Assembly: GCF_017854415.1 (NCBI RefSeq)
Contig: NZ_JAFMHR010000008.1
Coordinates: forward strand, 1 to 39,607
Length of the DNA stretch: 39,607 nucleotides
Source: Yoonia sp.
GTDB taxonomy: Bacteria > Pseudomonadota > Alphaproteobacteria > Rhodobacterales > Rhodobacteraceae
Direction: 5' to 3'
Shown: positions 1 to 39,607 of the stretch, in pieces
Layout of the letters: the number at the start of each line of letters is the position of its first letter
Numbering within the stretch: the stretch's first letter is position 1
Translations under genes and position numbers: made by a program
Notes under the pieces: model-generated
What the model was told of the DNA's origin: nothing
Databases searched by the model: none
Seen by the model: the letters and a program-made list of their open reading frames with translations, nothing else

Positions 1-52
1 AAAATCTCTTGGCCGCAAGGCCGTGCCGGTTCGAGTCCGGCCGCGGGCACCA
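1..52 (+). tRNA. tRNA-Leu, 3' part (5' part outside window)
   Basis: Only the 3' portion is present. After the last four bases of an anticodon loop (AAAA) come an anticodon stem side, a long variable arm with GGCC-GCAA-GGCC pairing, a five-pair T stem (GCCGG/CCGGC, 25-41) around the seven-base loop TTCGAGT, the acceptor strand CGCGGGC (42-48), discriminator A and an encoded CCA (50-52). The long variable arm with discriminator A indicates leucine rather than serine. The anticodon is cut off; the loop fits UAA or CAA. An integrase remnant lies just downstream, so this gene is probably the attachment site of an integrated element. Confidence 0.85.
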
Positions 53-113
53 CACATTGAGTTAAGCCATTGTTTCCCTTCAGTTTTCGCTAATGAATAC
101 TGGAGCGTAGACC

Positions 114-848
114 ATGCTGGAGACCAAAACTGCCCCCTTCACATTTGTAAAACAGGGCATCTTCTACTTCTCACGACGGGTCCCGAGAGACCTTTCACAC
201 CACTATAACGCCAGCAGGATCATGTATTCGCTGCGCACTAGGTCTAAACTAATTGCGACTTCACGAGCGCAGAGGGCTGCACAGACGCTGGATGAGCATT
301 GGTATCACCTACGCATTCGTGACGTTGATCTGCCGGGAAAACATCTCCTTCGCACCCAAGCACAATCTCAGTCTGGTCTGCCTGTCGTTCCCGAAGGCGT
401 AGCTGGAGGCTTACTGAAGCTCTCTGAGGCGGTCGGCATCTATCTGCGCCTCAAAGGGCAGGGGCGTCCAATCACCTTCCATAGGGCCGCTGAGCGCTCC
501 TGCGGGTACGTCATGGATGTCTGTGGTGACAAGGACATCACCGCCTATACAAAAGCTGATGCAAACGCCTTCCGTGATGGTCTGATCAAACGAGGGCTTG
601 CTGGTAGCAGCATCACCCGCATCTTTGGCACTGTTCGAACTGTCGTCAACTTCTCGGCCAGTGAGATCGGTCTCGACATCAGCAACCTCTTCACACGGGT
701 TTACTACGACAGGAATGCAGGAGTTGAGGGAAGGGAACCGCTTCCCCTCGATGCGATCCGCAACATTCAGTCTGAGTGTCGCACTGTTGACGATGACCTC
801 CGCTGGCTGGTCGCCTTGGTCTCGGACAGCCTAAGCGACAGGTTCTAA
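114..848 (+). pseudogene. Truncated tyrosine recombinase (DUF6538 integrase), catalytic domain missing
   Basis: The first 60 residues match the DUF6538 N-terminal domain (the FYFSRRVPRDL stretch), followed by a SAM-like core-binding domain at about 100-190. The sequence ends at DDLRWLVALVSD, which in this family directly precedes the catalytic domain and its first active-site arginine. After that point there are six unrelated or displaced residues and a stop, giving 244 aa where intact relatives have roughly 350-450. All catalytic residues (R, H, R, Y) are absent, so it cannot recombine DNA. GGAG lies upstream of the ATG at 114. Its stop codon overlaps the stop of the convergent alcohol dehydrogenase gene, so a deletion or rearrangement border lies at about 820-848. 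Confidence 0.85.
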
Positions 849-1990
849 ATAACTGCCCTAAACAAACCAGCCAAGTTATCCACTGTCAGTACAACTGGAT
901 TTCCGCCGCATGACGGGTCGTTTAGGGCCATGGCGCTCAGCTCGTCTATCCGGTCGTCGCCGACGCCCATTTCTGACAGGCGACGCGGTATCTTAAGGCT
1001 GTCATTCAGCTCTTGTACGAAGTCACGGAACCCGTTGAAACCGCCAGCAATGCCAAGATAGGGCGCCGCCATATCAAAGCGATCTTTAATTTCGGCTGCA
1101 TTGAACTCCAGAACTGCTGGCATGCAAACGGCATTCGTAGTGCCGTGATGAGTGTTATAAACTGCACCAATCGGATGACTGAGCGCATGGATTGCCCCCA
1201 GACCCTTTTGGAATGCCGTCGCCCCCATAGCCGCGGCGCTCATCATGTTTGCGCGTGCTTCCAAATCGGTACCGTCGGCATAGGCGCGTGGCAGATAGTC
1301 TATGACCAATCGCATGCCTTCAAGCGCGATCCCTTGGCTCATCGGGTGGTAGTGCGGACTGCTGAACGCCTCGACACAATGTGCAAATGCATCAAGTCCG
1401 GTTCCAGCAGTGATGACCTTTGGCATGCTCATGGTGAGCTCTGGATCGCAGATGACGACCGTTGGCAGCACTTTGGGGTGGAAGATGATTTTCTTGATAT
1501 GCGTTTTGGAGTTGGTAATGACGCTGGCGCGACCCACCTCTGATCCGGTTCCGGCTGTCGTGGGCACCGCCACAATTGGCGCGATGGCCGCTGCATCCGC
1601 GCGCGTCCACCAATCGTCGATATCTTCATAATCCCAGACAGGTCGCGTTTGGCACGCCATAAATGCCACCATCTTGCCAAGGTCCAATCCCGAGCCACCG
1701 CCGAAGGCGATTACCCCGTCATGTCCGCCAGCAATATACGCGGCAACGCCAGCGTCCAAATTCAGTTCGTTCGGGTTTGGATCGACCTCGCTGAACATCG
1801 CACGTCCCAGTCCGGCAGCCTCCAGAATATCCAGCGTCGACTGGGTCACGGGCAAGGTAGCGAGTCCTCTGTCTGTCACCAGCAACGGGTTCTTGATCCC
1901 TGCGGCGGAACACGCTTGTGGCAGTTCTTTGATCCGGCCTGCACCGAATTTCATAGCGGTCGGGTAGGACCAATTTCCTGTAAGGCTCAT
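845..1990 (-). CDS. Iron-containing alcohol dehydrogenase
   Basis: A 381-residue group III (Fe-ADH) enzyme that interconverts an alcohol and an aldehyde with NAD(P). The N-terminal half carries the nucleotide-binding glycine motif FGGGSGLDLGK. The C-terminal half has the metal-site signature GTGLDAFAHCVEAF (Asp and His ligands) and the stretch HALSHPIGAVYNTHHG with the remaining His ligands. Length is typical. Its ATG overlaps the TGA of the upstream aldehyde dehydrogenase (ATGA), so the two are translationally coupled at the end of the transporter/ligase operon. It may act on the same aldehyde as the dehydrogenase; the substrate cannot be read from sequence. The stop overlaps that of the truncated integrase and no terminator is visible. 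Confidence 0.9.
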   Translation of the reverse strand: MSLTGNWSYPTAMKFGAGRIKELPQACSAAGIKNPLLVTDRGLATLPVTQSTLDILEAAGLGRAMFSEVDPNPNELNLDAGVAAYIAGGHDGVIAFGGGSGLDLGKMVAFMACQTRPVWDYEDIDDWWTRADAAAIAPIVAVPTTAGTGSEVGRASVITNSKTHIKKIIFHPKVLPTVVICDPELTMSMPKVITAGTGLDAFAHCVEAFSSPHYHPMSQGIALEGMRLVIDYLPRAYADGTDLEARANMMSAAAMGATAFQKGLGAIHALSHPIGAVYNTHHGTTNAVCMPAVLEFNAAEIKDRFDMAAPYLGIAGGFNGFRDFVQELNDSLKIPRRLSEMGVGDDRIDELSAMALNDPSCGGNPVVLTVDNLAGLFRAVI

Positions 1991-3369
1991 GTTATCACTT
2001 TTTTCAGATGGTATGATTTAGGGCGGGTTAGATTGTGATAGCCGATGACTGACAGGCCACCGCCGCGACCGGTATCCTTGCAGCCTGTCCAACACAGGCC
2101 GGGGTCAAGATAATCGGCGCGATTCATAAAAACAGTTCCGGTTTCAATCGCATCCCCGACACGCATGGCGCGATCCAGATCGCGGGTCCAAAGACTGGCG
2201 GTCAGGCCGAAATTGCTATCATTCATCAACTGGATCGCTTCGTCGTCGTCACGAACAGACATGATGCCAACAACCGGACCAAAGCTTTCGTGTCGCATGA
2301 CCCGCATGTCATGGGTCACGTTTGTGAGGATTTGGGGCGTCAGATACGCGGCCCCGTCATCGGATGGCATTGTATTGATATGCGCGGTGGCACCATCAGC
2401 TAGTGCCTCTGCAATCTGCGCACGGACCTCTGACGCGAAACGGACATTGGCCATTGGACCGATTGTCGTTTCTGGGTCCATCGGATCGCCCAGTTTGTAG
2501 CCGTTCACGATGGCCACAGCTTTTTCAACAAACCTGTCAAACAAGCCTTCATGCACATAGATGCGTTCAATCCCGCAACAGCATTGGCCGGAATTGAACA
2601 TCGCACCGTCGATGAGTGTTTCAACGGCGGCGTCCAGATCCGCATCGTCCATGACATATCCGGGGTCTTTGCCGCCCAACTCAAGGCCGATACCGGTAAA
2701 CGTGCCTGCAGCGGCGCGTTCCATTGCTTTGCCTCCGCCAACAGAGCCCGTAAAGTTGACGAAGTCAAAAGCACGGTGGGCGATCAGGTCGGACGTTGTG
2801 TCGTGATCCAGAAAAATGTTCTGAAACACGTCTGTCGGTATACCCGCTGAGTGGAAAGCCTTTGCCATCCTTTCCCCGACAAGCAAGGTCTGTGTAGCGT
2901 GCTTTAAGACAACGGTGTTTCCTGCAATCAAGGCAGGTGCAACAGTATTGATCGCAGTCATATAGGGATAGTTCCAAGGTGCGACGACAAATACCACACC
3001 ATGCGGAACACGTTTGATGTAGCGTTTGAAACTCGCGTCTTCACCGACTGCGATATCGGCCAAAGCAGTCTGCGCGATCTCGGCCATATGGCTGGCGCGT
3101 TCATTGAAACCACCAAATTCACCGCCGTAGCGCGTGGGCCGCCCCATCATCTGCGCGAGTTCGGGCACGATTTCATCGTTCATAGCACCCACAGCAGCAA
3201 CACCTGCCATCACAAGGTTGATACGGTCCTGCAAAGGACGCGCGGCCCATGCGGTTTGTGCAGTGCGCGCAGCTTGGGCCAGACCCAACGCTGCATCAAA
3301 CGATAGCGTGTCGCGCTCAGCGAATACCGACCCGTCGATTGGGGAAACGCATTTCAGTGTGTGTACCAA
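1987..3369 (-). CDS. NAD(P)-dependent aldehyde dehydrogenase
   Basis: A 460-residue aldehyde dehydrogenase superfamily enzyme oxidising an aldehyde to a carboxylate. Visible motifs are the PWNYP segment of the cofactor site, the general-base glutamate in GLELGGKDPGYV and the catalytic cysteine in FNSGQCCCG (the nucleophile is the second of the three Cys by alignment with the usual GQ-x-C). It begins 6 bp after the glutamine-synthetase-like gene and overlaps the alcohol dehydrogenase by 4 bp. Next to a ligase of the glutamylpolyamine type, it is a candidate for the PuuC-like step that oxidises a gamma-glutamyl aminoaldehyde. That substrate is inferred from context; the ALDH family is certain. 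Confidence 0.9.
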   Translation of the reverse strand: MVHTLKCVSPIDGSVFAERDTLSFDAALGLAQAARTAQTAWAARPLQDRINLVMAGVAAVGAMNDEIVPELAQMMGRPTRYGGEFGGFNERASHMAEIAQTALADIAVGEDASFKRYIKRVPHGVVFVVAPWNYPYMTAINTVAPALIAGNTVVLKHATQTLLVGERMAKAFHSAGIPTDVFQNIFLDHDTTSDLIAHRAFDFVNFTGSVGGGKAMERAAAGTFTGIGLELGGKDPGYVMDDADLDAAVETLIDGAMFNSGQCCCGIERIYVHEGLFDRFVEKAVAIVNGYKLGDPMDPETTIGPMANVRFASEVRAQIAEALADGATAHINTMPSDDGAAYLTPQILTNVTHDMRVMRHESFGPVVGIMSVRDDDEAIQLMNDSNFGLTASLWTRDLDRAMRVGDAIETGTVFMNRADYLDPGLCWTGCKDTGRGGGLSVIGYHNLTRPKSYHLKKVIT

Positions 3370-3375
3370 TTTTTC

Positions 3376-4731
3376 TCAGGCTCTCTCAAATCCGCGGGCA
3401 ATCTCGTAGTCGGTGACAACGCGGTCAAATTCTTCGATTTCCCACTCTGCTGCGCGGGCATAGTGGTCGACGACATCATCGCCCAATGCGGCCCGCAACA
3501 TTGCTGATCCGCGCAAGGTCGTATGGGCATCGCGCAAGGTCTGCGGGATCATGCCAGTATTACCTTCGTAGGCATCACCCGAGGTCGGAGGATCAAGCGT
3601 TAGGTTTTCTTCGATGCCCGCGATCCCGGCAGCGATCTGTACTGCCATTGCCAAATAGGGGTTCAGGTCAGACCCGCCAACACGACATTCGACGCGCACA
3701 GACTTTGTGCCTTCCGCGCAAAGACGAAAACCGGCGGTGCGGTTATCGACGGACCAAATGGTCCGCGTCGGCGCAAAAGTGCCTTTCTGAAAACGCTTGT
3801 AGCTGTTGATATAAGGGGCCAGAAAATACATGAAATCAGGCGCATACTTTAGCAAACCCGCCATATAGGTCTTCATCAGAGGGGACATGCCTAAGGTGTC
3901 ATCGGGATCAAAGAACGCGGGCTTGCCGTCTTTCCAGAGCGATTGATGAACATGCGAAGAACTGCCAACCCTATCATGGTGCCACTTTGGTAAGAAGGTA
4001 ACGGCATGACCTTGCTGCCAAGCGATTTCTTTGGTGGCATGTTTGGCGATCGTGTGATGGTCGGCGGTATCAAGCGCTGCGGCGTACTTGATGTTCAGTT
4101 CTTCTTGGCCCGCTTCCGCTTCGCCTTTGGTGTTTTCAACAGGGATTCCTGCGTTCCAAAGATGATTACGCAGCGGGCGCATCACGTGTTCTTCTTTAGT
4201 GGTTTGCAGGATGTGATAGTCTTCGTTGTAGCCGCTGATCGGTTCAAGGTCGCGGAACTTTTCCTTGCGGATTTGGTCAAAGCTTTTCTCGAACAAGAAG
4301 AACTCTAACTCGGTCGCCATCATGGCGTCGTATCCCATCTCTGTTAGCCGTTTGATCTGCTTTTTGAGGACCGCGCGCGGGGAATGGGGCACTTCTTTAT
4401 GGGTGCGGTGGTCAAGGACGTCGCAAAGCACCATGACTGTACCTTCCAGCCAAGGCACCGGGCGCAACGTGTCTAGATCGGGCTGCATAACATAGTCGCC
4501 ATAACCGCTTTCCCAACTGGTTGCGGCATAGCCAGAGGGTGTAGCCATTTCCAGATCGGTGGCCAGCAGATAGTTGCAGCAGTGGGTTTCTTTCCACGCA
4601 TCCGCGATGAAATGGCCCGCATGGAACCGCTTGCCCATCAGGCGGCCCTGCATGTCCACAAGGCAGACAAGAACAGTGTCGATGTCGCCTGCGGCAACTT
4701 GGGTTTTCAAGTCTTCAAAGGTCAGTTTCAT
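3376..4731 (-). CDS. Glutamine synthetase family ligase (gamma-glutamylamide synthetase-like)
   Basis: A 451-residue GS-fold enzyme: ATP-dependent amide formation between glutamate and an amine or ammonia. The N-terminal beta-grasp part (1-110) precedes the catalytic domain. Conserved metal and ATP residues are visible in MMATELEFFLFE, GEAEAGQEELNIKYA, SSSHVHQSLW, YINSYKRFQ, the arginine-rich WSVDNRTAGFR and NPYLAMA. The Lys-Thr/Asn variations and the catabolic neighbours fit the PuuA/glutamylpolyamine group better than housekeeping GlnA, and no adenylylation tyrosine loop of GlnA type is evident. It sits 30 bp after the ATPase gene and 6 bp before the aldehyde dehydrogenase. The probable role is to cap an imported amine with glutamate; the exact amine is unknown. 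Confidence 0.85.
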   Translation of the reverse strand: MKLTFEDLKTQVAAGDIDTVLVCLVDMQGRLMGKRFHAGHFIADAWKETHCCNYLLATDLEMATPSGYAATSWESGYGDYVMQPDLDTLRPVPWLEGTVMVLCDVLDHRTHKEVPHSPRAVLKKQIKRLTEMGYDAMMATELEFFLFEKSFDQIRKEKFRDLEPISGYNEDYHILQTTKEEHVMRPLRNHLWNAGIPVENTKGEAEAGQEELNIKYAAALDTADHHTIAKHATKEIAWQQGHAVTFLPKWHHDRVGSSSHVHQSLWKDGKPAFFDPDDTLGMSPLMKTYMAGLLKYAPDFMYFLAPYINSYKRFQKGTFAPTRTIWSVDNRTAGFRLCAEGTKSVRVECRVGGSDLNPYLAMAVQIAAGIAGIEENLTLDPPTSGDAYEGNTGMIPQTLRDAHTTLRGSAMLRAALGDDVVDHYARAAEWEIEEFDRVVTDYEIARGFERA

Positions 4732-4761
4732 AGGCCACTCTTTTTTATCATCACGCCGTCT

Positions 4762-5757
4762 CTAGTTGGCGAGTTCTTTCCAGCGATGGCAAGCCACATT
4801 ATGCTCTGGTCCGGCGGTTTCAAGAACGGGTTCTTCAACACGGCAGCGATCAATGGCCATCGGGCATCGTGTCTGGAACTTGCACCCCGGCGGAGGATTG
4901 GTCGGCGAAGGGATTTCCCCTTCAAGTTTTTGTGCCTTGCCACGGTCGTCAGGATCAAGCGACGGGATCGCTGATAGCAGCGCCTGCGTATAGGGGTGGC
5001 GCGGCGTCGAAAACAAGGTGCGCGTCGGGGCCGTTTCGACCAGTCGCCCCAGATACATCACAGCAACATGGTCGCAGACATGTGCAACGACGCTCAAGTC
5101 GTGGCTGATGAACAAGAATGTCAGGCCCATTTCTTGCTGAATGGCCTTCAGCAGATTAAGTACATCCGCTTGGATCGACACATCAAGTGCGGCAACACTT
5201 TCGTCCGCTACAATGAATTTCGGTCCCGATACCAATGCACGCGCGATCGAGATACGCTGCCGCTGGCCGCCACTGAACGCATGCGGGAACCGCCGCAGGT
5301 GTTCGACATTCAAGCGGCATTTGCCGGCAATCTCGCGGACACGCTCGTCTGTCTCGGCACGCGATTTTGTCAGGCCCATGACCTCTAGTGGCTCTGCAAT
5401 GATATCGCGAACAGTCATCCGTGGGCTAAGCGCGGCATAGGGGTCTTGAAAAATTAGCTGCGCGCGTTTGCGGTATTCTTTCAGTTCTTTCTTGCCGAGG
5501 TTCTTAAGCGAATAGGCGACTTCGCCGTCATCAAAAAGAACATCGCCCTTGCTGATCGGAGCGGCACGTAGCATCGCGCGTCCAAGGGTGGTTTTGCCGG
5601 AACCGGATTCACCAACAAGGCCAAAAAAGCTGCCGGGGGCGATTTCGAGGCTCACATTGTCAACCGCACGCACAAACGGGGCTGGGCCAATAATACTGCC
5701 GCGCAATGCATAATGCACCGACAGATTTTGGGCTAGGATCAGGGGCTTTGGGGTCAT
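4762..5757 (-). CDS. ABC transporter ATP-binding protein, oligopeptide/dipeptide type (DppF-like)
   Basis: 331 residues; a cytoplasmic ATPase energising import. Walker A is GESGSGKTT, the signature is FSGGQRQRISIARAL, and Walker B is FIVADESVAALD. In Walker B the usual Pro after DE is Ser and the usual Ser before ALD is Ala, mild deviations that keep the catalytic DE. The C-terminal oligopeptide-transporter domain (Oligo_HPY, PPGCKFQTRCP) is present. The start overlaps the end of the sister ATPase by 4 bp (ATGA). Together with the two permeases and the binding protein this completes a five-gene family-5 transporter. Confidence 0.93.
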   Translation of the reverse strand: MTPKPLILAQNLSVHYALRGSIIGPAPFVRAVDNVSLEIAPGSFFGLVGESGSGKTTLGRAMLRAAPISKGDVLFDDGEVAYSLKNLGKKELKEYRKRAQLIFQDPYAALSPRMTVRDIIAEPLEVMGLTKSRAETDERVREIAGKCRLNVEHLRRFPHAFSGGQRQRISIARALVSGPKFIVADESVAALDVSIQADVLNLLKAIQQEMGLTFLFISHDLSVVAHVCDHVAVMYLGRLVETAPTRTLFSTPRHPYTQALLSAIPSLDPDDRGKAQKLEGEIPSPTNPPPGCKFQTRCPMAIDRCRVEEPVLETAGPEHNVACHRWKELAN

Positions 5758-6755
5758 TCTGTGCCGCCTTCGGGATCATAAATATGGCACGCGGCCGCAT
5801 GGTCGGGTTGAACTTGATAGAATGCGGGTACTTGGGTCGAACAACGCGACCCCACGACCTCTTGGCAACGGGTGTTATAGACGCATCCGGGTGGCCGCTC
5901 TAACGGCGATGGAATATCTCCGGGGATCGGCGTTAGTGGCGCATCAATGTCGTCGAGCGTTGGCAGGGCCGCAATCAATCCACGGGTGTAAGGGTGCGCT
6001 GGCCTGCGAATGACGTCGCGCACAGTGCCTTGTTCGACCAGCCGTCCCAGATACATGACAGCGACCTTGTCGGCGGTCTGGGCGATGACGCCTAGGTCGT
6101 GGGTGATAAAGATAATCCCCATGCCGAACTCGGAGACCAAGTCCTTCATCAGGTCGATAACCTGCGCCTGAATAGTCACATCCAGCGCTGTTGTGGGTTC
6201 GTCTGCAATCAGTAACTTGGGCTTAGTTGACAGCGCCATCGCGATCATCGCGCGCTGGCGCATCCCGCCCGATAACTCGAACGCATATTGGCCGAACCGC
6301 GTACTTGGGTCCGATATTCCAACGCGGTCCAGCATCTCAATCGAGACCTCTTTGGCTTGCGCTTTGGAAAAGTTGGTGTGAATCAACAACTGCTCGACCA
6401 TCTGGTCACCAATGGAAATCGCAGGGGCAAAGCTGGCCATAGGTTCTTGAAAGATGAGCGAGATTGAGCCGCCGCGCACGATCTTCATCTCGCGGTCGTT
6501 TTGCAGCGACATCACGTCAACAGGGCCGTCTTCAAGGTGCAAGGTGATCTTGGTGTTTTCGCCATAGATCGCATTGCGCGGGTTCAGCTTCATCAACGAT
6601 TTGGCAGTCACCGATTTGCCGGACCCGCTTTCGCCGACTAGTCCCATGACCTCTCCGGCCTCAAGGCTGAAAGACACGTCGTCGACGGCTGTAATGCGGC
6701 CTTCATCGGTATCGAATTGCAGGGTCAGGTTTTCGACGTCGATCAAGCGGCTCAT
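5754..6755 (-). CDS. ABC transporter ATP-binding protein, oligopeptide/dipeptide type (DppD-like)
   Basis: 333 residues. Walker A is GESGSGKSVT, signature LSGGMRQRAMIAMAL, Walker B LLIADEPTTALD, and the H-loop is FITHDLG; the Oligo_HPY C-terminus (PPGCVYNTRC) follows. It overlaps the upstream permease gene (start within its stop) and the downstream ATPase by 4 bp each, so all three are translated as a coupled block. It pairs with the second ATPase as the heterodimeric motor of the same importer. Confidence 0.93.
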   Translation of the reverse strand: MSRLIDVENLTLQFDTDEGRITAVDDVSFSLEAGEVMGLVGESGSGKSVTAKSLMKLNPRNAIYGENTKITLHLEDGPVDVMSLQNDREMKIVRGGSISLIFQEPMASFAPAISIGDQMVEQLLIHTNFSKAQAKEVSIEMLDRVGISDPSTRFGQYAFELSGGMRQRAMIAMALSTKPKLLIADEPTTALDVTIQAQVIDLMKDLVSEFGMGIIFITHDLGVIAQTADKVAVMYLGRLVEQGTVRDVIRRPAHPYTRGLIAALPTLDDIDAPLTPIPGDIPSPLERPPGCVYNTRCQEVVGSRCSTQVPAFYQVQPDHAAACHIYDPEGGTE

Positions 6756-7894
6756 TTCTTTGTATCTCCATACGGATCAGCGGCGTCGCGCAGCCCGTCA
6801 CCCACAAACACAAATGCCATGACAAGGACGATGAAGAAAATCACCGGGATGAAATACCATTGATAATTCAACAAGACATCGGCGCTGGTCACGTTCTGCA
6901 ACATCACACCTAGCGAATTGACGGGATCTTTTAGGCCAAGGCCGATGAAGCTGAGCGCTGTTTCAGAAAGCACCATATAAGGAAACGAGATCACCAGGTC
7001 GACGATGATGTAGCTGGTAAAACTGGGCAGCAGATGCTTGCGGATTACGTGGCCGGACGATGCGCCGCAAAGCTGGGCCGCGAGTACGTATTCCTGATTG
7101 CGCTCGGTTAGCAAATGCGTGCGCACACGCCTCGCTAGGGTCGGCCAGCCGATGAACCCTAGAATTATCGAGATAAAGAAAAACCTCTCCTCCGCGCTCC
7201 AGGTGTCGGGGATAAACGCAGCCAAAGCCATGAATAAGGGGATCGCCGGGATCGTTCGGACGGCATCAGTCACCATCTGGATGACAGAGTCTATCCAGCC
7301 TCCATAGTATCCAGAAATTCCGCCTATAATCAGCGCTAGAACGAAGGCGATAAAGACACCGATTGTACCGACAGCAAGCGACGTGTTGATCGCGTGAAAG
7401 GTCCGCGAAAAGATGTCTTTTCCGGTCGAGTCTGTCCCGAATAGATGGATAAAACCTTCGTCCAAACCGAACAAATGAGTTGAAAAGCTGATACCAGCCA
7501 GCGTGTAGGTTGATCCCTGAACAAAGAACTGAACGTATTTGCGATCATCGGTGTTGACCTCTGTGACCCACCGGAAGTTCGTCTCGATCGAGCGCGTGCG
7601 TTCAACGCCATAAATAAAAGGGCGGAGCGAACAACCGTTGTCATCGCAAAACTGCGGGATCGTTGGCGCACCGTTCATATAGTCTTTGTCGCGTCCCGAT
7701 ATGGTTGGATCGTAAGGCGTGAGAAAAGGCGCAAACAGACCTGAAAGGATCAAGATGACCAGCACCCAAGCGCCAAACATGGCCGCCTTTTGTTTCTTGA
7801 ACCGTGTCCAGATCAGTTGGCTTTGGGATGCTGTAAAATAAGCATCCTTGGCGTTTTGATCGACTGAGGCGTCGTAGATATTGGTTTCGGTCAT
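6752..7894 (-). CDS. ABC transporter permease, DppC type with enlarged periplasmic insertion
   Basis: 380 residues. The cytoplasmic N-terminus leads to TM1 at about 38-60 (GAWVLVILILSGLFAPFL), then an unusually long periplasmic segment (about 62-170) containing two Cys (QFCDDNGCS) that could form a disulfide. The conserved LFGTDSTGKDIFSR motif precedes the five-helix transport core. The coupling (EAA) loop is VLAAQLCGASSGHVIRKHLLP. The insertion exceeds the usual DppC loop and may dock the oversized binding protein of this operon. The start is 5 bp after the stop of the other permease. Confidence 0.92.
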   Translation of the reverse strand: MTETNIYDASVDQNAKDAYFTASQSQLIWTRFKKQKAAMFGAWVLVILILSGLFAPFLTPYDPTISGRDKDYMNGAPTIPQFCDDNGCSLRPFIYGVERTRSIETNFRWVTEVNTDDRKYVQFFVQGSTYTLAGISFSTHLFGLDEGFIHLFGTDSTGKDIFSRTFHAINTSLAVGTIGVFIAFVLALIIGGISGYYGGWIDSVIQMVTDAVRTIPAIPLFMALAAFIPDTWSAEERFFFISIILGFIGWPTLARRVRTHLLTERNQEYVLAAQLCGASSGHVIRKHLLPSFTSYIIVDLVISFPYMVLSETALSFIGLGLKDPVNSLGVMLQNVTSADVLLNYQWYFIPVIFFIVLVMAFVFVGDGLRDAADPYGDTKK

Positions 7895-7899
7895 GTCAG

Positions 7900-8904
7900 T
7901 TATCCCAATATGCTGCGACGAATGCGCGGATCGACAATGGCCAGCGCGATATCGGTGATGAAGTTAATGGCGATGATGCTGCCCGTCAGGAAGAAGATGA
8001 TTGCGCCCGCAAGCTGCTGATCATTTGAACGGGCCAATGCCTCGATTAGCAGCGACCCCGCTTCGGTCAATGTCAGGATCAGCGCGACAATGGGCAGTTC
8101 GTTAAAGATCCGGTTAAGATCAAAGCCAAGCGAGTTAATGATCGGGCTAAGCGCATGGCGTGCAGGGTATCGCATCAGCAACCTGCGCCCGGATACACCG
8201 CGCGCCGCCGCTGCCGTGACATAAAGTTTGCTGATTTCATCTGACATCAACGCACGAACGGTTTGGATGGCAAACGCTGTCGCCGACCAACCAAGAATGA
8301 AGACGGGTAGCCAGACGTGTCCAAGAAAATCTTTGATCTTGGGCCAATCCCATGGCGCGTCTCGATATTCCGGCGAAAAGAGACCTGTTAAACTGTCCCC
8401 GAAAAAGACGGTCGAAAAGAGCATAATCATCAATGCCAGCAGGAAGTTCGGCAGTGCCAATCCCAGATAGCTGACGATGCGCAGGCCGTTGTTCAGGTAA
8501 GGGTTGCGCGATGTCGCGGCGATGATGCCAACAGGAACTGCAATGAGGTAGGCCAAGAACAACGAGCCAAGGCAGATGCCGATGCTCAGCCATACTTTTT
8601 GGCCCAGTAGCTGATTTATGTTCAGGCGCAGAATGCAGCTATCACCAAATTCGCCTTGGAAGGCGTTGAATATCCAGCTTGTCCAGCGCTCTAGGTAGGG
8701 GCGGTCCAGACCCAGCCGAACGCGTTCAGCTTCGATGTCGGCGATAGAGATCTGTGCGCCCTGAGAGTTCTTGAAGGCGAGGTACCTCTCGGCGCAATCG
8801 CCGGGAACCAGTTCCATCAATGAGAATACAATAAATGAGACAAGGCAGAGTGTGAAAAACGCAAGGGCCGCGCGTATCGTGGCAAATCGAAGAAACTGAA
8901 CCAT
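7900..8904 (-). CDS. ABC transporter permease, DppB type
   Basis: A 334-residue inner-membrane permease: TM1 (IRAALAFFTLCLVSFIVFSL) at the extreme N-terminus, the LVPGD motif right after it, a periplasmic loop, then five more helices and the EAA-type coupling loop (TAAAARGVSGRRLLMRYPARH). I start it at the ATG at 8904, not at the in-frame ATG at 8985: the 27 extra residues are hydrophilic, precede the family's normal N-terminus and would run through the strong hairpin at 8956-8983. The Shine-Dalgarno sequence is weak, so expression may depend on coupling or read-through from the binding-protein gene. Confidence 0.9.
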   Translation of the reverse strand: MVQFLRFATIRAALAFFTLCLVSFIVFSLMELVPGDCAERYLAFKNSQGAQISIADIEAERVRLGLDRPYLERWTSWIFNAFQGEFGDSCILRLNINQLLGQKVWLSIGICLGSLFLAYLIAVPVGIIAATSRNPYLNNGLRIVSYLGLALPNFLLALMIMLFSTVFFGDSLTGLFSPEYRDAPWDWPKIKDFLGHVWLPVFILGWSATAFAIQTVRALMSDEISKLYVTAAAARGVSGRRLLMRYPARHALSPIINSLGFDLNRIFNELPIVALILTLTEAGSLLIEALARSNDQQLAGAIIFFLTGSIIAINFITDIALAIVDPRIRRSILG

Positions 8905-8955
8905 CTGTTTTCTGTGTCCCGGTAGAGTGTGCGCCCTCTCTTGGTGCGCTTTGGT

Positions 8956-8983
8956 GTTGCGGGCCAAGTGCGCGGCCCGCAAC
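8956..8983 (-). promoter_or_regulatory. Strong intercistronic hairpin between binding-protein and permease genes
   Basis: A perfect ten-pair stem, GTTGCGGGCC/GGCCCGCAAC, with an eight-base loop lies between the stop of the binding-protein gene and the permease start. No T-run follows on the minus strand, so it is not a classical terminator. Such hairpins in binding-protein operons commonly protect the 3' end of the upstream message from nucleases or partly terminate, giving more binding protein than permease. Confidence 0.7.
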
Positions 8984-9006
8984 AATCTCAGTCAGTGCGT
9001 GTAGCC

Positions 9007-11046
9007 TTATTCGTCAAGGAACCACTGCGACGGACGGTAAGGGTATGTCCGGTAGTAGGCATATGATGCCGTTCTGAAATCTGTGAAGTTCTTCAGGTCA
9101 GCATTGCGGTAAATTGGCTGCTGCCCTTTGACCGTACCGATAAAGAGAAGGTTGCCGGTCATGTTCTCGACCAGTTTCAGACCCAGTGCATCGGATTCAG
9201 GTGTCCCAACAGGGGTCGCCTGAAATGCTTTCACATCTTCCATCATTTCCATGACATACGCAGGTGGTTCAACACCGGCAGCACCATCGGATTCAACGTA
9301 TTCACCCCAAAGCATTGCGGTGCGCATGTTGAAATAGTTGTCGAAAGGCGGAATAAAGATTTCCGCGTTTCCAAGAACAACGGCCAAAGGCACGCTTTTC
9401 TCGAACAACGTAACATCAAGTTGGTTTGACGACTGTGATGAACGATATTCGTCTGTCGTGACTTCTTTGACGGTGTTGTTGATACCAACATCACGCCAGT
9501 TCTGTCCGACAAGTTCAACGATCTTGATCGAGATACCTTGCGTGGCAACCTGTAGGTTCAGTGTCAGTGCGTCGCCATTTGGCAATTCGCGCATACCATC
9601 GCCGTCAGTATCAACAACACCCATGCCGTCCAACAACGACTTGGCCATTTCGGGATCGAACTGTGCGAAATGCTGTTCCCACTCCGGTGTCACAAAATCA
9701 GGTGTCGGAGAAAAGCCAACATACTGCTGCGGACGGCCTAGGCCAAACAAAGCAACTTCGTTGATTTCGTCACGGTTGATTGCCACTGACATCGCTTGAC
9801 GGAACGCCAGATCACCGAAGACTTTGCGCTTTTCAGGGTCCTCAGAGGTCACGTTAAACGCAATCGTTGGCATCGTGATCTCTGGCTTGAGATCGACAAT
9901 AAAGCCACCGCTTTCCTGATTTTCCAGCAACAGCGGAACATAGTCGACCTGCAAGGCCTGCGCCTTATAGTCAACTTCGCCGTTTACAAGCTTCAACAGA
10001 CGGACTTCGCTTTCGCCAACAAAGATCTCGTCCATCTCGTTGATATAAGGAAGCTGGTTGCCCGCAGTATCGACCATGTAGAAATACGGGTTGGCAACAA
10101 ATTGACGTCCTTCGGTGTTTTCCGAAATGACAATGTGGCTTTCAAGTGTAGGTGCTGCGTCTAGCGGCAGGCCTGCAACTTTGTCGGGGTGGGCCAACAT
10201 AGGTGTTGGCGTGTCCATCCAGTCAGAGCTGCCATAATAGGCTTTGACAAGGTCATAGCCGTTTTCAAACCCAAGCGATTGGGCCAGCGCGTCGGCATCA
10301 GGGTTGATGTCTGGGTGGTACTGACCAAGGAAGTGCTTGGGCTGAAAACCTTGCGCGTAGTGGTTTGCAAAGTGGGCAAGGAAACCAGGCTTGGGCGATG
10401 GCATGTTGAAACGCACTGTCAGCGGGTCAAGTACGTCAACGGTCATCGGTTCACCGCCAGCCAGTACATAGTCCTTCGGGCTTTCGATTACGTTGGTGTC
10501 GAGTTGCAGGTTTTCATACCAGAACTCGACGTCTTCTGCACCGAATGGTTGACCATCGGACCATTTGTGGCCTTCGCGCAGAACGAATGTTAGCTGCGTG
10601 AAATCATCGTTCCACGACCAGCTTTTGGCAACGTTTGGAACGATAGTGGTCAAATCATCGGAATAACGAACCAGATTGACGTGACGCACGGACATAAAGT
10701 CCGACGTTCCGGACTCTGTCGCGTTGGACAGCGCATTGAAGATACCGCCGTAGCTGCCGATCATGTCGTATGGGGCAACAACCAATGGCTCCGCTGGGAG
10801 GCGATCCGCCAAAGCGGGCAATTCAGGGTTGCCGCGAATGCGTGCGTTCATTGCCGCAATGCCGGGGTTTTGTGTCATCTCCATTGTGCAATCAGCAAGG
10901 CCTTGGAATTCTGCCAGCTCGTACTGCTGGGGGAATGCGCCTGCTGCAACGCCCATGGGGTCCGATACGGTGACGGCCGGGCAAGCAGCCATTGCCGCAC
11001 TTGCCATGGCAGTCAGTGCCGCACTGGATAAGAGTATTTTTTTCAT
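9007..11046 (-). CDS. ABC transporter substrate-binding protein, family 5, oversized
   Basis: A 679-residue periplasmic solute receptor. The Sec signal peptide is clear: MKK, hydrophobic core, and AMA-A cleavage at about residue 21. SBP family 5 features include VAKSWSWNDDFTQLTFVLREGHKWSDGQPF at about 140-170 and the AMSVAINRDEINEVALFGLGRP region near 430. Typical DppA/OppA proteins have 500-550 residues, so about 130 extra residues are present, in line with the enlarged family-5 receptors that take up opines and similar modified amino acids. First gene of the minus operon; the promoter lies in the 472-bp divergent region. The ligand is unknown; adjacent amino-acid dehydrogenase and peptidase genes suggest a peptide- or amino-acid-derived compound. 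Confidence 0.92.
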   Translation of the reverse strand: MKKILLSSAALTAMASAAMAACPAVTVSDPMGVAAGAFPQQYELAEFQGLADCTMEMTQNPGIAAMNARIRGNPELPALADRLPAEPLVVAPYDMIGSYGGIFNALSNATESGTSDFMSVRHVNLVRYSDDLTTIVPNVAKSWSWNDDFTQLTFVLREGHKWSDGQPFGAEDVEFWYENLQLDTNVIESPKDYVLAGGEPMTVDVLDPLTVRFNMPSPKPGFLAHFANHYAQGFQPKHFLGQYHPDINPDADALAQSLGFENGYDLVKAYYGSSDWMDTPTPMLAHPDKVAGLPLDAAPTLESHIVISENTEGRQFVANPYFYMVDTAGNQLPYINEMDEIFVGESEVRLLKLVNGEVDYKAQALQVDYVPLLLENQESGGFIVDLKPEITMPTIAFNVTSEDPEKRKVFGDLAFRQAMSVAINRDEINEVALFGLGRPQQYVGFSPTPDFVTPEWEQHFAQFDPEMAKSLLDGMGVVDTDGDGMRELPNGDALTLNLQVATQGISIKIVELVGQNWRDVGINNTVKEVTTDEYRSSQSSNQLDVTLFEKSVPLAVVLGNAEIFIPPFDNYFNMRTAMLWGEYVESDGAAGVEPPAYVMEMMEDVKAFQATPVGTPESDALGLKLVENMTGNLLFIGTVKGQQPIYRNADLKNFTDFRTASYAYYRTYPYRPSQWFLDE

Positions 11047-11518
11047 TCGTCGTCTCCTTGTTGGATATTCGCTACGTGTCCGAAATTTCTGGATCGCCTA
11101 GCCTTGCGGCTTTGTTCGGTTCCAAAATCGTCGCCCGTAATCTTGAGCTTAGCTTGTCGTTCTAAGTATTTTGTGACGTGCCGCGTCGGTGCGCCATTTG
11201 TCGTGCATAACTGTCCTATATAAGTTGTCGCCGGGGGGCACAGCGCCATACGCTGTAGGCCAAAATAAGAGTTGCCCATGCTCATTTTGCATTTACGCAA
11301 CAATGACGCATCGCAGCCTTAGCATCGTAAGTTTCGCCGTGTCGTGGGGCTAGCAGTTTGATTTTTGGCATGGAGATTTCCCAGCAGATGGGCAAAGTAA
11401 GTAATATAACTTTCAGAGAGTCAACATATTATGTTTTTCTTGCAATGCCTGATGAATGGGCGCTCTGTAGAGAAACTATGCAATTGTCGGGGCCCAGTGC
11501 CCACAAAGGGTAGCCTCA
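11047..11518. promoter_or_regulatory. Divergent control region between transporter operon and FAD dehydrogenase operon
   Basis: A 472-bp stretch with no convincing gene; an 86-codon minus-strand frame here lacks family features or start signals. It must hold both promoters. Visible structure: a short hairpin ACAGCG-CCATA-CGCTGT (11240-11256) and a dyad TTGC-N6-GCAA (11287-11300) that could be an operator. The nearest encoded regulator is the RpiR protein at 12767, whose dimers usually bind such dyads. No -10/-35 pair is clear enough to assign. Confidence 0.5.
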
Positions 11519-12670
11519 GTGATCTATGATTTCCTTATAGTTGGCGGCGGAGTGGCGGGTGCATCTGCCGCTTTTGAGCTTGCGGCGCATGGCTCCGTGC
11601 TCTTGCTGGAGGCCGAAAGCACGACAGGGTATCACGCGACTGGTCGGTCGGCTGCATTATTCACGCGCAATTATGGCAGCCCGATCGTGCGTCAGGTGAA
11701 TGCAGCCAGTGCGCCGTTCTTTCGGTCGCCACCTGCTGGGTTTTGCGACACGCCATTGTTGACACCAAGAGGATCATTGACCATCGCTCCACCCGACCAC
11801 GAAGGCGGACTAGCCGAACTACTATCCATGTCGGAACCTGGCGAAGAAATAAGTCTGATCGATCCCAAAGACGCATGTGAAATGGTCCCTTTCTTACGAC
11901 AAGATCGTGTCGGCTATGCTGCGTTCGAGGCGAATGTTACTGACATCGATGTCGCCAATGTTCATCTATCTTACCTCAAAGGGGCGAAAGCACGCGGCGC
12001 AACCGTCCTCACAAAGCAAACCGTAAAGGCGTTGTCGCGGCAGTCGGATGTCTGGAGCGTTCAGACCGCCAAAGACACATTCTCAGCGGCGCAGATTATC
12101 AATGCTGCAGGTGCTTGGGCCGATCAAGTTGGCGCAATGGCCGGTGCGGAGCCTATCGGACTTGTTCCAATGCGCCGGACCGCAATCATCATCAATGCGC
12201 CCGAGGGCGTCCAATGTGCGGCACTGCCCGCCGTCGATTTTGCCGGAACGGGTGCATATATGAAGCCAGACGCGGGCAAACTGATGGCATCTCCTGGTGA
12301 CGCGACGCCGACAGATCCTCATGATGCTTGGGCTGATGACATGGAAATCGCAGTATTTGCTGATTGGATCGAACAAGAGACGACGATCAAAGTCGAAAAG
12401 ATTGAACACAGTTGGGCTGGATTGCGAAGCTTCGTCGCCGATGAGGCTCCTGTCGTAGGATTTGATGCAAATGTCGGAGGATTCTTCTGGTTGGCCGGGC
12501 AGGGCGGGTTCGGCATCATGATGGCCCCGGCTTTGGCTATGCTGACAGCTGAAATATGCACGCAGGCAACAACACCAAATAATGCTCGTTTTGCACAGGC
12601 GCTCTCGCCGGCGCGGTTGGTTCAGTCGTCTGATCCAGCTTTGCAACGATCACCCGGTAGGATCATTTAG
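11519..12670 (+). CDS. FAD-dependent amino-acid dehydrogenase, D-arginine dehydrogenase (DauA)-like
   Basis: A 383-residue DAO-family flavoprotein oxidising an amino acid to the imino/2-oxo acid. The FAD dinucleotide motif IVGGGVAGASAAFEL starts at residue 6. The block GYHATGRSAALFTRNYG and the following PPAGFCDTPLLTPRGS closely follow Pseudomonas aeruginosa D-arginine dehydrogenase as I recall its sequence, as do HSWAGLRSFVADEAPVVGFD and FFWLAGQGGFGIMMAPA near the C-terminus. The start is a GTG at 11519. It opens a plus-strand group with RpiR and M81 genes, divergent from the transporter operon, so it likely processes what the transporter brings in. Amino-acid specificity is inferred from similarity; PuuB- or glycine-oxidase-like roles are alternatives. 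Confidence 0.85.
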   Translation: MIYDFLIVGGGVAGASAAFELAAHGSVLLLEAESTTGYHATGRSAALFTRNYGSPIVRQVNAASAPFFRSPPAGFCDTPLLTPRGSLTIAPPDHEGGLAELLSMSEPGEEISLIDPKDACEMVPFLRQDRVGYAAFEANVTDIDVANVHLSYLKGAKARGATVLTKQTVKALSRQSDVWSVQTAKDTFSAAQIINAAGAWADQVGAMAGAEPIGLVPMRRTAIIINAPEGVQCAALPAVDFAGTGAYMKPDAGKLMASPGDATPTDPHDAWADDMEIAVFADWIEQETTIKVEKIEHSWAGLRSFVADEAPVVGFDANVGGFFWLAGQGGFGIMMAPALAMLTAEICTQATTPNNARFAQALSPARLVQSSDPALQRSPGRII

Positions 12671-12671
12671 T

Positions 12672-12706
12672 GCAGGTCTTTGCCCCATACCTGCGCAAAG
12701 ACCTGC
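12672..12706 (+). terminator. Hairpin just after the FAD dehydrogenase stop codon
   Basis: Twelve perfect pairs, GCAGGTCTTTGC/GCAAAGACCTGC, with an 11-base loop begin one base after the TAG. The downstream sequence is AAACGGACCTTT with no long T-run, so it is an attenuator or message-stabilising hairpin rather than a full terminator. It would let the RpiR gene be expressed at a different level from the dehydrogenase. Confidence 0.6.
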
Positions 12707-12766
12707 AAACGGACCTTTATCGTCGATGTTTCGTCGATTATGTCAGGTCGGCGAAGGAGTTTACTT

Positions 12767-13633
12767 TTGACTAAACCACTTCGTGAACGTCTGATTGATG
12801 CCACGTCATCTGCTTCAAAAGCAGAACGTGCGTTGGCGGCCTATATGATTGCTGAAATGGGTAACCTTCCGTTTGAAACGGCAGCAAGCCTGGCAACGAA
12901 GGTCAAGGTGAGCGAGCCGACGGTCGGGCGCTTTTGCCGCGCGATTGGCTATGCGAGCTTTAAAGACCTCAAGTCAAATTTGCGCAACGATATGGGCGAT
13001 CAACCTTGGCTTATCGGGGATCGATTGCGCGACTTGCAAGAGCGCACGAAAGCAGGCGAAGACCAGCTTAGCCGTGGACTTGAACTCGAGATGGCCGCTC
13101 TTGTCGCGGTCTATGAAACAGCTGATTCACCCGACTGGGACAAGGTTGTAAAGCGGCTTGCGCATGCGAAGTCTGTTTTCGTAGTAGGCTTTCAAACCGA
13201 GAGGGGCCTTGCGCAGATATTTGTCCATCAGTTGCAATACCTGCGCGACAAAGTGCAGCTTCTTGATCTTTCCAGCGGAAACTTTGCTGACGTGTTGACC
13301 GCAGAAAACGCAGACACTGCCTTGGTCATTTTTGAGGCGCGCCGCTATTCACGCCATGCAAAGTTGCTTGCCAGCGAAGCCAAGGCGGCGGGCATTCCTG
13401 TGACGCTTATCACCGATCCCTATTGTGAATGGGGGCATACGGTCGCCGACGAGGTTTTTGTCGTACCAACTTCGTTCAATCTTTTTTGGGAATCCACCGC
13501 GCAGATGGCGAGCCTCGCTAATCTTCTGGTGAATGGCGTCTTTATGGAGCTAGGCCCGGACATAGAACAGCGTATGAACAAGGTTGCATTGCTTTATAGC
13601 AAGTTCACAGGTCATGTTGATGACACAACCTAA
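12767..13633 (+). CDS. MurR/RpiR family transcriptional regulator
   Basis: 288 residues from a TTG start. The N-terminal HTH_6 domain (1-75) contains LATKVKVSEPTVGRFCRAIGYASFKDLK, the family's helix-turn-helix. The C-terminal SIS domain (about 120-255) would bind a small, often phosphorylated, effector: VFVVGFQTERG and the stretch around TLITDPYCEWGHTVADEVFVV. I prefer TTG at 12767 because GAAGGAG lies seven bases upstream and the protein then begins TKPLRERL, the usual family N-terminus; an upstream in-frame ATG at 12740 has no such site. It sits between the dehydrogenase and the M81 gene and probably controls both divergent operons. Confidence 0.9.
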   Translation: MTKPLRERLIDATSSASKAERALAAYMIAEMGNLPFETAASLATKVKVSEPTVGRFCRAIGYASFKDLKSNLRNDMGDQPWLIGDRLRDLQERTKAGEDQLSRGLELEMAALVAVYETADSPDWDKVVKRLAHAKSVFVVGFQTERGLAQIFVHQLQYLRDKVQLLDLSSGNFADVLTAENADTALVIFEARRYSRHAKLLASEAKAAGIPVTLITDPYCEWGHTVADEVFVVPTSFNLFWESTAQMASLANLLVNGVFMELGPDIEQRMNKVALLYSKFTGHVDDTT

Positions 13634-13711
13634 AGCGATTTGTGCCGAGAGAACGCGCGCTGCTGTCGACCTATTTTTCTTGATTGAAACCAGTTTTTGG
13701 GGGCCATCGCT

Positions 13712-15181
13712 GTGAGCTTTAAAATTCTGAGCGCCGAAATCGCCCACGAGACAAACACATTCAATATCGTCCCGACAACTCTGCAGTCTTTTCGGGATCG
13801 GTTCTTTTTGAATGGTGATCAGGCGATTGCAGCACGCGGCGATAAGAACACGGAACTGGCTGGACTGTTGGACACGGGCCGAGACTACGGGTGGGCGATC
13901 ACACATGTGATCAGCGCGGCGGCCGGACCGGGCGGCGTTGTAACCCGCGAGGCATTTGAGGCGACGACGGCACCCTTGATTGCGGCCGCGACAGGTGAAT
14001 GGGATGGCATTTTCTTAATGCTACATGGGGCAATGGTCACAGATTTTTGTGAAGATGGCGAAGGCGAAATTCTGCGTCGGCTGCGTGCTATCGTGGGACC
14101 TGACTTGCCCATTGCTGTCACCCTTGATCCGCATGCGAATGTTAGCAAAGCCATGTGCGATCTGGCACAGATTCTGATCTCTTACACTACATATCCGCAT
14201 GTGGATTTTCGCCCGACCGGACGGCGCGCCGCCGAACTTTTGCAGCGGACAATGGCAGGCGACATCAGCCCTGTAACCCTGCGCGCGCGCAGGCCCATGC
14301 TCGAAGAGGCAAATGGCGGTCGCACGGATGTAGGGCCAATGATCGAACGGCATGCGCAAGCCCGCGCATACGAAACCCGCAAGGGCGTCTATGCAATCAG
14401 CATCAATGGCGCATTTCCATGTGCGGACACCGCCGAGGTAGGGCCGACCGTGTTGGTCACTTGTGATGGTGATAGCCAAGGTCATCAATTAATCGCTGAG
14501 ACATTAGCCGACGATATTTGGGATCGACGCCACGACGCTCTAAATTCCTATTTGACAGTTGCCGAGGCAGCAGAGGCGGCATCAAAATGGAACGGTGATG
14601 CCGGGCCGTTGGTCATTGCAGATTACGCAGACAACCCTGGATCAGGCGCTTACGGCGACGCGACCAACCTTCTGGCCGCACTCTTGGGGGCTGGTGTCAG
14701 AAATGCTTGTTTTGGACCACTGGTTGATCCGTCGGCAGTGAATACCCTGCGCAAAAGTGCGGTCGGGACCGATGTAACGCTGGATATTGGTGGGGCAACG
14801 GCCCCGAAGTTCGGCGGTGGGCCGTTGCGCGTTACGGGGGCGCTAAAGTCGATCGGCGAGGGGCGTGTTGTGGGCAGCGGCCCGATGTTAGGCGGTCTAG
14901 AGCGCAGCTTTGGGCCAACGGCGGTTTTGGACGTTGCGGGGGTCGAAGTTCTGATCGTGAGCATTGCTCATCAGATGCTGGACTTGATGCAGTTTGAAAC
15001 GTTTGGGATTGATCCTGCGAAAAAATCGGTTGTTGCGTTGAAGTCCATGCAGCATTTTCGCGCTGCCTTTGGGCCAATTGCCGGGCGTATTATCGTCTGC
15101 GATAGCGGCGCACTCTGCACGCTGGACTATGCATCATTGGGATATCGGAATGTCCCGAGGCCTATTTTCCCTTTGGACTAA
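13712..15181 (+). CDS. M81 family metallopeptidase (MlrC-like)
   Basis: 489 residues. The N-terminal catalytic domain (DUF1485; 1-290) includes the family hallmark AEIAHETNTF, a DPHANVS motif near residue 140 and TYPHVD about 30 residues later, which supply Zn ligands in MlrC. The C-terminal MlrC domain (about 300-480) has DYADNPGSGAYGD. MlrC hydrolyses linearised microcystin fragments, peptides rich in D- and iso-linked residues; most relatives have unknown substrates. GTG at 13712 is chosen (GGGGG upstream, protein starts MSFKILSAEIAHE); a TTG 15 bp upstream is the alternative. With a D-amino-acid dehydrogenase and a family-5 importer beside it, processing of an unusual amide or peptide is likely. 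Confidence 0.9.
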   Translation: MSFKILSAEIAHETNTFNIVPTTLQSFRDRFFLNGDQAIAARGDKNTELAGLLDTGRDYGWAITHVISAAAGPGGVVTREAFEATTAPLIAAATGEWDGIFLMLHGAMVTDFCEDGEGEILRRLRAIVGPDLPIAVTLDPHANVSKAMCDLAQILISYTTYPHVDFRPTGRRAAELLQRTMAGDISPVTLRARRPMLEEANGGRTDVGPMIERHAQARAYETRKGVYAISINGAFPCADTAEVGPTVLVTCDGDSQGHQLIAETLADDIWDRRHDALNSYLTVAEAAEAASKWNGDAGPLVIADYADNPGSGAYGDATNLLAALLGAGVRNACFGPLVDPSAVNTLRKSAVGTDVTLDIGGATAPKFGGGPLRVTGALKSIGEGRVVGSGPMLGGLERSFGPTAVLDVAGVEVLIVSIAHQMLDLMQFETFGIDPAKKSVVALKSMQHFRAAFGPIAGRIIVCDSGALCTLDYASLGYRNVPRPIFPLD

Positions 15182-15199
15182 GGGCAGTCGTTTCGTCCA

Positions 15200-16735
15200 C
15201 TAGACCAGTCGCGGTTTTTGCCGTGGACCATCATCTGTGATTGTCATCAAAGACAGCGTGTGGTCCATGTTTTTCATCCGGTGCCGCAACATCAACCGCG
15301 TTAACCGGTTAAGATCACTCTGGTATTCTGGTTGGTCAGCGACGTTCTCTTGTTCGCCGTTTGCGTCGTGATCGAACAGAATTGGCGAAAGATCAGCTGC
15401 GAATTCGACCAGCGAAAACCGGGCGTCACGCAAGATGGCCAGCGAGGAATCGCTGGGTCCGGTTCCAAGTTCTTTTTCCCAGAGCGTCGGGGCTTCTGGT
15501 TCACTGAAATCGAACTCGGAGAATGTATATTTCCGCCAATCTTCCGGTACATCGCCCTGCAATAGCGGCAGCAAGCTGCGGCCATCCATTGAGTTCGGGA
15601 TGTCTTGCCCGACCCAGTCCAGTATCGTGGGGGTGACGTCAATCGTCTCGGTTGGGGCGGTCACAACGGTTCCTGCGCGCACCGCGTTATCAGGTTGGCG
15701 GATAATGAGCGGTATGTGATACGCCGCTTCATGGACCGAAAATTTACCCCAGCTGTGCCGATCACCAAGCATCTCGCCATGATCGGCGGTCACAACGATT
15801 AACGTATTATCGTACTGGCCGCTGTCCTTAAGGAAGTTGATCACACGACCAACATGCTGGTCGACCTCTGTAATAAGCCCGAAGTAAATGGCGCGCAGTG
15901 TCTGGGTATTCTCGACTGAAGGCGCAAGATCGGGGAAACCTTTCACGTGTCCTGCAGGAGTTTTGCTAGGTGGTGCCGGCCCAAAAAACGGATGGATCGC
16001 GGCCTCGTCGGCGGGATCATCAAACCGCTTTGGCAAGGGCAGCTTGGTCGGGTCATACATGTCGTTGAACGGGGCAGGTGCTATTAACGGTGGATGTGGC
16101 CGGATGTAGGTCAGGTGCGCAAACCAGCTTTCCTTTGCGTAGGCAGGCATAATCGCAAGGAATTGATCTGTTAGAAACGCAGTGTCGCTGTCCTTTGCCT
16201 TGTAAGGGGCGGGATCGTTGATCTTGGGCACGCCTCCCGTTGGTGAAACGGGGTGAAAAAGGTCTGCGAATGTTGCAAGTTCGTAGCCTTGATTGATCAA
16301 ATGCGCGCGCCAAGGGTATGACATTTCAAAGCGCATTTCGACCACTTCTTCAAAGCCGTTCATGTAGTGTTCGTAAGTGCGCAGCGCGGGGTCGTTTGCA
16401 TGAAAAACACGCGGATCCTGCGACGTATCGGTGTATCCAAACAGCATGGGTAAATAGCCAGACTTGCGCAATTCTGTCGCAACATTTGGTATGTCATGGC
16501 GCAACGGTGTGCCGTTGCGGACAGACCGATGGTTCATCGCGTACTGCCCCGTCAGCAGCGACGCGCGCGACGGTCCACAGGGGTTCACAACAGAAAAGTG
16601 TCGCTGAAAAGTGACCGCATCGTCCATCAATCCACGTAGGTTTGGTAGGTCAATATGCGCAGCCAACTCTCCAAAAATGCAATCAGCCCGTAGCTGATCA
16701 ATGACAATGAACAAGACGTTCTTAGTGCCGCGCAT
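15200..16735 (-). CDS. Sulfatase-fold hydrolase, phosphonate monoester hydrolase-like
   Basis: 511 residues from ATG 16735 (AGAGGGG upstream; an in-frame ATG at 16849 would add 38 untypical residues). Alkaline phosphatase superfamily: metal-site Asp13 in VIDQLRAD, formylglycine signature CGPSRASLLTG with Cys53, the YIRPHPP segment, and TADHGEMLGD for the second metal half-site. Length and the motifs NHRSVRNGTPL, FGLITEVD and the C-terminal RHRMKNMDHTL resemble rhizobial phosphonate monoester hydrolase rather than arylsulfatases. Those enzymes cleave phosphonate monoesters, phosphodiesters and, weakly, sulfates. Cys53 needs a formylglycine-generating enzyme encoded elsewhere. It is divergent from a DeoR regulator followed by phosphatase and Na/Pi transporter genes, which favours phosphorus scavenging. 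No signal peptide, so cytoplasmic. Confidence 0.85.
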   Translation of the reverse strand: MRGTKNVLFIVIDQLRADCIFGELAAHIDLPNLRGLMDDAVTFQRHFSVVNPCGPSRASLLTGQYAMNHRSVRNGTPLRHDIPNVATELRKSGYLPMLFGYTDTSQDPRVFHANDPALRTYEHYMNGFEEVVEMRFEMSYPWRAHLINQGYELATFADLFHPVSPTGGVPKINDPAPYKAKDSDTAFLTDQFLAIMPAYAKESWFAHLTYIRPHPPLIAPAPFNDMYDPTKLPLPKRFDDPADEAAIHPFFGPAPPSKTPAGHVKGFPDLAPSVENTQTLRAIYFGLITEVDQHVGRVINFLKDSGQYDNTLIVVTADHGEMLGDRHSWGKFSVHEAAYHIPLIIRQPDNAVRAGTVVTAPTETIDVTPTILDWVGQDIPNSMDGRSLLPLLQGDVPEDWRKYTFSEFDFSEPEAPTLWEKELGTGPSDSSLAILRDARFSLVEFAADLSPILFDHDANGEQENVADQPEYQSDLNRLTRLMLRHRMKNMDHTLSLMTITDDGPRQKPRLV

Positions 16736-16876
16736 AGAGCGAATCCCCTCTTTCAAGCTGTGTGGCCGAGTAGGGATCAAAAAGGACTGATTGGGAAGCA
16801 AGTTTCTATATACTGCGTGAGTATTTGAGTGCTTTTGTGTGATAGGCACGAGTAATTCCTGTTAATTCCCGATTTT

Positions 16877-16907
16877 TTGTGGGAGTTTGTGGATAAATTG
16901 TGGAAAA
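16877..16907 (+). promoter_or_regulatory. Helically phased TTGTGG repeats with two DnaA-box matches
   Basis: TTGTGG occurs three times, at 16877, 16887 and 16898, spaced 10 and 11 bp, just upstream of the DeoR-type start at 16920. TGTGGATAA at 16888-16896 is a perfect inverse of the DnaA box TTATCCACA, and TGTGGAAAA at 16899-16907 fits the relaxed form. Direct repeats of this kind are also how DeoR-family repressors mark operators, so autoregulation of the divergent pair is the simpler reading. Confidence 0.45.
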
Positions 16908-16919
16908 AGATTCGACTAC

Positions 16920-17720
16920 ATGAACAAAGATCTCAAACATTCACATCGCCAACTTAAACTGCTTGAGATGCTGCACAGGCTTGGCGGGTCCGCACGCAGT
17001 ACTGAACTTGCCAAGGCGCTTGATGTGTCGGAGGAGACGATACGCCGGACCATCAAGGCGCTATCAAAGACCGGCGCATTGCAGCGCATGTATGGCGGTG
17101 CCTATCTGACCGGACACCATGATGCGCCCAGTTTCTTTCGCCGCATCGCTGAACACTCTGCCGAAAAACAGACAATTGCGGCGGCGGTTGTCAGTCGATT
17201 GCAAGATGGGATGACTTTGTTTTTGGATGTGGGCTCTACAACTGCATTTGTCGCGGAAAAGCTGCGTGATCGTTCAAATCTGACAATCGCAACGAACTCG
17301 ATTGGCGTTGCCCAAGTCCTGGCCAATCACAACGGAAACAAGTTGCATTTTCTGGGTGGTGAAATGCAAACTGATGAACGTGGAACCTTTGGGTTTGTGG
17401 CCGAACAACATGCGCGCCGGTTTGTCTATGACTTCGCAATCGTTAGCGTCGATGCAGTGTCAGCAAGTCGCGGGTTCTTGTACCTTAAGGCCACTGAAGC
17501 CAATCTGGCGGGTGTTGTCGCCGACTGCGCAGAGCGTGTTTTGGTGGCGGCAGATCATCATAAATTCAATCAAATTGCGCCACATTGCGGGCTGGATGCA
17601 CGCGCGGTCGATGAAGTTGTAACCGATCAGCCGCCAGCACCCGAGCTTGCGCAAGCGATGCGAAGCTGGGGAATTGAAATTCACTTGGCAGATAGGATTG
17701 ATGATGCTGACAGTGACTGA
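16920..17720 (+). CDS. DeoR/GlpR family transcriptional regulator
   Basis: 266 residues. The N-terminal HTH (about 10-65: LKLLEMLHRLGGSARSTEL, VSEETIRRTIKALSKTG) is followed by the family signature RMYGGAYL. The C-terminal DeoR sensor domain has FLDVGSTTAFVAEKL and TIATNSIGVAQVL, the sugar-phosphate isomerase-like fold that usually binds a phosphorylated effector. ATG 16920 is used; an in-frame TTG at 16887 would read through the repeat region. The 3' end overlaps the phosphatase gene, so the regulator and enzyme are co-translated. It likely represses itself and the divergent phosphonate-hydrolase-like gene. Confidence 0.9.
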   Translation: MNKDLKHSHRQLKLLEMLHRLGGSARSTELAKALDVSEETIRRTIKALSKTGALQRMYGGAYLTGHHDAPSFFRRIAEHSAEKQTIAAAVVSRLQDGMTLFLDVGSTTAFVAEKLRDRSNLTIATNSIGVAQVLANHNGNKLHFLGGEMQTDERGTFGFVAEQHARRFVYDFAIVSVDAVSASRGFLYLKATEANLAGVVADCAERVLVAADHHKFNQIAPHCGLDARAVDEVVTDQPPAPELAQAMRSWGIEIHLADRIDDADSD

Positions 17721-18477
17721 CTATGCGGCGCACGCAGTTCATATCGCCGACTTTGCATCCAAAGCTGCGCGCGGTTATTTTCGTGGGCAATTAGGGACAG
17801 AGTTCAAAGCTGACGCCAGTCCCGTGACCCAAGCTGACAGAGGGGTGGAAACACTCGTCAGGGCATATTTGGCCGAGCATTTCCCGTCTCACGGTATCTT
17901 TGGCGAAGAGCATGGCATCGAAGGTGCAGACCGCCAGCGCATGTGGATCATTGACCCGATTGACGGCACACGGTCGTTCTTGTCAGGCCATCCGTTGTTT
18001 GGATTTCTGTTGGGACACCTGAACGAAGGTGTTCCAGAAGTCGGCATCATCGGGATGCCGGCACTGGATGAAGTGTTTGTTGGGATCAAGGGCGCAGGCG
18101 CCACGCTCAACGGGGACCCAATTCAAAGCTCTGATCAAAGAAACCTGAATTCAGGCATCCTTTATATAAATGAGGGCGAAAAAATCTTTGCGGATCACCC
18201 CGATGTGTTTGCCGACCTTATCAAGGCGGGTCAAACGCGGCGATTTTCTTATGACTGCTACCCACATGCACTTCTTGCAGCAGGTCATATTGATGCTGTG
18301 GTTGATTATGATCTTCAACCTTATGACTACTTGCCGGTTATGGTTGTGGTCGAAGAATCCGGCGGGCTCATCACAGATTGGGATGGCTTGCCGCTTACCT
18401 TGAATTCCGATGGGCGCGTCGTTTCGGCGGCGACACCGGAATTGCATGCGCAACTACTCGCGCTGGTCGCTGCCTAG
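17704..18477 (+). CDS. Inositol monophosphatase family phosphatase (possibly histidinol-phosphatase type)
   Basis: 257 residues; Mg-dependent Li-sensitive phosphatase fold. Metal site residues are visible: SPVTQADRGVE, the glutamates of FGEEHG, and WIIDPIDGTRSFLSGHP (DPIDGT motif); the second motif DYDLQPYDYLPVMVVVEESGG supplies the last Asp. The SFLSGHP variant resembles HisN-type histidinol-phosphatases, but inositol phosphates, sugar phosphates or nucleotide phosphates are equally possible. It overlaps the DeoR gene by 17 bp; ATG at 17704 has AGG seven bases upstream, and another ATG lies at 17701. In this context it probably releases phosphate inside the cell. Confidence 0.85.
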   Translation: MLTVTDYAAHAVHIADFASKAARGYFRGQLGTEFKADASPVTQADRGVETLVRAYLAEHFPSHGIFGEEHGIEGADRQRMWIIDPIDGTRSFLSGHPLFGFLLGHLNEGVPEVGIIGMPALDEVFVGIKGAGATLNGDPIQSSDQRNLNSGILYINEGEKIFADHPDVFADLIKAGQTRRFSYDCYPHALLAAGHIDAVVDYDLQPYDYLPVMVVVEESGGLITDWDGLPLTLNSDGRVVSAATPELHAQLLALVAA

Positions 18478-18480
18478 CAC

Positions 18481-20163
18481 ATGCTGATTGTCAAATTCCT
18501 TGTAAGCATTGCCGGCGCGACCATGCTTTTACTGTTTGCTGTGCGATTGGTACGTACCGGGATTGAACGCAGCTTTGGGTCTTCTTTTCAGCGGCTAATG
18601 ACCGGCCAAAACGGGGGCGTCAAAGCTAGTCTTGTGGGGTTGGGATTGGCTGTCGTTTTGCAAAGTTCGGCGGCCGTTGCGTTGTTAACATCCGGATTTG
18701 CCGCAGGCGGTTTGATTGCATTTGGTACCGGACTGGCGATTGTCTTGGGCGGCGATCTTGGGTCGGCGTTGATTATTCAGGTGCTATCTTTTGAACTTGC
18801 ATGGCTTGTTCCTGTTCTCTTGACCGTCGGTGGCTGGCTGTTTGTTAAAGCAGAACAGAAAAGCTTTCGGCAAGCCGGACGCATTATCATGGGTGTGGCA
18901 CTTATTCTGATTTCGCTGCAATTTCTGCGCGATGCGATGGACCCGATCCGAGACAGTGCATTCTTGCCGGCAATTTCAGAATACCTTGATGAAGATCACA
19001 TCACGGCTTTTTTGGTGGGCGCTGCGCTGGCCTTTATGATGCACAGTTCGGTTGCAGCCATTTTGATGTGCGTGACCTTGGTGCAGATCGATGCGATCTC
19101 TTTTGCTGCGGGCTTATCATTGGTGCTAGGTGCTAATCTGGGAAGCGCTTTCATACCCGTTTGGTTGACGCGAGGCATGGCAGCGCCTGCACGACGTATT
19201 GTTTTTGCTAACCTTGCGTTGCGCGGTACTTGGGCAATTGTCGTGCTTTTTACTGCAGATACGGCCCTTAATTCCGGGTTGCTGCGCGCTGATTATGGCG
19301 GCCAGATGCTGATCACTTCACATATCGGGTTCAATGCATCCTTGCTGGTGCTTGCTCTTCCGATTTGCGCCCTGTTGCAGGCCCCGTTTGTGTGGCTCTT
19401 GCCAGATAATGAAGGCAACGCCGTTCCACAGGCTTTATCCCGCCCCACGACGGTTCTTGATCCTGCGAGTTTCGGCACACCAACGCAGGCGCTCGCATCG
19501 CTAAAGCTGGAACTGCTTCGGATGACAGAGCTGGTCGAGGCAATGTTCAGCCCTGTGATGGATTTGTACATGAACGCTGAAAAAAACCAAATCAGAGCAG
19601 TTCAATCGCTGGACCGAGAAGTGAATTCTTGCCTGACCAAGATCCGCACATTTGTGGCGGGGCTACCGGTCGAGATGATAGAAAAGAAAAACGGGCGCGC
19701 AGCACGCGACATGCTGGAATATGCGGTGCGTTTGGAAACAGCGGGCGATGTCGTCGCCGAGAGGTTGATGGTTTTAGCTGGGGATTTGCGCAGGACCCGA
19801 AGCACTTTTTCTAAAGAGGGTTGGCGCGAACTGACGAAAATGCACGAGAGTATTTTGTGTAATCTGAGGCTCGCTTCAAATGTCCTCATTTCAGAGGACC
19901 TAGAAAGCGCACGCCTGCTGAATGTAGAAAAAACCGAGATCAAGCGCGCAGAGCGCAACAGCCGCAAGCGTCACTACCGTCGTTTGCAGTCGGGTCAGGT
20001 TCAAAGCTTTGCGAGCAGCGACATTCACTTGGAAACACTGCGCGCATTTCGGGATTTTAACAGCAATATCGCGGCTGTGGCGACGCCAATTCTATATGCA
20101 AATGGCCAGCTTTTGGAAACGCGACTGATCGAAGAAATGCCAGATTGGCACAAACAAGAGTAA
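18481..20163 (+). CDS. Na/Pi cotransporter family protein (NptA/YjbB-like)
   Basis: 560 residues. The membrane half (about 1-310) holds two inverted repeats, each with the substrate motif: VLQSSAAVALLTSGF near residue 60 and MMHSSVAAILMCV near 188. Both depart from the canonical QSSS, and the second lacks the Gln. The cytoplasmic half (about 330-555) is a PhoU-like helical region with predicted coiled coils (KLELLRMTELVEAMF, RAERNSRKRHYRRLQ). It starts 3 bp after the phosphatase stop, so the two are one operon: phosphate release and Na-driven phosphate movement. E. coli YjbB of this family exports phosphate, so direction is open. Confidence 0.88.
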   Translation: MLIVKFLVSIAGATMLLLFAVRLVRTGIERSFGSSFQRLMTGQNGGVKASLVGLGLAVVLQSSAAVALLTSGFAAGGLIAFGTGLAIVLGGDLGSALIIQVLSFELAWLVPVLLTVGGWLFVKAEQKSFRQAGRIIMGVALILISLQFLRDAMDPIRDSAFLPAISEYLDEDHITAFLVGAALAFMMHSSVAAILMCVTLVQIDAISFAAGLSLVLGANLGSAFIPVWLTRGMAAPARRIVFANLALRGTWAIVVLFTADTALNSGLLRADYGGQMLITSHIGFNASLLVLALPICALLQAPFVWLLPDNEGNAVPQALSRPTTVLDPASFGTPTQALASLKLELLRMTELVEAMFSPVMDLYMNAEKNQIRAVQSLDREVNSCLTKIRTFVAGLPVEMIEKKNGRAARDMLEYAVRLETAGDVVAERLMVLAGDLRRTRSTFSKEGWRELTKMHESILCNLRLASNVLISEDLESARLLNVEKTEIKRAERNSRKRHYRRLQSGQVQSFASSDIHLETLRAFRDFNSNIAAVATPILYANGQLLETRLIEEMPDWHKQE

Positions 20164-20186
20164 ACGCGCCCGGCAAGTTGTAAGCG

Positions 20187-20275
20187 TCTGATCTGGTAAA
20201 TCAGATGAACCCCGCGCGTCAGGGCGGCACACCAAGTTCGAACGACAAATTCCGCGAGGCTGATTTATCAGCCTC
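20187..20275 (+). promoter_or_regulatory. Two hairpins between Na/Pi transporter and DMT transporter genes
   Basis: TCTGAT-CTGGTAA-ATCAGA (20187-20205, six pairs, seven-base loop) and GAGGCTGA-TTTA-TCAGCCTC (20256-20275, eight pairs, four-base loop). Neither is followed by a T-run. They may trim or attenuate the message. The first looks like a tRNA anticodon arm with GGU but has no other tRNA arms around it. Confidence 0.45.
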
Positions 20276-20334
20276 ATTGCATAACATACCGACTGCGAGT
20301 TCAAATCTGTGGTCGGGCATTTTTGGGGGCCACC

Positions 20335-21174
20335 ATGTCTGCTTCGATTATTGCGATCATTTTGTCAGCGGCCATGTTGCATGCTGTCTGGAATGCCATC
20401 GTCAAAACCGCTGTTGACCGCACAACAACGCTTGGACTTGTCGCGCTGGGGCATGTGTTGCCGGGTGCCGTAATGGTCGCTGTTTTGCCTTTGCCAAGTG
20501 CCGAAAGCTTCATCTACATTATCTTGTCGACGCTAGTGCATTTCGGATATTTTTTCTTGTTGGGTCGCGCCTATCAACACGGTGATCTGAGTGTTGTTTA
20601 CCCCATTGCTCGGGGGATCGTTCCGGCTCTTGTTTCGCTTTGGGCGATGGTTTTATTGGGCGAGGTGTTGCCGGCTTTGGCTTGGGCCGGGATCGGATTG
20701 ATCATTGCGGGCATCTTGCTAAGCAATTGGAATGCCTTGCGGTTTGGGGTCGGAAAAACTGCCCTTTGGTTGGCCCTTGGGACGGGCGTTTGTATTTCAA
20801 TCTATTCGCTTGTCGACGGCGTCGGGGTCCGCTTGTCTGGAAACACGCTTAGCTATTGGGCTTGGGGCGCGTTTCTGCATTTGTTTATCGCGGGCTTTGT
20901 TGGTTGGCGCAGACGGCGGACATTGGTGCAGCTCCCGCTGAAGATTTGGCTGGTCGGCATCACCGGAGGCATGGTGTCCATGACGGCATATGGACTGGTG
21001 CTGTATGCAAAGAACTTTGCACCGCTGGGGGCGGTTTCGGCTCTACGCGAAACATCAGTTATTTTTGCGACCCTAATAGGTTTCTTTATTATGAAAGAGG
21101 GCAACTGGAAGCGGCGGCTTGGAGCGGCAGTACTGATGGTTTGCGGCATTGCATTTATTGCGCTGAACGCGTGA
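20335..21174 (+). CDS. EamA/DMT family transporter
   Basis: 279 residues, about ten hydrophobic helices arranged as two EamA repeats; the signature region GDLSVVYPIARGIVPALVSLWAMVLLGE closes the first repeat and PLGAVSALRETSVIFATLIGFF lies in the second. These proteins usually export metabolites or amino acids. ATG at 20335 is chosen with GGGGG five bases upstream; the TTG at 20323 would add four residues only. It follows the Na/Pi gene by 171 bp with two hairpins between, so it may have separate control. It ends 5 bp from the convergent antiporter gene. Substrate unknown. Confidence 0.88.
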   Translation: MSASIIAIILSAAMLHAVWNAIVKTAVDRTTTLGLVALGHVLPGAVMVAVLPLPSAESFIYIILSTLVHFGYFFLLGRAYQHGDLSVVYPIARGIVPALVSLWAMVLLGEVLPALAWAGIGLIIAGILLSNWNALRFGVGKTALWLALGTGVCISIYSLVDGVGVRLSGNTLSYWAWGAFLHLFIAGFVGWRRRRTLVQLPLKIWLVGITGGMVSMTAYGLVLYAKNFAPLGAVSALRETSVIFATLIGFFIMKEGNWKRRLGAAVLMVCGIAFIALNA

Positions 21175-21179
21175 TCATT

Positions 21180-23678
21180 TCATTCCTGCAAAACCGCAGA
21201 CGGGTCTATCCCACGTTTCAGCGCGCTTGCACGCACGGATTCGCGCATCGCATGGCTGCGTTTCAGCAAACGGCGAAACCGCGGTTCGTCTAAGACCAAA
21301 ATCGTTGACGGCCCAATCACCCGTACTTCTGCGCGACGCGTTTTTTGCATTAATACCGCCAACTGCCCAAACATTTCGCCGCGCCCTAGCCGCCAAGTTT
21401 GCCCTGCTGCTTCCAGCTCAACCGCCCCAGAGGCAATAAAATACACGCTCTTGATTTGGCTGTCTTTGCGCATGATGATGTCGCCCGCATTGGCGTGCCT
21501 TGTACGTAAAACCCTGCTGAGTTTTTTTAGGGCATCTTCGTCTAGATCGGCAAAAAGCGGGAATTGCCTCACCAGATCAGGACCTTTCAGTGCGATGTCC
21601 AGGCGTGGCCGTGCCTCTGCTTCGGCCCGTCTTGCAGAAATTCCCTGCAGCAAAACACTATAAAGTTCTTCGCCAACAAGCCCGTCTTCGCGCATAATTG
21701 TGTATTCGCGTTCTTCCAGCCGAAGTGCGGTTCGCCTTATGAACCGACGTTCCAGTTCTTCTGCGTAGCCCGGATATTGCAAGCGCAGTCCCTGCAGCGC
21801 GGTCTCTACCGTATCAAACCGTCTGCTAAGCAACTCCAGCAAGAGGTCCGCGACGCGGCGGCCGTGAATCCGCCGGATGCGCCCCTCGATGAAACCGTCT
21901 AGATCACGCAAGATCAACCGCTGCGACAGCAACAACTCGAACCGGTCCGCCGTCATATTGCTGAGCGGCATTGAGAACCGGAAACGGTTGTGTAGGAAAA
22001 CTGCGAACCGGAACGATCGGTCGTATTTGACGCTTCGGTTCGCGGCGTCCCGATATCCACTGCGTCCACCCGTGCGGGCGGCTTCGATCAGTCGGTCAAC
22101 ATCGGATAAGACTTTTTCGCTGGTCCGAGAGGAAATCGACCGTTCCCGCATCCGCTCTAGGATTGTATCACGCTCTGCGCCAGCCAAGGAAATCAAGCCA
22201 AGTGTAATGCGGTCGCGGTCAAGGATTTCGACGCTTTCCTCTGCAGCTGTCACCGCCCCTTCGAGCCTTTCACCAAACTGCTTTGCCTCTGAGCGTACGA
22301 TGTCATGAGTGAGCTCATAGTTTTCTGCGGTGCTTGCGACATCTTCACGCACGGTTTGCAAAGCAACGGCCACCACCTGCCGCGAGAGCGCTTCGTCCAA
22401 CGGCGAAAGTTTGTCCAAGCCAAGTTTCCGAATGATAAAGCGCAACGTGGTACCCTGCGCGATCAATGTGAACAGGGTAAATCCGGTCGCCAAGATGCCG
22501 ACGATGCGTTTCACTTCGATCGGCACAAGCGCGCTTTCTGTGACGGCCAGCGCCAAGGCAAGTGTCACAGCCCCGCGCAACCCGCCCCAAAGGATCGCTA
22601 CGCGGTAAGGGCGTTCGACGGCGGGCGAAATTCGTAGTCGGGCGAGCAATGGCAGCAGTCCAAATAGAATTGCAACGCGCGCAACAGTTGCTGCGGCAAT
22701 CACCACACCAAGCAACAAAACGTCCGACGGCCGTACTTCCTCTAGCAAGCGCGGGATCAGCAGTGCTGCAAGTATAAAGATCAATGCGCCTGCCCAATGG
22801 GCTAGTAAATCCCAAACATCGCGAAGGTTGGACCATGCCGCGGGCGGCAGCCTGCGCGGTCCAGTCAGGTTCAGCGTCAAGCCTGCGGCAACCACTGCGA
22901 TAACGCCCGATGCGCCGATGCTTTGTTCTGCGACGATGTATGCAAGATATGGCAACGAAATCGAGATCGAGATTTGGGCCAATTCATAGCGCGCAAAAGC
23001 GGCCATGATCCAAACCGCCGCACGTGCAGCGACCCATCCGGTCAATGCACCGCCAGCAATCAGTACGGGAAAGCGTGCGAATGCATCGCTCAATGTGGGA
23101 TCGGGCATGCCAAGCATCACAAAGCCCATGAACAATCCAAACAGCGCCACTGCGGCGGCATCGTTGAGCAAGCTTTCCCCCTCGATAATGCGGGCCAGCC
23201 TGCGCGGGGCTGAGATAGACCGGAAGATACTGACAACGGCAGAGGGGTCAGTCGTCGAGACAATAGCACCTATCAAAAGGCAGGCGGCGAGTGGCAACGA
23301 ACTTGTCCAGCTTAATGCGTAGCCGACCGTCAGGGTCGCCACTACCACTGCCACAACGGCGAGCACCAAAATGGGCACCCAGTCGTCCAGCATTTGCCGC
23401 AGGTTCATGCCTAATGTTGCCTGAAACAGCAACGTAGGTAGAAAGACATAAAGAAAGACGTTCGACCGGATGGGCAGTCCAACAATCGCCGCAGCAATCG
23501 GGTTGAGCGCATCTGTCAAATCGGTCCGTAAAAAGAAAATTGCGGCCATACCGATGACCACACCCAAAACAGCCAAGATAACGCTGTAAGGCAGCCTGAC
23601 CCGCGCTGCTAATGGTTCTGCTATGCCAATAACGAGGAAAAGCGATGCAACAACCGCTGTGACGATAACAATATCCAT
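21180..23678 (-). CDS. CPA1 family Na+/H+ antiporter with C-terminal cyclic-nucleotide-binding domain
   Basis: 832 residues. About 1-420 form 12-13 helices of an NhaP/NHE-type exchanger, with TTDPSAVVSIF and the ion-site motif EGESLLNDAAAVALF (Asn-Asp pair). Residues 430-690 are a long hydrophilic, largely helical segment rich in Arg and Glu. Residues 695-815 are a cNMP-binding fold: GDIIMRKDSQIKSVYFIASGAVEL, then RGEMFGQLAVL with the phosphate-binding-cassette position, then RRAEVRVI. Bacterial exchangers of this architecture resemble the animal sperm NHE and plant SOS1 organisation. It would swap Na+ (or K+) for H+ at the inner membrane, possibly gated by a cyclic nucleotide. Single-gene unit, with a structured leader upstream. 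Confidence 0.9.
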   Translation of the reverse strand: MDIVIVTAVVASLFLVIGIAEPLAARVRLPYSVILAVLGVVIGMAAIFFLRTDLTDALNPIAAAIVGLPIRSNVFLYVFLPTLLFQATLGMNLRQMLDDWVPILVLAVVAVVVATLTVGYALSWTSSLPLAACLLIGAIVSTTDPSAVVSIFRSISAPRRLARIIEGESLLNDAAAVALFGLFMGFVMLGMPDPTLSDAFARFPVLIAGGALTGWVAARAAVWIMAAFARYELAQISISISLPYLAYIVAEQSIGASGVIAVVAAGLTLNLTGPRRLPPAAWSNLRDVWDLLAHWAGALIFILAALLIPRLLEEVRPSDVLLLGVVIAAATVARVAILFGLLPLLARLRISPAVERPYRVAILWGGLRGAVTLALALAVTESALVPIEVKRIVGILATGFTLFTLIAQGTTLRFIIRKLGLDKLSPLDEALSRQVVAVALQTVREDVASTAENYELTHDIVRSEAKQFGERLEGAVTAAEESVEILDRDRITLGLISLAGAERDTILERMRERSISSRTSEKVLSDVDRLIEAARTGGRSGYRDAANRSVKYDRSFRFAVFLHNRFRFSMPLSNMTADRFELLLSQRLILRDLDGFIEGRIRRIHGRRVADLLLELLSRRFDTVETALQGLRLQYPGYAEELERRFIRRTALRLEEREYTIMREDGLVGEELYSVLLQGISARRAEAEARPRLDIALKGPDLVRQFPLFADLDEDALKKLSRVLRTRHANAGDIIMRKDSQIKSVYFIASGAVELEAAGQTWRLGRGEMFGQLAVLMQKTRRAEVRVIGPSTILVLDEPRFRRLLKRSHAMRESVRASALKRGIDPSAVLQE

Positions 23679-23728
23679 CTCAATACCTTAACTGATAAAC
23701 ATTCGCGGCGTCATTAGAAGATAACAGA

Positions 23729-23794
23729 AATGCGCTGGCCACTCAGAGTAGAGAAAGCTTAAGAAAATGCATCAACAGCGCATTGCCGTGGCCA
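23729..23794 (-). promoter_or_regulatory. Crossed inverted repeats in the antiporter leader
   Basis: Read on the minus strand, TGGCCAC then AATGCGCT are followed about 35 bases later by GTGGCCA then AGCGCATT. The partners occur in crossed order, so the RNA could form an H-type pseudoknot or two alternative hairpins. The distance to the antiporter ATG is about 50 bases. The core six-mers are self-complementary, which raises the chance of coincidence. Confidence 0.35.
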
Positions 23795-23811
23795 GATGCA
23801 ATATGCCGAAA

Positions 23812-23835
23812 AAGGGGTGGATTTCTCCACCCCTT
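23812..23835 (-). terminator. Rho-independent terminator of the outer membrane protein gene
   Basis: On the minus strand AAGGGGTGG-AGAAAT-CCACCCCTT forms a nine-pair stem that runs directly into a T-run (five Ts including the stem end), followed by CGGC. It lies about 60 bp past the natural stop at 23894 and so marks the original 3' end of that transcription unit. Confidence 0.8.
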
Positions 23836-23893
23836 CGTTCAACTTCATATTGGCGCACGAGGGCGTAGGCCAATTGGGAATGCAAACCCTTGG

Positions 23894-23938
23894 TTAGTTG
23901 AAGTTGTAGATCACAGACACGCCAAGTGTGTTTACCCC
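23894..23938 (-). other. Detached C-terminal beta-strand of the outer membrane protein gene
   Basis: In frame with the gene upstream and directly after its TAA (23939-23941), 14 codons read GVNTLGVSVIYNFN followed by TAA (23894-23896). The alternating pattern ending in aromatic-Asn-Phe is a classical terminal beta-strand and BAM recognition signal of outer membrane barrels. Nothing else in the gene provides such an end, so this is the original C-terminus cut off by a nonsense codon. Confidence 0.8.
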
Positions 23939-24778
23939 TTAAGAGACCTTTTTGTCCGCGTCAAAGACCGATGACAGGCCAGTGCGCAGGGACAAAGTGT
24001 CTGTCAAAGCAACGTTCAGCGCGAGGTTATTGTTCACTGTTGTCAGTGTTTCTGAATAGATCACGTCGGTATCGTTGGTCACGTACAGCGTGTCATACAA
24101 GCTATAGAATACGTTGTTGGAAACCGATGCTGCGGCTTCGTTCGCAGAGTCCTCGACTACGAACTTAGTCGACCGGTAACCTGGACCAGCTTGAATTGAC
24201 CACTGTGTGTCCGCATCGTTGACGATGCGGTAACCAATACCACCACCAACAAAGACGTCCTGTGTAATGATATTCGGGTCAACTTCTTCAGTAAGCATGA
24301 GAAGCCCAGCTTCAGCAGCAGCGTCGGCTGCAAAGTCAGCAGCAGCGTTGTCAAAGAATGCTTCAAGTTTGCCATATGCAAACACGGAAGATGTCAGCTC
24401 GCGACGATAGTCGATACCTGCCAGCAGTGTGTCTTTGCTTTTTTTGCCGTCAACGTCGCCGTAAGTATAGGTGGCAGTGATGTCAAAACCATTTACGCCA
24501 TCAAAAGTGCCGTAGCGCATGCCAAGGCCAAGATCGCCAGATGTGGCACCGTTGTTATTTGCAGCAGTACCGCGCATCGCCAAAGAGCCGTAGTTGCCAA
24601 TCTCGCGGCCTTCGTTGCCAAAGCCACCAATGTCGCGCTCGCGGTCATCTTCGATCGCGTCTTCGATTGCTTCCACTGCGTCAGCGGATGCATCTTGGTT
24701 AACGAATGCAGTTGTCTGTGCAACAGCACCGGTCGCAATAAAGCCACTGATTGCAGCGATAATAAATACGTTTTTCAT
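23939..24778 (-). CDS. Outer membrane beta-barrel protein (DUF481-like), prematurely stopped
   Basis: 279 residues from ATG 24778 (GGGAAAGG upstream; the ATG at 24799 would put seven odd residues before the signal peptide). Signal peptide MKNVFIIAAISGFIATGAVAQ with AVA-Q cleavage. A short Asp/Glu-rich linker (24-50) is followed by amphipathic strands with alternating aromatic residues (GLGMRYGTFDGVNGFDITATYTYGDV, VFVGGGIGYRIV, SIQAGPGYRSTKFV, LALNVALTDTLSLRTGLSSV), as in DUF481 salt-induced barrels. The frame stops at TAA after DADKKVS, yet the next 14 in-frame codons give the expected terminal strand. Either a recent nonsense mutation, a sequencing error or read-through; as it stands, outer membrane insertion would be impaired. 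Confidence 0.8.
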   Translation of the reverse strand: MKNVFIIAAISGFIATGAVAQTTAFVNQDASADAVEAIEDAIEDDRERDIGGFGNEGREIGNYGSLAMRGTAANNNGATSGDLGLGMRYGTFDGVNGFDITATYTYGDVDGKKSKDTLLAGIDYRRELTSSVFAYGKLEAFFDNAAADFAADAAAEAGLLMLTEEVDPNIITQDVFVGGGIGYRIVNDADTQWSIQAGPGYRSTKFVVEDSANEAAASVSNNVFYSLYDTLYVTNDTDVIYSETLTTVNNNLALNVALTDTLSLRTGLSSVFDADKKVS

Positions 24779-24907
24779 GGGTCTAGCCTTTCCCAACAAG
24801 GTGACCCGTCCTGTTCAGGGAACGGGAGCATTTCTGCTGTTGGAACGTCTAGAGAAAGTTTATACTTAAGAAAAATTTAAAATAACCATGCTTGAAGCGA
24901 TAATTGG

Positions 24908-25855
24908 TTATGGATCAGTTTGCCGAACGATTGTGCTTTCCCCAAGCGTTTCAACCGTGGAAACGTCGCTAAGCTGGGTAAGCTGTTCCATCACGACCTC
25001 ATTCGCCGTATCGGCATCCGTGGCAACCTGCTTTAGAACAAACCGTGCAGCTTCCATTATCTCGGGGTCTAGATCGTCGCGCCAAACGGCCCAAACCGGA
25101 TAGGGAAACGTGGGGGCCCCGGGCACAAGATAAAGCTGGCCGCTATCAAGGTACTTTTTGATGTAGCGTGCTGGCAGATATGCTGATGATTGTCGGTTGA
25201 CCACGTATTCTGCAGTCAGTGCGCCAAGTGATAGCGTTAAGCCGGGGTTCGTAAGCTCTGGCAATGCAATGGTATGGGCATTCACAAATTCGGGTCCCCA
25301 GTCCACAAACACGTAGCGCCCTTCAAGGTCTAGCGTCGGGTTTGGCCAAGACGCCACCAAAACAAGGTCCTCGTTCATGACCGGTTCAACAGATAGCCCC
25401 GGTCGAAGCTGCGGCATATACATCAAGCCGACCTGCATTATTCCTTCGATCAAGAACCGCGTCAGCCGGTCAGGCATGCCCAGTTCGGCGCGAATGTTGA
25501 GTTCGGGCATACGTGCCTGCAATCCATCAAGCAGGCGAAATCCCAACCGCGGCCAAAGCGAATACTGCGCGCCGATTGTCAGACTTTTGGTAAAACCTTC
25601 GGGGATTGCAACCTGTTGGCGGGCTTCCTCCCAAATGCGGATCATCGAAAGCGCGTAGCGTTCAAATTCACGACCAGCGTTCGTCATTTCTGCCCCGGCT
25701 TTGGACCGCGTGAACAAAGGTTTGCCCAATGTATCTTCTAGCCGCTGAATGCGCAGTGAAACGGCTGATTGGGTGACGTATAGCCGCTCTGATGCAGACA
25801 CAAACGATCCGGTCGCTGAAACTTCGAGGAATGTTTTAAGAAGGGTTATGTCCAT
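24908..25855 (-). CDS. LysR family transcriptional regulator
   Basis: 315 residues. The N-terminal winged HTH (1-60) reads LLKTFLEVSATGSFVSASERLYVTQSAVSLRIQRLEDTLGKPLFTR, the classic LysR DNA-binding domain. The effector domain (about 90-295) begins LTIGAQYSLWPRLGFRLLDGLQARMPEL. It lies upstream of the outer membrane protein gene on the same strand, separated by 129 bp, and has no divergent partner: its own upstream region faces the end of the PuuR-like gene. Target genes are therefore not evident. The upstream 180 bp contain four TGTGGAA motifs, one touching the start codon, which may be autoregulatory sites. Confidence 0.9.
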   Translation of the reverse strand: MDITLLKTFLEVSATGSFVSASERLYVTQSAVSLRIQRLEDTLGKPLFTRSKAGAEMTNAGREFERYALSMIRIWEEARQQVAIPEGFTKSLTIGAQYSLWPRLGFRLLDGLQARMPELNIRAELGMPDRLTRFLIEGIMQVGLMYMPQLRPGLSVEPVMNEDLVLVASWPNPTLDLEGRYVFVDWGPEFVNAHTIALPELTNPGLTLSLGALTAEYVVNRQSSAYLPARYIKKYLDSGQLYLVPGAPTFPYPVWAVWRDDLDPEIMEAARFVLKQVATDADTANEVVMEQLTQLSDVSTVETLGESTIVRQTDP

Positions 25856-26196
25856 TGTGGAAGCATGAGCAGAACTCGTTTCATGTTCAATGAAATAATT
25901 TTGATAAAGCTGTCAGTTTCCACACCCGCCGAATTCTTTGACGGCTGTGGAAGCGATGCTGCAGGGGCAGGGTTGGGACCGAACCCCCTTCAAATCCAAA
26001 AGAATGATGCCGCGATTCACTTCCACATCTTTTGTTAGCACTGCTTTGAGCCATAAAACACCGAGATATTATCACGCGATAGATGAGTAATACTCATGGA
26101 TGACAACCGGTCTTCCTGCTGACGGGTGTGAAAGGCTGGTCCGGATCGCGGTGAGGTCTAAATAAAACGCCCAAGAACAATGAAGTCGCGATCAGC
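25856..26196. promoter_or_regulatory. Gene-free region upstream of LysR with repeated TGTGGAA motifs
   Basis: A 341-bp stretch with no supportable gene. TGTGGAAG lies at 25856-25863 and 25946-25953, its inverse TTTCCACA at 25917-25924 and CTTCCACA at 26030-26037, alternating in orientation. A separate 15-bp dyad ATGAGT-AAT-ACTCAT is at 26083-26097. It must contain the LysR promoter and the 3' end of the PuuR-like transcript; no terminator with a T-run is seen. Confidence 0.45.
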
Positions 26197-26751
26197 TTAG
26201 AACGTTGGCGGGGTGCATGCGCTGATTACCCGGCACGTCGCGCCGCTGACATTACGAAACCGGTGGGGCAGGCGGCTGTCGAAGATATATCCTTCGCCGA
26301 CGCGCACGACTTTTATTTGATCGGCAACGGTAATTTCAATCTCGCCTTCTGTCACAATGCCCGCTTCTTCGCCTGTGTGGGTCAGCAATTCGGGCCCTGT
26401 GTCTGCACCGGGCGGGTAAATTTCATCAAGGATCTGGAGCGAGTGGCTGATCGCGTTACCAAGCTGACGCAAAGATACCGCAGGGCCATCGGACTGGGGC
26501 GCGATTTCAATGAACTCGTCGGAGCCATAAAAGTACTTGTCCTGCTGCCCTTGTTCGATGTTTGCGAAGAATTCGGCAATGCTCATGGGAATCGCATCCA
26601 AGAGGCTCTTGAGTGACGCTATCGACGGGCTGGTTTTGTTCTGCTCAATGAGCGAAACCGTTCCGTTCGTTAGACCGGCGCGTGACGCAAGTTCGCGTTG
26701 GGAAAGGCCGTGGGCTTTACGGATGTCCTGAAGTCGCTTTCCGATATTCAC
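26197..26751 (-). CDS. XRE-cupin transcriptional regulator, PuuR-like
   Basis: 184 residues from a GTG start at 26751 that has AAGGA seven bases upstream; the longer frame to 26850 adds 33 residues that precede the HTH and lack a ribosome site. The HTH_3 domain (about 3-58) contains LSQRELASRAGLTNGTVSLIEQNKTSPSIASLK; a cupin_2 domain (about 110-180) ends CRVISACTPPTF, nearly the same ending as E. coli PuuR (RIISAHTPTTF as I recall it). PuuR represses putrescine-utilisation genes and is relieved by putrescine. Divergent from the GabT-like aminotransferase, it most likely controls that promoter and perhaps the cluster downstream. Confidence 0.88.
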   Translation of the reverse strand: MNIGKRLQDIRKAHGLSQRELASRAGLTNGTVSLIEQNKTSPSIASLKSLLDAIPMSIAEFFANIEQGQQDKYFYGSDEFIEIAPQSDGPAVSLRQLGNAISHSLQILDEIYPPGADTGPELLTHTGEEAGIVTEGEIEITVADQIKVVRVGEGYIFDSRLPHRFRNVSGATCRVISACTPPTF

Positions 26752-26894
26752 ACAGCATTCCTTTTTCCGTTGCGGATTTTTGGTTGCAAGATCAATGTAA
26801 TGCAGGCGGATCATTATCGAAACAAAATTCGATAGGCAAATCGACGCCATGCACGCGCACTAAATATGTCTCAGGTATCTAGAAGGAATTCACA

Positions 26895-26922
26895 TTGACA
26901 GATAAAATAAACGTATTATGAG
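26895..26922 (+). promoter_or_regulatory. Possible sigma-70 promoter of the aminotransferase gene
   Basis: TTGACA at 26895-26900 is followed after 16 bp by TATGAG, about 60 bp before the aminotransferase ATG. TAAACGT occurs twice around the -10 (26908-26914 and 26928-26934), a possible operator for the divergent PuuR-like repressor. The -35 is perfect, the -10 is weak. Confidence 0.4.
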
Positions 26923-26981
26923 AATTTTAAACGTCTGAAGTTGCGGACAAACCAGTCCAGTCTCACAAGGATACTCTCGAT

Positions 26982-28361
26982 ATGGCAAACACCGAAAAGA
27001 AGAAGCCGCGCAAGACCTCTGCCAAGAAGAACCCGAACATTTCGGTTGTTCCTGATGTCGTCATGCATGTGAAAACAAATGCGGGTCTGGTTGCGCGTCG
27101 TGAAGCGGCTGTTGCACGGGGCGTTGCCTCTGCCGCACCGATTTTTGCTGATCATGCGGAAAACGCTGAACTATGGGACGTTGAAGGCAACCGCTTTGTT
27201 GATTTTGCGGGCGGTATTGCGGTGTTGAATACCGGTCACCGGCACCCAAAAGTCGTGGCTGCCGCAAAGGCACAAGAGGATCTTTATACACACACCAGTT
27301 TTCAGGTTGTCCCCTACGAGCCGTACGTCGCATTGGCCGAAAAGCTGAACGAACTTGCGCCAGGCGATCATGCGAAAAAATCGCTTTTGGTCACCACCGG
27401 TGCCGAAGCCGTTGAGAATGCTGTAAAAATTGCACGCGCTGCAACTGGCCGTCCTGGCATCATCGCCTTTACGGGCGGCTACCACGGCCGCACTCTTTTG
27501 ACCTTGGGTATGACCGGCAAGGTGTCCCCTTACAAAAAGGACGTGGGTCCGTTTCCGTCTGACATCTACCGCGCACCTTTCCCCAACTTGCGCGACGGGA
27601 TCACAGTGCAAGATGCGTTGACTGGCCTTCAGAACCTATTCCTCACAGATGCGCAGCCAGAACGCGTTGCCGCAATCATAATCGAGCCTGTGTTGGGCGA
27701 AGGCGGCTATACCCCAGTGCCGTTCGAGATGATGCAAGCTTTGCGCGAAATCTGCGACACCCACGGTATCATGTTGATTGCTGATGAAATTCAGGCGGGC
27801 TTTGGCCGGACGGGTACTTGGTTTGCGATTGAACATTCAGGCGTTGTACCCGATCTGATCACCGTCGCGAAATCTATGGCAGGCGGCTATCCGATTGCTG
27901 GCGTGATTGGTCGCGCCGAAGTCATGGACGCAGTTATTCCCGGTGGTTTGGGTGGGACATATGGTGGCAACCCTGTTGCCTGCGCTGCCGCACTTGCCGC
28001 AATCCAAGCGATTGAAGACGAAGGGCTGCTTGCGCGTTCCACTGCGCTTGGTGAATATTTTCGTACACGGTTTGCGGAAATTGGCGCGCGCGTTTCACCG
28101 TTCCGTATGTGGGACATTCGTGGCTTGGGGGCGATGCTAGCTGTCGAGTTTGTGACTGACTTTGAAACCGCCGCACCTGACGCTGCCCTGACAAAGTCGG
28201 TGGTTGCACATGCCTTGCAACGCGGTCTTATTTTGCTGGCTTGTGGTATGCACGGCAATGCCCTTCGAATTATGGTGCCTTTGACAGCATCTGACGCGAT
28301 CATTGATGAAGGTTTGACGATCTTCGAGGCAGCACTTGCTGCGGCAATCGCCGAAAATTGA
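26982..28361 (+). CDS. gabT: Class III aminotransferase, 4-aminobutyrate--2-oxoglutarate type
   Basis: 459 residues; PLP enzyme transferring an omega-amino group (GABA or similar) to 2-oxoglutarate and yielding succinate semialdehyde. Visible are the [21 protein letters not shown] cofactor region, TGGYHGRT, the acid pair in [18 protein letters not shown] and the Schiff-base lysine K297 in [14 protein letters not shown] is nine bases before the ATG. The N-terminus carries about 20 residues very rich in Lys/Arg ([11 protein letters not shown]) before the family sequence begins near residue 35, an unusual extension. Divergent from the PuuR-like gene and closed by a strong terminator, it is a single-gene unit; with the SSADH at 36387 it completes the GABA shunt. 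Confidence 0.88.
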
Positions 28362-28390
28362 ACTTCAGTTGGTTCTGAAAGTGACTTAAA

Positions 28391-28416
28391 GGCGGGCTTT
28401 AGGGCCCGCCTTTTTT
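28391..28416 (+). terminator. Rho-independent terminator after the aminotransferase
   Basis: GGCGGGC-TTTAGG-GCCCGCC followed by six Ts, 29 bp past the stop. A seven-pair all-GC stem with a U-tract is a strong terminator and isolates this gene from the following cluster. Confidence 0.95.
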
Positions 28417-28850
28417 GTTTGCAGGACCTGTATTCGGGTCGAAATATCCCAAGAATTAGAACCGCAGAGTGCCGAATATCGCGCCGATTGATGATAATAT
28501 TAAACAAAGTTGGTGGCAAATCATGAATTTTGTTGCAGAAATCAACCGACCTTGTCAGTGTTCAGAAACTGTCACGCTTTGTGCGTGGTTCGGAGGGCCG
28601 CGCTGGAAGATCTTGTGAGCAAACACGTTCTTAACGACATAAGTATGAAACAACTTTGGGCGTTCGGTAGGATTAATAGGAACGTCCTGAAAAATTACCG
28701 AAAGCTTAGTTTTTTGGTCGGCTCAAACGCTGACAGGGTTGTGCGTAGATCACCTATTACCGTTCTAGTCGTAAGGTCGTAGTAGATGCTTGAAGCAGAG
28801 ATAATGACAGCCTCTTCAGGCTGCCTCTGTCCTTATGGAGAATTTAGGAT
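28417..28850 (+). promoter_or_regulatory. Gene-free region upstream of the nitrilase gene
   Basis: 434 bp without a convincing gene; a 90-codon plus-strand frame (28510-28782) shows no domain, and its composition resembles noncoding sequence. Near the downstream end, CAGCC-TCTTCA-GGCTG lies inside GACAG...CTGTC (about 28806-28832), a small hairpin about 20 bases before the nitrilase start that could mask or expose its ribosome site (GGAG). The promoter of the nitrilase/decarboxylase cluster must lie here; no clear -35/-10 pair was found. Confidence 0.4.
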
Positions 28851-29972
28851 ATGACACCTTTCGCAATTGCTGGCGTCCAGATGCACGTACATGCGCTTGA
28901 ATCAAACGTTGAAGGGATGCTTCAGCGCCTTGATATCTTAATGATACGCTTTCCTTGGACGCAGATGGTTTTGTTCTCAGAACTTGCCCCGTTCGGTCCT
29001 TTGGACCAATACGCGTTGGCACCAGAAAACGAAACGCTTGAGCAGTTTCAGGCCGCAGCGGTAAAACACGGCGTTTGGCTGATCCCCGGTTCGATGTTTA
29101 TCACTGATCCCGTAGATGGACGCATTTATAACACCTCTTTCGTGATCAACCCGCAAGGCGAGATCATCCGCCGCTACGCCAAAATGTTCCCGTTCCGCCC
29201 ATACGAGGCTGGCGTTGCTGCAGGCACAGATTTTTGCGTGTTTGACGTACCCGATGTGGGCCGTTTCGGTCTGTCAATCTGTTATGATATGTGGTTCCCG
29301 GAAACAACGCGCCAGATCACCTCGCAAGGGGTCGAAGTTTTGTTGCATCCGGTTCTGACCGGCACAACTGACCGTGACGCAGAGTTGGCAATTGCTCGTG
29401 CTACGGCGGTGCAATTCCAATGTTATGTGATTGACGTGAACGGTTTGGGTGCCGGCGGTATTGGCAAGTCATGCGTTGTTGACCCGACATCCATGGTCTT
29501 GCACCAGTCAGGTGGCCAAGAGGACATGTTCCCAATCGAGATCGACCTCGACATGGTGCGCCGCCAGCGGGAAACCGGGATGAAAGGTCTGGGCCAAGTG
29601 CTTAAGTCGTTCCGCGACCGCTCAACTGATTTTTCCGTATATGACCGCGCCAGTGGCACGGACGCATATCTCAAAACACTGGGCCCGCTTGAGACACCAG
29701 GCAAAGGCGCAACCGCAGGCCTTGATACAGTGGCACCTGAATTGCGCGTGCCTTATCCTCAGTTGATAACGGGGTCTGGCATTGGGTCTAACTACGCCCA
29801 AAAAGCCCCTCCTGCCTTCGCGCCCGAGCCTTTGCCAAATCCAACTGCTGGAACTGCAGCACCAGCGCCGGACGCTACAACTGCCGAAGCGGCAATTGAA
29901 GTAACGTCTGTGCCTCACCCACCTGTCAAACCGGGTGTGTTCACCGGAACAGACGGTTCATCAGTTGACTAA
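28851..29972 (+). CDS. Carbon-nitrogen hydrolase (nitrilase superfamily) with Pro/Ala-rich tail
   Basis: 373 residues. The nitrilase fold (1-285) shows the catalytic triad: Glu in LFSELAPFG (about residue 44), Lys in RRYAKMFPFRPYE (about 108) and Cys in LSICYDMWFPE (about 145). Such enzymes hydrolyse amides, N-carbamoyl groups or nitriles. The pattern is amidase-like rather than true nitrilase, so cleavage of an amide such as N-carbamoylputrescine or a related amine derivative is plausible. Residues 290-373 form a low-complexity tail rich in Pro, Ala and Thr that is foreign to the family and may be disordered. First gene of the decarboxylase/ATP-grasp/C45 group, 151 bp before the decarboxylase. 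Confidence 0.88.
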   Translation: MTPFAIAGVQMHVHALESNVEGMLQRLDILMIRFPWTQMVLFSELAPFGPLDQYALAPENETLEQFQAAAVKHGVWLIPGSMFITDPVDGRIYNTSFVINPQGEIIRRYAKMFPFRPYEAGVAAGTDFCVFDVPDVGRFGLSICYDMWFPETTRQITSQGVEVLLHPVLTGTTDRDAELAIARATAVQFQCYVIDVNGLGAGGIGKSCVVDPTSMVLHQSGGQEDMFPIEIDLDMVRRQRETGMKGLGQVLKSFRDRSTDFSVYDRASGTDAYLKTLGPLETPGKGATAGLDTVAPELRVPYPQLITGSGIGSNYAQKAPPAFAPEPLPNPTAGTAAPAPDATTAEAAIEVTSVPHPPVKPGVFTGTDGSSVD

Positions 29973-29997
29973 ACCGCTGCATCACCATCGTATTGAT

Positions 29998-30020
29998 CTG
30001 GCGCCGCAACGCGGCGTCAG
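29998..30020 (+). promoter_or_regulatory. Intercistronic hairpin between nitrilase and decarboxylase genes
   Basis: CTGGCGCCGC-AAC-GCGGCGTCAG pairs over ten positions with one G-U wobble and a three-base loop, 26 bp after the nitrilase stop. No T-run follows. It probably acts as a processing or partial-termination element within the operon. Confidence 0.55.
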
Positions 30021-30123
30021 AAGCGAAGCCTGCAAGGCGACTAAATAGGTCAATCGCAATGGGGCCCAGCAAATTCTGTGGCACATACCCATCGTGTTGA
30101 ACCCCACTTAAGGAGAACGACCG

Positions 30124-32868
30124 ATGGATTCCGTCAGTGACTACTACTCTGCGACGCAACTACGCTCTGATAGATGGAGCGCGCTGCGTGAAGTTACCGG
30201 CGTACTTGCGCGCGAGGCCTCCACTAAGATCTCGGCAACTCATCGGGCAAAGGCCCACGACTTGTTCGACTCTCTTGCTTTGATCGAACCGTATTGGGCA
30301 TTCCCCGGCATGCCTGCATTTGAACATATGCGTCGCCAGCTTGAGCATAACAGTTTCGAAGATCTGGCATTTGCGGTGCACCGTGTGACCCGCGCACTGA
30401 CAACAGGTGCCTATCGCCGTCGCCGCATTCCGTTGGAACGCGATAGCCACGACACCAAAGAAGAACATGACGACGAGGCGCTTTTGTCGCCAGAGGCGCG
30501 CGCGCTGACCAAGCCCTATTTCGAGGTACTTATCGTTGATGATGTCAGCGAACAGCAAGAGCGTTGGTTGAAGAATAACGTCTCGCATATGCGCCGCGCA
30601 GAAGATCCGTTCATCTACGAAGCAGTTGTCGTGCCCAGCCTAGAGGATGCGCTGATCGCGGTATTGTTTAATCACAATATTCAGGCGATTGTGGTTCGCC
30701 CCGGCCTGACCCTGAAGTCCAAGTGGGACAATGAAATCCTACAAAAATACCTCAATCGCGCGGGTAGCAGCGAGTCGTTTGAAGCGATGAACCCCGAAGA
30801 CTACGGGCCGGAACTGTGTCGCCTGATTGCTCGCGTTCGCCCAGAACTAGATGCCTATTTGGTTACTGAAAGGTCTGTCGAAGATATCGCAGGTCTTGAT
30901 CTGGGGATTTGTCGTCGGGTGTTTTATAACCAAGAAGACTTTATGGAATTGCACCTAAACATCCTGCGTGGTGTTGAGGCCCGCAACAAGACGCCGTTCT
31001 TTACGGCACTTGTGAATTATTCCAAACAACCAACGGGCGTATTCCATGCGATGCCAATCAGTCGGGGGAAATCGATCACCCGCTCGCATTGGATACAAGA
31101 CATGGGTGCATTCTATGGCCCCAACATTTTCTTGGCTGAAACCTCTGCCACTTCTGGCGGACTGGATAGCCTCTTGGAACCACATGGCCCGATCAAAGAG
31201 GCGCAGGAACTTGCCAGCCGTGCTTTTGGCTCAAAACAGACGTTCTTTGCAACGAACGGCACATCGACTTGCAACAAGATCGTCGTGCAAGCTGTAGTGC
31301 GCCCCGGTGACATTGTTTTGGTGGACCGTGATTGCCACAAATCGCATCACTACGGCATGGTGCTTGCCGGTGCAGAAGTCGTGTACCTTGATAGCTATCC
31401 GCTGAACGAATATTCAATGTACGGCGCCGTGCCGCTACGCGAAATCAAGCATCAGCTTTTGGCTTTGAAGGCGGCAGGCAAACTCGATCGCGTGCGGATG
31501 CTGCTTTTGACTAACTGCACATTCGACGGTCTAGTTTATAACGTTGAGCGGGTAATGGAAGAATGCCTCGCCATCAAACCTGATCTTGTGTTCCTCTGGG
31601 ATGAAGCATGGTTTGCCTTTGCGCGGTTCAGTCCGACATATCGCCAGCGGACAGGTATGCGCACGGCAAATAATCTGCGCAAACGTTTCAAGACCGAAGA
31701 TCATGCCAAGGCGTATGCAAAGCAGCAAAAGAAGCTGAAGAATGCCACCGACGAAGATATTCTGAACACAAGGCTGATCGCACCTCCGGGCGCCCGTATT
31801 CGCGTGTATGCGACCCAATCGACCCACAAAACACTGACGTCGCTGCGACAGGGTTCAATGATCCATGTGAGTGATCAGGACTTTAAAGGCGAGGTAGAGC
31901 AGTCGTTCCACGAAGCCTACATGACGCATACATCTACATCGCCGAACTATCAGATTATTGCCTCTCTTGATGTGGGGCGCCGTCAAGTGGAACTGGAAGG
32001 CTTCGAATTTGTCCAGCGCCAGATCGAAGCAGCAATGTCGATGCGAAAAGCGATCAGCAGTCATCCGTTGCTTCAAAAGTACTTCAAGGTGCTCACAGCT
32101 GGCGACATGATCCCCGAACATCACCGTCAAAGCGGCGTGACCAGCTATTTTGACAATGATCAGGGTTGGACGGACATGTGGGATTGCTGGGAACAGGACG
32201 ATTTCGTTCTTGATGCCACGCGCGTTACGCTGGCTGTTGGCGGCACCGGATGGGACGGGGACACGTTCAAGAACGATGTCTTAATGGATAAATATGGCAT
32301 CCAAATCAACAAGACGTCACGCAATACTGTGCTGTTCATGACCAATATCGGGACGACCCGTTCGTCCGTTGCCTATCTGATCGAGGTGCTGGTCGAGATC
32401 GCAAACGAGCTTGATGATCTGCTGGATGACGCGTCCAAGATGGAACGGCTGTCGTTTGACCGCCGCGTCAAGAATTTGACGGAGAACTACCCGCCATTGC
32501 CCGATTTTAGCCGTTTCCATGATGCGTTCCGGCCCGATCATCAAACACCGGAAGGTGACATTCGGACCGCGTATTACCTGAGCTACGAAGAATCCAACTG
32601 TGACTATCTGGAATTAACTGGATCGCTGAAAGAAGCCCTGGATGCGGGTGACGAAGTCGTATCAGCGGGCTTTATCATTCCATATCCGCCAGGTTTTCCT
32701 ATCCTCGTTCCTGGTCAGGTAATTAGCCAAGAAATTCTAGCGTTTATGCTGGCGTTGGACGTCAATGAAATCCACGGCTATCGCGCCGACCTTGGTTTGC
32801 GCGTCTTCACGCCAGAGGCCTTGGCCGCCTTGCCACAAGCCAAAACAACCAAATCTATCGCCGAATAA
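30124..32868 (+). CDS. Orn/Lys/Arg decarboxylase family protein, long form
   Basis: 914 residues, against about 710-760 for E. coli AdiA, LdcC and SpeC. PLP fold-type I. The N-terminal 130 residues are an extra region, then a receiver-like wing domain (about 135-260, EVLIVDDVSEQQERWL), the major domain (about 290-700) with FFATNGTSTCNKIV, DRDCHKSHHYG, LFLWDEAWFAF and the Schiff-base lysine K569 in STHKTLTSLRQG, and the C-terminal domain (VSAGFIIPYPPGFPILVPGQV). It removes CO2 from a basic amino acid to give agmatine, putrescine or cadaverine; which one is undecided. AAGGAGA precedes the ATG. The next gene starts 15 bp later. It supplies an amine to the linked ligase and hydrolases. Confidence 0.9.
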   Translation: MDSVSDYYSATQLRSDRWSALREVTGVLAREASTKISATHRAKAHDLFDSLALIEPYWAFPGMPAFEHMRRQLEHNSFEDLAFAVHRVTRALTTGAYRRRRIPLERDSHDTKEEHDDEALLSPEARALTKPYFEVLIVDDVSEQQERWLKNNVSHMRRAEDPFIYEAVVVPSLEDALIAVLFNHNIQAIVVRPGLTLKSKWDNEILQKYLNRAGSSESFEAMNPEDYGPELCRLIARVRPELDAYLVTERSVEDIAGLDLGICRRVFYNQEDFMELHLNILRGVEARNKTPFFTALVNYSKQPTGVFHAMPISRGKSITRSHWIQDMGAFYGPNIFLAETSATSGGLDSLLEPHGPIKEAQELASRAFGSKQTFFATNGTSTCNKIVVQAVVRPGDIVLVDRDCHKSHHYGMVLAGAEVVYLDSYPLNEYSMYGAVPLREIKHQLLALKAAGKLDRVRMLLLTNCTFDGLVYNVERVMEECLAIKPDLVFLWDEAWFAFARFSPTYRQRTGMRTANNLRKRFKTEDHAKAYAKQQKKLKNATDEDILNTRLIAPPGARIRVYATQSTHKTLTSLRQGSMIHVSDQDFKGEVEQSFHEAYMTHTSTSPNYQIIASLDVGRRQVELEGFEFVQRQIEAAMSMRKAISSHPLLQKYFKVLTAGDMIPEHHRQSGVTSYFDNDQGWTDMWDCWEQDDFVLDATRVTLAVGGTGWDGDTFKNDVLMDKYGIQINKTSRNTVLFMTNIGTTRSSVAYLIEVLVEIANELDDLLDDASKMERLSFDRRVKNLTENYPPLPDFSRFHDAFRPDHQTPEGDIRTAYYLSYEESNCDYLELTGSLKEALDAGDEVVSAGFIIPYPPGFPILVPGQVISQEILAFMLALDVNEIHGYRADLGLRVFTPEALAALPQAKTTKSIAE

Positions 32869-32883
32869 CGAAGGGACCATACT

Positions 32884-34341
32884 ATGCCAACAGTGCTTAA
32901 GAATATCTCCGAGATCCGCAGGTTTTTCCACCGTAACGAAGACCCGATCTACTTTATTTCGGCGACGAACTTTAACCTTCTGGGCCTCGATGAATGGGTC
33001 AAGAACTTTAAATATATCTGCTACATCGACTGTTATGGCGGCAAGCACCCGAACGTGTTTTGCCCATCCGAGCAGCCGCATGCGGAATTCCAATCCATCG
33101 AAGACATCAACAACTATCTGCTGCAGCACAAAGAGGTCATCGATTTCATCAAACGCCGCGGTGGTAAGCCAAAGTTTGTCTTCTTGATGTTCGACGAAGA
33201 AACAGAACGCCTGTCAAAAGAGCTGGGTGCTGATGTCTGGTTCCCGAAAGCCAAACTGCGCACAAGCATGGACAACAAGATCGAAACTGTCCGTATCGGC
33301 AACAAAGCTGGCGTGCCATCCGTGCCGAACGTTCTGGCCGAAGTGAAGTCCTACGAGGACCTTCAGAAGACCTGCGAAAAAGCGGGTATCGGCCATGATC
33401 TGGTGCTGCAATCTGCCTTTGGCGATAGCGGACATACGACATTCTTTATTAAAACCGAAGCAGATTTCCGTCGGCATGAGCACGAGATCATTGGCGAAGG
33501 CGAGATCAAGATCATGAAGCGGATCGATTGCCGTGGATCGGCGATCGAAGCCTGTGCGACCAAAGAAGGCACGATCGTTGGCCCGCTTATGACCGAACTG
33601 GTTGGTTTCAGTGATCTGACACCATATCGCGGCGGTTGGTGTGGTAACGAAATCCTGTCGACAGCGTTCCCGCCAAAAGTACGTCAAAAGGCGCGAGAAA
33701 TGACGTTCAAGTTTGGTGAACAACTGCGCAAAGAAGGCTATCGCGGTTACTTCGAACTTGATTTCCTGATCGATAAGAAATCCGGCGAATTGTACTTGGG
33801 CGAATTGAACCCGCGCATTACAGGCGCGTCTTCGATGACGAACCACGCAGCCTTTGCCCATGCGGATGCGCCGCTCTTTTTGTTCCACCTGCTAGAGTTC
33901 TCGAAGAAGAAGTTCGACCTTGATACGACTGAATTGAATGATCGGTGGGCCAACCCCAACATGATCGACAGTTGGTCACAGATGGTCATCAAACATACCG
34001 AAGACAGCGTCGATATCTGCACCGAGGCGCCAGAGACAGGCATCTACAAAATGCTGGCTGACGGAAGTGTCGTTTACGACCGATTTGACTATCACCGCCG
34101 TGCCGTTGAATCCGAGAACGAAGCGTTTTTCTTGCGGATTTTGCAGCCCGGTGACTACCGCTATGAAGGTGCCGACATCGGCATTCTCGTGACGCGGGGT
34201 CGGTCAATGACGAAGAACTTCCAATTGAACGAACGTGCAAAGAAATGGATCCACGGCATCAAGAAAACAGTTGAAGGCAAGCCTTTGCCTGTTGCCAATG
34301 CCGGTCCGGTTCTGGCAGAGCCTGCGTTCAAAATACTGTAA
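32884..34341 (+). CDS. ATP-grasp ligase (biotin carboxylase-like fold)
   Basis: 485 residues. An N-terminal pre-ATP-grasp domain (1-130: FISATNFNLLGLDEWVKNFKYICYID) is followed by an ATP-grasp domain (about 130-330): the lid region VLQSAFGDSGHTTFF, IKIMKRIDCRGSAIEA, and the Mg-binding acid/Asn set FELDFLIDKKSGELYLGELNPRITGASS. A C-terminal 110-residue domain follows. No biotin-carboxyl-carrier site (MKM) exists and the biotin carboxylase C-terminal domain is not recognisable, so this is more likely a carboxylate-amine ligase making an amide through an acyl phosphate. GAAGGGA lies before the ATG; 15 bp after the decarboxylase and 10 bp before the C45 gene, hence one operon. The substrates are unknown; an amine from the decarboxylase is the obvious acceptor. 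Confidence 0.85.
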   Translation: MPTVLKNISEIRRFFHRNEDPIYFISATNFNLLGLDEWVKNFKYICYIDCYGGKHPNVFCPSEQPHAEFQSIEDINNYLLQHKEVIDFIKRRGGKPKFVFLMFDEETERLSKELGADVWFPKAKLRTSMDNKIETVRIGNKAGVPSVPNVLAEVKSYEDLQKTCEKAGIGHDLVLQSAFGDSGHTTFFIKTEADFRRHEHEIIGEGEIKIMKRIDCRGSAIEACATKEGTIVGPLMTELVGFSDLTPYRGGWCGNEILSTAFPPKVRQKAREMTFKFGEQLRKEGYRGYFELDFLIDKKSGELYLGELNPRITGASSMTNHAAFAHADAPLFLFHLLEFSKKKFDLDTTELNDRWANPNMIDSWSQMVIKHTEDSVDICTEAPETGIYKMLADGSVVYDRFDYHRRAVESENEAFFLRILQPGDYRYEGADIGILVTRGRSMTKNFQLNERAKKWIHGIKKTVEGKPLPVANAGPVLAEPAFKIL

Positions 34342-34351
34342 AGGAAGACGC

Positions 34352-35323
34352 ATGCTTTGGCGCGCAATCAGCGAAGACAAGCCCGGCCCGAAATGGGCCG
34401 GGCTATTCGCCGAATACTGGCCCCACTACAAACAGTGGTGGCTAAAGGAAGGCGATGCTGCGCGCGCCAGCTATCACGTCAGTAGACGTGCCCTGCAAGA
34501 ACATATGCCAGAGATTGTCCCGCTCTATGATGATCTGTGTGAACAGGCAGGCGGCGGTGACCAAGCGGCGCGTTTCCTAAGCTTCTATTGCCCTCCGCCG
34601 TACTTGGCGGGGTGCAGCCAAGCAATATGGCCGGGCAAAGAACCGGTCTTGGTACGCAACTACGACTACAATCCAGATGCGTTTGATAGCCTCGTTTTAC
34701 ATACCAATTGGCTTGGCAGGCGGGTCATGGGAACGTCTGACGGGCTGTGGGGTCTGGTTGACGGGATGAACGATGCGGGCCTTGCGATATCGCTGACATT
34801 CGGTGGCAGACGCGTTGTCGGCACCGGTTTTGGCGTGCCACTGATCCTGCGCTATGTCTTGCAAACTTGCACGACGGCCAAAGAGGCGGGTGCCGTCTTG
34901 GCGCGTGTCCCCACCCACATGAGCTATAACGTGACAGTGTTGGACGCAAAGCGGCGCTATCTGACGGCAATGATGGCCCCAGACAGGCCTGCGGTGATCA
35001 CCCATGCTGCAGTGGCCACCAATCATCAGGAAAACGTCGAATGGATCAGCCACGCGCGGTTCACAGGGACCGTGGAACGCGAGCGGTTCCTGCTGCAACG
35101 CTTGACGCTGCACCGTGATCCAGAAGAAAAGTTTATCGGGGCGTTTCTGAAGCCGCCACTTTATTCGACCGCATTTTCAGCAGGTTTTGGCACGCTATAT
35201 ACTGCTGTATATCGCCCGAAATTACAGCAAATGGAAATCCGTTGGCCTGATACGACTTGGGACCTTACGATGGATGGTTTCCAAGAAGGCGGGCGCAGGG
35301 TGCAGATCCCCGGTGCTGCATAA
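34352..35323 (+). CDS. C45-family autoproteolytic acyltransferase/hydrolase (Ntn fold)
   Basis: 323 residues from ATG 34352 (AAAGGAAG upstream; the longer frame to 34235 only overlaps the ligase gene). The family forms its active site by self-cleavage before a cysteine: here AGCSQAIW, with Cys88 the predicted nucleophile, preceded by FYCPPPYL and followed by VLVRNYDYNPD and GLVDGMNDAGLAIS, all standard for the acyl-CoA:6-aminopenicillanate acyltransferase group. The residues ahead of Cys88 would be the small subunit. These enzymes cleave or transfer acyl groups on amines. Directly after an ATP-grasp ligase, it may remove a protecting acyl group added earlier in the route. Confidence 0.85.
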   Translation: MLWRAISEDKPGPKWAGLFAEYWPHYKQWWLKEGDAARASYHVSRRALQEHMPEIVPLYDDLCEQAGGGDQAARFLSFYCPPPYLAGCSQAIWPGKEPVLVRNYDYNPDAFDSLVLHTNWLGRRVMGTSDGLWGLVDGMNDAGLAISLTFGGRRVVGTGFGVPLILRYVLQTCTTAKEAGAVLARVPTHMSYNVTVLDAKRRYLTAMMAPDRPAVITHAAVATNHQENVEWISHARFTGTVERERFLLQRLTLHRDPEEKFIGAFLKPPLYSTAFSAGFGTLYTAVYRPKLQQMEIRWPDTTWDLTMDGFQEGGRRVQIPGAA

Positions 35324-35332
35324 GCAACGCAT

Positions 35333-35553
35333 ATGTCACATATTTCCCCCCATCATACCAAGCAGCTACCACCTGTCGCCGTCCATGGTGAGGATTGCTG
35401 TGGGTGTGATGTTGCTATCCTATGAGCGGAACAGTTGATGGCCAATCCGGCGACCACGTCTTGCTAGCACCGCCGTTTATCATCAGCGATGACCAGATTG
35501 ATGGACTTGTTCAACAGCTGTCAGGCGCTGTTGAAACCGCCTTACAAAGCTAA
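35333..35553 (+). pseudogene. Class III aminotransferase reduced to its two ends by internal deletion
   Basis: Frame 35333 reads MSHISPHHTKQLPPVAVHGE and DCC, matching the start of roseobacter class III aminotransferases, then diverges and stops at 35425. From 35403 on, GGT GTG ATG, a one-base slip, and then TGC TAT CCT ATG give CYPMSGTVDG; the frame continues GDHVLLAPPFIISDDQID to TAA at 35551, the family C-terminus. About 370 central codons, including the PLP lysine, are missing. It sits 9 bp after the C45 gene and 10 bp before BKACE, so an aminotransferase once occupied this operon place. Confidence 0.85.
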
Positions 35554-35563
35554 AGGATCGCCC

Positions 35564-36394
35564 ATGTCGGACCCTTGTATTATTTGTGTCGCGATCACAG
35601 GCTCTGTGCCGCGCAAGCAAGATAATCCTGCGGTGCCTGTCACTGTCAGCGAACAAATCGAGTCGACCCATGCCGCATATGAGGCAGGCGCCACGATCTG
35701 CCATGCCCATGTGCGCAATGACGATGAGACACCATCGTCGGACCCCGACAAGTTTGCAGCGCTTAAGGAAGGCGTCGAAAAACACTGCCCCGGCATGATC
35801 ATCCAGTTGTCCACCGGTGGGCGATCAGGGGCAGGCGCAGAGCGAGGCGGGATGCTGTCATTGCGCCCTGACATGGCGTCGCTGTCTGTCGGTTCGAACA
35901 ATTTTCCGACCCGTGTTTATGAAAACCCGCCGCAGTTGGTTGATTGGCTCGCCTCTGAAATGCGCACCTACGATGTTAAGCCGGAAATCGAGGCCTTTGA
36001 TTTGTCACACATCCATCAAGCGGCCGCGATGAACCGTGACGGGCGCATCACGGGGCAGCTTTATGTGCAGTTCGTGATGGGGGTGAAAAACGCGATGCCA
36101 GTCGATCGCGATGTGTTTGACTACTATATCAAAACGGTCAAACGTCTTGCCCCTGATGCGCAATGGTGTGCTGCAGGTGTTGGGGCGGGGCAGGTGGAGG
36201 TCAGTGAATGGGCCATTGCCGCAGGCGGCCATACCCGCACTGGTCTGGAAGACAACGTGCGCTGGGACAAGCATTCACTTGCCCCATCAAACGCAGCCCT
36301 TGTGACGCGCACCGCCGAAATCTGTGCACGCTACGGGCGCCCTGTTGCGACACCAGCGCAGGCCCGTGCGCTTTTGGGCCTACGTCCTAGCTAA
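35564..36394 (+). CDS. Beta-keto acid cleavage enzyme (BKACE, DUF849)
   Basis: 276 residues from ATG 35564 (AAAGGA upstream), a Zn-dependent TIM barrel that condenses a beta-keto acid with acetyl-CoA, giving acetoacetate and a new CoA thioester, as first shown for 3-keto-5-aminohexanoate in lysine fermentation. Visible: the Zn pair in ATICHAHVRND (HxH), QLSTGGRSG, PEIEAFDLSHI, and the third ligand region HTRTGLEDN. Substrates vary widely in this family. The aminotransferase that would normally feed a keto acid to it is the adjacent pseudogene, so its role here may be lost or served by another transaminase. The stop overlaps that of the convergent SSADH gene. Confidence 0.9.
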   Translation: MSDPCIICVAITGSVPRKQDNPAVPVTVSEQIESTHAAYEAGATICHAHVRNDDETPSSDPDKFAALKEGVEKHCPGMIIQLSTGGRSGAGAERGGMLSLRPDMASLSVGSNNFPTRVYENPPQLVDWLASEMRTYDVKPEIEAFDLSHIHQAAAMNRDGRITGQLYVQFVMGVKNAMPVDRDVFDYYIKTVKRLAPDAQWCAAGVGAGQVEVSEWAIAAGGHTRTGLEDNVRWDKHSLAPSNAALVTRTAEICARYGRPVATPAQARALLGLRPS

Positions 36395-37868
36395 TTTCAC
36401 CCATGCAGAGATATTTGATCTCAAGATAGTCTTCGGTTCCGTATTTCGACCCTTCACGGCCCAGTCCCGATTGTTTTACGCCGCCAAACGGGGCCACTTC
36501 TGTTGAAATTAAACCGGTGTTGATACCAACCATGCCGCTTTCCAGCGCTTCTGCCACACGCCACACGCGCGCGAGGTCGCGGCTATAGAAATAAGCGGCC
36601 AATCCGAATTCACTATCATTGGCCATCGCGACAACCTCTGCTTCATCGGTGAATTTGAATAATGGGGCGACGGGGCCAAAAGTCTCTTCTTTGGCGACTT
36701 TCATGTCCGTCGTCACGCCCGTCAAAACTGTTGGCTGGAAAAAGCTGCCACCAAGATCGGCGCGCGCACCGCCCAAGGCGACTGTGGCACCTTTGGAAAC
36801 TGCATCCGCGATGTGGTCCTCGACTTTGGCGACGGCCGCATCGTTGATCAATGGGCCCGTTGTGACACCATCGGCAAAACCATCGCCTACGTTCAGGCCC
36901 TTTGTTTTTGCAGCCAGTTTCGCGGCGAAGGCGTCATAGACGGCGTCTTGCACATAGATACGGTTCGCGCAGACGCAGGTTTGGCCATTGTTGCGGAATT
37001 TAGCGATCATCGCACCCTCGACTGCGGCATCCAGATCAGCGTCGTCAAAGACGATAAACGGGGCGTTCCCACCCAATTCCAGCGACATCTTTTTAATCGT
37101 GTCAGAGCACTGGCTCATCAAGATTTTGCCAACGCGGGTTGAACCTGTGAATGTGATCTTGGCGACTTTATCGTTCGCGCACAGCTCTTTGCCGACGCCC
37201 GCGCTGTCGGATGACGGGATCACGTTGAAGACGCCTGCTGGAATGCCTGCGCGTTCGGCAAGCACCGCCATCGCGAGGGCAGACAGCGGCGTCAGTTCGG
37301 CAGGGCGGGCCACAAAGGTACAACCAACAGCCAAGGCAGGGGCGACCTTGCGGGCGATCATCGCATTGGGAAAGTTCCACGGTGTTATCGATCCAACAAC
37401 ACCAATTGGCTGCTTGAGCACGACAATGCGTTTGTCGCGCTGATGGCCGGGAATGACATCGCCATAAATCCGCTTTGCTTCTTCGGCGAACCATTCGATG
37501 AATGACGCTCCATAGATGATTTCACCGCGCGCCTCTGGCCATGGTTTGCCCATTTCCGCAGTCAAGATTGTCGCAAGATCATCTGCATTTGCCACGATCA
37601 AGTCGTACCATTTGCGCAAAACCCCCGCACGTTCTTTGCCGGTCCAAGCAGCCCAATCTGCCTTGGCGGCATAGGCCGCATCGATCGCAAGCTTTGTGTC
37701 TGCAACATCAAGATCAGCAACCTGCGCAATCACTTGGCCGTTGGCCGGGTTCGTGACGTCGAAGGTTGCATCCTTCTGGACCCATGCACCGTTAACGTAG
37801 GCGCGGGTCTCAAAGAGCGATGGGTCAGCAAGGCGAAGTGTATTTGTGGCTTGTGTCGTATCGGGCAT
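36387..37868 (-). CDS. gabD: NAD(P)-dependent succinate-semialdehyde dehydrogenase
   Basis: 493 residues from ATG 37868, which has a near-perfect AAGGAGGG seven bases upstream; an ATG at 37901 is less likely. Class ALDH5 features: SITPWNFPNAMIARKVAPALAVGCTFV, cofactor motif FTGSTRVGK, catalytic Glu in MSLELGGNAPF and catalytic Cys in NNGQTCVCANRIYV, whose second nearby Cys corresponds to the redox pair of GabD-type enzymes. It oxidises succinate semialdehyde to succinate and so takes the product of the GabT-type enzyme at 26982 into the TCA cycle. Convergent with BKACE with an 8-bp overlap of the 3' ends. Confidence 0.92.
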   Translation of the reverse strand: MPDTTQATNTLRLADPSLFETRAYVNGAWVQKDATFDVTNPANGQVIAQVADLDVADTKLAIDAAYAAKADWAAWTGKERAGVLRKWYDLIVANADDLATILTAEMGKPWPEARGEIIYGASFIEWFAEEAKRIYGDVIPGHQRDKRIVVLKQPIGVVGSITPWNFPNAMIARKVAPALAVGCTFVARPAELTPLSALAMAVLAERAGIPAGVFNVIPSSDSAGVGKELCANDKVAKITFTGSTRVGKILMSQCSDTIKKMSLELGGNAPFIVFDDADLDAAVEGAMIAKFRNNGQTCVCANRIYVQDAVYDAFAAKLAAKTKGLNVGDGFADGVTTGPLINDAAVAKVEDHIADAVSKGATVALGGARADLGGSFFQPTVLTGVTTDMKVAKEETFGPVAPLFKFTDEAEVVAMANDSEFGLAAYFYSRDLARVWRVAEALESGMVGINTGLISTEVAPFGGVKQSGLGREGSKYGTEDYLEIKYLCMGEIS

Positions 37869-37940
37869 CAGACCCTCCTTTGAGCGCGAACAAATGTTCA
37901 CTTTTTCACTCCTTATCAGATGACAAAGCAGGTGGACATG

Positions 37941-37967
37941 GCCACTTTTTGCACGATTTGAAGTGGC
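37941..37967 (-). promoter_or_regulatory. Inverted repeat upstream of the SSADH gene
   Basis: GCCACTT (37941-37947) and AAGTGGC (37961-37967) form a seven-bp dyad with a 13-bp gap; a third half-site CCACTT lies at 37987. Centred about 85 bp upstream of the gabD ATG, it looks like a regulator operator. Closer to the gene, GTGAA occurs twice on the minus strand. Confidence 0.4.
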
Positions 37968-38084
37968 TTATACCGCGTGTCGTGAACCACTTTTGAATAT
38001 CGGCTTCAGGATGACGTTCATTTTGTGCCTACGGGGTGTTTGAACTTGGCTTAAGGCTTTTGCAGATGGTCAAAAGTCCAATGT

Positions 38085-39017
38085 TCACGACCTTCGCAGC
38101 TCTTTTGCCAGAAAATCATAGACCATGCGGATGCGACGGTTGGTTGTCAGTTCACGGTGGGCGACCAACCAGATTGGGAACACAAGCGGCTCTAGATCCG
38201 GCAAAACGCGTCGCACGGCAGGATCAGCATCGCCAATGTGGGCATCCAGAACACCAATGCCCGCCCCTTGGCGCACAAGTTCCCACATCACCAGATAGCT
38301 TTCAGTCAAAAGCGGGAAGTTTGCTTCCGTTAAGCCAAGCCCAAGCGTGTTCAACCCTTTCAGCATCATGCCGCTACGGTCCATGTTCACGAAATCTGCA
38401 TGTCGCAAGTCATGGGGCTTAGTCGGACTTCCAATCTGCGCGATGTATTCTGGGGTTGCATAAAGAACCGCATAAGCATCACCTATTTTCTTGGCAATAA
38501 GGTCCGGTTCGGTGGGTCGAAAATTGCGGATCGCGATGTCTGCCTCGCGGCGTCGCAGGTCGCTGGCATGATTGGCGACAACTATTTCGACCTGAATACC
38601 AGGTTCCATTTTGCGAAGCTTGGCGACAAGTGGCGGCAATAAGACGGTTGCATATGTTTCGCTGGCCGAAATGCAGATCGTGCCTTCTAACGCTTGAGAT
38701 TGACCCAGTGCCGTCAATGACACGCGGCCCGCAGCTTCGCCCATATCGCGGACGTGTTCCAATAATTCCAGCCCACTTGGCGTGAGCGTCAAACCGCGAC
38801 CAACCCTCTCAAAAAGTACGATGCCAAGCTCTTGCTCTAGCCCGTCGACCTGACGGCCGAGGGTCGGCTGGGCCATGCCCAAAGCGCGCGCCGCGGCTGA
38901 CAAAGAGCCTTCCTCTGCGGTTACCAAAAAGGCCCGTGCTTTGTTCCAATCGAATTTTACTGACCGCCAATCCATACGTTTATGCATATCAAACCACAGG
39001 ATTTCGTCAATTCGCAT
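38085..39017 (-). CDS. LysR family transcriptional regulator
   Basis: Up to 310 residues. The HTH begins near residue 22 (FDWNKARAFLVTAEEGSLSAAARALGMAQPTLGRQVDGLEQELG), followed by the effector domain (about 105-300: LEGTICISASETYATVLLPPLVAKLRK). Starts at 38987 or 38975 would trim the unusual N-terminal residues and are perhaps more likely, but none has a good ribosome site. It is divergent from the dehydrogenase/reductase at 39140, the usual layout for LysR control of an adjacent target. It resembles the GbpR/LrhA-like group whose members sense small aromatic or sulfur compounds only in general terms; no ligand is assigned. Confidence 0.88.
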   Translation of the reverse strand: MRIDEILWFDMHKRMDWRSVKFDWNKARAFLVTAEEGSLSAAARALGMAQPTLGRQVDGLEQELGIVLFERVGRGLTLTPSGLELLEHVRDMGEAAGRVSLTALGQSQALEGTICISASETYATVLLPPLVAKLRKMEPGIQVEIVVANHASDLRRREADIAIRNFRPTEPDLIAKKIGDAYAVLYATPEYIAQIGSPTKPHDLRHADFVNMDRSGMMLKGLNTLGLGLTEANFPLLTESYLVMWELVRQGAGIGVLDAHIGDADPAVRRVLPDLEPLVFPIWLVAHRELTTNRRIRMVYDFLAKELRRS

Positions 39018-39139
39018 GAGCGTACTGACCCGTTAGATCATGTTCATCGCGCCTTCATTGGCCTGCTTGTTCAAGGACTGCGTGCGCCAGTCCGTCACCC
39101 TAATCCTGCTTCTCAAATTGCATAAAGGAAAACTCAACA

Positions 39140-39607
39140 ATGTACGCTTATACTTATTCTGAATACGGCAGCCCTGACGTTCTGAACTATGTCCAACTGC
39201 CAATGCCAACCCCTAAACCAAACGAGGTCTTGATCCGCGTTTGCGCGACCACGGTCAGCGCGGGGGACTGGCGCGCAAGAAGCCTGACAGTCCCTGCCGG
39301 TATGGGGCTTGTGGCGCGGCTTTTCTTTGGAATTAGACAGCCGCGAAAGCCTGTTCTTGGAACGGAATTCGCGGGGATCATCGTGGTCGTCGGCAGTGAT
39401 GTAACTGCGTTCAAGGCGGGCGACGAAGTGATCGGTTTTCCAGGTGCGGGATTTGGTGCCCATGCAGAATACATCGTGATGCCAGAGGACGGTAAGATCG
39501 TCCATAAACCCGCGCACCTAAGCTTCGAAGTTGCGGCGGCGATCCCGTTCGGCGCGACGACCGCATATGATTTTCTGGTCAATAAGGGCAAATTGCAGAC
39601 CGGAGAA
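39140..39607 (+). CDS. Medium-chain dehydrogenase/reductase (quinone oxidoreductase-like), partial
   Basis: 156 codons from ATG 39140 (AAAGGAAA upstream) to the window edge, with no stop. The GroES-like domain is clear: YGSPDVLNYVQLPMPTPKPNEVLIRV, then VSAGDWRARS, VLGTEFAGIIVVVGSDVTAFKAGDEVIGF and AHAEYIVMPEDGKIVHKP, running into AAAIPFGATTAYDFL just before the NAD(P) domain, which is outside. The Cys/His zinc ligands of alcohol dehydrogenases are missing, so it belongs to the zinc-free reductase branch (QOR-like), reducing activated double bonds or quinones with NADPH. Divergent from a LysR regulator. Confidence 0.85.
   Translation, partial: MYAYTYSEYGSPDVLNYVQLPMPTPKPNEVLIRVCATTVSAGDWRARSLTVPAGMGLVARLFFGIRQPRKPVLGTEFAGIIVVVGSDVTAFKAGDEVIGFPGAGFGAHAEYIVMPEDGKIVHKPAHLSFEVAAAIPFGATTAYDFLVNKGKLQTGE

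Follow-up and report, generated by a model that had tools for sequence, protein, structure and literature searches.

A conserved nitrilase, decarboxylase, ATP-grasp and C45 gene cassette in Rhodobacteraceae with a possible role in the amide chemistry of omega-amino acids

Gene layout of the locus

The window, i.e., the whole analysed stretch of 39,607 nucleotides from Yoonia sp. (NZ_JAFMHR010000008.1), carries 6 linked elements on the plus strand, where the earlier note on this DNA had placed them: profile matches identify a nitrilase, a decarboxylase, an ATP-grasp ligase, a C45 protein, the remnants of an aminotransferase and BKACE, flanked by genes for GABA metabolism (Table 1). The longest open reading frame of the C45 gene opens at GTG 34235, within the ligase gene, and, judging from the sequence, ATG 34352 is the likelier start; ATG 35564 is the likely start of BKACE. 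In pairwise comparisons of the window with 4 related loci (L040, L067, L050, and L063), pN/pS for the 4 core genes and BKACE ranged from 0.046 to 0.172, with synonymous sites near saturation.

Table 1. Features of the cassette region and its flanking genes
Feature	Coordinates	Strand	Basis
PuuR-like regulator with HTH and cupin domains, divergent to gabT	26197..26850	-	HTH_3, Cupin_2; NF007408 PuuR 154.8 bits, below cut-off 211
gabT, GABA aminotransferase, context gene	26982..28361	+	TIGR00700 550 bits, cut-off 507
Universal-stress-protein gene remnant	28600..28779	+	49% identity over 76 residues of L040 Usp, with gap
Nitrilase-superfamily amidase, 373 aa	28851..29972	+	PF00795/CN_hydrolase 106 bits, cut-off 23.2
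PLP decarboxylase of the OKR fold, 914 aa, predicted to act on an acidic amino acid	30124..32868	+	OKR_DC_1 262 bits, cut-off 27
ATP-grasp carboxylate-amine ligase	32884..34341	+	NF005096 760 bits, cut-off 684
C45 Ntn-hydrolase/acyltransferase precursor	34352..35323	+	NF040521 177.5 bits, cut-off 85
Class-III aminotransferase remnants	35333..35547	+	Similarity to intact L040 aminotransferase
BKACE, 3-oxoadipate:acetyl-CoA acetyltransferase type, accessory	35564..36394	+	PF05853 313 bits; NF053568 501 bits, cut-off 350
gabD, succinate-semialdehyde dehydrogenase, context gene	36387..37901	-	TIGR01780 723 bits, cut-off 646

The loss of the aminotransferase, surmised in the earlier note, is genuine. 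Two scraps of a homologue of the intact L040 enzyme remain in the window, a start remnant (35333-35398) corresponding to residues 67-88 at 82% identity and an end remnant (35413-35547) corresponding to residues 462-506 at 78% identity; they lie in different frames and the middle is deleted. An intact homologue is present in 26 of the 80 Rhodobacteraceae loci compared below. BKACE, also counted by the earlier note as a member of the group, occurs in 5 of these 80 loci only, alongside the aminotransferase in all 5, and scores as a 3-oxoadipate equivalog; on both grounds it was ruled out as a core part and is accessory to the cassette. A TAXI/TRAP transporter is gone from between gabT and the nitrilase gene in the window, where the search gave weak scattered matches alone, and among the Rhodobacteraceae relatives TAXI was found in 41 and the TRAP permease in 44 of 80 loci.

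Conservation and genomic context of the four-gene unit

Of 294 relatives found, the 80 most similar make up the Rhodobacteraceae set and are therefore close kin, with ligase identities of 89-97%. With core-gene presence scored by tblastn at E <= 1e-15, the nitrilase, decarboxylase, ATP-grasp, and C45 genes have identical order and strand in 76 of them, which excludes a chance gene order; the remaining 4 loci (L045, L052, L055, and L077) lack one core gene each, and each reaches a contig end. The decarboxylase/ATP-grasp/C45 trio, proposed earlier as something that should recur elsewhere, is thus conserved as a unit with the nitrilase included, and the first 4 genes form a genuine unit. Outside the family, 28 ligase places were found in 25 genomes and 26 of them were fetched, leaving out one copy each from G1000 and G1042. 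In these 26 loci, all of which were picked for carrying the ligase gene, the ligase and C45 genes occur together throughout, with the decarboxylase in 19 and the nitrilase in 17. A full-length ligase, a nitrilase, and a C45 protein that is at least 80% identical co-occur in the same 8 of 60 genomes, and 2 congeneric genomes (G005 and G008) keep the decarboxylase, at 84% identity, without the other 3 genes. The decarboxylase therefore probably does not act on a ligase product.

The cassette is also present in soil bacteria and on plasmids of named rhizobia. Of 39 plasmid records found with the decarboxylase, 17 were opened; 8 (L123, L125, L126, L127, L129, L130, L218, and L221) contain the ligase gene and 9 (L207-L212 and L215-L217) have none in the stretch. 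In Rhizobium leguminosarum (L221), the cassette genes adjoin nifHDKE on a plasmid, and in L127 and L129 they lie near RiPP genes. A link to glutamate is seen in the glutamate dehydrogenase gene that adjoins the unit in 5 of the 6 inspected loci from rhizobia (L126, L127, L129, L130, and L218, not L221) and in the glutamate-synthase-domain gene present in 31 of the 80 Rhodobacteraceae loci. The neighbours of 2 loci with C45 only (L213 and L214) gave no clear lead to function. No description of the cassette was found in the literature searched, the coverage of which left out most subscription journals.

Uptake systems and GABA catabolism genes are the recurring neighbours of the unit, and no carrier protein or NRPS is found among the gene families that recur around it. 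A gabT at least 75% identical to that of the window accompanies the unit in 33 of the 80 Rhodobacteraceae loci, a close gabT not being seen in the other 47 (some of which are short stretches), and a puuR homologue does so in 20. A gabD at least 75% identical was found in only 2 of the 80, some stretches again being short, and outside the family 5 of 26 loci have a gabT at least 50% identical. In L169, L170, L179, L180, and L182, an aminotransferase/VOC/small-protein group lies near gabT.

In 6 loci (L124, L128, L166, L175, L176, and L219), another operon replaces the decarboxylase gene beside the nitrilase, ligase, and C45 genes. It encodes a fusion of an Orr-like domain (393 bits with the ornithine racemase model NF040742, below the cut-off of 480) with arginase, DadA, AruI, ALDH, and an agmatinase-family protein, a set corresponding to an arginine/ornithine-to-GABA route. 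AruI, ALDH, and the agmatinase-family gene are shared with 2-ketoarginine (Aru) arginine breakdown, from which these loci differ by DadA, the ornithine-racemase-like/arginase fusion, and the trio itself. Because an operon leading from arginine/ornithine to GABA stands in for the decarboxylase beside the same 3 genes, GABA is the likely hub of the cassette.

Folds, catalytic residues, and the decarboxylase pocket

The window ligase belongs to the PRK06524 family (NF005096), annotated elsewhere as biotin carboxylase. Its structure model (pLDDT 90.1) found its best Foldseek matches in biotin carboxylase and PurK, with TM-scores of about 0.5-0.6, and these fold matches give no pointer to the substrate. 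The Glu of the RIQVEH segment is catalytic in biotin carboxylase; the ligase reads NPRITGAS where pyruvate carboxylase reads NPRIQVEH, and since RITGAS stands in place of the catalytic segment, a true carboxylase was ruled out. The best fold match of the C45 model (pLDDT 93.6) is the isopenicillin N acyltransferase precursor (2x1c, E 1.4e-13), and C88, R102, N103, D105, and N224 are invariant in 18 sequences, Cys88 being the presumed nucleophile. The nitrilase combines a core of about 296 residues with a Pro/Ala-rich tail and conserves E44, K111, and C144, which we take to be the catalytic triad. It reached no specific NCBIfam equivalog, scoring 64.9 of 355 bits with deaminated-glutathione amidase and 52.7 bits, below the cut-off of 410, with N-carbamoylputrescine amidase AguB (TIGR03381). 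Formation of an amide by the ATP-grasp enzyme and amide cleavage by the C45 protein and the nitrilase, as suggested earlier, is the natural reading of these folds.

The decarboxylase retains the DEAW motif and the PLP-lysine motif STHK (566-569), with K569 lacking any variant in 102 aligned rows, and yet its "Orn/Lys/Arg" label is probably misleading. With the NCBIfam models for lysine, arginine, and ornithine decarboxylases it stays far below the cut-offs, reaching 221 of 968 bits at best. Glu526 of the lysine decarboxylase LdcI, proposed by docking to bind the substrate amine (PMC5607190), aligns with Asn729 in the motif IQINKTSRN (726-734), and all 102 of 102 homologues carry Asn here. Arg733, four residues further on, is Arg in 100 of 102; in the set used for the tree, the position is substituted in L130 (V), L171 (H), and L218 (P). 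The nearest solved relative is Rv2531c of Mycobacterium tuberculosis (9n0n/9n0o; 815 bits over the full length), which shares the Asn at the Glu526 position and differs in having Ile at that of Arg733; its activity is reported as not clarified (PMC12910592).

Among 17 ligase-less loci with relatives bearing the same pocket motif, 11 have an adjacent gene for an AspT-family (aspartate:alanine) antiporter and 6 do not. The 11 AspT-linked decarboxylases, 47-50% identical to that of the window, form one clade in which all 11 members have the antiporter; 2 of these loci also carry an aspartate 4-decarboxylase and one carries HdeA/HdeB acid chaperones. In the midpoint-rooted tree, from which duplicates among the stretches and the bulk of the 80 Rhodobacteraceae loci were omitted, this clade groups with the divergent ligase-linked L139, L140, and L171 and hence does not form a clean sister group. 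The likeness to acid resistance by aspartate:alanine antiporter and decarboxylase lies in these relatives with the same pocket motif; unlike in that system, no AspT gene is near the unit in any of the 26 ligase loci outside Rhodobacteraceae, and no AspT model is among the Pfam and NCBIfam matches of 10 window genes. Since Asn occupies the Glu526 position, Arg733 is kept, and relatives with the same motif adjoin AspT, the decarboxylase is predicted, with rather better than even confidence, to act on an acidic amino acid, yielding GABA from glutamate or beta-alanine from aspartate. The production of a basic diamine, which the earlier note had assumed, is not supported, given the replacement of the Glu proposed to bind the substrate amine in LdcI and the antiporters beside the ligase-less relatives.

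Possible functions of the cassette

Our preferred reading, favoured tentatively and at somewhat less than an even chance, is a mobile conserved metabolic cassette that makes and then cleaves an amide of GABA or beta-alanine. The OKR-fold PLP enzyme would probably strip the alpha-carboxylate from an acidic amino acid, glutamate or aspartate, to yield the omega-amino acid, GABA or beta-alanine, respectively. The ATP-grasp enzyme may then use ATP to couple this omega-amino acid to some partner through an amide bond, a step that we place just short of an even chance. The C45 protein would cut itself to expose Cys88 and then cleave or transfer this amide, and the nitrilase would cleave a second, simpler amide, its role perhaps being taken by an amidase-signature enzyme in a few loci. 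GABA would finally be consumed by gabT and gabD, and in other bacteria the arginine/ornithine-to-GABA operon would stand in for the decarboxylase. The reading draws on the conserved gene unit, the protein folds, the retained catalytic residues, the altered pocket motif, and the neighbouring genes, from which substrates and products are predicted. Against it, the antiporter argument comes from relatives at 47-50% identity, 6 of the 17 ligase-less loci lack AspT, and the 26 ligase loci offer no counterpart. The Arg733 substitutions, the grouping of the AspT clade with ligase-linked copies, and the loci with no close gabT or gabD likewise count against it, the replacement operon acting on arginine/ornithine also fits protecting-group chemistry, and a ligase with 2 hydrolases on one product looks futile unless something intervenes.

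That protecting-group chemistry, close to the earlier note, is a surviving but unlikely alternative. The ligase would acylate ornithine (alternatively diaminobutyrate or lysine) on its side-chain amine, perhaps using glutamate; the decarboxylase with a transaminase and ALDH, or else the racemase, DadA, AruI, and ALDH, would lead to N-acyl-GABA; the C45 protein would take the acyl group off and the nitrilase would repair a deaminated side product. The net conversion, R-CH(NH2)-COOH to R-COOH, would be identical in the two variants, and the Orr-like domain fused to arginase fits the second. Free 2-oxo-5-aminovalerate should cyclise, and a protecting group would stop this. An acidic N-acyl group could fit the Asn/Arg pocket, 2 loci sit within ectoine-degradation clusters that pass through diaminobutyrate, and decarboxylases that act on acylated amino acids, for instance on N-citrylornithine, offer a precedent in another fold (PMC8503589). 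However, the AspT neighbours of relatives with the same motif and the decarboxylases persisting without the other 3 genes in G005 and G008 speak against it, and no more than 26 of the 80 Rhodobacteraceae loci have an ATIII-type transaminase.

A small biosynthetic pathway that incorporates GABA or beta-alanine into a short amide product (a dipeptide-like osmolyte, signal, or building block) is rather improbable. Here the C45 protein would be an acyltransferase, as its best fold match is an acyltransferase precursor, the nitrilase would trim, and the catabolic neighbours would merely recycle the product. The pairing of an ATP-grasp enzyme with a glutamate-unit decarboxylase parallels the scheme of butirosin side-chain synthesis, and the nif and RiPP genes beside the rhizobial cassettes would suit it, but the recurring neighbours described above, uptake and GABA catabolism genes with neither carrier protein nor NRPS, speak against it. 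A conventional route through arginine or ornithine decarboxylase to putrescine and GABA, in which the nitrilase would act as N-carbamoylputrescine amidase, accords with the Pfam OKR_DC_1 match and the nearby gabT, gabD, and PuuR-like genes; the AguB and decarboxylase model scores, the Asn in the pocket, and the neighbours make it very improbable, and it was rejected, an agmatine deiminase model also being missing from the families matched by the 6 genes of the earlier note. Most improbable of all is that the aminotransferase and BKACE form an integral last stage in which acetoacetate and a CoA ester arise from a beta-amino acid that the cassette produces: BKACE, wherever it is found, does accompany the aminotransferase, but BKACE is in 5 and the aminotransferase in 26 of 80 loci, BKACE exceeds its equivalog cut-off, and the window retains the core despite having lost the aminotransferase.

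The preferred reading, an amide of GABA or beta-alanine made and then cleaved, has partial counterparts in known systems. The gamma-glutamylputrescine (Puu) pathway uses PuuA, which is glutamine-synthetase-like, and PuuD, a glutamine-amidotransferase-type hydrolase. It would share with the cassette the ATP-driven formation of an amide on an amine or amino acid and its later hydrolysis, GABA as product, a PuuR-like regulator, and gabT/gabD nearby; the cassette instead has ATP-grasp, C45, and nitrilase enzymes, with a ligase fold other than that of glutamine synthetase. A separate GS-like gene lies 24 kb off (3376-4731; 192 of 650 bits with the GGputSyn model). The butirosin side-chain enzymes (BtrJ, BtrK, and BtrG) comprise an ATP-grasp ligase and work with a removable acyl group, the chemistry is carrier-protein bound, and BtrK has the other PLP decarboxylase fold. 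Common ground lies in the ligase, the removable acyl group, and the change of a glutamate unit into a GABA unit (BtrK decarboxylates a glutamate residue; PMC8503589), whereas the recurring neighbour families of the cassette lack a carrier protein and its decarboxylase is of the OKR fold. The proposed chemistry also resembles, by description rather than by sequence, the Ebony/Tan cycle and carnosine synthase. In these animal systems, the NRPS-like Ebony joins an omega-amino acid, beta-alanine, to an amine with ATP and the C45-family Tan releases it, and carnosine synthase is an ATP-grasp enzyme.

A bolder version, which we regard as quite doubtful, treats GABA or beta-alanine as an amide handle for repeated use: the ATP-grasp enzyme would attach it to an incoming amine or amino-acid cargo, other enzymes would modify the cargo, and the C45 protein would remove the handle. 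If true, this would be an independently evolved counterpart of gamma-glutamylation with built-in carrier synthesis, the handle being made on the spot by a new OKR-fold type of acidic amino-acid decarboxylase. Three vague database labels, "biotin carboxylase," "Orn/Lys/Arg decarboxylase," and "C45 family peptidase," give way to predictions that can be tested. If an OKR-fold enzyme does decarboxylate acidic amino acids, this would inform the function of a large unassigned protein group that includes the AspT-linked proteins. The cassette is strongly conserved in marine Rhodobacteraceae and extends to soil bacteria and rhizobial plasmids, in one case beside nif genes.

Conservation and surroundings of the four-gene unit

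Scanning of genome contigs with the ligase yielded 294 relatives, of which the best 80 were retained, each with at most 10 kb of flanking sequence per side. The nitrilase, decarboxylase, ligase and C45 genes occur in identical order and on the same strand in 76 of these 80 loci, the remaining 4 each missing one core gene, at a contig end. The four core genes and BKACE display low pN/pS (0.046–0.172), with synonymous sites near saturation. Among 60 related genomes, full-length ligase, nitrilase (≥79% identity) and C45 (≥80%) coincide in 8, and the decarboxylase is present in those 8 as well as in two congeneric genomes (G005 and G008), which carry it at 84% identity without the other three genes. 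Weaker matches were found for C45 in G020 (49%) and for the nitrilase in G036 (52%), and G010 has an additional C45 copy. C45 fragments adjoining puuR and gabT in G021 (locus L205) and a ligase fragment in G035 (locus L206) are signs of cassette loss in relatives. Outside the family, 26 of 28 ligase loci were fetched, from 25 genomes; all 26 contain C45, 19 the decarboxylase and 17 the nitrilase. The arrangement varies among lineages (e.g., nitrilase-ligase-C45-decarboxylase in locus L137), and thus the unit stayed together despite rearrangement. A literature search, with subscription journals mostly outside its coverage, found no description of this gene combination.

Features of the window and of two loci from elsewhere
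Feature	Position	Strand
Nitrilase-superfamily, decarboxylase, ATP-grasp, C45, aminotransferase remains and BKACE genes, in this order	28851-36394	plus
OKR-fold PLP decarboxylase, 914 residues	second gene of the 28851-36394 run	plus
Class-III aminotransferase, remains only	between C45 and BKACE	plus
PuuR-like regulator and gabT (profile scores)	5' side of nitrilase	
gabD (profile score)	3' side of BKACE	opposite
Site of missing TAXI/TRAP transporter	28362-28850	
Usp (universal-stress-protein) remnant	28600-28779	
Pro/Ala-rich C-terminal tail of nitrilase, ~75 residues	29740-29972	
Possible second amine/amide catabolic cluster	845-11046	minus
Locus L124, "alanine racemase"	13782-15566	
Locus L202, similar fusion	8834-10666	

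The genome carrying the window is 3.1 Mb in size and incomplete; its nearest relatives mark it as of Rhodobacteraceae type. Compared with relatives, the middle portion of the aminotransferase is deleted, and the transporter genes which relatives have between gabT and the nitrilase gene are missing, with the Usp remnant as their site's sole trace. Homologues of accessory genes, counted at set thresholds in the best 80 of 294 loci, are lower bounds because some of the 80 stretches are short: TRAP permease in at least 44, TAXI in at least 41, gabT in at least 33, a glutamate-synthase-domain gene in at least 31, class-III aminotransferase in at least 26, puuR in at least 20, a CaiB-like gene in at least 16, BKACE in at least 5 (every time alongside the aminotransferase) and gabD in at least 2. 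On Rhizobium leguminosarum plasmids, decarboxylase-ligase-C45 adjoin nifHDKE as well as a Dpp transporter accompanied by an amidase (L221, Vaf10), and RiPP maturation genes (radical SAM epimerase, C-methyltransferase and Nif11-like precursor) lie a few kb from the cassette (L127 and L129). The nitrilase tail is covered by the alignment with L050 (368/373); those with L040, L067 and L063 span just 291–296 residues. The possible second cluster of the window comprises an Fe-type alcohol dehydrogenase, an ALDH, a Dpp-type ABC transporter and a glutamine-synthetase-like gene (192/650 bits on the GGputSyn model).

Predicted activities of the encoded proteins

The AlphaFold2 model of the ligase (pLDDT 90.1) matches biotin carboxylases and PurK, folds which point to no substrate. 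A true carboxylase was rejected: the fold is alike, yet RITGAS replaces the RIQVEH of carboxylases. We take the protein to be a putative carboxylate-amine ligase. The C45 model (pLDDT 93.6) has isopenicillin N acyltransferase precursor as top fold match (E 1.4e-13). An alignment of 18 sequences shows no variation at Cys88, Arg102, Asn103, Asp105 or Asn224, so residues 1–87 would be a propeptide, and C45 is predicted to cleave itself.

Three elements are conserved in the aligned decarboxylase: the lysine of Ser-x-His-Lys, Asp-Glu-Ala-Trp and, C-terminally, PYPPG. Glu526 of the lysine decarboxylase LdcI, for which docking led to a proposal of lysine binding (PMC5607190), corresponds to Asn729, with Asn in 102/102 alignment rows; Arg733 is unchanged in 100/102, and a wider set has Val (L130), His (L171) or Pro (L218) there. 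The nearest solved relative, Rv2531c, the activity of which is not clarified according to PMC12910592, has Asn and Ile at these positions. Seventeen decarboxylase loci without the ligase were fetched. In 11, forming one clade, one or two AspT-family (aspartate:alanine) antiporters adjoin or lie near the decarboxylase (four genomes, L198-L201, and seven Rhizobium/Ensifer/Phyllobacterium/Rhodobacter plasmid records, L207, L208, L209, L210 and L215-L217); none was found nearby in the other 6 (L194-L197, L211 and L212). The AspT score is 617 bits in L201, against a cut-off of 547, and 376 and 535 bits, under the cut-off, in L198. Together, the Asn729/Arg733 motif and the AspT-linked relatives suggest that the substrate is probably acidic, Glu or Asp. 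Midpoint rooting of the tree places the AspT clade together with divergent copies that are ligase-linked (L139, L140 and L171), so either state may be older. Two of the 11 loci also encode aspartate 4-decarboxylase, among them L207, the one locus with an HdeA/HdeB chaperone gene; these AspT-linked loci could be acid-resistance islands, with the OKR-fold enzyme as an unassigned second decarboxylase.

Replacement operon and role of the cassette

In six loci, L124 (Shinella), L128 (Sinorhizobium RAC02), L219 (record labelled Roseateles), L175, L176 and L166, nitrilase, agmatinase-family, AruI, ALDH, DadA and racemase genes accompany the ligase and C45, and the decarboxylase is absent within the stretch. 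L166 is a nine-gene same-strand run headed by nitrilase, ligase and C45. Independent cases are few, because L124, L128 and L219 are closely related to one another, and L175 to L176. A stand-alone decarboxylase is present elsewhere in the genomes of Roseateles XES5, G974 and G1000. The L124 "alanine racemase" is an ornithine-racemase (Orr)-like domain (393 bits, cut-off 480) fused to an arginase domain; L202 has the same type of fusion, preceded by an agmatinase-like stretch. The replacement operon should convert arginine or ornithine into GABA.

The chief rival explanation is that nitrilase, ligase and C45 protect, then deprotect, the amino group on the side chain of ornithine or of a similar diamino acid. 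This matches the replacement operon and two loci, L134 and L135, in which the four genes lie within an ectoine-degradation cluster (DoeA, DoeB and EutB exceed their cut-offs), flanked by an Lrp regulator and ssd/atf-like genes, but is at odds with decarboxylases kept without the ligase. The AspT-linked decarboxylase of L209 likewise adjoins ectoine-cluster-type genes. A biosynthetic role for the cassette ranks third. That two distinct predicted makers of GABA (or an omega-amino acid) adjoin the same nitrilase-ligase-C45 trio suggests that the trio acts on what they produce, which we tentatively regard as the best explanation.
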